Position numbers and translations under genes: made by a program. 64,000 nt of DNA from Microbacterium sp. T32 (lineage in GTDB: Bacteria; Actinomycetota; Actinomycetes; Actinomycetales; Microbacteriaceae): NCBI RefSeq assembly GCF_001619615.1, contig NZ_LQQP01000009.1:1-64000 (forward strand), given 5' to 3'. Shown here piece by piece: positions 1 to 64,000 of the stretch. Numbering within the stretch: position 1 is the stretch's first letter; every line of letters starts with the position of its first letter. Under the pieces are notes generated by a model that was not told the DNA's origin, searched no databases, and saw only the letters and a list, made by a program, of their open reading frames with translations.

Positions 1-74
1 CACTGAGTGGTTCTCGATGTACGGTCGGGAAAACAACAATGACATTCGTTGTTGGTTTTTGAAACATCAATAGT

Positions 75-194
75 GTTTCGGCGGCCATAGCGAGAGGGAA
101 ACGCCCGGTTACATTCCGAACCCGGAAGCTAAGCCTCTCAGCGCCGATGGTACTGCAGGGGGGACCCTGTGGGAGAGTAGGACACCGCCGGACT
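75..194 (+). rRNA. rrf: 5S ribosomal RNA
   Basis: The sequence has the standard actinobacterial 5S pattern: a GTTTCGGCGG start, the conserved CCGAACCCGGAAGCTAAG internal block at about 117-134, and an ACACCGCCGGAC end that pairs with the 5' end. It is the last gene of an rRNA operon whose 23S lies left of the window. Exact ends are estimated to within a few bases. Confidence 0.95.
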
Positions 195-204
195 TCCTTT
201 CCAC

Positions 205-236
205 GAAATGGCCACCCAACGCTGGGTGGCCATTTC
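205..236 (+). terminator. Rho-independent terminator of the rRNA operon
   Basis: A perfect 14-bp stem (205-218 with 223-236) carries a 4-nt loop, 11 nt after the 5S. Its position directly behind the 5S gene makes it the rRNA operon terminator. The T tract is short, as is common in high-GC genomes. Confidence 0.85.
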
Positions 237-271
237 GCATATACGGACACATTTCCGGGGAAAGGATCGTC

Positions 272-1726
272 ATGTCGAGCGACGACTCCAACGAGCGCAA
301 CGTCAATGGAGGTCGTTCCGACGACCGTTCACGACCCGGATCGCAACGTGGGGCTTCGGGAGCAGGGCGCCCGGCTCGAGACGCGTCATCGCGTCCGTTC
401 CGTCGTGACGGAGAGCGCACCGCGCGCCCCCGCCGCGATGGTGACGATCGCGCGCCCCGGCGTGAAAGCGACAGCCCGTATCGTCCTCGCCGCGACGGCG
501 ATTCGCGCCCGACGGGTGGCGACGGTCGACCGCGTCGCGGAGACGCCCGTCCTATCCGTCGTGCCGGTGACAGCTCCGAGCGTCCACGTCGGGATGGGGA
601 CTTCCGTCCGCGTCGGGATGGCGACTCTACTGGTCGACCGCGTCGCGAGGGGGACTTCCGCCCGCGTCGGGACAGTGACTTTACGGGTCGCCCGCATCGT
701 GATGGGGACTTCCGTCCGCGTCGGGATGGCGACTCGGCAGGACGCCCCCGCCGCGACGGGGACTTCCGTCCGCGCCGTGACGGTGACTCGCGTCCGGGGC
801 GGCCGACGTCCGGTGACTCGCGTCCGTACCGCCCGCGCGCCGAGGGTGGGGACCGGCGTCCCTCCGGTGACCGGCGGCCGGGCGCCGGCGCACCCCGCCG
901 CTTCGACCGCTCCGAGGGTCGCGCGACTCGGCCCCCGCAGGATCAGCGGGAGCGTGGGCCGGTCGTCCCCGAGGACGTCACCGCCCGCGATCTTCCGGGC
1001 GCAGCGCGCAACGAGCTGAAGACTCTCAGCAAGGACAACGCCGAGAACGTCGCCCGACACCTCGTCATGGCATCCCGTCTCATCGAGGAGGATCCGCAGC
1101 TGGCGCACCAGCACGCGCTGGCGGCCTCCCGGAGCGCGGGTCGCGTCGCGATCGTTCGCGAGACCGTCGCGATCACGGCCTATGCCATCGGGGATTTCGC
1201 GCTCGCTCTTCGCGAACTGCGCACGCACCGTCGTATCTCCGGGTCCGACGAGCAGCTTCCCCTGATCGTCGACAGCGAGCGCGGTGTCGGCCGTCCCGAC
1301 CGCGCCCTCGAGGAGGGGCGTTCGGTGGACCGCTCGACGCTGCCCACCGCGGTCCGCGCGCAGCTGGCGATCGCGATGTCCGGTGCCCGCCTCGACCTCG
1401 GCGACCCGGAGCGCGCGCTGCAGGAGCTGGAGATCCCGGAGGCCGACCCGGACCGCGCCTTCGAGTGGAGCCCCGCGCTGTTCGCGGCCCGCGCCGCCGT
1501 GCTCGAGGAGCTCGGGCGCGATGACGAGGCAGCCGAGTGGTTCCGTCGCGCAGACATCGCCGCGGATGCCCTCGACGCGGCTGCCGGCGTCGCCGATCGC
1601 GAGGTCATCGTCGTCGAGGAGATCGACCTCATCGACGAGGACGGCGGCGTGGACGTGGCATCCGGCGTCGTCCCTGTCGAAGAAGCCGACGAGGACGAGG
1701 ACGGGAACGGGGACGAGACGCGATGA
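272..1726 (+). CDS. Arg/Asp-rich repeat protein with TPR-like C-terminal half
   Basis: The 484-residue protein has two parts. Residues 1 to about 235 are extremely rich in Arg, Asp, Gly, Pro and Ser and contain four tandem 18-residue repeats of the type RPRRDGDFRPRRDGDS. They look disordered and RNA-binding. Residues about 240-450 are helical and TPR-like, with alternating Ala/Leu helices, and the tail is acidic. No catalytic motif is seen. ATG 272 is chosen because the repeat-rich reading starts cleanly there. The stop overlaps the start of the HAD gene by 4 nt, so the two are probably co-transcribed. Homologues next to tlyA-type loci in this family are usually called hypothetical or TPR proteins. 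An RNA or ribosome role is inference from composition and from the position behind the rRNA operon. Confidence 0.8.
   Translation: MSSDDSNERNVNGGRSDDRSRPGSQRGASGAGRPARDASSRPFRRDGERTARPRRDGDDRAPRRESDSPYRPRRDGDSRPTGGDGRPRRGDARPIRRAGDSSERPRRDGDFRPRRDGDSTGRPRREGDFRPRRDSDFTGRPHRDGDFRPRRDGDSAGRPRRDGDFRPRRDGDSRPGRPTSGDSRPYRPRAEGGDRRPSGDRRPGAGAPRRFDRSEGRATRPPQDQRERGPVVPEDVTARDLPGAARNELKTLSKDNAENVARHLVMASRLIEEDPQLAHQHALAASRSAGRVAIVRETVAITAYAIGDFALALRELRTHRRISGSDEQLPLIVDSERGVGRPDRALEEGRSVDRSTLPTAVRAQLAIAMSGARLDLGDPERALQELEIPEADPDRAFEWSPALFAARAAVLEELGRDDEAAEWFRRADIAADALDAAAGVADREVIVVEEIDLIDEDGGVDVASGVVPVEEADEDEDGNGDETR
578..793 (+). repeat. Four tandem 54-bp coding repeats
   Basis: Units at 578-631, 632-685, 686-739 and 740-793 each encode an 18-residue Arg/Asp-rich module. 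Units differ at synonymous and a few non-synonymous sites. They lie in frame, so copy-number change would not break the gene. Confidence 0.85.
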
Positions 1727-2760
1727 TCTTCGGGCGGAGCAAGCCGGAACCGACTCCTCTGGACGGTGTCGATGTCGTGCTCGCCGACCTGGACGGCGTG
1801 GTCTACGCCGGACCGGGAGCCCTGCCGCACGCGGTGGAGGGCCTGAACCGCGCAGCCGAGGAGGGACACCGCCTCGGGTACATCACCAACAACGCGTCGC
1901 GGACGGACGCCTCGGTCGCGGAACACCTGACCTCGCTGGGGCTCCACGTCGCACCCGAGGATGTGGTGACGAGTCCGCAGGCGGCGATGCGCCTGCTCGC
2001 CGACCTCGTGCCGGCCGGCTCCACGCTGCTGGTCGTCGGGGGAGAGGGTCTCGTCGTCGAGGTCGAGAAGGCCGGCTTCGTCGTGACCCGGAGCGCCGAG
2101 GATTCTCCGGCGGCGGTGGTCCAGGGCTTCGCTCCCGAGGTGGGATGGAAGCAGCTCGCCGAGGCGGCCTATGCGCTCGCCACTCCGGTGGAAGAGGGTG
2201 GCATCCCGTGGATCGCCACGAACACCGACTGGACGATCCCGCAGGCGCGCGGGATCGCGCCGGGAAACGGCACCCTCGTGTCAGCGGTGCACACCGCCGT
2301 CGGCCGTCTGGCGACGGTCGCGGGGAAGCCCGAGCGTCCGATCTTCGACGTCGCCGTGGCGCGCACGGGCGCTCGGTCGCCGCTGTTCATCGGCGACCGA
2401 CTCGACACGGACGTGCAGGGTGCCCGCGGGGCGGAGATGAGGTCGGTGCACGTCCTCACGGGGATCGACCGACCCAAGCAGCTCCTCGCCGCGTCGCCGA
2501 ACCAGCGTCCGGACTACATCGTCGCCGACCTGCGTCAGCTGTTCGAGCCGTATCCGGCGACGATCGTCAAGGGCGCCCGCACGCGCGTCGGCGACGCGGT
2601 GGTCGAGATCGACGGCGTGGATCTGCGCATCGTCTCGGCGGGGAACCGTCAGATCGACCTCCTCCGAGCCGGAGCCGCGGCGATCTGGAACTCGGGCCGT
2701 GCGATCTTCGGGTTCCGGGTTCCGGAGCAGTTGTACGCGGACCCGTTCCGCGTGCGCTGA
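1723..2760 (+). CDS. HAD-IIA family hydrolase
   Basis: The 345-residue protein is of the p-nitrophenylphosphatase/phosphoglycolate phosphatase (NagD) type. Motif I is DLDGVVY near residues 21-27, with Asp nucleophile and acid/base. Motif II is the ITNNAS region, and the GDRLDTDVQG segment is motif IV. Cytosolic phosphomonoesterase activity is expected from the family; the substrate cannot be told. The start ATG overlaps the previous stop (ATGA), which excludes the Arg-rich upstream reading in this frame. The C-terminal ~70 residues extend beyond the usual HAD core. Confidence 0.9.
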   Translation: MIFGRSKPEPTPLDGVDVVLADLDGVVYAGPGALPHAVEGLNRAAEEGHRLGYITNNASRTDASVAEHLTSLGLHVAPEDVVTSPQAAMRLLADLVPAGSTLLVVGGEGLVVEVEKAGFVVTRSAEDSPAAVVQGFAPEVGWKQLAEAAYALATPVEEGGIPWIATNTDWTIPQARGIAPGNGTLVSAVHTAVGRLATVAGKPERPIFDVAVARTGARSPLFIGDRLDTDVQGARGAEMRSVHVLTGIDRPKQLLAASPNQRPDYIVADLRQLFEPYPATIVKGARTRVGDAVVEIDGVDLRIVSAGNRQIDLLRAGAAAIWNSGRAIFGFRVPEQLYADPFRVR

Positions 2761-2766
2761 CGCCGA

Positions 2767-2772
2767 TACGAT
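2767..2772 (+). promoter_or_regulatory. -10 element, probable leaderless promoter for the tlyA operon
   Basis: TACGAT ends 7 nt before ATG 2780, so transcription would start at or next to the start codon. No Shine-Dalgarno sequence precedes that ATG. Confidence 0.5.
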
Positions 2773-2779
2773 GGCCTCC

Positions 2780-2941
2780 ATGTCGGATGACCGCGAGACC
2801 GATGCCGACGCCGGACTGATCGACCGCCTGCGCATCATCGAGGAGCAGCCGCTGGACGCGCGCGCGGACGCCTACGCCGCCCTGCACGACGAGCTCGCGC
2901 GGCGCCTCGAATCGGGCGCGGCGACGCCGGCGGACGGATGA
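2780..2941 (+). CDS. Small conserved protein upstream of tlyA
   Basis: The acidic 53-residue protein begins MSDDRETDAD and has one predicted helix pair containing LIDRLRIIEEQPLDARADAY. It overlaps tlyA by 4 nt (ATGA), which points to translational coupling. ATG 2771 would add three residues, but 2780 fits the -10 spacing of a leaderless mRNA. Short ORFs at this place are common in Microbacteriaceae. Function is unknown. Confidence 0.7.
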   Translation: MSDDRETDADAGLIDRLRIIEEQPLDARADAYAALHDELARRLESGAATPADG

Positions 2942-3738
2942 GCGGCCGACTGGATGCCGAGCTCGCCGCACGTGGTCTCGCGCGATCGCGCACGCACGCG
3001 GCGCAGCTGATCGCCGACGGTCTTGTGACCGTCGACGGTCGCGGCGTGGTCAAGCCCTCGGTGCGGGTGGAGGACGTCGCGCGCATCGAGGTCGCCGTCG
3101 CCGACCACTACGTGAGCCGCGGTGCGCACAAGCTCGTGGCGGCACTCGACGCGTTCGACCTCGACCCGGCGGGGCGGGTCGCCGTGGATCTCGGGGCGTC
3201 AACCGGGGGCTTCACCCAGGTCCTGCGGGAGCGCGGTGCCCGGCCGGTGCTGGCCGTCGACGTGGGGCACGGGCAGTTGTCCCCAACCGTGGCGGCCGAC
3301 CCCGGGGTCGTGTCGGTCGAGGGGTATAACGTGCGGTTCATGAGCGCTGAGAACCTCGCCGCCGCGACCGGTGTCGCCGAGCGCCCGAGCGTCGTCACCG
3401 GCGATCTGTCCTTCATCTCCCTGCACCATGTCCTGCCCGCGGTCGTCGCCACGGCCGCTCCCGGCGCCGACGTCATCCTGCTGATCAAGCCGCAGTTCGA
3501 GGTCGGCCGCACCGCCGTGAAGGGCGGTCTCGTGACCGACCCGGCGCTGCGTTCGGATGCCGTCCACGGCGTTCTCTGGGCCGCGTGGGACGTGGGCCTG
3601 CGGACCGCCGGCCTCATCGCCTCGCCGATCGTCGGAACGCACGGCAACCAGGAGTACGTGGCGTGGTTCTCGGACACCCGCGGCACCGACCCCTCAGAAT
3701 GGGAGAGCACCGTGACCCGACTGACCGGAAGCCGATGA
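2938..3738 (+). CDS. tlyA: TlyA family rRNA (cytidine-2'-O)-methyltransferase
   Basis: The 266-residue protein has an N-terminal S4 RNA-binding domain (about 1-60, RLDAELAARGLARSRTHAAQ) followed by a FtsJ-like Rossmann methyltransferase. The SAM-binding segment is VDLGASTGGFTQ near residue 84. The family 2'-O-methylates 16S and 23S rRNA cytidines, and its loss gives capreomycin resistance in mycobacteria. Length and domain order are normal. It overlaps nadK by 4 nt, as in many actinobacteria. Confidence 0.93.
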   Translation: MSGRLDAELAARGLARSRTHAAQLIADGLVTVDGRGVVKPSVRVEDVARIEVAVADHYVSRGAHKLVAALDAFDLDPAGRVAVDLGASTGGFTQVLRERGARPVLAVDVGHGQLSPTVAADPGVVSVEGYNVRFMSAENLAAATGVAERPSVVTGDLSFISLHHVLPAVVATAAPGADVILLIKPQFEVGRTAVKGGLVTDPALRSDAVHGVLWAAWDVGLRTAGLIASPIVGTHGNQEYVAWFSDTRGTDPSEWESTVTRLTGSR

Positions 3739-4655
3739 CCCCCAGCGAACGCCGAATCCTGCTCGTCGTCCACGCCCGCCGCGACGACACCGTCGAAGCG
3801 GCGCAGCGCGTGCTGTCCGCCGTGCGCGCGGCGGGGGCGATTCCCGTCGTCTCCGCGGAGGACCGGCCCGAGCTCGCCGAGCGCTTGTCGCTCGACGGCG
3901 TCGAGACCCTGGGCGTCGACGTAGGTGTCGACGACCTGGAGCTGGCGATCGTCCTGGGCGGCGACGGAACGATCCTGCGCGCGGCCGAGACGGTCCGCGG
4001 TGGACGCGCGCCGATCCTCGGCATCAACATGGGCCACGTCGGCTTCCTCGCCGAGATCGAGCGGGACGACATGGACGACGCGGTACGCCGCGTCATCGAC
4101 CGCGACTACCGTGTCGAGGAGCGCCTCGCCCTCGCGGTGAAGGTGCTGGACGCCGACGATCGGGTCATCTTCGAGACGTGGGCCCTGAACGAGGCCACGG
4201 TCGAGAAGGCGAGCCGGGAGCGCATGCTCGAGGTCGTCATGGAGGTCGACGGGCGGCCCCTGTCGTCGTTCGGATGCGACGGGATCGTGATGGCGACCCC
4301 CACCGGTTCCACCGCTTACAACTTCTCCGCCGGTGGCCCCGTCATCTGGCCGACCGTCGAGGCGATCGCCGTCGTACCGCTGTCCGCGCACGCCCTGTTC
4401 GCGCGCCCGCTCGTCGTGAGCCCCGACGCCACCGTCGCGGTCGAGGTGCTCGAGCGCACGAGCGGGAGCGGCATCCTGTGGTGCGACGGTCGACGTTCGC
4501 ACGAACTGCCGCCGGGCGCGCGCGTCGTGGTGCGGCGGTCGTCGCGTCCGGTGCGTCTCGCGCGCCTCCACCCCGCCGCGTTCACCGAACGGCTGGTGCG
4601 CAAGTTCCGGCTCCCGGTGACCGGCTGGCGCGGCGCGCTGGGAGGCATGCCGTGA
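3735..4655 (+). CDS. nadK: NAD kinase
   Basis: The 306-residue enzyme makes NADP from NAD and ATP or polyphosphate. The diagnostic GGDGT motif is near residue 75, followed by NMGHVGFLAE and the NEATVEK segment that binds nicotinamide and adenine. Length is typical for actinobacterial NadK. It is flanked by ATGA and GTGA overlaps with tlyA and recN, so the three are one transcription unit. ATG 3735 is fixed by that overlap. Confidence 0.95.
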   Translation: MTPSERRILLVVHARRDDTVEAAQRVLSAVRAAGAIPVVSAEDRPELAERLSLDGVETLGVDVGVDDLELAIVLGGDGTILRAAETVRGGRAPILGINMGHVGFLAEIERDDMDDAVRRVIDRDYRVEERLALAVKVLDADDRVIFETWALNEATVEKASRERMLEVVMEVDGRPLSSFGCDGIVMATPTGSTAYNFSAGGPVIWPTVEAIAVVPLSAHALFARPLVVSPDATVAVEVLERTSGSGILWCDGRRSHELPPGARVVVRRSSRPVRLARLHPAAFTERLVRKFRLPVTGWRGALGGMP

Positions 4656-6352
4656 TCGAGGAGATGCGGCTGCGCGATCTCGGGGTGATCGCCGACGCGA
4701 CGCTGCCGATCGGACGCGGCTTCACCGCCATCACCGGCGAGACCGGCGCGGGGAAGACCATGGTCGTCACCGGTCTCGGCCTGCTGCTCGGACAGCGCGC
4801 CGATTCGGGCGCCGTTCGCTCGGGTGCGGCCCAGGCCGCGGTCGAGGGCGTGTGGCTCGTCCCCGAGGACGGGCCCGTCGCGGCGCGCGTGCGGGAGGCC
4901 GGGGGAGACGTCGAGCCCCTCGGTGACGGCGCCGCGGAGTTGTATCTCGGGCGCACGGTCTCGAGCGAAGGCCGCGGCCGCGCGACCGTGGGCGGCCGCA
5001 CGGCGCCGGCGGGCGTGCTCGCCGACCTCGCGGACGACCTGGTCGTGGTGCACGGGCAATCCGATCAGTTGCGGTTGCGCTCGGCATCCGCTCAGCGCGA
5101 TGCGCTCGACCGCTTCGGCGGCGATCCCGTGACGACCGCCCGTGCCGCGTACCGTGCGGCCTGGGACGCCTTCCGAGCGCTGGATGCCGAGCTCTCGACG
5201 CTCACGGCCGACCGCGACGACCGTGCGCGTGAGGCGGAGGAGCTGCGGGCCGCGATCGCGGAGATCGAGGCGGCCGCGCCGATCGCCGGCGAGGAGGAGG
5301 AGCTCGAGCGCCGCGCGGAGCGTCTGGCGAACGCCGAAGAGCTCCGAATCGCCGCCGTCAGCGCTCACGCCGTGCTCTCCAGCGACGACGACACCCCCGA
5401 CATCGTGACGTTGCTCGCCGAGGCCCGCAGGGCGCTCGAGCGCGTCTCCGGCAGCGATGCCGAACTCGCGGCGATCGGCGAGCAGGTGGCCGACCTCGGG
5501 TACCGCGCAACGGATGTCTCCGTCGCCCTGTCGGGGTACCTCGCGGACCTCGACGAATCGGGGCCGCACGAGCTGGCCGCGGTGGACGAGCGGCGCGGGG
5601 TCCTGGCCGGGCTCGCGCGTGCCCACGGATCGGTGGATGCCGCGATCGCGCTGCTCGAGACCGGGTCGGCCCGGCTGCTCGAACTCGACGACGACGGCGA
5701 CCGCATCGAGCGGCTCGGCGCGCAGCGTGACGACGCCGCCGCGGAACTGGATGCCGCGGCGGAGGCGCTCACTGCAGCGCGGATCGAGGCTGCGGCGCGG
5801 CTCGGGGCGGCCGTCACGGAAGAGCTGCACGCCCTGGCCCTGCCCGACGCGAAGCTCACCGTCGCGGTGACGCCGTCGCCGACGCCCGGGTCGCACGGGC
5901 GCGACGACGTCGCGATCCTGCTGGCCCCGCACCCGGGCGCCGACCCGCGGCCCGTATCGCGCGGGGCCTCCGGCGGCGAGCTCAGCCGCGTGATGCTCGC
6001 GATCGAGGTCGTCATCGCCGGCGTCGACCCCGTGCCGACGTTCGTCTTCGACGAGGTGGATGCCGGGATCGGCGGCGCCGCGGCGATCGAAGTCGGGCGG
6101 CGACTCGCCCGGCTGGCGGAGTCCTCGCAGGTGATCGCGGTCACGCACCTCGCGCAGGTCGCGGCTTTCGCCGGCAACCATCTCACCGTCGTGAAGGGGA
6201 ACGACGGCGCGGTGACGGCATCCAGTGTCCGCCGGCTCGAGGGCGCAGAACGGGAAGCCGAGATGGCGCGTCTGCTGTCGGGACTGAGCGATTCCGAGGC
6301 GGCTCTCACCCACGCGCGAGAGCTGCTGGAGACCGGCCGCTCGGTGCGCTGA
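4652..6352 (+). CDS. recN: DNA repair protein RecN
   Basis: The 566-residue SMC-like ATPase acts in double-strand break repair. The N-terminal Walker A is GETGAGKT at about residues 29-36. The middle is a long Ala/Glu/Arg coiled coil. The C-terminal signature is SGGELSRV, with Walker B FDEVDAGIGG. GTG 4652 overlaps the nadK stop (GTGA) and places the conserved IEEMRLRDLGVI at the N-terminus. Confidence 0.95.
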   Translation: MIEEMRLRDLGVIADATLPIGRGFTAITGETGAGKTMVVTGLGLLLGQRADSGAVRSGAAQAAVEGVWLVPEDGPVAARVREAGGDVEPLGDGAAELYLGRTVSSEGRGRATVGGRTAPAGVLADLADDLVVVHGQSDQLRLRSASAQRDALDRFGGDPVTTARAAYRAAWDAFRALDAELSTLTADRDDRAREAEELRAAIAEIEAAAPIAGEEEELERRAERLANAEELRIAAVSAHAVLSSDDDTPDIVTLLAEARRALERVSGSDAELAAIGEQVADLGYRATDVSVALSGYLADLDESGPHELAAVDERRGVLAGLARAHGSVDAAIALLETGSARLLELDDDGDRIERLGAQRDDAAAELDAAAEALTAARIEAAARLGAAVTEELHALALPDAKLTVAVTPSPTPGSHGRDDVAILLAPHPGADPRPVSRGASGGELSRVMLAIEVVIAGVDPVPTFVFDEVDAGIGGAAAIEVGRRLARLAESSQVIAVTHLAQVAAFAGNHLTVVKGNDGAVTASSVRRLEGAEREAEMARLLSGLSDSEAALTHARELLETGRSVR

Positions 6353-8194
<1,842 letters not shown>

Positions 8195-8195
8195 C

Positions 8196-8774
8196 ATGGA
8201 GTCGCTGCGTGACGAGCCCGTCGACCTGGAGGTCGTCGCCAGCGACCTCGTGTACCAGGGAGCGGTGTGGGACGTCCGGTCCGACACCGTGCAGTACGGC
8301 GACGGCGAGATGACCCGTCAGTACGTCGAGCACCCGGGCGCCGCCGCCGTCGTCGCCCTGGACGACGACGGCCGGGTCGTGCTCATCCAGCAGTACCGGC
8401 AGCCCATCAAGGAGCGCGACTGGGAGATCCCGGCGGGCCTCCTCGATGTCGCGGGGGAGCCGCCGATCGAGACGGCGAAGCGCGAGCTGAGCGAAGAGGT
8501 CGACCTCGCGGCCGAGCGGTGGCAGCACCTCGTCTCGATCCACACCACCCCCGGCGGCAACGACGAGGTCGTCCACCTCTTCCTCGCGCGCGGCCTCTCC
8601 GACGTCGAGACGGACTACGAGCGTGAGCACGAGGAGTCCGACATGCGCGTCGAGCGCGTGCCCCTGGCCGATGTGATCGACGGAGTGCTCGCCGGACGTC
8701 TGCGCAACGGCATCCTGGCCACCGGCGTGCTGGCGGCCGCCGAGGTGCTGCGCCGCGAGGCCGCGTCGGCGTGA
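8196..8774 (+). CDS. NUDIX hydrolase, ADP-ribose pyrophosphatase type
   Basis: The 192-residue protein has the Nudix box from about residue 88 ([21 protein letters not shown]), which binds Mg2+ and pyrophosphate. The [17 protein letters not shown] segment before it is typical of ADP-ribose pyrophosphatases. A GAGGAGGA ribosome site sits just before ATG 8196. It lies between pyrG and xerD with almost no spacer, a conserved actinobacterial order. Hydrolysis of ADP-ribose to AMP and ribose-5-phosphate is inferred from the family. Confidence 0.88.
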
Positions 8775-8775
8775 C

Positions 8776-9705
8776 GTGAAGCTCGAGCGTGCCGTCGAGA
8801 CGTACCTGCGACACGTCGCGCTCGAGCGCGGGCTGTCCGACCACACCGTCGCCGCGTACCGGCGCGACCTGGGGATCTACACGGCCTGGCTCACCGAGCG
8901 GGGCATCGACGACACGGATGCCGTGACCTCGGCGCTCGTCGCGGAGTTCGCCGCCGAGCGCGCCGGCGCTGAACCGCCGCCCGCGGCGTCGTCGCTCGCG
9001 CGGCTGCAGTCGTCGGTGCGTGGGCTCCACCGGTTCCTCGTGCGCGAGGGGCGGTCCGACGACGACCCGAGCGGGCGGCTGCGTCCGCCCAAGGCACCGC
9101 GACGGCTCCCCAAGGCCCTGTCGATCGGGCAGGTCGAACGGTTGCTGGATGCCGCCGGCCCCGCGCCGGGCTCGGCGGATGCGACCGCCGCGGATCCGTC
9201 CGCCGTCCGCGACCGTGCCCTGCTGGAGCTGCTGTACGCCACCGGCGCGCGCGTCTCGGAGATCGTGCAGCTCGACGTCGACGACACCGCGCACGGCGAC
9301 GTCCTGCGGGTGCGGGGCAAGGGCGCGAAGGAGCGGATCGTCCCGGTCGGCTCGTACGCCCGCGCCGCGGTGGAGGCGTACCTCACGCGGGTCCGGCCTG
9401 CCTGGGCGGCCAAGGGCCGGGCCACACCGCGACTCTTCCTCGGCGTCCGCGGGGCGCCACTGTCGCGCCAGAGCGCGTGGCTGATCATCCAGGCCGCCGC
9501 CGAGCGGGCGGGGCTCACCGCGCACGTCTCGCCCCACACGCTCCGCCACTCCTTCGCGACGCATCTGCTGCAGGGCGGCGCGGACGTCCGCGTGGTACAG
9601 GAACTCCTCGGGCACGCCTCGGTGGCCACGACGCAGATCTACACGCACGTCTCGGTCGACGCTCTCCGCGACGTGTACGCCACGGCACACCCGCGGGCGC
9701 GGTGA
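8776..9705 (+). CDS. xerD: Site-specific tyrosine recombinase XerD
   Basis: The 309-residue protein has an N-terminal SAM-like core-binding domain (about 1-90) and a C-terminal catalytic domain. Catalytic residues are visible: Arg in ATGARVSEI, the [13 protein letters not shown] block (His and Arg), a His in [11 protein letters not shown], and the Tyr nucleophile in IYTHV. XerD with XerC resolves chromosome dimers at dif. The GTG start follows the NUDIX stop by 1 nt. Context with parA and scpAB supports a segregation role rather than a phage integrase. Confidence 0.93.
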
Positions 9706-9768
9706 GCGTGGGCGGCCCGGAAGGCCGTGCGTACCGCGTGGTCTCCCGGCGGGCGGCGGGCCGGCGAG

Positions 9769-9774
9769 TAGACT
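9769..9774 (+). promoter_or_regulatory. -10 element upstream of parA
   Basis: TAGACT lies 10 nt before ATG 9785, giving a leader of only a few bases. No ribosome site is seen before the ATG. Confidence 0.45.
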
Positions 9775-9784
9775 CGACCCCGTT

Positions 9785-10687
9785 ATGACGAAGGCGGGAG
9801 ACTCGGTGTCGGCGAGCACGAAGGGGACGGCGAACAGCGCGGACGAGGTCATTCTCGGACCCACCGGACGGCCGTATCGCGGATTCCCGACGCCCGCGAA
9901 GCTCGACAGCCACGGGCCCGCGCGCATCATCGCCCTGTGCAACCAGAAGGGCGGCGTCGGTAAGACGACGACCACCATCAACCTCGCGGCTTCGCTCGCG
10001 GGCTACGGCCGCCGCGTGCTCGCCGTGGACTTCGACCCGCAGGGTGCGCTGTCGGCGGGTCTCGGCATCCAGACGCACGACGTCCCGACCATCTACGACC
10101 TGCTGCTCGACACCAAGCGCGACCCGCGCGAGGCGATCGTGCACACGCGCGTCGAGGGCCTCGATCTGATCCCGGCCAACATCGACCTGTCGGCCGCCGA
10201 AGTGCACCTCGTCAACGAGGTCGCGCGCGAGACGATCCTCGCCCGGGTGCTCCGCAAGGTCGCCGCCGACTACGACGTCGTGCTCGTGGACTGCCAGCCG
10301 TCGCTCGGCCTCCTCACCGTCAACGCGCTCACCGCCGCGCATGGCGTGCTGATCCCGCTCGAGTGCGAGTTCTTCGCGCTGCGCGGTGTCGCGCTCCTCA
10401 TCGAGACGATCGACAAGGTCCGTGATCGCCTCAACCCCGCGATCGAACTCGACGGGGTCCTGGCCACGATGTACGACCCGCGCACGCTGCACTCGCGCGA
10501 GGTGCTGGAGCGCGTGGTCGAGGCGTTCGGCGACGACGTCCTCGAAACGGTCATCGGGCGCACGGTGAAGTTCCCGGATGCCTCGGTCTCGGGCATGCCG
10601 ATCACGGAGTTCGCGCCCGAGCACGCCGCCGCGCAGGCCTACATGCGGTTGGCGCGGGAGCTGGTCGCCCGTGGCGCCGTCGCCTGA
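9785..10687 (+). CDS. ParA/Soj family ATPase
   Basis: The 300-residue deviant Walker A ATPase has NQKGGVGKTTTTINLA at about residues 54-69. The DFDPQG and LVDCQPSLG segments are Walker A' and B. Family members bind DNA non-specifically and move chromosomal or other cargo. No parB lies nearby, so this is the second, scpAB-linked ParA of actinobacteria rather than the origin-proximal one. The first 35 residues are a variable extension. The 3' end overlaps scpA by 17 nt. Confidence 0.9.
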   Translation: MTKAGDSVSASTKGTANSADEVILGPTGRPYRGFPTPAKLDSHGPARIIALCNQKGGVGKTTTTINLAASLAGYGRRVLAVDFDPQGALSAGLGIQTHDVPTIYDLLLDTKRDPREAIVHTRVEGLDLIPANIDLSAAEVHLVNEVARETILARVLRKVAADYDVVLVDCQPSLGLLTVNALTAAHGVLIPLECEFFALRGVALLIETIDKVRDRLNPAIELDGVLATMYDPRTLHSREVLERVVEAFGDDVLETVIGRTVKFPDASVSGMPITEFAPEHAAAQAYMRLARELVARGAVA

Positions 10688-11534
10688 CGACAGCTCGCCC
10701 GCCACGACGCCGGACGGCGCGGACTCCACCGTCGATGCGCCCGCCGCGCCCGACACCGGGTTCCGCGTCTCGCTGCCCGTCTTCGACGGTCCCTTCGACC
10801 TGCTGCTGAACCTCATCTCGGCGCACGAACTCGACATCACCGAGGTCGCGCTCAGCCGCGTCACGGACGAGTTCATCGCGTACCTGCGCGCCCTCGGTCC
10901 GGCGGGCGATCTGGACGAGGCATCCGAGTTCCTCGTCGTGGCGGCGACGCTGCTCGACATGAAGATCGCCGGGCTGCTGCCCCAGGGCGAACTCGTGGAT
11001 GCCGAGTCGGTGGCGCTCCTCGAAGCGCGCGACCTGCTCTTCGCGCGACTGCTGCAGTACCGGGCCTTCAAGGAGGTGTCGGCGTGGTTCGCGCGCTGCC
11101 TGCAGCGGGAGGACCGTCGCCACACGCGGAACGTGCGGCTGGACGAGAAGTACCGCAGCGCCGTCCCGGAGCTCGTGTGGACGCTCAGCGCCGAGGACTT
11201 CGCGGCGCTCGCCGTCGTCGCGCTCGCGCCGAAGCAGCCGCCGACCGTGGGGCTGGATCATCTGCACGCGCCGCTCGTGAGCATCCGCGAGCAGGCCGCG
11301 ATCGTCGTGACGCTGCTGCGCGGATCGGGGACGCTCAACTTCCGCGACCTGGTCGCCGGGGTGACACAGACCGGGGTCGTCGTGGCGCGGTTCCTCGCGA
11401 TCCTCGAGCTGTACCGTCACGCCGCGCTGTCGTTCGAGCAGCTCGAACCGCTGGGGGAGCTGACCCTGCGCTGGACCGCCGAGAGGTGGTCGGAAGAGAA
11501 CCTCGCCGCCCTGGGAGCCGACTATGACCGATGA
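10671..11534 (+). CDS. scpA: Segregation and condensation protein A
   Basis: The 287-residue kleisin subunit belongs to the SMC-ScpAB condensin. The core begins at FRVSLPVFDGPFDLLLNLI (about residue 27), typical of ScpA, and the C-terminal winged helix is LRWTAERWSEE. GTG 10671 lies inside parA; the N-terminal ~25 residues are low-complexity Pro/Ala/Asp. It overlaps scpB by 11 nt. Confidence 0.92.
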   Translation: MAPSPDDSSPATTPDGADSTVDAPAAPDTGFRVSLPVFDGPFDLLLNLISAHELDITEVALSRVTDEFIAYLRALGPAGDLDEASEFLVVAATLLDMKIAGLLPQGELVDAESVALLEARDLLFARLLQYRAFKEVSAWFARCLQREDRRHTRNVRLDEKYRSAVPELVWTLSAEDFAALAVVALAPKQPPTVGLDHLHAPLVSIREQAAIVVTLLRGSGTLNFRDLVAGVTQTGVVVARFLAILELYRHAALSFEQLEPLGELTLRWTAERWSEENLAALGADYDR

Positions 11535-12132
11535 CACGACCGCGCCCGCCGCGCCCGCCCCGCGCCCGAACGATACGGCATCCGTCGCTCGGCGCCTCGA
11601 GGCGATTCTGCTGATCCTCGACGAGCCGCAGAGCCTCGTGTCGCTCGCGGCGGCCGTCGCCGCACCCGTCCCGGCCGTGCGCCAGGCGATCGAGGGCCTC
11701 GTCGCCGACTACGACGGCGAGACCGGTGGCCCCCGCCGTGGCTTCGAGCTGCGCGAGGTCGGCGGCGGGTGGCGACTCTACGTCCGCGAGGAGTACGACG
11801 ACGTCGTGGGGGAGTTCGTCAACACGCAGGCGCCCTCGCGCCTGTCGCAGGCCGCACTCGAGACCCTGGCCGTCATCGCGTACAAGCAGCCTGTGACGCG
11901 GGGGCAGGTGGCATCCATCCGCGCGGTGAACGTGGACTCGGTCGTCCGGACGCTCCTCGCCCGCGGGCTCATCACCGAGGTGTTCACCGACCCGGACACG
12001 GGGGCGATCCACTACGGGACGACCGACCAGCTGCTGGTCAACCTGGGCATCAACTCGCTCGACGAGCTGCCCCACATCTCGCCGTTGCTCGACGACGGCG
12101 CGGACGGATTCGACGGAGAGGTGCTCAGATGA
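11524..12132 (+). CDS. scpB: Segregation and condensation protein B
   Basis: The 202-residue protein is made of two winged-helix domains. The second holds the diagnostic ALETLAVIAYKQPVTRGQ (about residues 114-131). It binds ScpA and SMC. The start has GGGAG six bases upstream and overlaps scpA; the stop overlaps the pseudouridine synthase start (ATGA). Confidence 0.93.
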   Translation: MTDDTTAPAAPAPRPNDTASVARRLEAILLILDEPQSLVSLAAAVAAPVPAVRQAIEGLVADYDGETGGPRRGFELREVGGGWRLYVREEYDDVVGEFVNTQAPSRLSQAALETLAVIAYKQPVTRGQVASIRAVNVDSVVRTLLARGLITEVFTDPDTGAIHYGTTDQLLVNLGINSLDELPHISPLLDDGADGFDGEVLR

Positions 12133-12890
12133 GCGAAGAGGGCGTACGCCTGCAGAAGGTGCTCGCGAACGCCGGGGTGGCGTCGCGCCGGGTGTCGGAG
12201 GAGATGATCGCCGCCGGGCGCGTGCGCGTGAACGGCCAAGTCGTCACCGAGCTCGGCTCCCGCATCGACCCGGAGAGCGACCTCGTCGACGTCGACGGCG
12301 TCGCGGTGCAGCTGGACACGTCGAAGCGCTACGTGATCCTCAACAAGCCCACCGGCGTGGTCAGTTCGATGAGCGACGACCGCGGGCGCCCCGACCTCCG
12401 CCGCTTCACGAAGGACTGGGACGAGCGTCTGTTCAACGTCGGACGCCTGGATGCCGATACCTCGGGCCTCCTCGTCCTGACCAACGACGGCGACCTCGCC
12501 CACGTGCTCGCGCATCCGTCGTTCGGTGTCACGAAGGTGTACATCGCGAAGGTCGAGGGACAGGTGCTGCCCCAGACGATCCAGCGACTGATCAAGGGCG
12601 TCGAACTCGAGGATGGGCGGATCGCGGCCGACAAGGCGCGGCTCCTCGACTCCTCGCGCGGGGAGAGTCTGGTCGAGTTGACGCTGCACTCGGGGAAGAA
12701 CCGGATCGTGCGGCGCATGATGGCCGAGGTCGGTCACCCGGTCGTCGAACTCGTCCGGCGGCAGTTCGGACCCCTCCACCTGGGAACTCTCCCGGTGGGG
12801 AAGGCCCGCGAGTTGACTACAGTAGAACGTGGCGCACTGCTCACGCTGTCTCGTCGAGACGGCGACACTCCGGCCGCTCCGGCCGAGTGA
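12129..12890 (+). CDS. Ribosomal pseudouridine synthase, RluB type
   Basis: The 253-residue protein has an N-terminal S4 domain (RLQKVLANAGVASRR). The RsuA/RluB catalytic domain has the GRLDADTSGLLVLTNDG motif near residues 107-121, with catalytic Asp. The family converts uridine to pseudouridine in large-subunit rRNA. Its place behind scpAB is conserved in actinobacteria. Confidence 0.92.
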   Translation: MSEEGVRLQKVLANAGVASRRVSEEMIAAGRVRVNGQVVTELGSRIDPESDLVDVDGVAVQLDTSKRYVILNKPTGVVSSMSDDRGRPDLRRFTKDWDERLFNVGRLDADTSGLLVLTNDGDLAHVLAHPSFGVTKVYIAKVEGQVLPQTIQRLIKGVELEDGRIAADKARLLDSSRGESLVELTLHSGKNRIVRRMMAEVGHPVVELVRRQFGPLHLGTLPVGKARELTTVERGALLTLSRRDGDTPAAPAE

Positions 12891-12942
12891 CCCCCGGGCG
12901 CCGCGCGGTGCGAACGCCACCGCCAGGGCAGCAGGAGACCCG

Positions 12943-14076
12943 ATGATCGAACCGAACGGAACGTCCGCGCGCGCGGAGGCGCCGTTGGCGACCCGGACGA
13001 GCGGCACCGTCCGCGTCGTCGGGTCGGGCCTCCTCGGGGCGAGCGTCGGCCACGCGCTCACCGCTCTCGGCGTCGACGTCGTGCTGTCCGACACGTCGCC
13101 GTCGCAGCTGCGTCTTGCGATCGACTACGGCGCCGGGCGCGCCGAGCGCGAGGACGACCGTCCCTCGCTCATCGTCGTCGCCGTGCCGCCGGACGTCGTC
13201 GCGGACGTCGTACAGCGCGAGCTCGCGGCCTACCCGGATGCCGTCGTCACCGACGTCGCGAGCATCAAGCTCGAGCCGCTGCGCACGCTCCGCGCGCGCG
13301 GCGTCGACCTCACCCACTACATCGGGTCGCACCCCATGGCCGGACGCGAGCGCGGGGGAGCGATCTCCGCCCGCGCCGACATCTTCGTTGGGCGGCCCTG
13401 GGTGGTCTGCCGCGACAGCGAGACCTCGGCCCACGACCTGTCCCTCGTCGAGGGCCTGGCCCTCGACCTCGGTGCGACCCTCATCGAGATGACGCCCGAG
13501 GAACACGACGAGTCCGTCGCGCTCATGTCGCACGTTCCGCAGCTCGTCGCGAGCCTTCTCGCGGGCCGCTTCGTCTCGGCGCCCGACGGGTCCCTCCGTC
13601 TCGCGGGACAGGGTGTGCGCGACACCACCCGCATCGCGGCATCCGCTCCCGAACTGTGGGTGCAGATCCTCGGCGCCAACGCGGCCCCCGTGGTCGAGGT
13701 GCTCGACGCGCTCGCCGCCGACCTCGCGGACGTGGCCGCGGCGCTGCGCGACCCCGATGCGCCCGGTGCCCGTCGGGCCGTGGCCGACACGATCCGCCGG
13801 GGCAACGAGGGCGTGGAGCGCCTGCCGGGCAAGCACGGCCAGAACCGCCGGTTCGACACTTTCGTCGTCATGGTCGACGACACCGCCGGGCAGCTCGGCC
13901 GCCTCTTCGGCGAGCTGGGCGAACTCGACGTCAACGTCGAAGACCTGCGTCTCGAGCACTCGCCGGGGGCACCCTTCGGCCTGGCCGAGATCAGCGTCGT
14001 CCCCGACGCCGTCCACCGAGCCGTCGACGGGCTCCAGCAGCGCGGATGGCGGATTGCGAGCACCACCCATGACTGA
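12943..14076 (+). CDS. tyrA: Prephenate dehydrogenase with C-terminal ACT-like domain
   Basis: The 377-residue enzyme acts in tyrosine synthesis. The Rossmann NAD(P) site is [17 protein letters not shown] (about residues 23-39). The catalytic segment is GSHPMAGRE near residue 128, and the helical dimer domain follows. A C-terminal ~70-residue ACT-like regulatory segment begins around [21 protein letters not shown] precedes ATG 12943. It overlaps cmk by 8 nt, as in many actinobacteria. Confidence 0.92.
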
Positions 14077-14782
14077 ACCCCTCACCAAGCCCCCGGCCGT
14101 GGCGCCCGTCGCGGTCGTCGCGATCGACGGCCCCGCCGGCAGTGGCAAGTCCAGCGTCTCGAAGGCCGTGGCCACACGTCTCGGTTTCGGATTCCTCGAC
14201 ACCGGAGCGGCCTACCGCGCCCTCGCGTGGCACGCGCTCGAGCACGGCAGCGACACCTCGGATGCCACCGCGGTGCTCGAGGTCTTCGGCGACTTCGACT
14301 ACGCCATCTCGCTCGACCCGGAACACCGCTGGGTCCGTGTGGGCGGGACCGACGTGACCGCCGCGATCCGCGAGCCCCGTGTGACGGATGCCGTGAGCGG
14401 TGTGGCCCGCGTCCCCGCCGTGCGGCAGGCCGTGAACGACCTGTTCCGTCGGCTCGTGGCATCCTCGGGTCTGCGCGGTGTCGTGGTCGAGGGCCGCGAC
14501 ATCACCACGGTCGTGTACCCCGATGCGCCCGTGCGCATCCTCCTGACCGCCGCGCCCGAGGTGCGCGCCGCCCGCCGCAGCGCCGAGCTGACCTCGCAGG
14601 ACGCCGCGGCCGTCGCAGCCGCGCTGCACAAGCGCGACGCCGCCGATTCCGCGGTCGTCGACTTCCTCACCGCCGCCCCCGGCGTGCAGGTCGTCGACTC
14701 GACCCACCTCGATTTCGAACAGACCGTCGACGCCGTGTTGGACGTCGTCGACTCCACGATGGGAGCCCGCGATGGGCGTTGA
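14069..14782 (+). CDS. cmk: Cytidylate kinase
   Basis: The 237-residue enzyme phosphorylates CMP and dCMP. Its P-loop is [17 protein letters not shown] (about residues 19-35), followed by [12 protein letters not shown] and the [12 protein letters not shown] segment typical of Cmk. It overlaps tyrA upstream and der by 11 nt downstream. Confidence 0.94.
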
Positions 14783-16295
14783 CGACGAGTACGAAGGCGG
14801 GCCCGACCAGCTCGCCGAGAAGATGGCCGAGCTCGACGAGGTCCTGGCCGAACAGCGCGCGCAGGCGCTGCGCGCCGGCCTCGAGGACTTCGACCTCGAC
14901 GAGGAGGATGCCGCGCTCCTCGCGGGGCTGGCCTCGGGCGAGGACGGCATCGAGTTCCTGCCGGCGCTGCCGGTCGTGGCGATCGTGGGGCGTCCGAACG
15001 TCGGGAAGTCGGCGCTCGTGAACCGCATCCTCGGCCGCCGCGAGGCCGTCGTCGAGGACACCCCGGGCGTCACCCGCGACCGCGTCACCTACAAGGCCGA
15101 GTGGCTCGACCGGCGCTTCTCGCTCGTCGACACCGGCGGCTGGGAGCCCGACGCGAAGGGCATCGACCGGTCGGTGGCCGCGCAGGCCGAGGTCGCGATC
15201 GACCTCGCCGACGTCGTCCTGTTCGTCGTGGATGCCACCGTGGGCGCCACCGCGACCGACGAGCACGTCGTGCGGCTGCTGCGCAAGACCAAGAAGCCGG
15301 TGTTCCTCGTGGCCAACAAGGTCGACGACGCGCGCCAGGAGCCGGAGGCCGCGGCGCTGTGGAACCTCGGTCTCGGCGAGCCGCACCCCGTTTCGGCCAT
15401 CCACGGCCGCGGGGTCGCCGACCTCCTCGACGAGCTCATGAAGGTGCTGCCCGAGATCTCGGCCGTCGCGAAGTACGAGATCGGCGGTCCGCGTCGCGTC
15501 GCGATCCTGGGACGACCGAACGTGGGGAAGTCGTCGCTGCTGAACAAGGCGGCGGGCGAAGAACGCGTCGTCGTGAACGAGCTCGCGGGCACCACCCGCG
15601 ACCCGGTGGACGAGGTCGTCGAGCTCGGCGGCAAGCTCTGGACGCTCGTCGACACCGCCGGCATCCGTCGTCGTGTGCACCTGCAGCAGGGCGCCGACTT
15701 CTACGCGTCGCTGCGCACTTCGACCGCCTTGGAGAAGTCCGAGGTCGCGGTGGTCGTGCTCGACGTCTCGCAGTCGATCAGCGTGCAGGACCTCAACATC
15801 ATCGACCTCGTGCTCGAGTCGGGGCGCGCGCTCGTGCTGGCGTTCAACAAGTGGGACCGTCTCAACGACGACGACATGGAGAACGCCGACCGGCGCCGGT
15901 ACCTCGAGCGCGAGATCGAGCAGGACCTCGCGCACGTGACGTGGGCGCCGCGCGTGAACATCTCCGCGCGCACCGGTCGTCACCTCGACAAGCTCGTGCC
16001 GGCGCTCGAGACGGCGCTGGAGTCGTGGGATCAGCGCATCCCGACCGGCAAGTTCAACGCGTTCCTCGCCGAACTCGTCGCCGAGCACCCGCACCCGCTG
16101 CGCGGCGGAAAGCAGCCGCGCATCCTCTTCGGGACGCAGGCGTCGACGCGTCCGCCGACCTTCGTGCTGTTCACGACCGGGTTCCTCGACCCGGGCTACC
16201 GCCGGTTCATCCAGCGGCGCCTGCGCGAGATCTACGGCTTCGAGGGCACGCCGATCGTGCTCAACATGCGGATCCGCGAGAAGCGCCAGCGCTGA
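14772..16295 (+). CDS. der: Ribosome biogenesis GTPase Der (EngA)
   Basis: The 507-residue protein has two tandem GTPase domains: [13 protein letters not shown] with DTGGWE, then [13 protein letters not shown] with DTAGIR and NKWD. A C-terminal KH-like domain follows. It works in 50S assembly. The N-terminal acidic ~65 residues are the usual actinobacterial extension. It ends the core plus-strand block. Confidence 0.95.
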
Positions 16296-16308
16296 GTCGG
16301 CCCGCGAA

Positions 16309-16330
16309 CGCCCCGGTTTCGGCCGGGGCG
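16309..16330 (+). terminator. Terminator-like hairpin after der
   Basis: An 8-bp GC stem (16309-16316 with 16323-16330) with a TTTCGG loop lies 13 nt after the der stop. No T tract follows. No coding feature is seen from 16331 to 16529. Confidence 0.6.
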
Positions 16331-16529
16331 CTCGCGCTGTCCGGACGGCACTGGCCACGAGACTGCAGTGGGCTGGCAGTCGGTTGCAGGCTGCGTGGGA
16401 TTTGTCAGGCAGATGCCGTTTCGGCGATCGGGTGCGCCGCCGGGGGCCCTCGGGTGTCGGGTCGACGATTCTGGCCTCATGTGACGCCGACGGGCAGTGA
16501 GGGGTCCGGGCTGTGCCAGGCTGGGGAGG

Positions 16530-17429
16530 ATGACGATCCAACCCCCGGCCCCCGGTGAGCCGCGGCGCCCGCACGGGCCCCGCGATCCGGGCGACGCCTG
16601 GGTCGAAGCGCCCACGGGCGAGCGGTATTGGGGACGATTCGGCGCCGCGGGTCTTCTCGCGGTGGATGCCGACCGCGGAGTGCTGCTGCAGCACCGCGTG
16701 TCGTGGAGTCACTTCGGTGACACGTGGGCGCTCCCTGGCGGGGCGCGGCACCAGGGTGAGTCCGCCCGTGATGGCGCGCTGCGCGAGTCGGCGGAGGAGG
16801 CGGGTGTCCCCGTGGATGCCGTGCAACCCCGGTTCGAGAGCGTCCTGGACCTCGGCATCTGGTCGTACTCCACGCTCGTCGCCGATGTGACGACGCCGTT
16901 CGAACCCGTGATCAGCGACCCGGAGAGCGTGGCGCTGGAATGGGTGCCGGTCGAGGACGTGGCATCCCGTCCGTTGCACCCGGGATTCGCGGCCGCGTGG
17001 CCGAAGCTGCGCGAGGCTCTGGGGGTGCGCCCGGCCGTGATCGTCGACGTCGCGAACGTCGTGGGGTCGGTGCCGGACGGATGGTGGAAGGACCGCGCCG
17101 GAGCCGCATCCCGGTTACTCGCCCAGCTGTCACAGCTCGCGACGCAAGGTGTGGATGCCGAGCAACTCGGTCTTTCGGCGACGCGCTGGTTCCCGTTCGT
17201 CGCGGCGGTGCTCGAGGGGGACGCGCGCGCGGCGGAGCAGGTCGATCACGTCGATGTGGTCCGGGCGCCCGGTTCGGGGGACGACGAGATCGTCGCGGTC
17301 GCGCATCGGTTGATCGAGTCGCGGAATCCTGTCGCGGTCGTGACCAGCGATCGGGGGCTCGCGGCGCGCGTGGAGGAGCTGGGAGCTTCGGTGCGCGGGG
17401 CGCGGTGGCTGCGGGAGCAGCTGGGCTGA
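16530..17429 (+). CDS. NUDIX hydrolase fused to a PIN/NYN-like domain
   Basis: The 299-residue protein starts at ATG 16530, directly behind a GGGGAGG sequence. Residues about 30-165 are a NUDIX domain: ALPGGARHQGESARDGALRESAEEAG is the box. Residues about 178-299 begin AVIVDVANVVGSVPDGWWKDR, an Asp-rich NYN/PIN-like nuclease fold with later acidic positions VVTSDRGLAARVEELG. The fusion suggests RNA or nucleotide processing; substrate unknown. Confidence 0.8.
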   Translation: MTIQPPAPGEPRRPHGPRDPGDAWVEAPTGERYWGRFGAAGLLAVDADRGVLLQHRVSWSHFGDTWALPGGARHQGESARDGALRESAEEAGVPVDAVQPRFESVLDLGIWSYSTLVADVTTPFEPVISDPESVALEWVPVEDVASRPLHPGFAAAWPKLREALGVRPAVIVDVANVVGSVPDGWWKDRAGAASRLLAQLSQLATQGVDAEQLGLSATRWFPFVAAVLEGDARAAEQVDHVDVVRAPGSGDDEIVAVAHRLIESRNPVAVVTSDRGLAARVEELGASVRGARWLREQLG

Positions 17430-17508
17430 GTCCGGCGGTGGCTGCAGCCGTGGGTCGGCGATCCGCGGTCGCTCAGTGGGAGTGGGCGGTCTCCGACTGA
17501 GGTTGCGC

Positions 17509-17779
17509 GGATCGCTGATCTTGTGCGGATCGCTGAGGTTGTGCCTCGCGGGGCGAGCGCGGCGGTCGGTCAGTGATCTGCACTCGCTCAGTCGCGAGGG
17601 ACCAAGTTGGGCTGAGATTGTGCGGATCGCTGATCTTGTGCGGATCACTGAGGTTGTGCCTCGCGGGGCGAGCGCGGCGGTCGGTCAGTGATCTGCACTC
17701 GCTCAGTTGCGCAGGACGGAGTTGGGCTGAGGTTGTGCGGATCGCTGAGGTTGTGCAGGACCGGGTGAGCGCGGCAGTC
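17509..17779. repeat. 115-bp tandem repeat, two full copies and a partial third
   Basis: Copies start at 17509, 17624 and 17739 with an exact 115-bp period. Copies 1 and 2 differ at a few positions; copy 3 drops a sub-unit and ends within the next ~40 bp. Each full copy contains an 18-bp sub-repeat, GCGGATCGCTGANNTTGT, twice. The array fills the space between two convergent genes (17430-17796). No protein is supported in it. Confidence 0.85.
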
Positions 17780-17796
17780 GCGGAGGGTCTCCGGGC

Positions 17797-18180
17797 TCAG
17801 TCGAGGTCGCGGCCGCGCAGCTTCTCGATCTCGCGGCGGTCGCGCTTTGTCGGACGTCCCGCGCCGCGGTCGCGCACCGGCACGAAGGGCATGCTCTCGC
17901 GGGGCGGCGGCGGGGGAGTGCGGTCGTCGGCCGCTTCGGCGACGAGGGCCGCGCCGACGCGCTTCGCGATGGTCTTCTTCACGACGAGGATGCGGTCGAA
18001 GCCCTGGATTCGCACGCGCAGCTCGTCACCCGGGCGCACGGGCTGGGCTGCCTTCGCGCGCTCACCGTTGACGCGCACGTGCCCCGCGCGGCACGCCGTG
18101 GTCGCGGCCGACCGGGTCTTGTAGACGCGGATGGCCCACAGCCACGCGTCGACGCGCGCGGTGGGTGTGGCATCCGTCAT
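17797..18180 (-). CDS. S4-domain RNA-binding protein (HslR/RqcP-like)
   Basis: The 127-residue protein has an S4 domain at about residues 8-60 (RVDAWLWAIRVYKTRSAATTAC). A basic C-terminal tail follows (RPTKRDRREIEKLRG). The family binds ribosome-associated RNA under heat or stalled-ribosome stress. AAGGAG precedes ATG 18180; the longer upstream reading overlaps the GNAT gene and is not used. Confidence 0.88.
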   Translation of the reverse strand: MTDATPTARVDAWLWAIRVYKTRSAATTACRAGHVRVNGERAKAAQPVRPGDELRVRIQGFDRILVVKKTIAKRVGAALVAEAADDRTPPPPPRESMPFVPVRDRGAGRPTKRDRREIEKLRGRDLD

Positions 18181-18218
18181 CGAGGCTCCTTCGGGAACCT
18201 CCATCGTAGGTCGGGGGA

Positions 18219-18797
18219 TCAGTCGCGGAGCGTGAGGGACACGAGCGCGCGGTCGGGCTTCGGCCGGTCGATCACGGTGAAGCCCGCGTCTTCGAAGACG
18301 GCGACCGTGCCGCGGAAGAGCTGGTTCGACGACCTCTTCGCGGCGGTGGGGTCGAGCGGGTACCCCTCGACGACGCGGGCGCCGCCGTCGCGGGCGGCTT
18401 CGACCGCGGCATCCAGGAGGCTCTTCATCAGCCCGCCGCCCCGGTGCGCCGTTCGGACCACGAAGCACGTCACCGCCCAGACGGAGGGGTCGTCGAGGGG
18501 TTCCGGAGTGGATGCCGTGACGTCGCGCGTCCGGGCGAGCCGGGGTTGCGCGGTGCGCGGGCCGACGCGGACCCACCCGGCCGGCTCGCCGTCGACGTAG
18601 GCGATGAGCCCCGGCGGGAGGTCGCCGTCGAGCTCGGTGCGGAACATCTCGGTGCGGTCGGCGATCGACGCGTCCTTCCACGGACCATTGGGCAGCAGCC
18701 ACCACTGGCACTGGCACTCGGACCCGTCGCCGCTGTCGAGCGCGCGCTCGGTGTCGTCGAAGCGGTCGCCGGTGGCGGGAAGGATCTCGATGGCCAT
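18219..18797 (-). CDS. GNAT family N-acetyltransferase
   Basis: The 192-residue protein has the acetyl-CoA-binding motif in FVVRTAHRGGGLMKSLLDAA (R-x-x-G-x-G/A type) near residue 115. The N-terminus has a CQCQWW segment. Substrate unknown. The start at 18797 is supported by a -10 element 6 nt upstream and no ribosome site, a leaderless layout. Confidence 0.85.
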   Translation of the reverse strand: MAIEILPATGDRFDDTERALDSGDGSECQCQWWLLPNGPWKDASIADRTEMFRTELDGDLPPGLIAYVDGEPAGWVRVGPRTAQPRLARTRDVTASTPEPLDDPSVWAVTCFVVRTAHRGGGLMKSLLDAAVEAARDGGARVVEGYPLDPTAAKRSSNQLFRGTVAVFEDAGFTVIDRPKPDRALVSLTLRD

Positions 18798-18803
18798 GCC
18801 GCG

Positions 18804-18809
18804 ACCGTA
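18804..18809 (-). promoter_or_regulatory. -10 element, leaderless promoter of the GNAT gene
   Basis: On the minus strand TACGGT is followed by 6 nt and the ATG at 18797. This matches the spacing seen at several other starts in the window. Confidence 0.5.
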
Positions 18810-18969
18810 GCGAGGGGGTCGGACACGGGCAAGGGATGCCAGCGGGGGTCGATCGCGCGAGGTTGCACGACCAAAGCGTCCGACGAGCACTTCGGCGCGA
18901 CGGAACGGATGCCGAGCGCCCGGCACACGCCCGGGACGGCGCCGGTTCGCGGGACGTGCGTGGAGCGGG

Positions 18970-18978
18970 TAAGATAAT
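18970..18978 (+). promoter_or_regulatory. -10 region of the tRNA-Pro promoter
   Basis: TAAGATAAT (two overlapping -10 matches) lies about 22 nt before the mature tRNA 5' end, in an otherwise GC-rich stretch. Confidence 0.55.
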
Positions 18979-19000
18979 CGAGTTGCCCGCTCGCGGGCGA

Positions 19001-20857
<1,857 letters not shown>

Positions 20858-20983
20858 AGTTGCTCCTTTCTGCCCATCGTTCGGGCGGACTTGGCTCCTT
20901 GATTTACGCTCACTTCACCTCTTAAGTCGAGATGCTTGGTGTTGTGGAATTGTCCCCACTGACCTGGGGAAAACTTGCTTCCG

Positions 20984-21430
20984 CTACTTGTTGAAGACGT
21001 GCCACCAGCCGTCGAGGTGGACGACGTCGTAGGTGTCGAGGATGTTCTTGTCGACGGCGGCGTGGTTCCAGGTGAGGTGATCGTCGGGGATGCCCTGCTC
21101 ACTCAGGACCTTCTCCAGCGCCTCCAGCCAGCCGAGGCCGTCGAGGACGTCGCGTCGGAACTCGGCGAAGGTTTCCCAGGCGTCGGCGTAGCTGTCGTAG
21201 AAGCGCTCCAGGATGTCCGGAGCCGCGACGTTGGTGTCCGGGAGTAGCAGGTACGCGGCGAAGGCCGAGCCACTCTCCTTAACGCCTTGGAGGATCCTCA
21301 GGGCGTCGTCGGGGTCACGGAGACTGGCGAGCGAGCGCTCGACGGACGCGGCCGCCTCCGGCCCGAACGGCGCCTTCTCGCCCGAGTCGGATGGTTCACG
21401 GTCAGCTGGGGATGGGAGCTCGGGGCTCAC
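20984..21430 (-). CDS. Small acidic element protein, ArdA-like C-terminus
   Basis: The 148-residue protein starts at GTG 21430 with AAGGAGG five bases upstream and a GTGA overlap with the previous gene. The C-terminal half (about 60-148) has ERFYDSYADAWETFAEFRR, then IPDDHLTW, and ends DTYDVVHLDGWWHVFNK. This layout is reminiscent of antirestriction ArdA proteins, but similarity is weak by eye. The N-terminal ~45 residues look disordered. Function is not proven. Confidence 0.55.
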   Translation of the reverse strand: MSPELPSPADREPSDSGEKAPFGPEAAASVERSLASLRDPDDALRILQGVKESGSAFAAYLLLPDTNVAAPDILERFYDSYADAWETFAEFRRDVLDGLGWLEALEKVLSEQGIPDDHLTWNHAAVDKNILDTYDVVHLDGWWHVFNK

Positions 21431-22284
21431 GGCTTCCTCCTTCCTTCGGGATCGGTCGGCTGCGTAGCGAAGGCATCGGGGTCCTCGAGCACCTCCGAGA
21501 GCTGCCCCGTCGTCGCACAGACGAACAGCCGACCGTCGAGCTCCGGGGCAGTCTGGATGGCGGCGTGGAGGCGGTCCACGCGGGCCTGTGCGGGCAGGAG
21601 CCACAACACGCGGGGAAAGACCTTGTGTTCGGCTTGGGCGCGGCCGGTGGCCCTATACGCGGCGTAGGTGCGGCTCTTGGCGAGCAGGACGGGGATGCTC
21701 TCGGTGCCGAGGTCGACTTCGAGGTACCAGTGGTCGTCGTACTCCGGGGTGGCGAGATGGGCGTAGAGGTCGGGCTTGAGGATGGTCGAAGTGCCTGCTC
21801 GCGTCAGGAACGGTCGCCAGGAGTCGGGTTCGACGTCGATGCGTTCGATGGTGACGGCGCCGGTGCGGGCCTGGCGGATGAGGGCGACGTGGGCTTCGGT
21901 GACGGCGAGCGTGTGGGTCAGGAACGGGGTGGAGACGGCGGCGAAGCGGCGTCTGCGGGCGCCTTCTGGTCGGGTGAGGCGTTCGCCGGGAGCGTCGAGA
22001 TACCAGATGCTGGCGGCGGATCCTCGGCTGGTGCCACCGACGCGGCGCTCCAGGCGAGCAACAAGCCGGTTGTGGAGGAGCCGGTGGAGGACGCGGATGC
22101 AGGCCCGGGTACCGGCGGTGGGGGTGGCGTGCTCGGCGAAGAAGACATCCCTCAGCTGAGTAGTAGTGGCGTAGCGGTGTCGATTGAGGAAGGTCAGGAT
22201 GTCGTCGTCGCGGGGCGAGAGTTCCGAGCGCAGCAGGAGCAGCTTCGACGGTCCCGCACCAGTGCGAGGCAGGCGCATCGTCAT
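21427..22284 (-). CDS. Replication-relaxation-like protein
   Basis: The 285-residue protein has an N-terminal winged helix (about 22-85, LSPRDDDILTFLNRHRYATT). A nuclease-like core follows (LKPDLYAHL...WYLEVDLGTES near residues 168-195). This is typical of the replication-relaxation family in actinobacterial plasmids and ICEs. GGGAGG lies 5 nt before ATG 22284. It is coupled to the downstream ArdA-like gene. A role in DNA processing for transfer or replication is inferred. Confidence 0.75.
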   Translation of the reverse strand: MTMRLPRTGAGPSKLLLLRSELSPRDDDILTFLNRHRYATTTQLRDVFFAEHATPTAGTRACIRVLHRLLHNRLVARLERRVGGTSRGSAASIWYLDAPGERLTRPEGARRRRFAAVSTPFLTHTLAVTEAHVALIRQARTGAVTIERIDVEPDSWRPFLTRAGTSTILKPDLYAHLATPEYDDHWYLEVDLGTESIPVLLAKSRTYAAYRATGRAQAEHKVFPRVLWLLPAQARVDRLHAAIQTAPELDGRLFVCATTGQLSEVLEDPDAFATQPTDPEGRRKP

Positions 22285-22348
22285 GAGTGCCTCCCTCCAT
22301 GGCTAGCCCGTCTACGTGACGGTCCTGCGGGTTGGTGGGCGGTCTGGG

Positions 22349-22367
22349 ACTCCGCCAGGGGCGGAGT
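22349..22367. terminator. Hairpin between transfer genes
   Basis: ACTCCGCC and GGCGGAGT form a perfect 8-bp stem around AGG. It lies in the 217-nt gap between two minus-strand genes. No T tract; it may be an attenuator or weak terminator. Confidence 0.35.
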
Positions 22368-22501
22368 AGTCCGCTCCCAACTGAGGCCAGGAGCCGCAGA
22401 ATCACGCGGGAAACGCGGAGTGGAAGCGTCAGCGATCGGACGGTCGAATGGACGACCGACCGGACATCCGTTCCCTCTTCTCATGGAGCGAAGTTCGGCA
22501 G

Positions 22502-24676
22502 TCATGGGCGGGCCTTTCGGCGTCGCCCGATGGGCTCATCGGTCGCGGCGTCACCCTCTTCACCCTGCTGTCGTTCAAGCATCACCCTGTCGGCGTCACC
22601 CTCCCCGTCAGCGGCCCGTGTGGTCTGCTCGCCCGTGAGCGTGATGGCTCCGTAGCGGGCACGGCTTTCAGCGAGGACAGCGTCGGGGTCGGAGATGGCG
22701 GCCGGTGGCGGCAGGGTGGCGGCGGAGAACCAGCCGGATTGCACCCCGCCCGCCATGAGGTCGACGTAGACGTGGAAGGGTGGCAGCTTCATCACGTCCT
22801 CCGGGGTGAGGGCGGAGTGCCGGGTGACGGCGGCGGCATCGACGGGGTCGGCTTGGAACTGAATCTTGTTGCGGGCGTTGGCCGCGATCCCGGCGAGCAG
22901 GCTCGTGGGCATCTGGGCGCGGTGTTGGTGGGCGAGGTGCCAGGCGACGTTCATGGACCGTGACTGTTCGAGGGCTTCGCCGAGGTCGGACTCGTGACGC
23001 ACGAACATCTGCGCCTCGTCGAGGTAGATCGACACCGGACGGCGCTCTGCCTTCGGCACGTCCGCCCGGGCGAGCGTCAGCTGCCACAGCTGGGATACGA
23101 GCAGCGACCCGACCAGCTCGGCCGCGACGGGACCGAGCAGGCCGCGGTTGAGAGGGGCGACGAGGATGCGGGGCTTATCGAAGAGATCGCGGAGGTCGAA
23201 GCGCGGTGCAGCTTGGTCCAGTACCGCCCGGATCGAGGGACGCAAGAGGAACTGGCGCAGTCGGGTGAGGACGGGGCCGATCATGGCGGAGCGGGCGCCG
23301 GGGGTCGCGGCGTCGTACTGCGCCCAGAACTCGGCGAGCGACGGGTCGGTGACGTCTTTCGTGAAGCTGCGCCGGTAGCGGTCGTCTGTCAGCAGCCGCG
23401 GGAGGTCAGCGAGGGTCGATCCTTTCTTCCCGGCCAGGGTGAGAAGGGAGGCGTGGACGGCGTCGCTGGTGCGTGGGCCGAACGCTGACGGGAACAGGCT
23501 CCGGAAGACGGCGAGGAGCCGGTCGGCGACCAGCGGTGCCTGTTCGCTCGCCCCGGCGAACGGGTTCAGACCGACCGGGTCCGGGGTAATCGGGTCAAGG
23601 ACAACAACGTCCTCGGCGCGGTGCTCGGGGATGACGGTCAGGACGTCCATGGCGAGGTCGCGTTTGGCGTCGATGACGACGACGCTGCGGCCTGCGGCGA
23701 TGTCGGCGGCGATGAGGTTGAGCAGCACGGTGCTTTTGCCGACGCCGTTGGGTCCCATGACGTGGGTGTGGCGGACGGCGTCCTTCATCGAGATCCCGAC
23801 CGGCAGGCTCGGGCCGGGGGCGCTGGTGGTGGCGAACACACGCTCCTTGCTCGGCGTGTAGCCAGCAGGTGGAGCGATCAGGCGTGGGTAGATAGGTGGC
23901 ATCCCGGGAAGTACCGTCTCGCCCGTGGGCCAGCCGAGGAGGCAGAGGGCTTCGGCGGCGGTCAGGCGCAGCGGCTTCTTCGCCGGGATCACCGCCTCAT
24001 CGACCAGCTCTGGGCGGTCGGAGACGAGATCGATGCGGGTTGAGCCGGTCTGCAGCTGACGGAGGGCCGCGAGGACGGCGTGGACGAGGAGACGGCGACG
24101 GACGGGGCTGGGCGCGGTGACGCCGATGCGGATGGTGGCGCGGAATCGGTACTGGGCGAGCTTGTCCCGCAGATCTGCCCGGATTTCCAGGGGTGCGGGG
24201 CGGCTGCCTTTGGTGATGAGGTCGAAGAGGCTGAGGTTCGGATCCGGGGTGGAGGCTGGCAGTGCAGCGGGTGGGACGCTGGCGCCGAGGATGACCTGCA
24301 GCACCAGCACGTCGCCCTTCCCGACCGCCCCGGAGAGAGCGGCGTAGAGGGCGCGGAGGGCAGCGCCGGTGGTGTCGAGGCTGAGGCCGAGGTTGCGCTG
24401 CCGAATCCGCACTCGCCCCGACCGCTCCACCGGCACACGGTCGGCGTCGAGGTCGGTGACGGCGACGCCGGGCAGGAGCCGCTTGAGGCTGCTGCTGATC
24501 CCCGAGAGCGTGGTGCGGTGCCCACCCATGAGGTGACGGATGGTGCCGCCTTCGGCGCGGGCTTCGAAGACGACCGGGCCGCGGGACTCGTCGGCGGCCA
24601 GGGTCTCGAGGAACCCGAGGGCGGTGGCCGTTTCGAAGGGACGCCGCCAGTGCAGTTGACGCCAGGTGTCAGTCAT
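22502..24676 (-). CDS. VirD4/TraD-like conjugative ATPase
   Basis: The 724-residue cytosolic ATPase has Walker A GPNGVGKST at about residues 307-315. A VVVIDAKRDL segment follows. Walker B is SIYLDEAQMF near residue 548-557, and the HQHRAQM segment is sensor-like. The first ~270 residues are a substrate-binding-like domain with no membrane segment, as in TraC/TraM-type ATPases of actinobacterial elements. ATG 24676 follows an 8-nt overlap with the previous gene. It probably pumps or couples DNA during transfer. Confidence 0.82.
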   Translation of the reverse strand: MTDTWRQLHWRRPFETATALGFLETLAADESRGPVVFEARAEGGTIRHLMGGHRTTLSGISSSLKRLLPGVAVTDLDADRVPVERSGRVRIRQRNLGLSLDTTGAALRALYAALSGAVGKGDVLVLQVILGASVPPAALPASTPDPNLSLFDLITKGSRPAPLEIRADLRDKLAQYRFRATIRIGVTAPSPVRRRLLVHAVLAALRQLQTGSTRIDLVSDRPELVDEAVIPAKKPLRLTAAEALCLLGWPTGETVLPGMPPIYPRLIAPPAGYTPSKERVFATTSAPGPSLPVGISMKDAVRHTHVMGPNGVGKSTVLLNLIAADIAAGRSVVVIDAKRDLAMDVLTVIPEHRAEDVVVLDPITPDPVGLNPFAGASEQAPLVADRLLAVFRSLFPSAFGPRTSDAVHASLLTLAGKKGSTLADLPRLLTDDRYRRSFTKDVTDPSLAEFWAQYDAATPGARSAMIGPVLTRLRQFLLRPSIRAVLDQAAPRFDLRDLFDKPRILVAPLNRGLLGPVAAELVGSLLVSQLWQLTLARADVPKAERRPVSIYLDEAQMFVRHESDLGEALEQSRSMNVAWHLAHQHRAQMPTSLLAGIAANARNKIQFQADPVDAAAVTRHSALTPEDVMKLPPFHVYVDLMAGGVQSGWFSAATLPPPAAISDPDAVLAESRARYGAITLTGEQTTRAADGEGDADRVMLERQQGEEGDAATDEPIGRRRKARP

Positions 24677-24920
24677 CGGCGTCCCCGTCGTTCTCGTCGT
24701 CCGTCGACGGGACGCTGACGCCGTCGATCTCCGTGTTCGTCGTGGTGGTGCCGTCGTTGTTGTCGACGCGGCGCTTGGCTTCTTCCATGGCGGCGTGCTC
24801 GAGGAGGGCGCGGGCGAGCTTGTCGTAGTCCGGGTGCTCACGTCGTTCCCCGCGGACACGGATGCGGTACTCGCGGCGCGGACGTCCCCGTCCCCGCTTC
24901 GGTGACGATGACCGGCTCAT
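24669..24920 (-). CDS. Small hypothetical protein of the transfer operon
   Basis: The 83-residue protein has a basic N-terminus (SPKRGRGRPRREYRIRVRGE), a helix around DYDKLARALLEHAAMEEAKRR and an acidic tail. It overlaps the ATPase gene by 8 nt, so it is likely an accessory factor of it. No known domain recognised. Confidence 0.6.
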   Translation of the reverse strand: MSRSSSPKRGRGRPRREYRIRVRGERREHPDYDKLARALLEHAAMEEAKRRVDNNDGTTTTNTEIDGVSVPSTDDENDGDADD

Positions 24921-24948
24921 AAGCGGGCCCCCTTCACGATCGAGTGCG

Positions 24949-25143
24949 TCACCAGCGGTCGCGGCGTGCTCGCAGCCACCACACCACCCCGCCCACCAGC
25001 AGGACGACGGCGAGGAGGACGAGCAGCCAGACCCAGATCTGCTGGATCAGCCAGACCGCCGCCCACAGCAGCAGGGCGATGAAGAAGACGGTCCAGGCGA
25101 AAGCCTTGGCGGCCTCGAGTGGGCCGCGGTCGGAGGAGGACAT
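24949..25143 (-). CDS. Small two-helix membrane protein
   Basis: The 64-residue protein has two adjacent hydrophobic segments (about 16-36 and 36-56, Trp-rich) ending in RARRDRW. Start 25143 is preferred because GGAG lies 6 nt upstream; ATG 25155 would add four residues. It sits in the transfer operon and may help anchor the ATPase at the membrane. Confidence 0.65.
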   Translation of the reverse strand: MSSSDRGPLEAAKAFAWTVFFIALLLWAAVWLIQQIWVWLLVLLAVVLLVGGVVWWLRARRDRW

Positions 25144-25193
25144 GAGGGGCTCCATTCAGAAGGCGGAGAAGAAGGTCGAGTTGGCGCAGGCGG

Positions 25194-25868
25194 CTAGGCA
25201 TCGGCTGCCTCCTCGGTGACGGCGACCTTCGTGGTGTTGGTGTTGGTGTTGGTGTTGGTCTTGGTCTTGATGTCGCTGGGCACGGGGTAGCCAGGGATGG
25301 TGATGTCGGAGTCGACCTGATTGCCCCAGACGTGAAACCCGTGGGCGGGGCGACGGGCGAAGAGTTCCAGGTAGGGGCCAGGGCTCAGTCGCTGAATCAT
25401 GACGTGGACCTCCTCCGGCTTATGGGAGTGGTCCTGGCGGGGCAGCATCGTGAACGATCGCTGGCCGCGGAACTTCACCGGCAGCTTGCCCTTCACGCCG
25501 AGCAGCAGCGTTTCGTGGGCGTGGCGGAAGTACTGGCCGAGGCCCATCTGGTCTTTGCCCCAGACGAACTCGTCCTTGAACTCGAACCCCCACTCCCGCA
25601 TCACGTCCTCGGCGACGTAACGCGTAGCCGGGTAGCACCAGAGGTAGAGGTGGGCGTTGTCGGCAGCTAGGGCGCCGATCGGCATCGCTTTGATGCGCTC
25701 GAGGGTCATGAGGGCGTACTTGGAGGCTGCGCCGTACTTCCCTTGCTGACCGGTCGGCCAGGGCGGGTCGACGAGGATCGTCGTGTAGCGCGCCGAGTCG
25801 TCCGGAGGCGTCCCGTCGGAGATGCCGACGTTCTTCAACGGCTCGGCGTTGGTGTTGGTGGTGTGCAT
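25194..25868 (-). CDS. MT-A70 family adenine methyltransferase
   Basis: The 224-residue protein has the catalytic DPPW at residues 34-37. LYLWCYPATRYVAEDVMREWGFEF and the EEVHVMIQRLSPGPYLELFARR block are typical of phage and plasmid MT-A70 N6-adenine methyltransferases. The C-terminal tail contains Lys-Thr and Asn-Thr dipeptide repeats encoded by a short simple repeat at 25231-25262. No partner nuclease is next to it, so it may protect the element from host restriction. Confidence 0.85.
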   Translation of the reverse strand: MHTTNTNAEPLKNVGISDGTPPDDSARYTTILVDPPWPTGQQGKYGAASKYALMTLERIKAMPIGALAADNAHLYLWCYPATRYVAEDVMREWGFEFKDEFVWGKDQMGLGQYFRHAHETLLLGVKGKLPVKFRGQRSFTMLPRQDHSHKPEEVHVMIQRLSPGPYLELFARRPAHGFHVWGNQVDSDITIPGYPVPSDIKTKTNTNTNTNTTKVAVTEEAADA

Positions 25869-26194
25869 GAGAATGTGCTCCTTCCCGCAGCGGTTGTTAC
25901 CCGCTGGGAATGACGGCGACTATCGGGGCCGTGCGGGGGCTGCCCCCTGGTTATGCGCTCTCAGCCGGGCTTCAGCAACCGTCCGATCGCGCACCCGCCG
26001 ATGCCGTGGTCGCGGCCCACAGAGGTGGGGGTGTGGATAAGCGTGAGCGTGTTGCGAAAACCACAACCACGCCTCCACAGATGACGACGGCCACCGGCAC
26101 GAACTCGGCCAGCGGCTGTAGAGAGGAGGACCGGGGCGGGCCGTGTAGCACCGTCCTGCGGTAGCGGATAACCCGCCCCGGTCGGTTCGGGGAC
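25869..26194. other. 326-nt non-coding gap with a long inverted repeat
   Basis: No gene is supported. A small hairpin (CAGCGG/CCGCTG, 25888-25906) lies just upstream of the methyltransferase start. A larger inverted repeat occupies 26129-26183. Confidence 0.6.
26129..26183. repeat. Inverted repeat, 12-bp perfect arms
   Basis: GACCGGGGCGGG (26129-26140) and CCCGCCCCGGTC (26172-26183) flank a 31-nt loop that itself holds ACCG/CGGT. It begins 11 nt past the stop of the minus-strand gene at 26195. It could be its terminator, or a transfer or replication site of the element. Confidence 0.7.
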
Positions 26195-26485
26195 CTACTC
26201 CTTCGGTACCTCGCCGCGGGCCAGGTACGACTCGCGGATCAGGGCCTTGCGGGCCTCCAGCGCGTTGCCGTTCAAAGCGGAAGCGAGCTGGAGGATCGTC
26301 TGGCGGAGCTCGGCCTGCGTGCGGTCGAGCTCCGCCTCGATACGGGCACGCTTACGGTCCCGGCGTCGGCCGATCCACTGCTCCAGCGGCTGCCGGCCGA
26401 AGGCGATCACGAGGACCACCGCGACGTAGACCGCGAAGATGACGGCATAGACACCGAGGATGCTGAGCACTTCGACCACGGGCAC
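26195..26485 (-). CDS. Small membrane-anchored coiled protein
   Basis: The 96-residue protein starts at GTG 26485. Residues about 5-30 are one hydrophobic segment (LSILGVYAVIFAVYVAVVLVIAF). The rest is charged and helical (RRDRKRARIEAELDRTQAELRQ). It has a Phe/Gly/Arg-rich membrane exit. It follows the gene at 26490 without spacer. Unknown function. Confidence 0.6.
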   Translation of the reverse strand: MPVVEVLSILGVYAVIFAVYVAVVLVIAFGRQPLEQWIGRRRDRKRARIEAELDRTQAELRQTILQLASALNGNALEARKALIRESYLARGEVPKE

Positions 26486-26489
26486 GTCA

Positions 26490-26798
26490 TCACAGCCGGG
26501 AGATCGCCTGCGCGGCGCCAATAGTGAAGGCGTCGACGACGTGCTTGTAGCGGGCCTCGCCGAGCGGGGCGACCTGGATGAGGTGTTGCTCCAGTGCCGT
26601 GAGAGCACCGACGTTCTGCAGCACGGAGTTTGTCAGGAACGCACGCCCCTGCTCCTTCACCTCCGCCACGATCGCCTGCGCCTGAACACGCTCCGCCTCG
26701 CGGCTCGTCTGCCGCTGCATGCCAGCGCTCATCTGAGCAAGCCCAGTGGAGGTGAAGGCTGCACCCAGTTGCGCGAGCTCGTTCTTGGTACCGATCAT
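26490..26798 (-). CDS. Hypothetical helical protein
   Basis: The 102-residue, Ala/Gln/Glu-rich helical protein begins MIGTKNELAQLG. A good ribosome site (AAGGAAG) lies about 10 nt before ATG 26798. No domain recognised. It forms a pair with the membrane protein downstream. Confidence 0.6.
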   Translation of the reverse strand: MIGTKNELAQLGAAFTSTGLAQMSAGMQRQTSREAERVQAQAIVAEVKEQGRAFLTNSVLQNVGALTALEQHLIQVAPLGEARYKHVVDAFTIGAAQAISRL

Positions 26799-26858
26799 TC
26801 TCAGTTCTTCCTTCCTTAGAGGCGGCCTCCGGCCGCGGTACTCTCTAGACCGGTCGAC

Positions 26859-27038
26859 CTAGAGAAGCTTGGCAATGAGGCGCATGAGCACCTCGAGTTC
26901 GTCGAAATGTTCGTTCGCGTCCTGCAGGACGTCAGCGTTCGGCGTTTCGGCTTCGCTGTCCCCGTTTAGGGCTTCGACGGCGGCGGTTAGCGCCCGAATG
27001 GCGGAGATGAGATTTGCGATCAGTTCGTTGTGGTTCAC
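26859..27038 (-). CDS. Small hypothetical protein, GTG start
   Basis: The 59-residue protein begins MNHNELIANLISAIRALTAA and ends ELEVLMRLIAKLL. It is a two-helix, Leu/Ala-rich reading. GGAG lies 5 nt before GTG 27038. It belongs to the same minus-strand run as its neighbours. Supported by the ribosome site and sensible composition only. Confidence 0.5.
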   Translation of the reverse strand: MNHNELIANLISAIRALTAAVEALNGDSEAETPNADVLQDANEHFDELEVLMRLIAKLL

Positions 27039-27140
27039 CAGGGCTCCAGTGAGGGACGGCGGAAGCGGACATCGCCCACGTTCCCTGTCCTCATTCCCTC
27101 GGCAACCGCGAGGATTTTTTTCTTTCGAGGGAAAGGAAAA

Positions 27141-27170
27141 ACGCCTGCTCGCGGGGGTGCGAGCAGGCGT
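27141..27170 (-). terminator. Rho-independent terminator (minus strand)
   Basis: A perfect 12-bp stem (27141-27152 with 27159-27170) is followed, on the minus strand, by TTTTTCC. It lies 50 nt past the stop of the gene at 27220. Confidence 0.85.
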
Positions 27171-27219
27171 GAGTTGGCCCAGCTGACTGGTGTGTGTTGA
27201 TGCTTGTTAGCGCCAGGTT

Positions 27220-27744
27220 TCAGAGGAAGCTTTCTTCCTTCCATCCCGGCAAGGCTCTTGTAGCCTTCGCGTGTTCGTAGTTGGAACGGTCGAAGGCGGG
27301 ATGAGCGAAGAGGTCTGCCTCCGACCCTTCCCTTACAAGGGTGCCCATCATGTAGATGCCGTTGACGGACCAGCGTGCGCGCTGGTCGTCGGTCGGTTCC
27401 CTGCGCGGGAGAAATTCGATCTGCACGTGCTCTTCGGCTCTGTCATCGCCGACCCACAGGCCGATTGCGCGGATGACGGTGAGCAGATAGAGGTCGTAGG
27501 TGGGACACGCGAGCACTGCATTGCCGTAGATAAGCCAGGCGAGCAGGAGATCAGCGAAGCAGCGGACGACGCCTTCTTGGACGAGTTCTGTCACTCGTCC
27601 GTACGCGAAGTTGTCGAAGCCGCGGATCGCGTCGCTCGCTTGCAGAGGGAAGTAGGTGCTGTAGCCAGGTGAGTAGAGGAACCGCATGTGTTCCGTCGCG
27701 AGCTCACCTGGATCGTTCTGGTCGTTTGTGTTGTCGCGGGCCAT
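27220..27744 (-). CDS. Hypothetical protein behind a strong promoter
   Basis: The 174-residue protein begins MARDNTNDQND. GAAGGAGG lies 5 nt before ATG 27744. The middle is hydrophobic and aromatic (CFADLLLAWLIYGNAVLACPTYDLYLLTVIRAI split by charged turns) but probably a helical core rather than membrane spans. The C-terminus is charged. No family recognised. It has its own near-consensus promoter and a terminator, so it is a single-gene unit. Confidence 0.7.
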   Translation of the reverse strand: MARDNTNDQNDPGELATEHMRFLYSPGYSTYFPLQASDAIRGFDNFAYGRVTELVQEGVVRCFADLLLAWLIYGNAVLACPTYDLYLLTVIRAIGLWVGDDRAEEHVQIEFLPRREPTDDQRARWSVNGIYMMGTLVREGSEADLFAHPAFDRSNYEHAKATRALPGWKEESFL

Positions 27745-27778
27745 GGTGGCCTCCTTCAATGGGGGCCAACCCAGTAGC

Positions 27779-27810
27779 ATGTTAACATATTGCTTGACTT
27801 TTGTCAAGCA
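27779..27810 (-). promoter_or_regulatory. Sigma-70-type promoter with overlapping operator palindrome
   Basis: On the minus strand TTGACA (27802-27807), 17 bp, then TAACAT (27779-27784). The perfect palindrome TGCTTGAC/TTTT/GTCAAGCA (27791-27810) covers the -35 box, where a repressor would block polymerase. It drives the gene at 27744. Confidence 0.75.
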
Positions 27811-27823
27811 GTTTGGCGACCCA

Positions 27824-27829
27824 TAGAAT
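27824..27829 (+). promoter_or_regulatory. -10 element, leaderless start of the divergent gene
   Basis: TAGAAT is followed by 6 nt and ATG 27836; no ribosome site precedes it. Confidence 0.5.
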
Positions 27830-27835
27830 GCCGCC

Positions 27836-29293
27836 ATGGTGGGCGCGAACGATTCGGACGATAGCGCCGCACGTGCCGGCTCGGAAGCTGAGATCCCACC
27901 GGCTGGCGTGATGAGGACGGGCCTTGTCGCCCAGGATCTGCAGGACCTTCTTGCCAGGTACCCAAGCTTTCGCCTGCAGCAAGGGCGCAATGTGAAGCGG
28001 GCTGCGGAAAGCTGGCTGCAAAGCGTCGGCGTAGAAGACGTCGATGCGGAGTCCGTCCTTCGAAGCGAGCTGACAGTGATCTTGTCGGAGCCGCTCGCCG
28101 GCCGCGGCGAACTCCTCGCGGCGGGTTGGCTTCTCCGCATGCGGCCAGCGCATGACCTGGACCAGGCACAAAAAGATCTCGGGGGCCGAGCAGTCGGTGC
28201 CGGATCGATGTCCGCACGGAAGGTCGACGAAGGACTAGAGAAGAAGACTACGTCCGCCTTCCGGCACGTTGCCGCGCTCTGCTTGGAGCGCTGGTCGGAG
28301 CAGTGGGCGGCTAAGCCACTGAAGGAGCCGCGAACGGCGTTTCAGCCTGGAGAAGACGGCCATACCCCTCGCACGCGTGCAGTTGCGTCCGCTCTAGCTG
28401 AGGCACTTGACGAGAGATTCAACGACTTGAGGTCCAGTCCAGCGAAGCTTCGTCAGCGTCGCATGGCGTGGAGAGGAGACGCACCGTCATCGCCTTCCAA
28501 GCCGGAATCCCTCACGTGGAAGCAGAAGATCGCGCATCTAACGTGGGCATCGACACGTCGACGAGTGATCACGTCCACCGTCGTCGGACTCGCGGTGTTG
28601 GCGTTCGTCATCGCAGGACTCGTTGCTAATGCAGCATTTGGAGGCCCCCCACCCCTGACCCGCACGGACGTTGTCGTGTACAGACCGACTCTCCCCACGA
28701 CGCTCCCTGAAGCAAGGGGCTCTCGTTACACCGACCTGACGTGCATGGAGTCCAACACATCACCTCGTCGAGACGCTCGGCTCTGCGTCACCGTGAACCT
28801 CGGACCAGTTTTCGACCCCTGCTTCGAGATCGACGAACACTACGTATCGTGCCCTGATCCTGCTCTATCCGATCGTGGGCAAGCCTCCTACGTCGTCGAT
28901 GACCGGATCCGCCCCGTCATTGAAAATGTGCAGAGGCGGAACTACCCGGTGGACCGACAACTCTCGATCGACGCCGCCGTACACGAGTCGCGCCCGTGGG
29001 CAATTGCACTGAAAGACCCGCTCAGTGGCGGCAATCGGGTGTGTATCGCGAAGTACGACGACATCCTCAGTCCGCTTCCTGTGAAGTTCGCGTGCGTCAA
29101 ATGGGAGACGAGGTACGCCCTCGACATCGAGGCACTCATCGATGGCACCGATCGGGGCGCGACGTTGAACTTCACCGGCGACTCAACCATCGTCTTCGAC
29201 CTTGATCAATCCAAGCCCGTATGGACGGTGCGTGCGCCTGACGGCCCGGACGGGGTGTACGGCGAAGTTGAAGTAGCAGCGGCGTACTTCTAG
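27836..29293 (+). CDS. Single-pass membrane protein of unknown function
   Basis: The 485-residue protein has a cytosolic part (about 1-240) that is helical and charged. One membrane segment lies at about 243-267 (VITSTVVGLAVLAFVIAGLVA). An extracytoplasmic part (about 270-485) has several Cys. Such an inside-sensor, outside-domain layout fits a signalling or envelope role, but no known domain was recognised. It is divergent from the operator-controlled gene at 27744. Confidence 0.65.
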   Translation: MVGANDSDDSAARAGSEAEIPPAGVMRTGLVAQDLQDLLARYPSFRLQQGRNVKRAAESWLQSVGVEDVDAESVLRSELTVILSEPLAGRGELLAAGWLLRMRPAHDLDQAQKDLGGRAVGAGSMSARKVDEGLEKKTTSAFRHVAALCLERWSEQWAAKPLKEPRTAFQPGEDGHTPRTRAVASALAEALDERFNDLRSSPAKLRQRRMAWRGDAPSSPSKPESLTWKQKIAHLTWASTRRRVITSTVVGLAVLAFVIAGLVANAAFGGPPPLTRTDVVVYRPTLPTTLPEARGSRYTDLTCMESNTSPRRDARLCVTVNLGPVFDPCFEIDEHYVSCPDPALSDRGQASYVVDDRIRPVIENVQRRNYPVDRQLSIDAAVHESRPWAIALKDPLSGGNRVCIAKYDDILSPLPVKFACVKWETRYALDIEALIDGTDRGATLNFTGDSTIVFDLDQSKPVWTVRAPDGPDGVYGEVEVAAAYF

Positions 29294-29461
29294 ATTGCGG
29301 CGACGGTCGCTCATGCGCCCCGATCAGCGCGCAGAGATGCTCGGGATGAACGGCAAAATCTGGTCGAAGGAATCTCGATCACCTCGCAGATTGCAAGCAC
29401 TGGCGCCGGCCGCGGATTCGCAGCCGCTTCGCCTGTCGTCACTACCCGACCCTGATCCTGG

Positions 29462-30010
29462 TTAGGGGACTCCAGGAACCGCGGGCGCAGGTGAGGTGCC
29501 TAGGAGCGCGCCCACGCACACGATACCGAGCGCGGCACAGACGTTGAGGCCGGCAAGTATTACCGCGGAACGACTGATGCCGAGCCAGCGCGAGTCTACG
29601 TAATCGGACGAACTTCGTGTCCACAATGCAACCGCGAAAGCAAGCCCCACTCCAACGGAAAGAAATACCAGTATTGAGTACCAAACGGATTCGACAACAA
29701 GACCGCTCCCGAGGACCGCCGAAAGGAGAGTGATACTCCCTGTGAGGGCATTGGCTCCCTCTGCGTTCTTCGAATTAACACGCGCGATTGCATCGGCTTT
29801 ATAGCCGTCGGGTATCAAGTCGCGGGCGAGGCGTTTGGGCCGTAGATGTGGAGATATATGGGCCTCGAAAGGAGGCACCGCCTCCGCAGCCTCAGCCGCC
29901 TCGAAATGAGCGCTGGTTATGTGTCCGCTTAGCCTTCGCACTAGAGCCGACAGTATCTGCGCCAAGGCTGCGGCGAGAAAAGGCAAAGCCTTGACCACAT
30001 CTATGTTCAC
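29462..30010 (-). CDS. Hypothetical membrane protein
   Basis: The 182-residue protein has an N-terminal amphipathic helix, then three hydrophobic segments (about 91-108, 108-130 and 148-170). Its start overlaps the stop of the gene at 30007 by 4 nt (ATGA), so the two are coupled. No family recognised. Lower GC than the core genes suggests acquisition. Confidence 0.6.
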   Translation of the reverse strand: MNIDVVKALPFLAAALAQILSALVRRLSGHITSAHFEAAEAAEAVPPFEAHISPHLRPKRLARDLIPDGYKADAIARVNSKNAEGANALTGSITLLSAVLGSGLVVESVWYSILVFLSVGVGLAFAVALWTRSSSDYVDSRWLGISRSAVILAGLNVCAALGIVCVGALLGTSPAPAVPGVP

Positions 30011-30393
30011 GGTTGGCAGGTGATGTATGCAGAGTCAAGCTGTGTCGTATCCCACGCCCCCCGCGCGCCAAAGCGCCAATCAATGTTCAACGCGATTTCC
30101 ACGACGAGTGGAGTGGGATGCCCGCCCGCTTGATACTGAATCTCCTCGATGCCAATGTGCACACCACTCGGTTGCAGGTGAGCGACGGTCTTGGCTTCCG
30201 GCTCCGCGCTTTGCGGATACCATACGCGCGAGTCCTGTGATCGAGACCAGGCCTGCACATGGTACGGGCGGTTGGTTTCGTTCCGAACAGTCAGTTCTTG
30301 ATGTGCGACCGAGTTGTCAGAGAGGTGCGACAGAGCAACTCCCGTTGTGCCCCGAAGCGCAAGTTCAAGCGTAAATCGCGGACGTGATGCCAT
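30007..30393 (-). CDS. Hypothetical protein, beta-rich
   Basis: The 128-residue protein looks beta-rich (QELTVRNETNRPYHVQAWSR, VVEIALNIDWRF). It has no signal peptide or membrane span. It is coupled to the membrane protein downstream. Unknown function. Confidence 0.6.
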   Translation of the reverse strand: MASRPRFTLELALRGTTGVALSHLSDNSVAHQELTVRNETNRPYHVQAWSRSQDSRVWYPQSAEPEAKTVAHLQPSGVHIGIEEIQYQAGGHPTPLVVEIALNIDWRFGARGAWDTTQLDSAYITCQP

Positions 30394-30422
30394 ACTTCCC
30401 CCCGGTAGCTACCTCGCAGCAG

Positions 30423-31384
30423 CTACCCCGCCACGGACTTCACGATCTTATCAGCCATCTGGACGACTGAATTCGTCGCCATTGCGCCGATAGCCCGAGT
30501 TACCACTCCAGATTGATCGGGCGAAAAGAAGACCGAAGCCTCGGAGAAAGTACTCAGCTGCGATAGCTCTTCCGTTCCAGGGGATGGCGTCCACACCAAC
30601 GCCAGTCCGGACTGATACTCGATTCGGAGGAACGTCACGGCTTGCGGCTTCGAAAGCGCGAGTTCACGGGCCCGCGCCGCAGTCACCGGCAAGGACGGCT
30701 TGTCGTCAAAATCGACGAGCCCGCGATGGTGGCTGTCCGCCGCACCGAGTACAGAGTCAGCTGCGGTGATAAGTTCGGGCAAAGTTTTGTCGCTCGACCA
30801 CAGAAGCGAGGTGCCCTTGTCGCCCTTGCTCCACTCGAAGTACTGGCCATCCTTGAGGACTTTGGAGCCCGCCTCACGCTTCCGCATCTCGTTCTCAATG
30901 GCGCCGCTCATGAATACGTCACCCTCTGGTTCCGCCCGCTGAACATCGAGAACGGGGTAGACGTTGACCAAGTGCTGCACCTTCCGGACCTGGCCGACGA
31001 ACCATCCCTCGCGGGGGCCCACAACAGCCCGGCGCCTCTTTCGGAGCCCAAGCGACTGAAGGACCCTCTTCTCACGCCACGACGAACCAATCGAACTCTT
31101 AACGAGCACGACCAGGACATCCTGTCCCCCCGCCGACCTGCGGGCTCGATTGAGATGTCGTCTCTGCTCAGCGGCACGTAGCGGACGTCGCACGCCGCGA
31201 GGTATCGGAACGGAGCGATCATCACTCCGCCTGACTTTTTCCGCGAAGACTCATCCCCATCAGACCACGGAACCTCTCCGCCGAAACTTCCCCCGGTGCC
31301 CCCAAGCGAAGAGAGAGTTGGCGCGGTCGGCGCAACTGCAGTCAGCGTTCGGGGTTCAGTTATAGCATGATGCACTACACTCAT
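30423..31384 (-). pseudogene. Hypothetical gene with a frameshift in a G6 run
   Basis: The N-terminal part (from ATG 31384, MSVVHHAITEPRTL) stays in one frame to about 31130. The protein-like sequence then continues one frame back (GQDVLVVLVKSSIGSSWREK onward) to the stop at 30423. The switch lies in a run of six G on the minus strand (CGG GGG GAC). Joined, the product is about 320 residues, with no recognised domain. The break may be a real mutation, a sequencing indel or a -1 programmed frameshift. It heads the two-gene unit downstream. Confidence 0.55.
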
Positions 31385-31513
31385 GGTCTCACAGACCTCT
31401 CCTGGCGTCAAGAATCGGTTCCTGATCAGCCCTTTTAGTGCCTGAAGTCGCGAACTCTCAGTGCGTTCAGGCTAGCTGTGGCGCGCGCCGACAGCGGGAT
31501 AATGTCGGCGTGT

Positions 31514-31545
31514 CGCAATGCTCATTTCCGAAAATGAGCATTGCG
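31514..31545. promoter_or_regulatory. Perfect 14-bp-arm palindrome, likely operator
   Basis: CGCAATGCTCATTT (31514-31527) and AAATGAGCATTGCG (31532-31545) are separated by CCGA. It ends exactly where the -35 box of the next gene begins, so a dimeric regulator bound here would control it. Confidence 0.75.
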
Positions 31546-31575
31546 TTGAGCGAACCGCGATGACCTCCGTACCAT
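31546..31575 (+). promoter_or_regulatory. Promoter of the gene at 31582
   Basis: TTGAGC (31546-31551), an 18-bp spacer and TACCAT (31570-31575). The GTG start follows 6 nt later, a leaderless layout. Confidence 0.6.
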
Positions 31576-31581
31576 GACGAC

Positions 31582-32190
31582 GTGGAGGTCACGAGCGGGG
31601 ATGAGATCGCGCGCGTTGTCAGCGCAGCGACGCTCATGCCACTCACGGGCCTATCGCGGCAGAGCTTCGACCGACACGTCCGCTTGCGTATCCTGCTTCC
31701 GTCGATCGACTTCAAGCGCGAGGCGACAGACTCCATCACTCAAGATGTCCCTCCCGCCAATGGGGCGGTCCGCTACTGGGAGTTGTGCGATGCACTGCGC
31801 AACGTCAGCATCGCGAACATCTGGAGACGCCTATACCGACAGACGTCCGTGCTTCACGACTTTGCGTCTGTCGCAGTACCTGATGGCGATCTGGAAGCGG
31901 CCACCCACCGCAGGATGCTTCTCTGGACACAAAAGCCTGGATCGCGTGGCGCGCTCCGCACGCGAGCCGATCGCCAACTTGCCGTCGTGACCGACGATGG
32001 CGAGCTACTGCGCACGACCGAGACCTTGCTACCCCTTCCAGGCTTCTCCGAAGGCCCCGCCGGCCTCGACGCCGACTACGAAACAACTCCGGCTGAATGG
32101 CTAATCGAACTGCAAAGCAAATCGTCGCTTCGGAATCTCGACGAAATTCGACGCGACCCCCGCCTGCTTCGCAAAAGGGACGACAGCTAG
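31582..32190 (+). CDS. Hypothetical protein under palindrome control
   Basis: The 202-residue protein starts at GTG 31582, one frame off ATG 31574. Residues about 15-40 (LMPLTGLSRQSFDRHVRLRILL) could form a helix-turn-helix-like or winged segment. The rest is mixed alpha/beta. No family recognised. The strong palindrome upstream hints at self-regulation, but that is inference. Confidence 0.6.
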   Translation: MEVTSGDEIARVVSAATLMPLTGLSRQSFDRHVRLRILLPSIDFKREATDSITQDVPPANGAVRYWELCDALRNVSIANIWRRLYRQTSVLHDFASVAVPDGDLEAATHRRMLLWTQKPGSRGALRTRADRQLAVVTDDGELLRTTETLLPLPGFSEGPAGLDADYETTPAEWLIELQSKSSLRNLDEIRRDPRLLRKRDDS

Positions 32191-32221
32191 CAGCTCAAGC
32201 GCGGCTAACGACCGGGCGGCG

Positions 32222-32503
32222 TTAGCGCCAGTCAAATCGCGGCGGCGGAGGCAAGATCTCTTCAATCATCACGTCGATCACGCCGCAGATCGCAAGCACA
32301 GTAGCCAGTCGGGGATTGGTCGCTGCGCCACCCTTCGTCACCGCGCCCCGCTCATACTGCTGATACGCGTACAGCGAGATCCCCGCCCGCTCCGCCACGG
32401 CTTCCTGCGTGAGCCCCAGCACGTCGCGTCGCCGCCGTAGGTTCATCCCGAGCGCCCGTGAGAACTCCGCCCATTCGGGCGTGCTTGCGGGATTGGTGCT
32501 CAC
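32222..32503 (-). CDS. XRE family transcriptional regulator
   Basis: The 93-residue protein has a Cro/C1 helix-turn-helix at about 22-80 (LRRRRDVLGLTQEAVAERAGISLYAYQQYERG). It ends with a short Pro-rich tail. An ACCAAT/ATTGGT palindrome at 32538-32553, in the divergent gap, is a possible binding site. Confidence 0.85.
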   Translation of the reverse strand: MSTNPASTPEWAEFSRALGMNLRRRRDVLGLTQEAVAERAGISLYAYQQYERGAVTKGGAATNPRLATVLAICGVIDVMIEEILPPPPRFDWR

Positions 32504-32645
32504 CGCTCAAGCCTGAAAGCAAGAAGAGTTGGTGGTAACCAATAGAAATTGGTAATCTCCGGACGTACCCTGCCTGCCGTCCTGGACAGGCGCACGCCGG
32601 CCAGCCGTGTCCGGCGTCCATTCCGCACATCCTGGGGGATCCGCC

Positions 32646-33866
32646 ATGACCCGTACTCGTCACCACTCCGCCTGGAGAAGCCGTCTCGCGCGGCTCCTCT
32701 CAACACTCTCCGTCGCCGCCCTGGCCCTCGTAGGCGTGATCGTGGGTGCCACGCCCGCTCAGGCAGCACCCGTCATCACGGACCCTGCCGTCGGGGCGAG
32801 CTGCTACTTCAACTTCCTCCGCATCGAATCGAGCGGCTACGCGAAGCTCGGTGTAGGCGACTCGATCGAAGGCAGCCTGGTCGTCGATGGCCAGACCTAC
32901 CGCACCGAGACCAAGACCCGCCCGACGGCATCCGACGACGACTACTTCCCGCTCGACTTCGGAGGCCCCTGGCTCGACGACGACAACACCCACACCGTGG
33001 AGATCGTCGTCAACGGCACGACCGTCGCCTCCGGCAGCTTCTCCTACCTCACCTCCTGCAACCCGCAGCCCGTCGAGGCGACCGCCACGTTCGGTGACCC
33101 GATCTGCACGGACTCCACCGCCACCGCCCCCGTGGACATCACCACCCGCGAAGGCGAGACCCTGAACTTCACCGTCACGGCCGAGTCCGCGGACGGCACC
33201 ACGACCTACACCGACCGCCCGGCCGGCGAAAGCGGGAAGGTCCACTTCGACATCCCGCTCGCCACCGAGGGTGCGACGACGCTCAGCATCGTCCAGCACT
33301 ACCGCCCCACACTCACCGCGCCCGTCGACGAGCACGTCTACACGCTCCCCGAGGACTGCAACACCCCCAGCCCAAGCCCCACACCGACCCCGACTCCGAC
33401 TTCAACCCCCGAGCCGACGTCAACGCCCACTCCGGAGCCGACCGATACCGCTTCTCCGTCGCCGACCGCTTCGGCGTCTGCTAGTTCGGTCTCCCTGTCC
33501 GCAGGCACGGTCACCCGGGGCTCCCAGCTGACGGTGAGCGCCAGTAGCTTCGCGGCCAATGAGCCGGTCGAGATCTGGCTCCACTCCACACCGGTCAAGC
33601 TGCTCTCGACCACGGCCAGCGCCGACGGAACGGTGTCCGCGACCGTGACTATCCCGTCCGAGACGGAGATCGGCGCCCACAAGATCGAGGTGCGCGGCAC
33701 GACCAGCGGGTCGGTCTACGCCGCCCTTACCGTGATCGACGGCCTCGCCGTGACGGGCTTCGACACTACGGCCACGACCCCGGCAGGGATCGGGGCGAGC
33801 ATGCTGCTCCTCGGTGGCATCGTCGTCGTGCTGATCGCTCGCCGCCGGGCGAAGACCGGCTCGTAG
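32646..33866 (+). CDS. Secreted, cell-wall-anchored-like protein
   Basis: The 406-residue protein has a signal peptide at about 1-41 (RSRLARLLSTLSVAALALVG, cleavage after AQA). Two beta-rich domains (about 42-240) follow, then a Pro/Thr/Ser linker (about 240-285). An Ig-like domain spans about 285-365. LAVTG near 367-371, a hydrophobic helix and RRRAKTGS form a sortase-type sorting signal, although the motif departs from LPXTG. GGGGGAT lies before ATG 32646. Likely surface adhesin or shield; no sortase is in this window. Confidence 0.8.
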   Translation: MTRTRHHSAWRSRLARLLSTLSVAALALVGVIVGATPAQAAPVITDPAVGASCYFNFLRIESSGYAKLGVGDSIEGSLVVDGQTYRTETKTRPTASDDDYFPLDFGGPWLDDDNTHTVEIVVNGTTVASGSFSYLTSCNPQPVEATATFGDPICTDSTATAPVDITTREGETLNFTVTAESADGTTTYTDRPAGESGKVHFDIPLATEGATTLSIVQHYRPTLTAPVDEHVYTLPEDCNTPSPSPTPTPTPTSTPEPTSTPTPEPTDTASPSPTASASASSVSLSAGTVTRGSQLTVSASSFAANEPVEIWLHSTPVKLLSTTASADGTVSATVTIPSETEIGAHKIEVRGTTSGSVYAALTVIDGLAVTGFDTTATTPAGIGASMLLLGGIVVVLIARRRAKTGS

Positions 33867-33891
33867 CCGAGCCCCAGCCGCATGATCAGCT

Positions 33892-33922
33892 CGGCCCGTC
33901 GTCTTCGTCAGGCGGCGGGCCG
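33892..33922 (+). terminator. Terminator after the surface protein
   Basis: A 10-bp stem (one G-T pair; 33892-33901 with 33913-33922) is followed by GTTCCTTTG, 25 nt past the stop. Confidence 0.7.
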
Positions 33923-34059
33923 GTTCCTTTGCATTCCGGAATGGAAGAAGCGTTCCGAACGCGCGCACCGTGCGGTCCCGCAAAGGCTTGACGAACATTC
34001 CTCGCAATACACAAGGACCAAATGCGGGGATAGCGCCAGCTCAGTTATGGAATCAAAGG

Positions 34060-34065
34060 TACGGT
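34060..34065 (+). promoter_or_regulatory. -10 element, leaderless lsr2 promoter
   Basis: TACGGT is followed by 6 nt and ATG 34072; no ribosome site precedes it. Confidence 0.5.
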
Positions 34066-34071
34066 AGGCAT

Positions 34072-34416
34072 ATGGCCACCCGACACATTGCCCAGCTCAT
34101 CGACGATCTCGACGGCACCGTTCTCGAAGAAGGCGAAGGAAAACAGGTCACCTTCTCGATTGAGGGCCGCTCCTACGAGATCGACCTCTCCGACGCCAAC
34201 GCCGACAAGTTCTACAGCGCTCTCGCGCAGTTTGTTGACGCCGCCCGCTCGATCGGCTCCGCTGGCCGCCAGTCCACCGCCCGCGCGCCCCGGGCGAAGA
34301 GCGACCTGGATCTCGCGGCTGTCCGGGAATGGGCACGCGCCAACGGGCACACCGTCAGTGACCGCGGCCGCATTCCGGCCACTGTCGTCGACGCCTATAA
34401 GGCCGCCACCGCCTGA
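34072..34416 (+). CDS. lsr2: Lsr2-like nucleoid-associated protein
   Basis: The 114-residue protein has the N-terminal dimerization fold, with [25 protein letters not shown] (about 7-31) and [13 protein letters not shown]. The C-terminal DNA-binding domain has [22 protein letters not shown], including the AT-hook-like RGRIP. Lsr2 bridges AT-rich DNA and silences foreign genes. An element-borne copy could mask the element from host silencing or replace the chromosomal one. Confidence 0.93.
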
Positions 34417-34464
34417 CGGCTCGTTGGTACGCTGCTAACTACTCGCCGACCCCCAACTGCGAGC

Positions 34465-34497
34465 ACGACGCCTCCGCCTTCTTCGCGGAGGCGTCGT
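34465..34497 (+). terminator. Terminator after lsr2
   Basis: A perfect 13-bp stem (34465-34477 with 34485-34497) with a CTTCTTC loop. The 250 nt after it, up to 34748, hold no supported gene. Confidence 0.8.
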
Positions 34498-34748
34498 TCT
34501 ATGCCTGGGGCGGCCGGAATCGTTGCCGTAGAGGCAGCGCACATCGCCGTAGCGCCACCTCCGATGAATTCTCGTCGCGGGAATCCCGACGGCGGTGCGC
34601 TCCAGCCAAAGAGGGTGGACACCAGCAAGTTGCCCTCGCGGCGCAACGGTACCTCCGCCTCGATTCGCCCAGGACTAGCCTCGCCCCGCGCGTGGGTCCC
34701 GGACACGAGCGCGGAAAGCCGATGACGATGTCGGAGGTGTGGTCGACG

Positions 34749-35312
34749 ATGTCTCCCATGGCACACGCAGATTGGCGCGAACCTGTTCGCCTACTCAGAC
34801 TCAGCCTTACGCCTGCCGCTGCGCATCAGCTGGCGCTCGCCACGTTGGTTGGATGCACCCTCGATGCCGACCTGCCTTTCAACGTGGCAACGGCGCGACT
34901 TGAGGCGTTCCTCGAGCCGAGGATCCGGGGGACCAATCATGCCGCGGCAGCACCGACAGAACGACAGATGCGGTTCCTCACCGAACTCTGTCCTAATTTC
35001 AGTGTGCGTGACGAGAGTCGCGCTGAGATCTCTGCCTGGATCGGCCACTACCTCGCGCGTGCCACTATCACTGCGCATGAGAAGTTGAAGCTGAAGAGCG
35101 GTGACGTCGTCCAAGTAAGCCGAAGCTACCGAGTGATCTGCACTGCGGAAACACGTCCCGAACTGGCCGTCGTGTCCAGCATCGGCGCGAACGGACGCGT
35201 GTACCTCAAGGGTGGTAACGGCGCAGGGGCATGGCCCACCGAAGTACAGCACCAAGCTCCCAGCGGAGGGGCAGCACGTATTAATCCCGGAGTTGCGAGA
35301 CGCCTCCCGTAA
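34749..35312 (+). CDS. Hypothetical protein
   Basis: About 187 residues from ATG 34749, with GGAGG 11 nt upstream. ATG 34722 would add nine residues. Residues about 15-45 are helical and hydrophobic (VRLLRLSLTPAAAHQLALATL). The C-terminal half has a beta-like stretch (GDVVQVSRSYRVICTAETR, GRVYLKGGNGAGAWPTE) resembling a small nucleic-acid-binding barrel. No family recognised. Confidence 0.5.
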   Translation: MSPMAHADWREPVRLLRLSLTPAAAHQLALATLVGCTLDADLPFNVATARLEAFLEPRIRGTNHAAAAPTERQMRFLTELCPNFSVRDESRAEISAWIGHYLARATITAHEKLKLKSGDVVQVSRSYRVICTAETRPELAVVSSIGANGRVYLKGGNGAGAWPTEVQHQAPSGGAARINPGVARRLP

Positions 35313-35392
35313 CTCTCCTGGCGATCGAGATAGCCATGTCCGGACGAGTCGAGCCCACCTCGTGATGCTCAAGGTGGACTCGACTCATGCAC

Positions 35393-35626
35393 TCAACCCT
35401 TCGGCGGGTACGGATCCTTCTTGCCGACAGTGTCCGTGTTTCGGATTTGGTTGTTGTCCTTGCGGTGGTCGCGGACCTCACCGCCGCCGCTACGGGTTGC
35501 GAACCCCACCGCAGCGTCGTGCGCTTCAGCCTGCGTGCCGTAGCGGCCGGCCGCTTGCGAGGCACCCTCTCGTTTGGCGCTCCAGTCGCCCTTGTCCTTG
35601 TCGTACTGCACGTCGTAATCAGCCAT
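35393..35626 (-). CDS. DUF2188 family small protein
   Basis: The 77-residue protein starts MADYDVQYDKDKGDWSAKRE, contains QAAGRYGTQAEAHDAAVGFA and ends DTVGKKDPYPPKG. This is the typical DUF2188 pattern (W-x-V/A-K-REG...D-PxPPKG). GAAGGAGG lies 5 nt before the ATG. Function unknown; common on plasmids and in genomes of soil actinobacteria. Confidence 0.8.
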   Translation of the reverse strand: MADYDVQYDKDKGDWSAKREGASQAAGRYGTQAEAHDAAVGFATRSGGGEVRDHRKDNNQIRNTDTVGKKDPYPPKG

Positions 35627-35764
35627 CGTGGCCTCCTTCAGGTAATTGCTGGAGTGCCGATGGTAGGACAGACCCCCGACATTTTGGCGGTTCGACCGAG
35701 CCGACATAGACCCACAGAGCACCTCGCGCCCCTCTGAGCACCCGAGCGGCGCAATGATGACCTC

Positions 35765-36766
35765 ATGCTGCGCGTCTATCTCGACCAAAACAAGTGGATC
35801 GACCTTGCCCGTGCGGCCACCGGCCATCCAGCAGGTGACCGCTACACAGAGGCGCTAGACGCCGCCCGCACTGCCGTCGCGGCGGGCACGGCATCATTTC
35901 CGCTCGACATGATTCGCTATGTCGAGACCGGCAAGCGCTCCAATGACCGGTCCCGGAACGACGTCGCCAACGTGATGATCGAACTCTCAAATCGACACAC
36001 AATGGCGCCCGGACGATACGTGCTGCCCGCCGAACTGGACCGCGCGCTCAAGGCTCGCTACGGTCGCCCCGAGGAGCCGCGCCATCCTGCAGTTTTCGGA
36101 ACCGGGATCCAGCACGTAACGAACTGTCAGGTCGTGTTGCCCGAACTCGACATCAGTCTGCTCCATAGCTCCGGGAACAATATTGACGCTTCGAACTACC
36201 CCAAGGTCCAGGAGAGCTACTCGAAGCTTCTTGAAGCGGAACTGCTGCGGGTCGGTCCGGCGATGGCACGCCTCGCGGGCGTGGATGCGGACACCCGCCA
36301 TCTCGATCAGCAATATATCGATCACGAGAACAAGATCGCCTCGGAGATCAGGGCAAGAGGGCTGTCGGGACCCATTCTCGATCTCGCCGTGCGCGCATCC
36401 GACCTCGGTGATATCAGGCCCGCGGTCACCGAGGCGGTCGAAAGTATCGGTCTCACGTGGGACCGCTTCGTGGAGGACCTCGGTCCTGCAGGAGTGGTCG
36501 AGTTCATGGACGATCTGCCGACGCGGCATGTCACGAACGTGATGCGAGGAGCAAAGCTCCGTCAGACAGAGCAAAGGTGGGAGCTTCACGACCTCAACGA
36601 CATCCTTGGGCTTCCCGTAGCAGCGGCGTACTGCGACGTGGTCGTCACCGAGAAGCAGTGGGCACACCGGTACACGCAGGCGAAGATCGAGGCTCGGTAC
36701 GGCACCACCATCCTTCGAAGTATTGCCGATCTGACTGCCGTCCTGCAGCGTGCCGCCACCGCGTGA
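35765..36766 (+). CDS. PIN-like domain protein
   Basis: The 333-residue protein opens with RVYLDQNKWIDLARA, an Asp in a first beta strand as in PIN nucleases. Near the C-terminus DLNDILGLPVAAAYCDVVVTEKQWA supplies the later Asp and Thr/Glu positions. The middle is a long helical insert. This suggests a metal-dependent RNase of a type found singly in accessory islands. No antitoxin is evident next to it. Confidence 0.65.
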   Translation: MLRVYLDQNKWIDLARAATGHPAGDRYTEALDAARTAVAAGTASFPLDMIRYVETGKRSNDRSRNDVANVMIELSNRHTMAPGRYVLPAELDRALKARYGRPEEPRHPAVFGTGIQHVTNCQVVLPELDISLLHSSGNNIDASNYPKVQESYSKLLEAELLRVGPAMARLAGVDADTRHLDQQYIDHENKIASEIRARGLSGPILDLAVRASDLGDIRPAVTEAVESIGLTWDRFVEDLGPAGVVEFMDDLPTRHVTNVMRGAKLRQTEQRWELHDLNDILGLPVAAAYCDVVVTEKQWAHRYTQAKIEARYGTTILRSIADLTAVLQRAATA

Positions 36767-36887
36767 TCTTGATGGAGCGGCGACATGGGTGCGCGTGTCG
36801 CGTCAGGGAGAGGCCTGTTGTCCGAACTCCGTCAGTGGGTGGCGTCGAGCGGGCTGGCTGTCGTAGGTTCCGATTACAGTCGCGACC

Positions 36888-37658
36888 ATGAACGAGTGGT
36901 GGCGCGTAGACGGCTGGCCTACGGCAGACGAGTGGCAGGCTCTCTGGGCACTCGCAACCCTGATCGTCGCAGTGGTCGCGGCATGGCTCGCTCTTCGGCA
37001 ACACCGGTCCTCAGTTGGGTCGCAGCTCGAGCAGGCCCGACCGTACGTCATCGTCGACTTCTCGTTCGAGGGCGGCGCCGCCATCCTGCTGGAAGTGAAG
37101 AACGTGGGTCTCACCGCAGCGCGGAACATTCGGTTCGAGTGGTCGCCTCTACCTGTCGCGGACGACGAGGTTGCGCAGGCCGCGATCGATCGGACTCTTG
37201 TCCGAGACGGAATCCCGTTCTTGGCCCCGGGTCGCTCGATGTTCTTCTGGTTCGGAATCTTCAGAGATGACTACGAGGAGACCATGCAGCGGCGCTTGAT
37301 GGTCACCGCGATCTGTGAAGGCAGTGGCGATGCGCGCACGTGGACGAGTCAGTCTCTCCTGGATCTGGACCAGTGGGCGGAAACGATGGTCCAGGAGGCA
37401 CCTATCGAGAAAGTTGCGGCCAGCTTGAAGAAGCTTGCCGATGCGGCCAGCAATCAGAAGAGTGCCGACGCGGAACTCGCGAAAGCTGCTAACTCGCTGC
37501 ACGAGTATCTTGAAGCGACTGAGCGGGTAATCGACAGCCGCGCGCGTAGGAGATCCGACCGTCAGCGTCGTTTCGTTGCTCAGCAAGAACGTGAGGCTCG
37601 CCGCCAGGCGGAACTCGTGAAGCTCAATACGACCGCTCATGACGACGGGAACTCTTGA
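36888..37658 (+). CDS. Membrane-anchored protein of unknown function
   Basis: The 256-residue protein has an N-terminal membrane helix (about 16-42, EWQALWALATLIVAVVAAWLAL). A beta-rich domain (about 52-150) follows, then a C-terminal charged coiled coil (about 165-250). TACAGT lies 7 nt before ATG 36888, so the mRNA may be leaderless. Similar short-TM plus beta-domain proteins are frequent in genomic islands. Function unknown. Confidence 0.65.
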   Translation: MNEWWRVDGWPTADEWQALWALATLIVAVVAAWLALRQHRSSVGSQLEQARPYVIVDFSFEGGAAILLEVKNVGLTAARNIRFEWSPLPVADDEVAQAAIDRTLVRDGIPFLAPGRSMFFWFGIFRDDYEETMQRRLMVTAICEGSGDARTWTSQSLLDLDQWAETMVQEAPIEKVAASLKKLADAASNQKSADAELAKAANSLHEYLEATERVIDSRARRRSDRQRRFVAQQEREARRQAELVKLNTTAHDDGNS

Positions 37659-37929
37659 TCGCCGCCGATCCGCCACCGCGTCCAGCTCGGGTTAAGGCCC
37701 CTTGCTGACGAGTCTTCGCCGTTTGCGCCGAGCGAAGAATCTGCCAGTAGATCTCTGTCTGGGATCGTCCGATCGGACGGTTGGCATCACGCACTCCTCG
37801 TCGTTCACTAGAGCCAGCGGGTGCTTCGGTTCAACCCTGGCACCGGCTCCAACCTCGTTGCTGGTCTGCGGTCTCGTAGAGAACCAATCGAGTTCTCGGC
37901 CGCACCCGTCAAGGAGGTGACCCGCCCTC
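37659..37929. other. 271-nt intergenic stretch
   Basis: No gene is supported. It holds a GATCGTCCGATCGGACG palindromic segment around 37766-37782 and the ribosome site of the next gene at its end. Confidence 0.5.
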
Positions 37930-38277
37930 ATGAGCGAGTCCAACGTCAACACCCCGCCCGCCTCGGCTGCGTCCGCGAACGGACTCGGCTACGGCGCGAT
38001 TAAACCCCTCGCGGTCAGACTCAACGAGTCCACCCGCACCCAGCTGGACATCATCGCCCAGCTCAACGACCGGACCGTCACCGACGAAGTCCGCCTCGCC
38101 ATCGAAGCCTGGATCGACAAAACCAAAGCCGATCCGGCGATCCAACGCCGCGCTAAAGATGTGCGCGACGAAATCGAACGCGAAGCAGCAGGCAAACGCG
38201 ACGCCATCGCCGCCATCTTCGACGCCACCCCGGCGCCGAAGAGCCCGCGCACCCCGCCGAAGCCCCAGGGAACCTGA
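37930..38277 (+). CDS. Ribbon-helix-helix-like DNA-binding protein
   Basis: The 115-residue protein has a central strand (KPLAVRLNESTRTQLDIIAQLNDRTVTDEVRLAIEAWI split over about 26-63) that fits the RHH fold. A basic helix and a Pro-rich tail follow. AAGGAGGTGA lies 9 nt before the ATG. Likely an element regulator or antitoxin-type protein. Confidence 0.75.
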   Translation: MSESNVNTPPASAASANGLGYGAIKPLAVRLNESTRTQLDIIAQLNDRTVTDEVRLAIEAWIDKTKADPAIQRRAKDVRDEIEREAAGKRDAIAAIFDATPAPKSPRTPPKPQGT

Positions 38278-38448
38278 CGGCTCCACTCCACCCGGGCGGC
38301 CGGCTCGAGCGACGCCCACTAGGACGCTTGCTCGCCGGCCGCCCCGCCTCACCCCCGCCTCGAGCGATGAACGTCCCTCGTTTGTGTTCTGCGATTCCAC
38401 GAGAACCATCCCGGTTCCCGGTCGCACGCACAAAGGAGGAACACCACC

Positions 38449-38946
38449 ATGGTGCAGGGCATCATCATCCCGGCAGATAACACCGCACCCCTCAGAACGA
38501 GCATGTTGGATTCGCTCGAGGACTGCCAGCGGGCCGTCGGCGGCTGGATCGAAGCCGTCGACATCCCCGACCTCGGCGTCACCATGTACGTCAACGATGA
38601 AGGGCTCATTCGCGATCTGCCGTTCAACCGCCGCGCCACGTTCCTGTGGCGGTTCCACGTCCCACAGGCACGCGATGCCCGCCTCGTCGGCGACGTCGCA
38701 GTCGTCGGGCTTACCGACGATGAGGGCGAGAACACGGAGCTACCGATCGAACTTGGGCGCCGACTGGTCGAGCCTGGCGTCTACCGCGTCCGGACTCGCG
38801 AGCATGGCGGTAGCCGATGGCATGAGGAGCCGATCGACCGTGACGATTACCTCGAAACGGTGGTGTGGGCGGCGCTGTTGCAGGAGATGTCACCTGCCCT
38901 GGAGGTGCGGATCGAGCGCGTAGAGGACGAGAGTGACCAACCTTGA
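38449..38946 (+). CDS. DUF3846 family protein, copy 1
   Basis: The 165-residue protein has the DUF3846 pattern: IIIPADNTAPL, then DCQRAVGGWIEAVDIPDLGV, YVNDEGLIRDLPFNRRAT and VGDVAVVGLTDDEGE. AAAGGAGGA precedes ATG 38449. The family is common in phages and plasmids of actinobacteria; function unknown. A paralog sits at 48733. Confidence 0.85.
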   Translation: MVQGIIIPADNTAPLRTSMLDSLEDCQRAVGGWIEAVDIPDLGVTMYVNDEGLIRDLPFNRRATFLWRFHVPQARDARLVGDVAVVGLTDDEGENTELPIELGRRLVEPGVYRVRTREHGGSRWHEEPIDRDDYLETVVWAALLQEMSPALEVRIERVEDESDQP

Positions 38947-39038
38947 CGGAGTGGTGGCGGTCTCAGTAGACCGCCACCACTTGAATGCAGCAACGCAAAT
39001 GCTCGAGTCAACGACGCATCGCGACCCGCGACGAGGCG

Positions 39039-39158
39039 TTAGCGGTACTCGATGTCGCCAGGGGGAGGGCTGTTGTAGTGCACCCCAATGTTGGTCTCAG
39101 TAGAACTCTCGTTGCCTCCGCTCGTGTCGGGGCTTTCATCGTAGTCAGGGCGTCCCAT
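39039..39158 (-). CDS. Micro-protein, paralog B (MGRPDYDE)
   Basis: The 39-residue protein begins MGRPDYDESPDTSGG. GGAGG lies 6 nt before ATG 39158. It overlaps the 3' end of paralog A by 14 nt, so it is translationally coupled. It shares MGRPD-aromatic-DE and a Gly/Ser/Thr-rich continuation with paralog A. Too short for family assignment. Confidence 0.55.
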   Translation of the reverse strand: MGRPDYDESPDTSGGNESSTETNIGVHYNSPPPGDIEYR

Positions 39159-39333
39159 CTGCATCCTCCACTCGTGTGCCGAAGACGTTGCGAATGTTGG
39201 TGTCCCCATGGAAGAGGACACCTGTGCTGCTTTCTCCGGTGCGTGCGCCGAAGTAGGCGCTATCGATCGATGTACCCGGGGATTCACCGCCTGTGCTGTC
39301 GTAGGCTTTCTCATCAAAATCCGGTCGTCCCAC
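39145..39333 (-). CDS. Micro-protein, paralog A (MGRPDFDE)
   Basis: The 62-residue protein starts at GTG 39333, with GGGAGG 6 nt upstream that overlaps the stop of the membrane gene. It begins MGRPDFDEKAYDSTGG and is polar and probably disordered. It sits between the membrane protein and paralog B in one operon. Confidence 0.55.
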   Translation of the reverse strand: MGRPDFDEKAYDSTGGESPGTSIDSAYFGARTGESSTGVLFHGDTNIRNVFGTRVEDADGTP

Positions 39334-39336
39334 TTG

Positions 39337-39879
39337 CTACCTCCCTAGTAGCTCAAAGCTGAATACGACGGCGAGCGAACCGGCTGCAGCCGCCAAGACA
39401 CCGAACCCTGCCCAGACCCAGCGGCCGCGATTGGCGATGTCGCGCTCGATCGCGGTCAGCACCGTCTCCTTGTCCCGCACCAGCTCGGCCTCGACAAAGC
39501 CCGCTGAATGCGTGCAGTCCAGGTGCCGATCGACTAGGCGACGCGCTTCGATGCCGGGCCGTTTGCCGGGTCTCAATGCCACCGCGGCACACGCCATTGC
39601 CAGACACGCGAGCACGAGCGAGGCAACCCCGAACCCGCGCGCGAAGCTCCAAAGCTGCGCCGTCGCTGCCGTGATCAGGACGCCCGCAGACACAGCGAGG
39701 AAGGACGCCTTATTGGTGACACCGCTGACACGCGTCGCGGCGTCGGTCATCAACCGATCGAGCTCCTCGTTGAGAAGGCGTACGCGATCAAAACGCATGC
39801 GACGCGCCGCGGACTCCGCAGCGGTGATTGCGTCGCGCTTCTTCCTCATGAAGGTCAGCTTACGGAGCCCTTCCGACAT
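39337..39879 (-). CDS. Small integral membrane protein
   Basis: The 180-residue protein has a basic helical N-terminus (1-45). It has a hydrophobic pair at about 58-105 (KASFLAVSAGVLITAATA and ASLVLACLAMACAAVAL) and a third span near 155-178. A two-helix hairpin after a KAS-x-LA segment is reminiscent of membrane effectors of nucleotide-signalling defence systems. No synthase is nearby, so this is only a resemblance. It heads an operon with the two micro-proteins. Confidence 0.6.
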   Translation of the reverse strand: MSEGLRKLTFMRKKRDAITAAESAARRMRFDRVRLLNEELDRLMTDAATRVSGVTNKASFLAVSAGVLITAATAQLWSFARGFGVASLVLACLAMACAAVALRPGKRPGIEARRLVDRHLDCTHSAGFVEAELVRDKETVLTAIERDIANRGRWVWAGFGVLAAAAGSLAVVFSFELLGR

Positions 39880-40146
39880 CGCCACCCCGTGGTGGCAAAG
39901 CGGAAGTTGCAGGCTCAGTCCGGCGCAACGGTCAAGATCTGCTGGACGCCCACCAGGACGCACAGCGCGCGCCTCCTGCAACTCGGTAAGCGAGCCTCCG
40001 GCCGACTGCAGTTCGCGACAGTTGTCGTTCCGCTGTCAAAGCAGATGCTGATGTGGTCGGAAGCTTCTCGAATCGCCCAAGGCAATATCTGCGCACGACT
40101 ATGAACCATGAGCACAATGCTGACAAGACGCTCGCCGACGTAGAAA
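39880..40146. other. 267-nt intergenic stretch
   Basis: No gene is supported here. It separates two minus-strand units and presumably carries the promoter of the membrane-protein operon; no clear -35/-10 pair was seen. Confidence 0.4.
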
Positions 40147-40686
40147 TTACAACGCGGAAGTGGACAGCCCACCGGCGATGGTGCGGCACTCAATGCGAAG
40201 CGTGTCGAGCTCGGCCAGCGCCAAGGGATTACCTTCACGGTTGAGCAGCGGCAGATGCTCCAGGATTAGCGCCTTCTCCACCGCGCGGACATCCGTCTGG
40301 GGGACTATCGCCCAGCTCACTTCGAGGTGCGCGTTGATCCAGGCCACGATTCGCGCGCGATCCTTGGCCACGAAGCTGAAGTTGTACTGGTTCGCTTTGC
40401 CCACCAGCGATCCCGCCGCTGGGCGGTAGCCCAGCACGGCGCCTATGCTCCGGAAGAAGGTGCCGTGACCGCGGCCGCGTAGCTCGTTGCCGAGCATGCG
40501 CTTCGATAGCGAGGTCGCCTTTCCTAAGTAGACGAGTCGAGATCGGCGCGACGCCAGGTGCGACTCGAACGGCTCGGGCAGCGACGAGCCCACGCGAAGG
40601 CGGATGGCGTAGACGCCAAACTCGTTCGGCACGTCGGCGTCGATGTCACCTGCGGGCCGGAACGAGCTCTCTTTGAGCAGGTTCAT
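40147..40686 (-). CDS. GIY-YIG-like nuclease
   Basis: The 179-residue protein has the GIY-YIG core as FGVYAIRL (residues about 23-30) and LVYLGKATSLSKRM (about 51-64), with downstream Arg and Glu positions. ATG 40686 overlaps the stop of the broken gene upstream (ATGA), so the pair was once one operon. Probably a small DNA nuclease. Confidence 0.75.
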   Translation of the reverse strand: MNLLKESSFRPAGDIDADVPNEFGVYAIRLRVGSSLPEPFESHLASRRSRLVYLGKATSLSKRMLGNELRGRGHGTFFRSIGAVLGYRPAAGSLVGKANQYNFSFVAKDRARIVAWINAHLEVSWAIVPQTDVRAVEKALILEHLPLLNREGNPLALAELDTLRIECRTIAGGLSTSAL

Positions 40687-42105
40687 GATGCGTCGGCGTC
40701 CGTCGAATCGTCTCTGTTGCCGCGACGCATCTTCGACGCGATGGTGCTCGATACTTTGCCCGCGGTGTCCTTCACGTTGTGCGCAAAATCGACGCTCAAG
40801 GACGCGACCGCTTCTGCTCTACTTGCGCCGAGCCTCCCGACCGTCTGAACTCTCGCAGCGCCGGCCTCGACCGCCGCTTCCCGCGCTTCGATGGCCGCGG
40901 TGCCCCAGCGCTTCTTCTTCATGTCCACGCGGCTGTCTGTGATGCCAAGCGTCTCGTGGAAGACCAGCACGTCGGCACCGACCTCGTTGCTGGAACGCAC
41001 GACCTCGCCGGGCTTGAACGGATGGAAGAGCACCTTGTTGCTCGCCGTGACCGCTGCGGCATCCATTCGCGCCAGTAGCCGCTCCGTACTCTTCGCGATC
41101 AGATCACGGCGCTTCGCGCGGCCAGCCTGGATGGCTTCGCGGTGCCGGTCGAGATCGCCTGGGATGGAGTCGAGCATACGGTCGAGCTCTATCACGGCCA
41201 GACCGTCTTGGAGCTGGAAGCAGCGTGCCAGAACGGCCAGCCACTCCTCAACCTCGCGTTCGGCGTACTTCGCGACCTCGGCGATATCGCCGACGGGTGA
41301 CTTCTTCTCCAGCTTCTCGGCCAGAGCATCGAGACGGCGGAGGGCGTAGGACTACGTCTCCGCGATGATCTGTGCGGCACCGTGCAGGCTCGACCACGTC
41401 ACTTCGGAGACACGGCCGACGCGCTCGCGCTTGAGCATGGCGTCGTCGATCGCGAGCCCAACGCCGATCATGCGGGCGAGCGCGCCGTCCTTCTGTGCCC
41501 GCAAGGTGTCGTCGACCTTCTCGTCGATCACAGCCAAGTGATCCGTAATCTCCTGCATGGTCTGCTGCATGGCGAGCTGGGCCATGATGCCCGCGGCGCC
41601 CGCCAGCATCGCCGGGTTGGCGAGCATTGAGCCGACCGTGCCGGGCTTCACAAACTCGAGGATGCTCGATCTTGCCCTTGCTCGTGGTCACGATGGCCCG
41701 GCTGACGCTGTCCGACGAGCCCTTCATTGCGTTCCCGAGCTTGAGCGCCTTGGCCGACTCTTCAGTGAGTTTCACCCAGCGACCGGCGCTCGCGGCGACC
41801 TCGGATCCGCCCTTCGCTGCCGCGGAGCGACGTTGTCGGCTGATGTTCTCGTACTGCTCCGGCGACATCGGGATCGGCGGGCAGCAGTAGCCGCAGTGGG
41901 TGGCGCGAGATCCCGACATGCTCCAGCGGTGCGCGTCGCAGGCCGGACGCATCTCCTTGTACTTCGCCTGATCGGCGTCATACTCAACCTTTTGCTCCGG
42001 TATGAGGTACATTGTGCCTGGCCAGTTGCCGAGGGTGTCGATCACGGGTAGCCCCCAGCCTCGACATGGCTCGTCGGCCACTGCCTGCTCGTGGGTCAAA
42101 TACAT
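40683..42105 (-). pseudogene. Broken gene, about 473 codons, one frameshift and one amber
   Basis: The first part (from ATG 42105, MYLTHEQAVADEP) reads to about 41670. It contains CDAHRWSMSGSRATHCGYCC, a possible zinc site. The frame then changes at GAG-C-ATC (41651-41672) into EFVKPGTVGSMLANP. At 41352-41354 a TAG interrupts ...IIAET*SYALRRLDALAEK, after which the same frame runs to the stop at 40683. Removing one base and reading the TAG through gives a continuous protein, so this is a decayed single gene. No family recognised. Confidence 0.8.
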
Positions 42106-42117
42106 CCCATTCTCTCG

Positions 42118-42231
42118 CTACTCGCGCCGCTTCGCCTCGCCGCGGTGCGCTCTCGCCTCCTCATTGAGCGCGTTCGTCATCTGACGCTTGGCCGCACGCT
42201 CTGCCTTCTGCTCATCCGTCAGCTTCGGCAT
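42118..42231 (-). CDS. Short basic ORF in frame with the broken gene
   Basis: The 37-codon reading MPKLTDEQKAERAAKRQ ... EAKRRE ends in TAG (42118-42120). GGAG lies 6 nt before ATG 42231. It is in frame with MYLTHEQ at 42105, only four codons after the stop. It is either a separate small coupled gene or the amputated N-terminus of the pseudogene. The helical KAERAAKRQ pattern fits either. Confidence 0.45.
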   Translation of the reverse strand: MPKLTDEQKAERAAKRQMTNALNEEARAHRGEAKRRE

Positions 42232-42275
42232 CCGGCGCTCCTCTCGATGTCCGAGGCCTGGCGCACACTGATCGC

Positions 42276-42554
42276 GTGGCGGACCTCTGTACGAAGAACG
42301 GCCGTCCGCTTCGGCGCGGCGGTGCCAAGTAGTTTGCGCGCTCGGGGACGTACGTGGGCAAGATCAAGGGCGACTACGTCTTCGACCCGTCGGGCCGCCA
42401 CGCAGGCATCATCGTGGGGGAGCGGGTCGTTTTCCGTTCAACGCACTCGGCCCATATTTCGAGCCCGTCTGTCTCGGCGAACCGCGCCGGGAGTGCGAGC
42501 ACCAACCGCGCGGCCTCCGCGACGTAAGGCGACGAGCCTCTGTTCCCGGACTGA
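42276..42554 (+). pseudogene. Decayed beta-flower-like small gene with two in-frame stops
   Basis: The plus-strand reading from GTG 42276 has repeated short beta units (GTYVGKIKGDYVFDPSG, GRHAGIIVGERVVFRST). This resembles small four-fold beta proteins of actinobacterial islands. It is broken by TAG at 42330 and TAA at 42525; after each stop the expected sequence continues in the same frame to TGA 42554. So it is a relic. Confidence 0.6.
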
Positions 42555-42649
42555 CTGCCTAGACACGCCGCACCTAAGTCGATGTGGCAGTTCTTTAAGT
42601 CGCCGCGCTATGCTCATTCTGATCACGGCAGCGACGAGAGGAACCGCAG

Positions 42650-43288
42650 ATGGCGATCCACACCCCGAAGACCCGCGAGGATCTCGCGCGCCTGCTGGAC
42701 CCCATGCGTCTCGAGGCGACTCCGTTCGAGCATGCCGTCGCGGTCGGTGCCGCCGAGAAGCGCACCGTCTCGCCGGCAGCACCCAAGTCTGGTCCTGAGT
42801 ACACACGCTGGATGCGCACGGTCGAGGCGCTGCACGAAGGGCTGATGCTGCTCCGCCGTGGATGGCGGCGGGACGACCCGGACAACCTTCCCTACTTCTC
42901 GCACCCGCAGCTACGGCTCGGCCTCGTCGCCAGCAGCGGCGGCAAGTTCACGGGCGTGGCCTGGGGCAACCCCAGCACCAAGAACGACAAGGGCGTCGCC
43001 TTCGCTCGTCGCGTGGATCTCAACGGCCAGGTCGCCCTTTTCGACCAGCCAACGGGTGACGGCGGCTCGTTCGTGGTCGACGACCTGTGGATCCTGCTCT
43101 ACAACGAGCGCGACGGCATGGTCTACCTCGAGCTGTCGCACCCGATGTCGATGACCGGCAAGAAGATCGATACATGGTCGGAGCGGATCATCTTCCCGCC
43201 GTTCGACCTGGCGCTCGGTGCGTTCTCCTTCGAGGAGATCGACGACGAAGACGAGGGCGACGTCGGCTTCACCGTGACGCGTCGCTGA
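42650..43288 (+). CDS. Hypothetical partner of the ImmA/IrrE protein
   Basis: The 212-residue protein begins MAIHTPKTREDLAR. AGAGGA lies before the ATG. The middle is beta-rich (FTGVAWGNPSTKND, GQVALFDQPTGDGGSFVVDDLWILLYN) and the end acidic (EEIDDEDEGDV). It lies 20 nt before the peptidase gene on the same strand. A target or partner of that peptidase is plausible. No family recognised. Confidence 0.6.
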   Translation: MAIHTPKTREDLARLLDPMRLEATPFEHAVAVGAAEKRTVSPAAPKSGPEYTRWMRTVEALHEGLMLLRRGWRRDDPDNLPYFSHPQLRLGLVASSGGKFTGVAWGNPSTKNDKGVAFARRVDLNGQVALFDQPTGDGGSFVVDDLWILLYNERDGMVYLELSHPMSMTGKKIDTWSERIIFPPFDLALGAFSFEEIDDEDEGDVGFTVTRR

Positions 43289-43308
43289 GACGCGTCTGTT
43301 CCCAGGCC

Positions 43309-44472
43309 ATGAGCACCACCACCTTCGTTCCCGCGCGCCTCAAGATGGCGCGTGCCATTCGCCAGATGACCGCGACCGCTCTCGCGGCTGAAGCCGGTAC
43401 TACTCCGCCGTGGGTGTCGCAGTCCGAGCGCAGCAAAGAAACGCCCAGCCCAGAGCTGATCCGTGAGTTCGCACGCGTCCTCAACTTCCCGGTCGACTTC
43501 TTCTACCGGCCGCTTGAGCAGCTGCCGCCCTCGGATGCCTTCCACTTCCGAGCAACGTCGCGACTCGCCAAGAAGGACGAGGACACCGCGCGGGCGCTGT
43601 CAGCTCTCGCCATGGAGCTTTCGGACTGGATCGAAGACACCTACCGAGCGCCCGACCCAGCGGTGCCCGAGCTGCAGGACCTCATCGGTTCAGACGACGA
43701 GGTCGCACCCGAGCAGGCTGCGGAAGCCCTTCGCGGCGCCTGGGGGCTCGGCGTGGCACCGATCAAAAACCTTCTGCGGCTGCTCGAGTCCAAGGGCGCG
43801 AAGATTTACTCGGCCGGAGGGCCGCTGCAAGCCATCGACGCCTTCTCGTTCCGCCATGGAGCGACGCCGGTCATCTTCCTCAACGTTCATAAGTCCGCCG
43901 AGCGACTGCGCTTCGACCTCGCCCACGAGCTCGGGCACCTCGTCATGCATGGTGGGTCACTGCACATCGAGCCCGGCAAGGAGAAGGAGCTTGCGGCGAA
44001 TGACTTCGCCAGCTCGTTCCTCATGCCGCGCTCGGACGTGTTGGGATCCATCCGCGGCAACTTGATGCTCGAGGACGTTCTCGTTCTCAAGCGGCGTTGG
44101 CGTGTCAGCGCGATGGCCCTCAATCTGCGTGCTCATCGCCTGGGCGTGATTTCGGAGTGGACCTATAGCACGCTTGCGAGGCAGCTTTCGATGGCTGGTT
44201 TCCGCCGCGGTGAGCCAGGATCCGATCTGCGGGTCGAGTCCTCGAGTCTGCTCACTCAGGTCATGAGCGACATGCGCGCGCGCGGAGAAGGATTCTCCGA
44301 CATCGCGCGCGCCCTGAACGTGCGAGCGCAGGACGTCCAGGACCTCATGCTGGGCATCGTGACCTTCGCCATTCAGGGCGACGGCGCCGTGCGCTCGAGG
44401 AGCACGGCCGATCTCCGTGATGCTTCCCTGGCGCCGGTGGCCGACCTGAATGCCCGGCGCGGCTCGAGCTAG
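43309..44472 (+). CDS. XRE-ImmA/IrrE metallopeptidase
   Basis: The 387-residue protein has an N-terminal Cro/C1-like HTH (about 8-62, KMARAIRQMTATALAAEAG). An ImmA/IrrE peptidase domain has the zinc motif HELGH at about 206-210, followed by the helical Glu region KEKELAANDFASSFLMP. Family members cleave phage or element repressors or stress regulators. Its 3' end touches the divergent GIY-YIG remnant. Confidence 0.88.
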   Translation: MSTTTFVPARLKMARAIRQMTATALAAEAGTTPPWVSQSERSKETPSPELIREFARVLNFPVDFFYRPLEQLPPSDAFHFRATSRLAKKDEDTARALSALAMELSDWIEDTYRAPDPAVPELQDLIGSDDEVAPEQAAEALRGAWGLGVAPIKNLLRLLESKGAKIYSAGGPLQAIDAFSFRHGATPVIFLNVHKSAERLRFDLAHELGHLVMHGGSLHIEPGKEKELAANDFASSFLMPRSDVLGSIRGNLMLEDVLVLKRRWRVSAMALNLRAHRLGVISEWTYSTLARQLSMAGFRRGEPGSDLRVESSSLLTQVMSDMRARGEGFSDIARALNVRAQDVQDLMLGIVTFAIQGDGAVRSRSTADLRDASLAPVADLNARRGSS

Positions 44473-45278
44473 TTCCGATTGAGCCCGTGGCGTCGGCTGT
44501 CGAGCGCGTCCTTGAAGTGGCTTTCCGCGATGTCGATGTCCCGCGTTGATGTGGACGGATCGAAAACACGCAGCAGAGTGAAGCGGAAGTTCTTGGGCTC
44601 AACGCGGCGCAGTTCGACGGTGCCGCCGAGCCCGTTGGTCGCGTAGCCGTTCCAGCGCTGTCGAATACCCTCGGCGCCGTCTGCCTTGCCGACGTAATGC
44701 CGGCCGTCCGAGGTGTCGGTGATGAGGTAGACGCCGACGACAGGCGAGAGCGCAGTGCGCCACGAGGCGTAGCGATGCTCGCGCATCACCGCCTGAGGCT
44801 GTACATGGCTTAGGACGAGGCGATCGAAGCCGGGGAACGGAATCGGCTCCGTCTGCAATGCCGATCACGGGATAGCTCGCCGTCGTGCTCGCGTTCATCC
44901 GCCAGGTGCGTAGCGACCTCCACCCATCACGAGCCGCTTGCGAAGGTCTGCCATGTGATTGGACTCGACGACGTCGAAGGTACGCCGGATGTCGTCGTAG
45001 GCGATCTGGCCGCGGTTCTCCACCACGGACCAGAACCGCGCCTGGTCTCCGCCCTCCTTGATGAACACCACCCAGAACCGTGGCGGCACTGCGGGAAACC
45101 GTCGCGTGTCCGAGGATCGCGTCGCGGTGTAGGGCAACATCTCGGCGTCGGTGGAGTCCGCGTGCAGTCCCTGTAGCCCGCTCTCCTCTGGGTCGGTCAC
45201 GAAGGCGTGGCGGATGACAAGCGCCTGTGCGGGGTCGATGCCAGCGTCGATGAGGAGCGGGCCGAGAGTCAAAGCCAT
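44469..45278 (-). pseudogene. GIY-YIG nuclease with two compensating frameshifts
   Basis: The N-terminal part (LLIDAGIDPAQALVIRHAF to DLRKRLVMG) and the C-terminal GIY-YIG part (VVGVYLITDTSDGRHYVGKADGAEGI) lie in the same frame. Between them two TGA codons occur. The missing middle (RTWRMNASTTASYPVIGIA) is read in another frame from about 44920 to 44850. This means one base was lost and one gained. The intact family is a well-spread GIY-YIG protein of about 270 residues. Confidence 0.75.
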
Positions 45279-45323
45279 GAGTCGATCGTGACGTCTTTCC
45301 CGCGCACCCGTGGTTAGGCTCGT

Positions 45324-46064
45324 CTACTGTTTCGCGGCGAGCTGCCCGCGCATGATCTCGACGATGTTGTCGCGGTAGCGCGGCTTTACGCGGTGGCGAG
45401 TTCCTGCCGTCATCTCTTTGACGAGCTTCTCGATCGTTTCGGCGTGATGGAAGCTGCCGCCGACCGCGAAGTAGGCGCGTAGCCCGGAGTCGGGATCGAC
45501 GGGGTACCCCTCGGCGGCGAAGGCCCGAATAAGCTGGACGACGGCGTCCTTGCCGCGGCCGGAGCTGAGGCCGGTGTAGTCCTCATTGTGGATCATCTCA
45601 GCCGCAGCGAGCAGGAGCGGATCGCTCAGCGGGACCGACTCGCCGGGGTGAAGATTAAGCGCGCCGAGGCCATCGAGCCAGGTGCGCACCAGGTCATATC
45701 GCGACCAGATGAGTACGAAGAGCCTGCCGGTCGAGTCGGCCTCGACCGCACGACGAATGGTCTCAAGCTCACGTTGCTCGTACGGGTGCAGCACGACGAC
45801 CGCGTGGTCGATGACCTCGTCTTCGCGCTCCAGGCTGCCGAGCTCGCGGATGTTGAAGACGATCCGATCCGCCTTCTCGGGTGCGATGAACTCGGCGGCT
45901 TCGACGTCGGCGCCGCGGTCGTCGTGGTTGAACTTCTTCACGTCGGTGACTGCAAAGAGATACGGCGGATCGCCGATCCAGTCTCGGATCACGGCGCTCT
46001 GCGGAATCATTGCGGTGCCGTGCTGTCCCCAGTCTTCGCGCACCATGTAAGCAAGCTCAGTCAC
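45324..46064 (-). CDS. Hypothetical protein, operon partner of the HEPN-motif protein
   Basis: The 246-residue protein starts at GTG 46064. Alpha/beta pattern: FVLIWSRYDLVRTWLDGL and LRAYFAVGGSFHHAETIEKLVKEM. The C-terminal half may be a helical recognition domain. It follows the large gene at 46115 after 50 nt on the same strand. No family recognised. Confidence 0.6.
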   Translation of the reverse strand: MTELAYMVREDWGQHGTAMIPQSAVIRDWIGDPPYLFAVTDVKKFNHDDRGADVEAAEFIAPEKADRIVFNIRELGSLEREDEVIDHAVVVLHPYEQRELETIRRAVEADSTGRLFVLIWSRYDLVRTWLDGLGALNLHPGESVPLSDPLLLAAAEMIHNEDYTGLSSGRGKDAVVQLIRAFAAEGYPVDPDSGLRAYFAVGGSFHHAETIEKLVKEMTAGTRHRVKPRYRDNIVEIMRGQLAAKQ

Positions 46065-46114
46065 CCTCTTAGAGTGGCAGTGGCTTCCAACATCGAATCG
46101 AAACGGGCTCTGGC

Positions 46115-48028
46115 TTAGGGCAGCGGCCAGCCCTCGGCTGCAATGCGCTCACGCCAATATGTCGCGGCGTCCTTCCCGGACTTCAGAGCGATGAACTCAT
46201 CGGTCCTTTTAGCAAGTGCTGTCTGCGGATCGGTCACGTCGACGAACGATTCCAGAGCGATGTAGAGCGCCGTGCCGCCAAGGAACTCGGCGTAGTCGCG
46301 CGCCGATTGCACTACTGCGAACGTGGCCGGATTGCCGTGGACGAGGGCATTGCGGATTCGCCGGCGACGGGCCTCGAGCACCTCGCCTTCTGCCTCGTGC
46401 TCAGCAATCAGGGCGCTGTAGGTCGCGTGATCGCTGATGCTCGCAAACATGCGCTCGATCCAGGCGCGTTCGTGTTCGAGTCGGCAGAGCGAGATGAAGT
46501 CGCGCGCCCGATCTGCCAAGAGAAGAATCCAGGGCTGCTTTGGACGGCTAGACATCCACTCGACAGTCAACTCATGCTGCAGGTCACGGTCTTCTCCGCC
46601 GCCCAGCAAGCACATCCCCGCTGCCCGCTGGAGATCGCCGAGCCACCGGGCTTGCGCCCACCGCTCACCAAGCAGGGGGAAGAGCGTATTCGGATCCATC
46701 GCGGCATGCGCAGCCACGTGCTGAACGACCCGGTCGGAGAGCGGGATGACACTGCTGATGTCCGCTTCGGAGGGCTTACGGAGCGCCATGTCCCGGCTGA
46801 AGGGGTGATCCAGCGTGGTCTGCACTTCAATCGCAGCCGCCAAGAACCGCGGAAGCTCTTCGCGCGCCAGAGCATCGGCGATCCGTGGGCCGTGCTCTTC
46901 GATCGCGTCCGACGTCATGCCTGCGCCATAGGTGTCGTCAGGGAATCCCGTGTGATCCCAGACCGCGCGAAGGCCGGAGCCGGCAGGGACTCCGGAGAGC
47001 ACGACAACATGCTCCGCAAGCTGGGGGCGAATCCCACCTGATCGGTGCAGCGCCACGTTGAAGATCACCTCGACGATTGCTATGGCTCGTTCGACGGCGC
47101 CGGCCGCAGTGGTGTTGCCCAGGTCGACGCGGATGAGCGTTTCGACGTGGCGCTTCTCGTCCATTTTCTCTGGAACGCGGAAGGTGTAGCCGCCCTTCAC
47201 GATTTCCCAGAGCTCTTCCTTGTGCTCGAAGTCTTGCCGACCCGGCTCGGCGTTCGGCACCGCCCAGAGTGGCTCGTAGAACGACACGTGTCCGGCGGTG
47301 AGCTGCACGTGCGCGCGCCCTTTGTAACCAAGCCAGACGGCCACCGGTTCGATCGTCGCTGGCGTCGCGATGAACGTGCGCGCCGCGTCGACCCGATCAG
47401 CGAGTACGATTGTGGCCTCGCCAATGAGGTTGTCGTCCGCGTCACGGCCGAACGCCATGATCGACACGAGCCCACGAAATGCCGAGTCAGGTTCCACGCC
47501 TCTGCGTCGTATTTGCTCGAACAGCAGGTCGGCGATGGGCGCGTACTCGCGATGGTGGAGCGTCCGGTCCTGGGCTACGTCGACCAGGTCGTCCCAGCTC
47601 GCGCGCACGGCATCGTCCGACTCCAGCGCCGTGAGGAGGTCTCGTGCCGCACCGAGCAGTGCGTGCCACTCAAGGGCGACGCGGGTGGCGCCTGGTGGCT
47701 CGGACAAGACCGCATTACCACTCGCGGACAGCGCAGCGAACGCGGCGCGGAACGCTGCCAATTCGGAAGCGACGTGGGTGCTGAGATGCGTCCCCATGCT
47801 CGCGACGGACTGTGCGATGTCTCGGTCGAGCGAGTCGCGGTTTGCGCCCTTCCTCCAGGCATCGACACCACTCGCCAGCTCAATCCACTGCACGATTTCC
47901 TCCGCCACCACGGTGAGTGGAAGCACGGTCGAGAACGTATGGCGGCGGTCGAGCGAGGACACCAGCGACTTGAGCCAGTCCGGAGTGTTCTCCGGCCAGT
48001 CGTCTCGGACGTTGTAGTCGATCATCAT
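46115..48028 (-). CDS. Large protein with C-terminal HEPN-like motif
   Basis: The 637-residue soluble protein has a mostly helical N-terminal region (1-170). A mixed domain with WLGYKGRAHVQLTAGHVSFY lies around 205-250. A helical C-terminal part holds RNALVH at 559-564 (R-x4-H). That is the catalytic spacing of HEPN ribonucleases, within IRNALVHGNPATF. GAGG lies before ATG 48028. This architecture is seen in poorly known anti-phage effectors; RNase activity is inference. Confidence 0.65.
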   Translation of the reverse strand: MMIDYNVRDDWPENTPDWLKSLVSSLDRRHTFSTVLPLTVVAEEIVQWIELASGVDAWRKGANRDSLDRDIAQSVASMGTHLSTHVASELAAFRAAFAALSASGNAVLSEPPGATRVALEWHALLGAARDLLTALESDDAVRASWDDLVDVAQDRTLHHREYAPIADLLFEQIRRRGVEPDSAFRGLVSIMAFGRDADDNLIGEATIVLADRVDAARTFIATPATIEPVAVWLGYKGRAHVQLTAGHVSFYEPLWAVPNAEPGRQDFEHKEELWEIVKGGYTFRVPEKMDEKRHVETLIRVDLGNTTAAGAVERAIAIVEVIFNVALHRSGGIRPQLAEHVVVLSGVPAGSGLRAVWDHTGFPDDTYGAGMTSDAIEEHGPRIADALAREELPRFLAAAIEVQTTLDHPFSRDMALRKPSEADISSVIPLSDRVVQHVAAHAAMDPNTLFPLLGERWAQARWLGDLQRAAGMCLLGGGEDRDLQHELTVEWMSSRPKQPWILLLADRARDFISLCRLEHERAWIERMFASISDHATYSALIAEHEAEGEVLEARRRRIRNALVHGNPATFAVVQSARDYAEFLGGTALYIALESFVDVTDPQTALAKRTDEFIALKSGKDAATYWRERIAAEGWPLP

Positions 48029-48269
48029 CGGTGACCTCGGGAGCAGTTCGGGATCGGGTGGAGTTTCGTCATGTCTGTCTAGCACTATGACCGAACTCGT
48101 CCGCGACGAGAACAGCCCACGCGTTGTGCTTTTCACAACGAGCGCGACCGGCGCATTGACGTCGCGATTCTGTTCGTCATACTCAGCAGTCCTCCTCGCC
48201 GGGATGCGGCTTCACCAAGAGGAACCCATGCGGGGTTCGTCGGCCGCGTCCGATGACGAGGCCCACTCG
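48029..48269. other. 241-nt intergenic stretch
   Basis: No gene is supported. It is the divergent gap between the HEPN-motif gene and a degraded plus-strand gene. A weak TTGTG/CACAA hairpin lies near 48124-48138. Confidence 0.4.
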
Positions 48270-48582
48270 TGAGTGAGAACGAACTGCCCGAGGTGCCGGC
48301 CCCGTCGACCCGATGCGGCGACCGCTGCTCTTCGGCGATGTGGTGTTCTCGGGTTCCGGCAACGAGAACGACGGCGACGTGCCGGAGGAGCTCGTGCGCG
48401 ACGTGTTCGAGGCGACGACGTTCTTCATCGACGCGCGGAGTCACGCCGGCCGCATGTGGAGCGAGACGCGCGCCCAATTCAGAAACGTCTTCGACGCGGC
48501 CGTCTGGTGCATGCTTCTCAGCCGATCCACCCGGTCGGGCGTGCAGATCCGTCTGCGCTCCGTCGTGCGGGCTTCCGCCTGA
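48270..48582 (+). pseudogene. Degraded short gene, probable frameshift
   Basis: GTG 48270 reads SENELPEVPAP. One base shift in the GGCCCCGTC run (about 48298-48306) leads into DPMRRPLLFGDVVFSGSG and a helical stretch to TGA 48582. Composition of both parts is protein-like. No family recognised; low certainty. Confidence 0.35.
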
Positions 48583-48732
48583 GCGACGCGTGCTGCCTTG
48601 AGTTTCGGGCTGTCCGAGCTCCCTGAGAGCGGCAAGCGCACCTACCCCTCGTTGGTGCTCAGCGGCTCTCAGCGGAACCATCAGGTTCCCGGCCGCCCGC
48701 ATCAAGGAGGACCGGATAGCTTAGGCCTGTTC

Positions 48733-49230
48733 GTGCCTGTCGACGACGCGGCACCGATCGAGCCGCGTGAGTTCGCACAGCTCCACGACTACCAGAGCGC
48801 GGTCGGCGGTTGGATCGAGCCGGTCGACATTCCGTCGCTCGGCGTGTCTATCTACATCAATGAGGTGGGTCTGATTCGGCAGCTGCCACTCAACCCTCGC
48901 GCCACGTTCCTGTGGTGGTTCCACGTTCCGGCGGCTCGCCAGAAGGCGCTGCTCGTCGGTGACGCCGTGATCGTCGGGATACCGAATCGGCGAGGCGACA
49001 GCACCGATGTGCCGGAGACGGTTCTCGACCTGACGTCATCCGGCCGACGCCGGCGCGTCGAGTACCTGACCGAGTCCGATGCACGTTGGCGACAAGGTGA
49101 TGTTGGGCACGACGACGTTCGGGAAGCGATCGTCTGGGGAATGGTGCTCCTCGAGCGCTCGCCGAAGGTGAAGAACGTCCGGCTCGCTCCGTTCACGGCG
49201 ACCGCCACCAATGCCATCTCGTCCGACTGA
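48733..49230 (+). CDS. DUF3846 family protein, copy 2, initiator altered
   Basis: About 165 residues, clearly paralogous to copy 1: YQSAVGGWIEPVDIPSLGV, YINEVGLIRQLPLNPRAT and WWFHVPAARQKALLVGDAVIVG. The conserved leader with AAGGAGGA is kept at 48704-48711, but the ATG of copy 1 has no counterpart. The nearest usable start is GTG 48733, about 21 nt from the ribosome site. Expression may be weak or lost. Confidence 0.75.
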   Translation: MPVDDAAPIEPREFAQLHDYQSAVGGWIEPVDIPSLGVSIYINEVGLIRQLPLNPRATFLWWFHVPAARQKALLVGDAVIVGIPNRRGDSTDVPETVLDLTSSGRRRRVEYLTESDARWRQGDVGHDDVREAIVWGMVLLERSPKVKNVRLAPFTATATNAISSD

Positions 49231-49270
49231 TTCGGCGGCGGCCACTTCAGCCGCTTGTGGTCGCCGCTCT

Positions 49271-49604
49271 TCACGTTCCGAGCCGCTGCCGCCCGTACTT
49301 CTTAGAGGTCAGATGCCAACCGCCGCAGTCGGGGCATCGGTAGGCGCGAGATTCCGTCTTGGCGCGATGTGACCCGTACTTGTGTTCCGCCCAGGCTAGG
49401 GCGAGGAGTGCAGCGACCGAGCGTGGTAGCGAACCTTCTGGCACCTGGGCATAGCAAGATACTTTCCGCGACCTCGGACACCGAGCATGCCGACGCGGCT
49501 CCGTGGGATGACTCAGCGCGCCGTTTCTGGGTTCCTCGCACGACCTCAAGGTGAGTTTCTGAGACACATACCATTCGCGAAAAGCCCTGGTCATGGTATA
49601 AGTA
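49271..49604 (-). CDS. Small zinc-ribbon protein
   Basis: The C-terminus [15 protein letters not shown] (about residues 89-103) is a CxxC...H zinc-binding motif of small element proteins. It is preceded by a helix [19 protein letters not shown]. The N-terminal extent is uncertain: ATG 49604 is the longest sensible start, and no ribosome site is seen. Probably a short remnant or micro-gene. Confidence 0.4.
49574..49601 (+). promoter_or_regulatory. Candidate promoter of the type III restriction operon
   Basis: TTCGCG, a 17-bp spacer, then TATAAG (49596-49601), the most AT-rich -10 in this area. It gives a leader of about 145 nt before ATG 49755, with a weak GGGCAC/GTGCCC hairpin inside it. Confidence 0.4.
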
Positions 49605-49754
49605 AGGAGACCGCACCCGAGGTCTCGCTGCTTTCCTGTGGCGCCTCGAACGGCCCCGTCTCCGTTCGGAAGTCGGGGCACGCCGATATCGTTTAGGTGC
49701 CCGTTCGCTTCACTACTAATCCGCGCATTGCCGCGCGAAGGAGACCTCACCCGT

Positions 49755-51806
49755 ATGGCCAAATCACTACTCGAGCAACTGCCCAGCATCGTCGCTGCAG
49801 GCAAGCGACAGGCGGCGCAGATCCTCGAGCAGCTGGAGGGCCAGAACAAGGTCAGTCTGCAAACCCGGGAGCTCGTGATCCCGTCCAAGGACAGGGCCGG
49901 GTTCAACCTCTGGGGCTCCCGCGCAGACGAGGAGACGACGACCGCTCCGAACCGGCTCATCTACGGCGACAACCTCCTCGCGATTGCGGCTCTGCTCGCC
50001 GGCGACGACGTCACTCCGAGCATGCGGGGCAAGGTTGATCTGATCTACATCGACCCTCCGTTCGATTCGAAGGCCGACTACCGCACGAAGATCACTCTTC
50101 CGGGCGTGACACTCGACCAGAAGCCAACGGTGCTGGAGCAGTTCGCTTATTCAGACACTTGGTCCGACGGCACCGCCTCTTACCTTGCGATGATCGCGTC
50201 GCGGCTCGTCCTCATGCGTGAGCTCCTCTCCGACGTTGGGGCGATCTACGTGCATCTCGACTACCACGTCGCGCACTACGTCAAGATCCTGCTCGACGAG
50301 GTGTTCGGCAAGGGCAACTTCCAGAACGAGGTGGTGTGGAAGCGGAAGGGCGGCTCCGCGCTGAGCACGATGAGCAAGATGTCGGTCAATACCGACACGA
50401 TCTTCCACTACTCAAAGACTGACAACTACATCTTCAACAAGGTCTACATGGACCCCGACCCGGAGTATGTCGAGCAGATGTTCCGGCACGAGGACGAGGA
50501 TGGTCGCCGGTTCATGCTCAACGTCTGCAGCAGTCCGACCTATCGCCAGAACCTGATCTACGACTACAAGGGCTACAAGACGCCACCAAATGGTTGGCGC
50601 TACTCACGCCCCAAGATGGAGGAGCTGGACGCAGCCGGCCTCCTCTACTTCCCCGAGGATAAGAAGAAGCAGATCTATAGGAAGGTGTACCTCGACACCT
50701 ACCCTGGTCAGCTCGTCACGAACCTCTGGACCGACATTTCGCTTCTCAAAGGGCGAAATGCCGAGATCGTCAACTATGCGACGCAGAAGCCTGAGGCGCT
50801 CCTCAATCGCATCATCAAGCTGTCGAGCAACGAAGACTCGATTGTCGCGGACTTCTTCGTGGGGTCCGGCACCACGGCGGCGGCGGCCGAGAAGCTTGGT
50901 CGGCGATGGGTCGTGAGCGACCTCGGCAAGCCATCCACGATGATCACCCGCAAGCGCCTGATCGACCAGGAGGCCAAGCCGTTCCTCTACCAAGCCATCG
51001 GCGACTACCAAGTCGAGCAGGCTCGGTCGACTCTCGGTCGCAGCTTCCGCGTCGGCGACCTCTCGCGGGTCGTTCTCGATGTCTACGGAGCGCTACCGCT
51101 CCCTCCCGAAGAAAACGTCAACGGGAGCCTCGGCCGCCTGCCGGGAACGCGAACACTCGTCATGGTCGACAGTCCCGCGCGTCTCACGACCACGTCGACC
51201 CTCCGGCGAGCGCAGAGCTTCCGCGAAGTAAAGATGGGCGGTTTCGACAAAGTCATCGTGCTCGGGTGGAACTTCGCCGCCGGCATCGGTCAGGACATCT
51301 CCGACCTCAACGATGACAAGCTCGAAGTCCTGGTCATCCCACCAGACCTTCTCGACCGTCTCAAGAAGAAGGGCGCCGACAAGCTTGCGTCGGAGGTGCG
51401 ATTCTCGAGTCTCCAGTACCTGCAGGCAGATGTCGTGGCTCGCACTCGAGACGCCACGGGCGAATCGCTTGGGGTCACGCTGCAGAACTACGTTCTGCTT
51501 TCTCCTGATGCGATCAATCTCGACGAGAAGAACCGCGCGGCGCTGCAGAACGTTATGAACAACGAGCCGCTCGCGCTCATCGAGTATTGGGCCGTTGATC
51601 CCGACTACGACGGTGAGGTCTTCCGCTCGGTCTGGCAGGACTACCGCGGAAACACCGATAACGACGAGGACCCGCTGCGCGTTGTCACGACCGCCACGCT
51701 TGACCTCGGACGCAAGGAGGGCGCACGTACGATCTGCATCCGTGCCGTCGACGTCTTCGGTTTCGAGTCAGAGGTAGTCATCCGCGACGTCGAGGTGTCG
51801 GCATGA
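49755..51806 (+). CDS. Type III restriction-modification methyltransferase (Mod)
   Basis: The 683-residue N6-adenine methyltransferase is of the beta class. Motif IV DPPF lies at residues 100-103 ([12 protein letters not shown]) and comes before the SAM motif FVGSGTT (about 366-372). The stretch between, with [12 protein letters not shown] and ATQKPEALL, holds the target-recognition domain. The C-terminal ~250 residues should bind Res. AAGGAG lies upstream of ATG 49755. Intact, full length; it overlaps res by 4 nt (ATGA). Confidence 0.93.
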
Positions 51807-54733
51807 GTGGCTTCGCTGACTTCCCGCTCGCCAAGGGGCTAAGTACCCTTCTCGGTCCTCAGATCCCGGATCTGATTGGAGGGCTCGGCGCACCGCTGCT
51901 CGAAGAAGTTACGCCGGTCACAGCTGAGCTCCTGCGCTTCTGGTTCGAGCAGGACTACTGCGACACCCGCTTCCTGAACTTTCACGAGGGCCAGCGCCAG
52001 GCGATCCTCAACATCATCTACGCGCACGAGGTACTGAAGACAACACGACTGCGCGATCTCTACGACGCCGTCGCTGGGGACTACCTGCTCCAGGGCGGTG
52101 TCCTCGGTGAGGTGACGCGCCAGCGCCACGACTATCCGAAGTACGCCGCCAAGATGGCGACCGGAACGGGCAAGACCTGGGTGCTGAACGCCCTCATGCT
52201 CTGGCAGCACCTGAACAACGCCGCCAACCCAAGTGACCCGCGCTTCTCGAGCAACTTCCTTCTCGTGGCGCCCGGCCTCATCGTCTACGAGCGCCTGCTC
52301 GACTCCTTCATGGGCAAGGAGCACGCCGGCGAACGGGACTTCTCCACCAGCGACATCTACTCGCAGCGTGACCTCTTCGTTCCGGAGAACTACCGCACGA
52401 AGGTCTTTGCCTTCCTCCAGTCCTCGGTCGTGACGAAGACGGAGATCGGGCGCAAGGTCACGGGCTCGGGGCTCATCGCCATTACCAACTGGCACCTGCT
52501 CGCCGGGCAGGAAGATCCGGACTTCCTCCACGACGAGGACGAGATTGACGCACCGGGCGCAGAGATCAGTGCGAAGGACGCGGTGCAGAGCATCTTCCCG
52601 CTCACGCCAGGCACGTCGGCTGGAAACGCACTCGACACCCTTGATCGCCGGTTCGCACGCGGCGGCCCGCTCGAAGCGCTGAAGGATCTGCCGAGCCTGG
52701 TCGTCTTCAACGACGAGGCACACCACATTCACGAGGTCAAGAAGTCCGAAGAGGTCACCGACGTCGAGTGGCAGAAGAGCCTGACGGAGATTGCTTCCAC
52801 CAAGGGCGCCCGCTTCATGCAGTTCGACTTCTCGGCGACGCCCTATAACGAGGTGGGCTCGGGCCGGAACAAGAACAAGGCCTACTTCCCGCACATCGTC
52901 GTCGACTTTGATTTGACCTCCGCCATGAAGGCCGGTCTCGTGAAGGCACTGGCACTCGACAAGCGGAAGGAGGTCGCCGCCCTCCCGCTCGACTTCCGCG
53001 CCGAGCGTGATGAACAGAACGCGGTCACAGGTCTATCGAACGGTCAACGCGTCATGCTGCGCGCCGGCCTCAAGAAGCTGCAGATCCTCGAGGACAAGTT
53101 CAAAGACGCCGACCCGGACAAGCACCCGAAGCTACTCGTGATTTGTGAGGACACGACCGTGTCTCCGCACGTCGAGGAGTTCCTGAGGACGGCCGGGCTC
53201 TCCGAGGACGACATCCTCCGTGTGGACTCGGGCCGCAAGTCTGAGCTCGGCGCCAAAGACTGGGAGCCGGTCCGCGAGAAGCTTTTCGACGTCGACAAGC
53301 ACGCGCAGCCGAAGGTCATTGTTTCCGTCCTGATGCTCCGCGAGGGCTTCGACGTCAGCAATATCTGCGTCATCGTCCCGCTGCGGTCTTCGCAGGCTTC
53401 GATCTTGCTCGAGCAGACCATCGGTCGCGGTCTCCGTCTCATGTGGCGCGGCAACGATGCTATTGACGAGCTGAAGGCTGAAACGCGTGAGCGTATGGCC
53501 AAGCGCATGGAGCCGACCAACTACTTCGACGTGCTCTTCGTCGTCGAGCACCCGGCCTTCTCGAACTTCTACGAAGAGTTACTCAACGGCGGACTGGCCG
53601 TCGAGGTCGGCGACGAGGACGAGAAGAACACCTCCGCTACGGGTGACCTTGAATTCGTCGACCTTCGCCCGGGCTATCAGGCATACGACTTCGAGATCCC
53701 GATTATTATCCGCGACGCCGACGAGGAGCTGCGAGAGCCGAGCATCAACCCGCTGGAGCTGCCAGTAAGCCGCTTCCCACTCGACCTCATCCTGAAGCAG
53801 GTCGGCAAGGGTGACCGATTCGTCTCCGAAGACCAACAGACCGGCACCCAGTTCGGCGACTACCGCGTCGACGGAGGCGTGCTGACAGCGACCGGCTACA
53901 ACGACTACCTCTCGCGGATGACCACGCGCGTCACCGAGGCGCTTGGTCGCAACATGACGACTTCGGCGAAGAAGTACCGCGAGATCAGTCAGTTCCCGAT
54001 TCTCCAGTCGTACCGACCGCTCCTTCTCGGCTGGATCGATACCTACATCCGCAAGCGCATGTTCGGTGCTGCCTTCGACCCGCTCGAAGGCGAGAACTGG
54101 CGCGTTCTTATGCTGGACGATGTCGCCCACGAGCTGGCCGGCACTTTCGCCACCATGCTCGTCGAGCTGCAGGAGAACCAAGAGGTCGACTCCGCGGTCG
54201 TGCAGTACCGGAAGCTCTCTGACGTCGCGACGATCCCCGTGCGAGCCAGCTCGGCCGCCGACGTCAACAAGTGCATCTACGAGCGCCTGCCGATCCCAAC
54301 GAAGGCCGGCGGCCTCGAGCGCACGTTCATCCACTGGGCCGACGGTGACACTGCCATTGAGGCGCTCGCCAAAGTGCACGAATACCGCCACGACTTCCTG
54401 CGACGTCCGTACTTGAAGGCGGACGGCATGCCTGCGCAGTACTCGCCGGACTTCCTTGTACGCACCGGCGACGACATTTACGTCGTCGAGACGAAGGCGC
54501 AGTCTGCGCTGAGCGATGAAAACGTCAAGCGCAAGCAGCGGGCGGCGCTCGCCTGGTGCGAGCAGATCAACGAGCTGCCCGAAGATCAGCGCGATGGCCG
54601 CCTGTGGCACTATGTCCTACTCGGCGAGACGATCGTGAAGGACTGGAAGAAGAAGAACGCTCGGGCGAGCGAGTTGCTCGATTACGCGCGTCTCCGTCGT
54701 TCGAGCACGGCGCGGCAGGAGAAGCTCCTGTGA
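51803..54733 (+). CDS. Type III restriction enzyme subunit (Res)
   Basis: The 976-residue SF2 helicase-nuclease has Walker A MATGTGKT (about 117-124) and DEAH in [11 protein letters not shown] (about 301-311). Motif [15 protein letters not shown] lies near 535-547. The C-terminal PD-(D/E)xK endonuclease has [19 protein letters not shown] (about 883-901). All key residues are present, so the enzyme should be active with Mod. It overlaps the next gene by 4 nt (GTGA). Confidence 0.93.
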
Positions 54734-57705
54734 ACTCGACGGCGGATCCTCGCGGTTCCATCTGGAGACGATGGGATCCGCACATTCATGCGCCCGGCAC
54801 GGCGCTGAATAATCAGTTTGGTGCGGACGACTGGGATGAGTACCTCACGCTCATCGAGAACTCCGAGCCGCGCATCGAGGCGCTCGGTGTCACGGATTAC
54901 TACAGCATCGCCGACTACGAGAAGGTCGTCGCGTACAAAGTCGCGGGTCGCCTAGCAGACGTCGGACTCGTGTTTGCCAACGTCGAGATGCGCCTTCCGA
55001 CGGCCACCGCAACGAACCCGGTCAACATCCACCTCCTTATCTCGCCGGAAGATCCCGATCACGTCGAGGAGGCCAAGCGCTTCCTCAATACGCTGACCTT
55101 TCAGTACGGCTCGGAGACGTACGCCTGCAACCCGGCAGACCTGATACGGCTTGGAAAGAAGTCCGACCCCAAGATCGTCGACAACGGGGCTGCGCTGAGC
55201 GTCGGCTCGAACCTGTTCAAGGTGACGATGGAGAACTTGAAGAAGTCGTTCTCCGAGAGCGCCTGGGCGCAGCAACATATCATCGTCGCGGTCGCCGGCA
55301 GTTCTACTGACGGAACCTCCGGCGTTCGCGATGACGGTGCGTCTCTTGCTGCAGTGCGGACTGAGATCGAGCGAGTCGCTCGGGTCATATTCGCCAGTTC
55401 GCCGAAGCAGCGAAGCTTTTGGATCGGCGATGGTGTCGAATCAGTCGACAAGCTCAACGAGAAGTACGACGGCGTAAAGGTGTGCCTCCACGGGAGCGAC
55501 GCACATGGCCTCGCCGCTGTCGGCAAGCCAGCCGAGAATCGCTACTCGTGGATCAAGGGCGATGCGACGTTTGAGTCACTTCGTCAGGCGTGCCTCGAGC
55601 CTCGTGAGCGCGCCATCGTCGCCGACACACCGCCGTCAGGCGCACTACCGCATCGTGTCATTCAGGAGATCTCGGTCAGCGGCGCTCCCTGGTTCAGTAA
55701 CGGTAGCGTTCCCCTGTCGTCCGGACTTGTCGCGATCATCGGAGCCCGTGGCTCTGGAAAGACGGCCCTGGCAGACCTCATCGCGGCGGGTGCGGGCGCC
55801 GCAAGCGACGACGCGACCGACAAGACCTTCTTGCAGCGAGCGAAGCGTCACGTCCAAGGTGCCGCTGTCGAGCTGACTTGGGCGGACCGTCGCACGACTT
55901 ACGCCGCGCTCCCTCCCGTTGTTGATCCTGACGAGACTCCCGCCGTCCAGTACCTCTCCCAGCAGTTCGTTGAGAGGCTGTGCTCGTCAGAAGGCATCAC
56001 CGATGAGCTACTCGACGAGATAGAGCGCGTCATCTTCGAGGCGCACCCATACGAGGACCGCCTTGGCGCCTCTACCTTCCGGGAACTTCTCGACATCCGG
56101 GCCAACCATGGCCGCGGACTGCGCGCCTATGCGAAACAGGAGATCGACGACCTTTCGGATGAGATCGACACTGAGCGCGCGACCTTGGACCAGCTCCCTG
56201 CTCTCAGGGTCGAGCAGGCGCAACTCACCAAGCTGTTGACAGAGGACAAGGGTGCGCGCAGCAAGCTCGTTATCGTCGGCGGCGAAGCTCGCTCACAGCG
56301 ACTCGACGAGATCAACGCGGAACTCGCGTCCCGACAGGCGGCAATCGATGGGCTTCGTCGCCGCGAGCAGGCGCTGGGAGAACTTCGCTCAACCACTCTT
56401 GACCTGCGCGATCGCCGTCTGCCTGGCGTCACCGCCAACCTGGAGCGAACACATGAGGCCGCCGGCCTCAGCGCTGAAGAGTGGAAGGTCTTCGCAATTA
56501 CCTTCGCGGGGGATCCCGTGGCGACCATCGATGTCAGGTTGGCGGCGGCCAAGACTGCCATTGCCGCTCACACGGGAGAGATGCCAGCACGACCAGACGT
56601 GCCGCCGGTTGAGATGCCAGCGTTCGTCGCCGATGACGCGGATCTGTCGAAGGAGTCGTTGAACGTACTCCGGACAGAAGCGTGGCGATTGGGTCAGCTC
56701 ATCGGTCTGGATAGTGCGAAGCAGAAGCAACTGGAGGCGCTGAACACGCGCATCTCGCGAAACGAGTCCCTCCTCACTGCGGCCGACAAGAAGATTACGA
56801 ATGCCGAGGGTGCGAGCGACCGCATGAAGGCGCTCCAACTCAAGCGAAAGCAGGCCTACGCATCCCTGTTCGATGGCTTCGCCTCGGAGCAAGATCAGCT
56901 GACCGAGATGTACTCGCCGCTCAAGGAGATGCTCGAGACGGAGCTCGGTACGCTCGGAAAGCTGAGCTTCAGTGTTCGTCGCCTCGTCGATGTCGAGGCG
57001 TGGGCAGCGCAGGGCGAGAGCCTGCTAGATCTACGCATGGGTGAGTTCCGCGGCCGCGGGGAGTTGCTGCGCGTCGCGACCGAGACGTTACTCCCAGCGT
57101 GGGAGAACGGCGCGAGCAACGAAGTCGCTGAGGCAATGAACACGTTCCGCGCCGATCACGACCAGCACCTCATGGCGCAGGCGAGAGTCCCGCGCACCGA
57201 TGCCAAGGCGTACTGGGCGTGGGGCAAAGAGGTCTCTGCCTGGCTGAACAGCACCGAGCACATCACCGTGAGCTACGGCGTGCAGTATGACGGCGTCGAC
57301 ATCGAACAGCTCTCACCGGGTACGCGCGGCATTGTTCTGCTCCTGCTCTACCTGGCGATCGATCAAAGCGACGATCGACCGCTAATTATTGATCAGCCGG
57401 AAGAGAACCTGGACCCGAAGTCGATATTCGACGAGCTCGTCGGCCGCTTCGTGGAGACGCGTCGTCGTCGCCAGATCATCATCGTTACCCACAACGCGAA
57501 CCTCGTTGTGAACACCGACGCTGACCAGGTAATCATCGCAGGCGCGGGAGCGCACGTTCCCGGTGGCCTTCCCACCCTCTCGTACCTCAGCGGCGGACTT
57601 GAGAATCCGAAGGTGCGCGACGAGGTGTGCGAGATCCTCGAGGGCGGCAAGCCTGCATTCGAGGAACGTGCGAAGCGACTGCGAATTCGTCTCGCGCAGA
57701 GGTAG
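54730..57705 (+). CDS. TrlF-like PHP-SMC ATPase
   Basis: The 991-residue protein opens with a PHP-type metal site (DPHIH at 16-20; HGSDAH near 255-260). An SMC/RecF-type ATPase follows, with Walker A IGARGSGKT (about 336-344). A long coiled coil spans about 465-750, the signature-like LSPGTRGIVLL is near 870, and Walker B is IIDQPEENLD (about 886-895). GTG 54730 is fixed by the GTGA overlap. PHP-SMC fusions are found in defence islands; here it is the third gene of a type III R-M operon. DNA-damage-type nuclease or phosphoesterase activity is inference. Confidence 0.88.
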   Translation: MNSTADPRGSIWRRWDPHIHAPGTALNNQFGADDWDEYLTLIENSEPRIEALGVTDYYSIADYEKVVAYKVAGRLADVGLVFANVEMRLPTATATNPVNIHLLISPEDPDHVEEAKRFLNTLTFQYGSETYACNPADLIRLGKKSDPKIVDNGAALSVGSNLFKVTMENLKKSFSESAWAQQHIIVAVAGSSTDGTSGVRDDGASLAAVRTEIERVARVIFASSPKQRSFWIGDGVESVDKLNEKYDGVKVCLHGSDAHGLAAVGKPAENRYSWIKGDATFESLRQACLEPRERAIVADTPPSGALPHRVIQEISVSGAPWFSNGSVPLSSGLVAIIGARGSGKTALADLIAAGAGAASDDATDKTFLQRAKRHVQGAAVELTWADRRTTYAALPPVVDPDETPAVQYLSQQFVERLCSSEGITDELLDEIERVIFEAHPYEDRLGASTFRELLDIRANHGRGLRAYAKQEIDDLSDEIDTERATLDQLPALRVEQAQLTKLLTEDKGARSKLVIVGGEARSQRLDEINAELASRQAAIDGLRRREQALGELRSTTLDLRDRRLPGVTANLERTHEAAGLSAEEWKVFAITFAGDPVATIDVRLAAAKTAIAAHTGEMPARPDVPPVEMPAFVADDADLSKESLNVLRTEAWRLGQLIGLDSAKQKQLEALNTRISRNESLLTAADKKITNAEGASDRMKALQLKRKQAYASLFDGFASEQDQLTEMYSPLKEMLETELGTLGKLSFSVRRLVDVEAWAAQGESLLDLRMGEFRGRGELLRVATETLLPAWENGASNEVAEAMNTFRADHDQHLMAQARVPRTDAKAYWAWGKEVSAWLNSTEHITVSYGVQYDGVDIEQLSPGTRGIVLLLLYLAIDQSDDRPLIIDQPEENLDPKSIFDELVGRFVETRRRRQIIIVTHNANLVVNTDADQVIIAGAGAHVPGGLPTLSYLSGGLENPKVRDEVCEILEGGKPAFEERAKRLRIRLAQR

Positions 57706-57780
57706 GGCGTAGTCGAATGCCAAGTGATCCGCAACCGGCCAGCCCGTCGCCGCAGAAGAATAGGCTTGACCCAGCGCTGA

Positions 57781-58119
57781 TCATTTTCGCCCACCTGCCG
57801 GCGCTCGTAGTTCGACCCCAACCTTGATGATGGCGACGCGCATCGTTTCCTGGTTCACCTTCATCTGCTCCGCTACTTCGGACAAAGAGAAGCCAGATCC
57901 GTAAAGCCGCTTGGCTTCTTTCACTTGCTTGGCGGTCAGCGGCTGGCGTCGAACCACGACGCCGTTCTCGCGCAAGATCCGGAGGATGGTCGACTTCGCG
58001 ACCTTGAAGTCTCCGGCGAGCGCCGTAGAAGTCGCACCGCTCGAGTAGAGCCGCACCACCTCAACTTGTTCAGATGCGGAGAGTCGAGTCCATGGCCGCG
58101 TCCTACAGTTTGCGGCGAC
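57781..58119 (-). pseudogene. Recombinase DNA-binding-domain remnant
   Basis: About 110 residues: RPWTRLSASEQVEVVRLYSS, then two helix-turn-helix repeats (STALAGDFKVAKSTILRIL and SLSEVAEQMKVNQETMRVA). This is the C-terminal tail of resolvase/invertase-type recombinases without the catalytic domain. GTG 58059 is the first normal start, but homologous sequence reaches upstream to about 58119, so the 5' end is probably truncated. It sits at the right side of the element. Confidence 0.6.
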
Positions 58120-58204
58120 TGGAGCCCCTTCACCTGCCCCGGACGCCTTCAGGATCTGCCTGCTCTTGTCGGCCGTAACAGGGGTCGCCGAATTGTTTGA
58201 ACAG

Positions 58205-58222
58205 AGGTCGACAAGGTCGACA
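58205..58222. repeat. Perfect 9-bp tandem duplication
   Basis: AGGTCGACA occurs twice in a row, containing two GTCGAC palindromes. It lies at the probable right edge of the element. Confidence 0.5.
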
Positions 58223-58225
58223 GTC

Positions 58226-58265
58226 GAGGCCCGGATCCCCGCAGAAATGCGGGGGCCCGGGCCTC
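58226..58265 (-). terminator. Long hairpin after the TetR gene
   Basis: GAGGCCCGG-CCCCGC pairs with GCGGGG-CCGGGCCTC (one 2-nt mismatch) around AGAAAT. It lies 34 nt past the TetR stop on the minus strand; no T tract. Confidence 0.6.
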
Positions 58266-58298
58266 TTGTCGTCGGCGCGCAGTCGAGAGCCCCCCGTC

Positions 58299-58970
58299 TC
58301 AGACCGACTCCACCTCGGGCGTCGAGGAAGCGGCATCCGCCTCGATCTCTTCGTCGGTGAGGGGTTCGACGAGGACCTGCGCGAGGGCGGCGCGGAAGCG
58401 CTCGGCCATGTCGACCTGATCGGGCCAGTACAGGTACTGCACCTGCAGGCCGTCGAGGAGCGAGACGAGATCGATGTCGATCGTGCCCACGTCGACGCCG
58501 GGACGCAGCTGACCCTTGGCGCGGAGGTCGAGGAAGGCCTCGCGGATCCAGCCCTTGGTGCGTTCGTACCGGTGGGCGAAGTACGAGTGGGCTGGATGAT
58601 TCGGGGCGATCGCCTCGGCCGACAGGACGGCGAAGAGGTTGATGATGCCGGGCTGTGCGGCGTTGGCGAGGACGAGCCGCACCATGCGGATGAGGAAGTG
58701 CCGTCCATCGCGTCCCGGCGGCCAGCTGTCCTGGAAGAACCGCGCACGGTTCAGCTCGTCACGGCGCCCGAGGACCGCCTCGAGCAGCGCCTCCTTGGTC
58801 GGGAAGTGGTGAAGGAGTCCGGCGCGTGTCACGTCGCAGTCGTCGGCGATCTGCTTCATGGTCGTGTTCCAGTACCCCACGGTGCCGAAGGCGACGAAAG
58901 CGGCATCCATGATCGCCTCTTTGCGCGCGATGCCGGGTGCGTATTGGGCGGGGCGTCTACTGGCGGCCAT
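58299..58970 (-). CDS. TetR family transcriptional regulator
   Basis: About 223 residues. N-terminal HTH: KEAIMDAAFVAFGTVGYWNTTMKQIADDCDVTRAGLLHHFPTKEALLEAV in the region about 17-66, the classical TetR pattern ending LLHHFPTKE. The C-terminal helical domain would bind a ligand. ATG 58970 is preferred because GGAG lies 10 nt upstream; ATG 58979 is the alternative. It is directly upstream-oriented toward the cyclase and ABC genes on the same strand, a likely regulator of them. Confidence 0.88.
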   Translation of the reverse strand: MAASRRPAQYAPGIARKEAIMDAAFVAFGTVGYWNTTMKQIADDCDVTRAGLLHHFPTKEALLEAVLGRRDELNRARFFQDSWPPGRDGRHFLIRMVRLVLANAAQPGIINLFAVLSAEAIAPNHPAHSYFAHRYERTKGWIREAFLDLRAKGQLRPGVDVGTIDIDLVSLLDGLQVQYLYWPDQVDMAERFRAALAQVLVEPLTDEEIEADAASSTPEVESV

Positions 58971-59001
58971 GACACTCATTCTCCGGGTGCGGGGTGGGCG
59001 A

Positions 59002-59844
59002 TCAGAACAGCGCGAGCGGGTTCACCGGCGAACCCGACGCGCCGGGAAGGGGGAGCGGCGCGAGGACCGAGACGAACTCCCACCGGCGGCGTTCACGGCA
59101 TTCGGCGCTGACGCGATCGAGATCCGCGAAGTCGACGAGCGGCACGCGCAGGGCGGTCAGCAGCAGGATGTGCCACGGGACGGGGATATCCGCGACCTCG
59201 CTCGGGAACGGGTCCATCCCGGCGTCGGTGATGATCGCCGCCGGCGCCCAGGAGGCGACCTGTTCCGCGCAGGCGAAGCTCACGCCGGGGGCGGCTTCGT
59301 CCGCGACCTCGGCGGACGGCGTGCGGGGCTCGGCATCCGTCGTCCGTCGGAGGCGGATCCAGACCGTATCGCCGGGATGGATGCCGACCCGCTGGGCGTC
59401 GAGGGCGTCGTCGAGCATCAACGGGGTCGCGGCCTCGCCGGGGCGGATACTGCGTCCGAGCAGCGCGGGGAGGTCGATGAGGACGCCGCGGCCGACGATG
59501 CCGTCGCGCAGGGCGCGGACGTCGTCCGAGGGCGCGAGGCCGGGACGACCGAAGTGCGACAGCGCGTCGATGTGCGTCATCGCGGCAGACCCGTGCACGT
59601 CGAGCGAGAACCGCTCGTTCCGGGCGTGCCAGGTCTCGGCGCGGTCCACCCACTGCTCGAGGCGGAAAGCCCGCTCGTCGTCGCCGATCGGGGGCGGGGC
59701 GGCCGCGCTGACGCTCACGCCGGTGAGGGGGAGACCCTCGATCCCCGACGCGGGGTTTCGCGGAGTGTCGCGCGATCCCGCGACCCGCTGGAGGAGCCGC
59801 TCGAACTCGTCACGCGTGAACGAGGCGCGGGGCGTGCGCGACAT
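59002..59844 (-). CDS. Cyclase family protein (kynurenine formamidase-like)
   Basis: The 280-residue protein has the metal-binding signature HGSAAMTHIDALSHF (about 83-97), corresponding to the HxGTHxDxPxHF motif. It has the further ITDAGMDPFP block. The family hydrolyses amides or cyclic substrates with a divalent metal. GGAGG lies before ATG 59844. It lies between the TetR gene and the sugar-binding protein. Confidence 0.85.
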   Translation of the reverse strand: MSRTPRASFTRDEFERLLQRVAGSRDTPRNPASGIEGLPLTGVSVSAAAPPPIGDDERAFRLEQWVDRAETWHARNERFSLDVHGSAAMTHIDALSHFGRPGLAPSDDVRALRDGIVGRGVLIDLPALLGRSIRPGEAATPLMLDDALDAQRVGIHPGDTVWIRLRRTTDAEPRTPSAEVADEAAPGVSFACAEQVASWAPAAIITDAGMDPFPSEVADIPVPWHILLLTALRVPLVDFADLDRVSAECRERRRWEFVSVLAPLPLPGASGSPVNPLALF

Positions 59845-59910
59845 GGGTCCTCCGAACGGGTCGTGGGGCGCTGACCAGGTCAGCGCCCCACTCGGAATTG
59901 TGGCAGCGAC

Positions 59911-60918
59911 TCAGCAGCTCGCCTTGTAGAGGAAGCCGGCGTTCTCGGGCGAACCGACCGTGTCCTTGGTCAGCACCTTGTTGGGCACGGCGACCGTGCC
60001 GTCGGGGGAGATGGCCCCGCCGTCGGGGTGCGCCTGCAGGTAGTCGACCAGCGCGTCGATCGACTTCGCTCCGATGTCGGTCGGGTTCTGCGCGATGAGG
60101 GCCGTGATCGTCCCGGCCTTCAGCGCGTCGACCTCACCGGGCACGGCGTCGAACGCGACCAGCGCGATCTGACCGGCCTTGCCGGCCTGCGAGATGGCGG
60201 CGGCCGCGCCGAGGCCGTCGGGGCCGTCGGCGGCGATGATGAGCTTCAGGTCGGGGTGCGCCAGGATCAGCGCCGACACCGTGGTCGTGGCCTTGTTGAC
60301 GTCGAAGCCGCTGTACTCGGTCGGCAGAGCGGCGAGCTCCGGGTGCGCCTTGGTCACGGCGTCGACGAACGGCTGCGTGCGCTGCTCGAGCGGCGGGATG
60401 CCGGGAGCACCGCCGAGGAAGACCATCGACCCTCCGCCGGCCGGGATCAGGCTGGCGATGTCGGCGGCGAGGGGAGCGGTGTCCGTGTCGCTGTAGATGG
60501 ACTTGTACTCCGCCTGCGGCTCGCTCGGCGAACCCGTGACGACGGGAACGCCTTTGCTCATCAGGTCGGTGTACTGCGCGAGGAACTGGTTGTTGTTGAA
60601 GGGCGTGACGAGGATGCCGTTGGGCTGCGTCAGCGTCGCGGTCTGGAAGTTCGTGGCCAGCGCGTTCGCGTCCGTGTTGGTGGTGTTGTACGTCTTCAAT
60701 TCCACTCCGCGCGTCTTCGCCTGTGCTTCGGCCGCGCACGAGATCGTCGCGAAGAACGGGTCGGAGGTGTTCGGGAGGACGGCGGCGAGGCGGATGTCGG
60801 TCGCGCCGGATCCGCTGGCGGAAGGCGTCGACGACGCTCCGCAGCCGGTGAGCGCGGCGGCGGCGGTGACCGTCACGGCAGCGGCGGCCAGGATTCGGGT
60901 GGAGAAGGAAGGGGACAT
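59911..60918 (-). CDS. Sugar ABC transporter substrate-binding lipoprotein
   Basis: The 335-residue protein has a lipoprotein signal peptide (1-25) with lipobox LTGC. A periplasmic-binding fold of the ribose/galactose type follows (LAAVLPNTSDPFFATIS, GILVTPFNNNQF, IAADGPDGLGAAAAI). AGGAG precedes ATG 60918. It captures a sugar for the permease and ATPase encoded on the same strand. Confidence 0.9.
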   Translation of the reverse strand: MSPSFSTRILAAAAVTVTAAAALTGCGASSTPSASGSGATDIRLAAVLPNTSDPFFATISCAAEAQAKTRGVELKTYNTTNTDANALATNFQTATLTQPNGILVTPFNNNQFLAQYTDLMSKGVPVVTGSPSEPQAEYKSIYSDTDTAPLAADIASLIPAGGGSMVFLGGAPGIPPLEQRTQPFVDAVTKAHPELAALPTEYSGFDVNKATTTVSALILAHPDLKLIIAADGPDGLGAAAAISQAGKAGQIALVAFDAVPGEVDALKAGTITALIAQNPTDIGAKSIDALVDYLQAHPDGGAISPDGTVAVPNKVLTKDTVGSPENAGFLYKASC

Positions 60919-60961
60919 CGTTGGCTCCTGTGGGCTCTTTCGGGTGAGGGGTGGGAAGGGG

Positions 60962-62035
60962 TCAGGGAGTGGTCCGGCGGCTGCGCCGGAGCGAGGCGAA
61001 CCGGTCGAGCAGAACGGCGATCAGGAGAACGGCGCCGACGACGATGAGCTGCCAGAACGACGAGACGCCGAGAAGCACGAGACCGGATTGAAGGATGATC
61101 GCCAGGGCCGCTCCCCACAGCGTCCCCGTGATCGAGATGTAGCCGCCCTCGAGGAGCGTGCCGCCAATCACCGCGGCGGTCACGGCGCCGAGGGCATCGT
61201 TCGCGTGCCCGGCGATGGCGGTGGATCCGAAGCGCGAGAGGTCGATGAATCCCGCGAGTCCGGCGAGGGCGCCACCGAGCAGCGCCAGCGTGATGAGGTA
61301 GCTGCGGACCCGGATGCCGGCACGTTCGGCCGACGGGCGCGACGAGCCGATCGCCTGCACGCGCATGCCGAACCGCGTGTACCGCACGGTGAACCACAGC
61401 GCCGCGAAGATCAGCCCGGCGAGGATCGCCGGCACGGGGAGCGGGCCGATCGTCTTGAGGCCGATGTTCGTCTGCAGCGCGGGCGGCAGCGAGCCGACGT
61501 CGGTTCCGCCGGAGAGCAGGTAGGCGATCCCGGTACCGATTCCGAGCGTCCCGAGCGTCGCGATCAGCGAATTGATCCCGCCCACGGCGATGAGCAAGCC
61601 GTTGACCAGACCGAAGACGAGGCCGGTGGCGACGCAGGCCAGCAGGCCGACGCTGATCGCCAGGACCGGATCGGGGTACGACGTGGCATCCCCCGGGGTG
61701 GTCTGGAAAGAGCGCATCACGAGCGCCCCCACGACGGAGGACAGCACGAGGTTGGCCCCCAGCGAGAGGTCGAAGATCCCCGCGCCGAGCATCATGGCGA
61801 GCCCGAGCGCGAGCATGAGCGCCTGAGACATGCCGAGCATCAGGGCCTGCCCGTTCGCCACCGACCAGAACACGTGCTGAGGCGACAGCGCGGTGAACAG
61901 CGCGACGAGCGCGATGTTCAGGACCAGGATCCACGCCGCGCGGGTCTTCACCCAGCGCACGATCGCGGGGGCGGTTCGCCGCGCCCGATCATCGACGGTC
62001 GATGCGGGGGCGGTGCCGGTTCCGGTGGTGGTCAT
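60962..62035 (-). CDS. Sugar ABC transporter permease (RbsC type)
   Basis: The 357-residue protein has about nine membrane helices. The typical segment GIFDLSLGANLVLSSVVGAL (about 85-104) is the conserved sugar-permease stretch. AIGSSRPSAERAGIRV is the cytoplasmic loop that meets the ATPase. The start overlaps the ATPase stop by 3 nt, so the two are coupled. Confidence 0.9.
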   Translation of the reverse strand: MTTTGTGTAPASTVDDRARRTAPAIVRWVKTRAAWILVLNIALVALFTALSPQHVFWSVANGQALMLGMSQALMLALGLAMMLGAGIFDLSLGANLVLSSVVGALVMRSFQTTPGDATSYPDPVLAISVGLLACVATGLVFGLVNGLLIAVGGINSLIATLGTLGIGTGIAYLLSGGTDVGSLPPALQTNIGLKTIGPLPVPAILAGLIFAALWFTVRYTRFGMRVQAIGSSRPSAERAGIRVRSYLITLALLGGALAGLAGFIDLSRFGSTAIAGHANDALGAVTAAVIGGTLLEGGYISITGTLWGAALAIILQSGLVLLGVSSFWQLIVVGAVLLIAVLLDRFASLRRSRRTTP

Positions 62036-62796
62036 CAGGCGGATTCCTTCCGGTAGCCGACCATCGTGGCGACGAGGTCCGGCACGGTGAGATCGGCCGA
62101 GGGGGACACGAGCACCGTCTCGCCGCGCCACAGCACGGTGATGGTGTCGGCGGCCTTCAGGATGCGGGGGAGGTCGTGCGAGATCACCAGGACGCCCAGG
62201 CCTCGGGATGCCACGGTGCGCATGAGTTCGCAGATGATCTCGGACTGCCGGGCACCGAGGGCGGCGGTCGGCTCGTCCATGAGCACCGCGGTGCGTGCCC
62301 ACATCACGGCGCGCGCCACGGCGACCGCCTGACGCTGGCCGCCGGAGAGATCACGGACGGGCACCGTGAGCGACGGCAGGGCGATCGAGAGGTCGCGCAG
62401 CGCGGCATCCGCCCTCTCCATCATCGAGCGGCGCGAGAGGACGCCGAACGGACCGGTCGTCACCTCGTGGCCGAGGTACATGTTGTCGACGACCGACAGG
62501 TGCGGGGCGAGCGCGAGGTCCTGGTGGACCGCCTCGATCCCGAGCGCTTGCGCGTCCCGGACGGACGACAGCTTCACCGGACGATCGTCGATGATGACGT
62601 CGCCGCGGTCGGGGCGGTTGATGCCGAGGAGCGTCTTCATCAACGTCGACTTGCCGGCGCCGTTGTCGCCGACCAGTGCGACGACCTCGCCGGGTCGAAC
62701 CGCGACGTTCGCGTCGCGGAGGGCTTCGACGTGACCGAAGCTCTTCGCCACGTGACGGCAACCCACGACGCATTCGGGTGCAGGGGCGGGACTCAT
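62035..62796 (-). CDS. Sugar ABC transporter ATP-binding protein, single-domain
   Basis: The 253-residue protein has Walker A GDNGAGKST (about 44-52), signature LSGGQRQ, Walker B VLMDEPTAALG and the switch His in ISHDLP. Unlike RbsA it has one nucleotide-binding domain, so it likely works as a homodimer. GGAG lies 6 nt before ATG 62796. First gene of the importer operon. Confidence 0.9.
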   Translation of the reverse strand: MSPAPAPECVVGCRHVAKSFGHVEALRDANVAVRPGEVVALVGDNGAGKSTLMKTLLGINRPDRGDVIIDDRPVKLSSVRDAQALGIEAVHQDLALAPHLSVVDNMYLGHEVTTGPFGVLSRRSMMERADAALRDLSIALPSLTVPVRDLSGGQRQAVAVARAVMWARTAVLMDEPTAALGARQSEIICELMRTVASRGLGVLVISHDLPRILKAADTITVLWRGETVLVSPSADLTVPDLVATMVGYRKESA

Positions 62797-62848
62797 TTTC
62801 TCTCCATCGAGGTCCAGAGGATCGACATCGCGGTGTCGACGCACGAAA

Positions 62849-62877
62849 ACTATCACATGAGTAACGTTTCGTGTCCA
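62849..62877 (-). promoter_or_regulatory. Promoter of the ABC importer operon
   Basis: TGGACA (62872-62877), 17-bp spacer, extended -10 TGTGATAGT (GATAGT at 62849-62854). An AACGTT palindrome sits in the spacer, as in LacI-type operators. Confidence 0.7.
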
Positions 62878-62898
62878 GACTTTGATGCTCACTCGCTG

Positions 62899-62942
62899 TA
62901 TAACAAAACGAACACCAACGCATGCGATGGTATTGGTATACC
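62899..62942 (+). promoter_or_regulatory. Divergent promoter region of the GH3 gene
   Basis: A TATAAC element lies at 62899-62904 and a small palindrome GGTAT/TGGT/ATACC at 62929-62942. The -35 box is not clear. Confidence 0.4.
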
Positions 62943-62982
62943 CTCGTGCTGACCTCTCGACGCTGAGACCGAAAGTCTGCCC

Positions 62983-64000
62983 ATGAACGCGACGCCCGCA
63001 CCGCCCCGACCCGTCGATCTGTCGGCACCGTTGTTCGGCCTCGATCGACGCGGGCTCGCCTGGGTGGAGGAGACGTTGGCGGGACTCACGCGCGAACAGA
63101 AGGTCGGCCAGCTGCTGTGCCTGTACCTTCGCGGCGACGATATGGCCCGCTTCACGTCGGATCTCGATCGCCTGGGCGTCGCGCCCGGCGCGGTGATGAT
63201 GCTGCCGCGCAGTCCGGCCGCCGCAGCGCGGGACGTCGCCGCTCTCCAGGAGTGGAGCCGGATTCCGCTCCTCGTCGCCGGAAACCTCGAGTCGGGCGCG
63301 GTGAACTTCCTCACCGGCGTCGAGGCGTTCGCGAACCCGATGCAGGTCGCGGCCGCCGGTGACGAGGCCGCGGTGGACGCGCTCGCCGATCACTGCATCC
63401 GCGTCGCCCGCTCGCTCGGCATGAACTGGGCGTTCGCGCCGGTCGTCGATGTCGCCGTCAATCCCGCCAACCCGATCACGAACACGCGGTCGTTCGGCGC
63501 CGATCACGAACTCGTCGCGCGTCTGGGCTCTCACTACGTGTCGCGGCTCGAGCGGGCCGGGCTCATGACAAGCCCCAAGCACTTCCCCGGTGACGGCGTG
63601 GATGACCGGGATCAGCATCTCGTGACCTCATCCAACGATCTCGATGTCGACGAGTGGACCCGCACCTTCGGCGCCGTCTACGCGGCGGTGATCGCCGCCG
63701 GCGCGCGGTCGATCATGGTCGGGCACATCCGCCAGCGGGCCCTGTCGAAGTCGGTGCGTCCGGACTTCTCCGATGCGGACGTACGTCCCGGGTCGCTCGC
63801 CGCCGAGCTGATCGGCGACGTGCTGCGGGGACGGCTGGGTTTCGAGGGCCTGGTCGTGTCGGACAACACCGCGATGGCCGGTTTCACCACCGCCGGACGT
63901 CGCGATCGGACGCTGCCCGAGATGGTCGCCGCGGGTGTGGACGTGGTGCTCGGGAACGTCGACGTCGCCGCCGACTTCGCCGCGCTGGTGCAGGCCGTCG
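62983..64000 (+). CDS. Glycoside hydrolase family 3 protein (partial)
   Basis: Starts at ATG 62983 (MNATPAPPRPVDLS) and runs off the window after 339 residues without a stop. It is the (beta/alpha)8 domain of GH3: EQKVGQLLCLYLRG, the substrate-binding KHFPGDGVDDRDQH (about 199-212), and VSDNTAMAGF (catalytic Asp near 295). Beta-glucosidase or N-acetylhexosaminidase activity is possible. Divergent from the importer, so the pair probably serves one sugar. Confidence 0.88.
   Translation, partial: MNATPAPPRPVDLSAPLFGLDRRGLAWVEETLAGLTREQKVGQLLCLYLRGDDMARFTSDLDRLGVAPGAVMMLPRSPAAAARDVAALQEWSRIPLLVAGNLESGAVNFLTGVEAFANPMQVAAAGDEAAVDALADHCIRVARSLGMNWAFAPVVDVAVNPANPITNTRSFGADHELVARLGSHYVSRLERAGLMTSPKHFPGDGVDDRDQHLVTSSNDLDVDEWTRTFGAVYAAVIAAGARSIMVGHIRQRALSKSVRPDFSDADVRPGSLAAELIGDVLRGRLGFEGLVVSDNTAMAGFTTAGRRDRTLPEMVAAGVDVVLGNVDVAADFAALVQAV

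Follow-up and report, generated by a model that had tools for sequence, protein, structure and literature searches.

A type III-like restriction-modification operon of Microbacterium with TrlF as its third gene, possibly recruited as a second strike on cut DNA

A type III-like restriction-modification (R-M) operon in Microbacterium sp. T32 carries as its third gene trlF, which codes for a TrlF-family protein with a predicted PHP domain and an ABC-type ATPase. The operon lies in a stretch of 64,000 nucleotides of contig NZ_LQQP01000009.1, all of which was analysed and which we call the window. Our preferred reading, held with somewhat less than even confidence, is that a type III-like operon here recruited trlF as a self-contained gene. 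Comparison with a Microbacterium relative shows that trlF stayed in place while the neighbouring restriction cassette was exchanged at the same island. R-M systems with an accessory effector are an already known kind, of which TrlF as third gene is a new variant. The operon consists of the following features:

49755..51806, + strand: Mod, beta-class N6_N4 DNA methyltransferase of a type III-like R-M system, 683 aa (Pfam PF01555, 130 bits)
51803..54733, + strand: Res, SF2 helicase with a C-terminal TnsA-like PD-(D/E)XK nuclease, 976 aa, ATGA overlap with Mod
54730..57705, + strand: TrlF-family protein, PHP plus ABC-type ATPase, 991 aa, GTG start, GTGA overlap with Res (NF045780, 639 bits)
54730..55629, + strand: PHP domain of TrlF, about residues 1-300, from predicted fold and profile search
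55660..57684, + strand: ABC/Rad50-like ATPase of TrlF, comprising a Walker A half, a long mostly helical insert, and a signature and Walker B half

All three frames are open and each overlaps the next by 4 bases, ATGA between Mod and Res and GTGA between Res and TrlF, so that the three coupled genes placed at 49755-57705 by the preliminary description were confirmed exactly, coordinates and overlaps alike. Mod scored 243 bits against the PADLOC MTase_III model, and its best solved relative by sequence match is the Mod subunit of EcoP15I. Motif IV (DPPF from residue 100) precedes motif I (DFFVGSGT, 366-373), which is the beta-class order, and the assigned start is backed by L093, a related copy with a 70% identical Res, in which the Mod N-terminus is identical over 13 residues. 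By domains and motifs, Res combines the SF2 helicase motor and PD-(D/E)XK nuclease expected of a type III enzyme (ResIII, 40.8 bits; PF08722, 29.9 bits). It fell short of the NCBIfam full-length Res models, the best giving 209 of 800 bits, and phmmer returned no match to it in the PDB at E 0.01. Its relatives are 53-65% identical on plasmids, 70% in one genome of the phylum (G527) and 75.6% over 586 residues in a metagenome assembly (L003). Type III enzymes require two inverted asymmetric sites and cut about 25-27 bases away. The window operon shares with EcoP15I-like systems the Mod-Res order, the beta-class methylase and the SF2 helicase with nuclease, and differs from them by the TnsA-like (PF08722) nuclease of Res and the added third gene.

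TrlF matched NCBIfam NF045780 at 639.4 bits against a cut-off of 350, with residues 8-984 covering model positions 1-943 of 944. The window protein is thus a full-length member of this family that is set apart by its overlapping type III Res gene. The open-access literature searched held no experimental function for TrlF and no account of TrlF with R-M. A Pfam scan found only PF13304 and PF02463 and did not detect a PHP domain, and we therefore tested the PHP fold by separate profile and structure searches. A profile of 18 TrlF N-termini retrieved PHP proteins from the PDB, the best being TM0559 (E 4.9e-7). An AlphaFold2 model of residues 1-323, built from 18 sequences, had a mean pLDDT of 85, and in VIA-align it matched PsfC (Z 13.2, rmsd 3.6, 200 residues), EndoQ (Z 12.4, rmsd 3.9, 215 residues) and RNase AM (Z 12.4, rmsd 3.8, 215 residues). 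Bacterial replicative polymerases carry PHP domains, and the 28 best rows of the alignment (Z 13.2 to 9.3) were PHP phosphoesterases, EndoQ, RNase AM and such polymerases; below them (Z <=6.8), further PHP proteins were mixed with amidohydrolases. The top Foldseek matches of the model were also PHP enzymes. On these models the N-terminus of TrlF has a predicted PHP fold.

The motifs read along TrlF are DPHIH, TDY, NVEMR, SDAH, GARGSGKT, LSPG, LIIDQPE and THN. The preliminary description had credited all three genes with complete catalytic motifs, a statement that needs qualifying for the PHP domain. There, HxH, E86, H101, D257 and H259 are present, Tyr57 occupies the position of the TDH histidine of other members (for example L056, L037 and L043), and the histidine of the TM0559 'AHP' stretch has no counterpart in the TrlF profile. 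If the canonical assignment of metal-binding histidines applies, as we assume, two usual PHP ligands are, judging from these alignments, missing from the window protein. Because Tyr57 replaces the TDH histidine and the AHP histidine is absent, the PHP domain may have a weakened active site or one with altered tuning. The ATPase half carries Walker A, signature, Walker B and H-loop and matched Pfam AAA_21 at 46.7 bits. A profile of nine TrlF ATPases gave weak matches in the PDB to Rad50 (E 1.4e-4) and AriA (E 2.9e-3), and phmmer with the window TrlF gave none at E 0.01. The full-length AlphaFold2 model was poor (pLDDT 41), with long helices visible in the ATPase part.

The same two-part plan, PHP plus SMC-like NTPase, is found in Ppl. 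The ATPase half of the window TrlF matched the Ppl model NF042955 at 107 bits, far from its cut-off of 1000, which places it outside that family. A review (PMC12904381) describes Ppl of E. coli as a single-gene system, unlike the operon-borne TrlF of the window; it is a 3'-5' single-stranded DNA exonuclease with PHP and NTPase domains, triggered by nucleotide depletion together with 3'-OH ends made by phage homing endonucleases, and gated by NTPs bound to both domains. The Ppl precedent bears on how the operon might work. Mod would mark host DNA, and Res would translocate or slide and cut unmarked invading DNA. The ATPase half of TrlF would then read the Res-made ends, which would be of the kind that triggers Ppl, or else the ATP/nucleotide state of infection, and would release the PHP nuclease to chew the cut DNA. 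A repairable restriction cut would thereby become final, and the gene overlaps would keep TrlF co-produced with Res. By analogy with Ppl, then, ends made by Res may license TrlF to destroy the cut DNA, a proposal that we put at a little under an even chance. Five lines of evidence may, with similarly tentative weight, be taken in its support, namely the recurrent operon link, the cassette exchange, the PHP fold near DNA and RNA nucleases, the ATPase nearest to Rad50 and AriA, and the Ppl precedent. What counts against it is the altered PHP site, the score below the Ppl cut-off, the viral-contig TrlFs with no type III Mod or Res close by, and the related Mod-Res pairs that do without TrlF.

The cassette exchange was seen in L001, an uncultured Microbacterium that is syntenic with the window chromosome up to the same tRNA-Pro. 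The features around the operon are as follows:

19001..19077, + strand: tRNA-Pro (ARAGORN), left edge of a genomic island; Microbacterium synteny breaks just after the same tRNA
46115..48136, - strand: left-flank gene, 673 aa, intact in the window; the homologous ORF in the L001 island is shortened
49568..49607, + strand: element upstream of Mod, inverted repeat ATACCAT-18-ATGGTAT then AAGTAAGG
57781..58059, - strand: flanking gene with a resolvase-type HTH (Pfam HTH_7; nucleotide match to L001 13001-13447, 70%)

A pattern scan of species genomes found three close TrlFs, in L001 (88% identity), L002 (75%) and L003 (72%). L001 and the window have in common parts of the left flank, TrlF and a related HTH gene after TrlF. 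Between these flanks L001 carries an SNF2 helicase, a different Mod and a different Res, followed by TrlF. The two Mods are about 30% identical over part of their length; the L001 Res has a PF19778 nuclease, unlike the window Res, in which the Pfam scan did not find that domain, and resembles the latter mainly around one helicase motif. Nucleotide identity (81%) begins 3 bases before the TrlF start codon. In L003, an assembly in which the TrlF start is not placeable, the frames of Res and TrlF have 82 bases in common. L003 has both the Res and the TrlF of the window, at similar levels of identity, and the window arrangement is therefore probably the older one. In L002, Mod-Res is absent from the 10 kb upstream and 1.7 kb downstream of TrlF. 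As a separate observation, the L001 SNF2 helicase (2104-4992) scored 570 bits against the DISARM DrmD model (cut-off 950), though its operon is type III-like.

What is known of R-M accessory genes concerns chiefly guards that belong with a single R-M type. A review (PMC12707154) counts PrrC and PARIS among the guardians of R-M and mentions additional accessory genes. TrlF resembles these systems in that, according to that review, ABC-ATPase genes are linked to R-M operons (PrrC) or answer anti-restriction (PARIS). It differs from PrrC, RloC and PARIS in that PHP replaces the anticodon nuclease or TOPRIM effector and in that its family spans several R-M types. The Pfam scan showed no anticodon-nuclease domain like that of PrrC and RloC, and the N-terminus is predicted to be PHP; likeness to AriA of PARIS is confined to the ATPase, and the partners are Mod and Res, not an AriB TOPRIM protein. 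TrlF could nevertheless be a guardian by the logic of PrrC or PARIS, silenced by working R-M and fired into growth arrest when a phage blocks it. The AriA-like ATPase agrees with this, R-M operons are known to carry such guards (PMC12707154), and a PrrC-type coupling would account for strict co-expression. Against it, TrlFs that are 88% identical pair with two Mod-Res sets sharing about 30% identity in parts of Mod and little beyond the Res helicase motif, which leaves little room for a specific contact. The cassette exchange thus speaks against a guard that depends on contact with its own R-M enzyme. TrlF also often occurs without Mod-Res, and neither a PrrC-like nor a TOPRIM effector domain came up in the Pfam scan. 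We consider a guardian role unlikely. End-licensed TrlF, by comparison, would respond to a generic product (DNA ends, nucleotides) instead of touching Res, so that it could exist by itself or pass from one restriction system to another; this proposal assumes that TrlF and the exchanged cassettes still function together.

The same comparisons bear on selection. In support of selection on the operon, the preliminary description had cited decay of its neighbours between 40 and 49 kb. Of the ORFs compared there with relatives, one is broken (41251-42105, frame-broken relative to its homologue) and at least four are intact, so that an intact operon among decayed neighbours offers no argument; for ORFs 44472-44858, 44898-45278 and 45327-46064, matches of 87-93% identity extend along almost the entire length. 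Selection is instead seen in TrlF itself, whose dN/dS was 0.06 (0.062) against L001, 0.10 against L002 and 0.08 against L003. The ratios are rough because synonymous divergence is high (dS 1.1, 1.9 and 2.5, respectively). The window and L001 TrlFs differ mostly at silent sites, and these substitution patterns directly show purifying selection on TrlF.

We then evaluated how often TrlF and R-M genes occur together in the phylum. A sample of 396 genomes gave a TrlF match at E 1e-60 or better in 17, and over the family cut-off in 14; the surroundings of 15 over-cut-off loci, window included, were read. Four matches below the cut-off (L048-L051) were left out of these loci and of the tree described below; two of them adjoin histidine-kinase-like ATPase genes. 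TrlF lay in a same-operon type III system in 4/15 loci, as Mod-Res-TrlF in the window and L043, TrlF-Mod-Res in L037 and Mod-TrlF-Res in L038. The genes share a strand, the gaps between them run from -4 to 92 bases, and in one case TrlF stands between Mod and Res; on gene arrangement, the grouping amounts to operon structure and more than vicinity. A DNA methylase stood in the same gene run as TrlF in eight loci, the type III cases included. The loci without a same-operon type III system were as follows:

L035: TrlF gene run with an Eco57I-type methylase
L040: TrlF gene run with a DUF1156 methylase, with DUF499 and SNF2-like genes also there
L046: TrlF gene run with an MmeI-type methylase
L047: HsdM, an ORF in the HsdS place without a Pfam match, HsdR, then TrlF
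L042: Res on the opposite strand, at a contig end
L039 and L041: AlbA_2 gene adjoining TrlF; L039 also with an SNF2/NOV_C helicase
L022: TrlF on a short contig
L036, L044 and L045: no R-M gene recognised among the TrlF neighbours scanned

The AlbA_2 genes of L039 and L041 and the SNF2-like and DUF1156/DUF499 genes of L040 make up a further recurrent TrlF neighbourhood. With 47 matches of the methylase family in about 41.5 Mb (14 genomes), 0.12 loci would be expected by chance within 3.5 kb against the 4 seen (P ~8e-6), under a model that ignores the clustering of defence genes. When the window, our starting case, is removed, 3 were seen against about 0.11 expected, a figure scaled by hand. In the class, a close TrlF is rare: at E 1e-60 it was present in 2/394 genomes, that of the window among them. 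A separate family-level search gave TrlF matches in 5/299 genomes, including a contig edge (G041) that holds the end of an 87% identical TrlF, its upstream side falling outside the contig, and three other matches that were weak or partial. In a tree of TrlFs, from which L005 was left out as its TrlF is in pieces, the type III label on 11 of 34 rows (2 of them convergent and not same-operon, 3 chosen through Res) needs 8 changes. Label shuffles were as low as 8 in 78 of 500 cases (mean 9.6), a rough test given long branches and chosen rows, by which the label appears scattered over the tree and not significantly clustered.

Pairing of TrlF with Mod-Res is not peculiar to this lineage, as the preliminary description had allowed it might be, since it is found in other families of the phylum (L037, L038, L043) and on alphaproteobacterial plasmids (L055, L056). 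A window-type Res of 53-65% identity over at least 80% of the query was found in 13 plasmid records, all of which were opened; two more records with that coverage were only 26% identical, and a phage collection gave 7 records, none covering 80%. TrlF directly follows Res in 4 of the 13 (NZ_CP005192, AB244976, AP026900, NC_015582), the first two carrying the same TrlF. The TrlFs in the type III operons L055 and L056 are very divergent; against the window TrlF, with one BLAST segment kept per pair, the best segment of the alphaproteobacterial plasmid protein covers the last ~130 residues at 37%, while the family model scores it at 502 bits. From so short a best segment together with that score, we infer a separate recruitment beside Mod-Res, or a very old one. 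Recurrence in other lineages, three gene orders and divergent TrlFs together support, at the level of gene comparison, a functional link between TrlF and type III R-M. The triplet sought by the preliminary description therefore recurs, in varying order. Its idea of an added effector or anti-escape layer gains support from the recurrent TrlF-R-M link, so that TrlF as an added layer on R-M is backed by comparative evidence, whereas one fixed three-gene system is not.

The remaining plasmid records include Mod-Res without TrlF (L053 and its copy L096, L054 and its near copy L095, and L057), Mod-Res sets broken up by insertion elements (L059, L094), a split Res (L060) and a McrB-like ATPase filling the third slot after Mod-Res (L058). 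In a Novosphingobium PP1Y plasmid (L068, 2159-9802), unannotated in its record, Mod lies in two frames and Res runs into TrlF. We rejected a Res-TrlF fusion there (one frame, 4055-9802), since the fusion sits at a homopolymer run and Mod is split in the same record, making a sequencing indel likely.

TrlF and Mod-Res are also found apart. Type III Mod or Res genes, the only type sought, were seen near 0/17 TrlFs of viral contigs in the DNA around each, several loci being incomplete; TrlF does not, on this count, need this kind of Res. A same-strand type III neighbour was absent in 14 of 15 plasmid regions opened from TrlF matches, a hand-picked and non-random set whose fifteenth member (L068) was opened because Res had already been found there. 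Of these 14 regions, L064 contains SNF2, methylase and helicase genes as a convergent set, and L065 contains a DUF1156 cluster. The order in L064 is the same as in L001. In L061 an annotated restriction endonuclease lies 32 bases upstream of TrlF, and on an archaeal plasmid TrlF lies among DUF1156, DUF262, DUF499 and SNF2 genes, to which the gene set of L040 in the phylum sample is similar. Conversely, related intact Mod-Res pairs without TrlF occur in L053, L054, L057 and L093. G527, the only other genome among the 396 with a close Res, has Mod-Res without TrlF, and at E 1e-80 the window Res was found in its own genome only among the 394 of the class. Given that both genes occur without the other, neither Mod-Res nor TrlF is, by gene content, dependent on its partner, and TrlF gives the impression of a self-standing module that restriction operons have recruited. 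A fixed three-gene system is not supported, in view of TrlF without Mod-Res, Mod-Res without TrlF, and the L001 TrlF with a different Mod-Res.

Such independence would also be expected if two unconnected defences shared one transcript, TrlF having its own trigger and the R-M operon offering a good landing place with addiction-like maintenance. Besides the solitary occurrence of each, this is favoured by the joining of TrlF to R-M of types I, II and III and to DUF1156 systems, and by the McrB-like ATPase gene in the same third slot. Repeated tight joining, with 4-base overlaps or gaps below 10 bases in the window, L037, L038 and L056 (the gap in L043 being wider, 92 bases), and TrlF between Mod and Res in L038, exceed what a shared neighbourhood would give, and we regard this explanation as somewhat unlikely. 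A role in control or repair, in which TrlF processes ends or limits Res damage to the host, for example at unmethylated new sites, would suit a Rad50-like ATPase joined to a PHP domain like those of DNA polymerases and EndoQ, and one related TrlF bears an automatic double-strand-break-repair term. Phage-like and plasmid elements carry TrlF in the absence of a type III system, as is more readily expected of defence than of housekeeping, and Mod-Res persists without TrlF; we hold such a role to be very unlikely.

A broader form of the proposal in which cut ends license TrlF, on the doubtful side in our estimate, is that TrlF is a universal DNA-end-licensed PHP-ABC effector that delivers a second strike for type I, II, III and DUF1156 operons and is unadapted to their proteins, so that R-M loci would swap the cutter and keep the effector. 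Here the restriction genes change beside an accessory protein that remains the same, and members of its family accompany R-M systems of many classes, which suggests TrlF, a probable nuclease, as a general second strike against invading DNA. If one TrlF enhances several unrelated restriction enzymes, many bacteria would restrict DNA in two steps, and the trlF genes found alone on plasmids would be the same effector with other triggers.

The island also offers a candidate control region. The 30-base core of the upstream element occurs once in the window and was absent from 100 shuffles at up to 3 mismatches; 38 bases of the element, 89% identical, also stand upstream of the different cassette in L001 (core pattern at 1864-1880). 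Scanning this region for sigma-70 promoters gave no candidate site; the conserved element is itself a probable promoter or operator of the operon. Since a related gene adjoins TrlF in L001, the HTH gene at 57781-58059 may be a regulator acting on the shared inverted repeat. It scored 48 bits against the Cbp1 repeat-binding model (cut-off 140). The 673-aa left-flank protein had no match in Pfam, PADLOC or NCBIfam at E 0.001, and a search for an exact repeat of the tRNA of at least 14 bases, as an att mark of the right end, found none. The ~22 kb right after tRNA-Pro (19170-41475) are absent at the same place in a syntenic Microbacterium genome, where the shared island genes begin about 0.5 kb after the tRNA, and we infer an extra insertion or tandem element. 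Elsewhere in the island are an MT-A70-type adenine methylase gene (25194-25868), far from the Mod-Res operon, and two DUF3846 genes (38449-38946 and 48598-49230), the latter just upstream of the operon.
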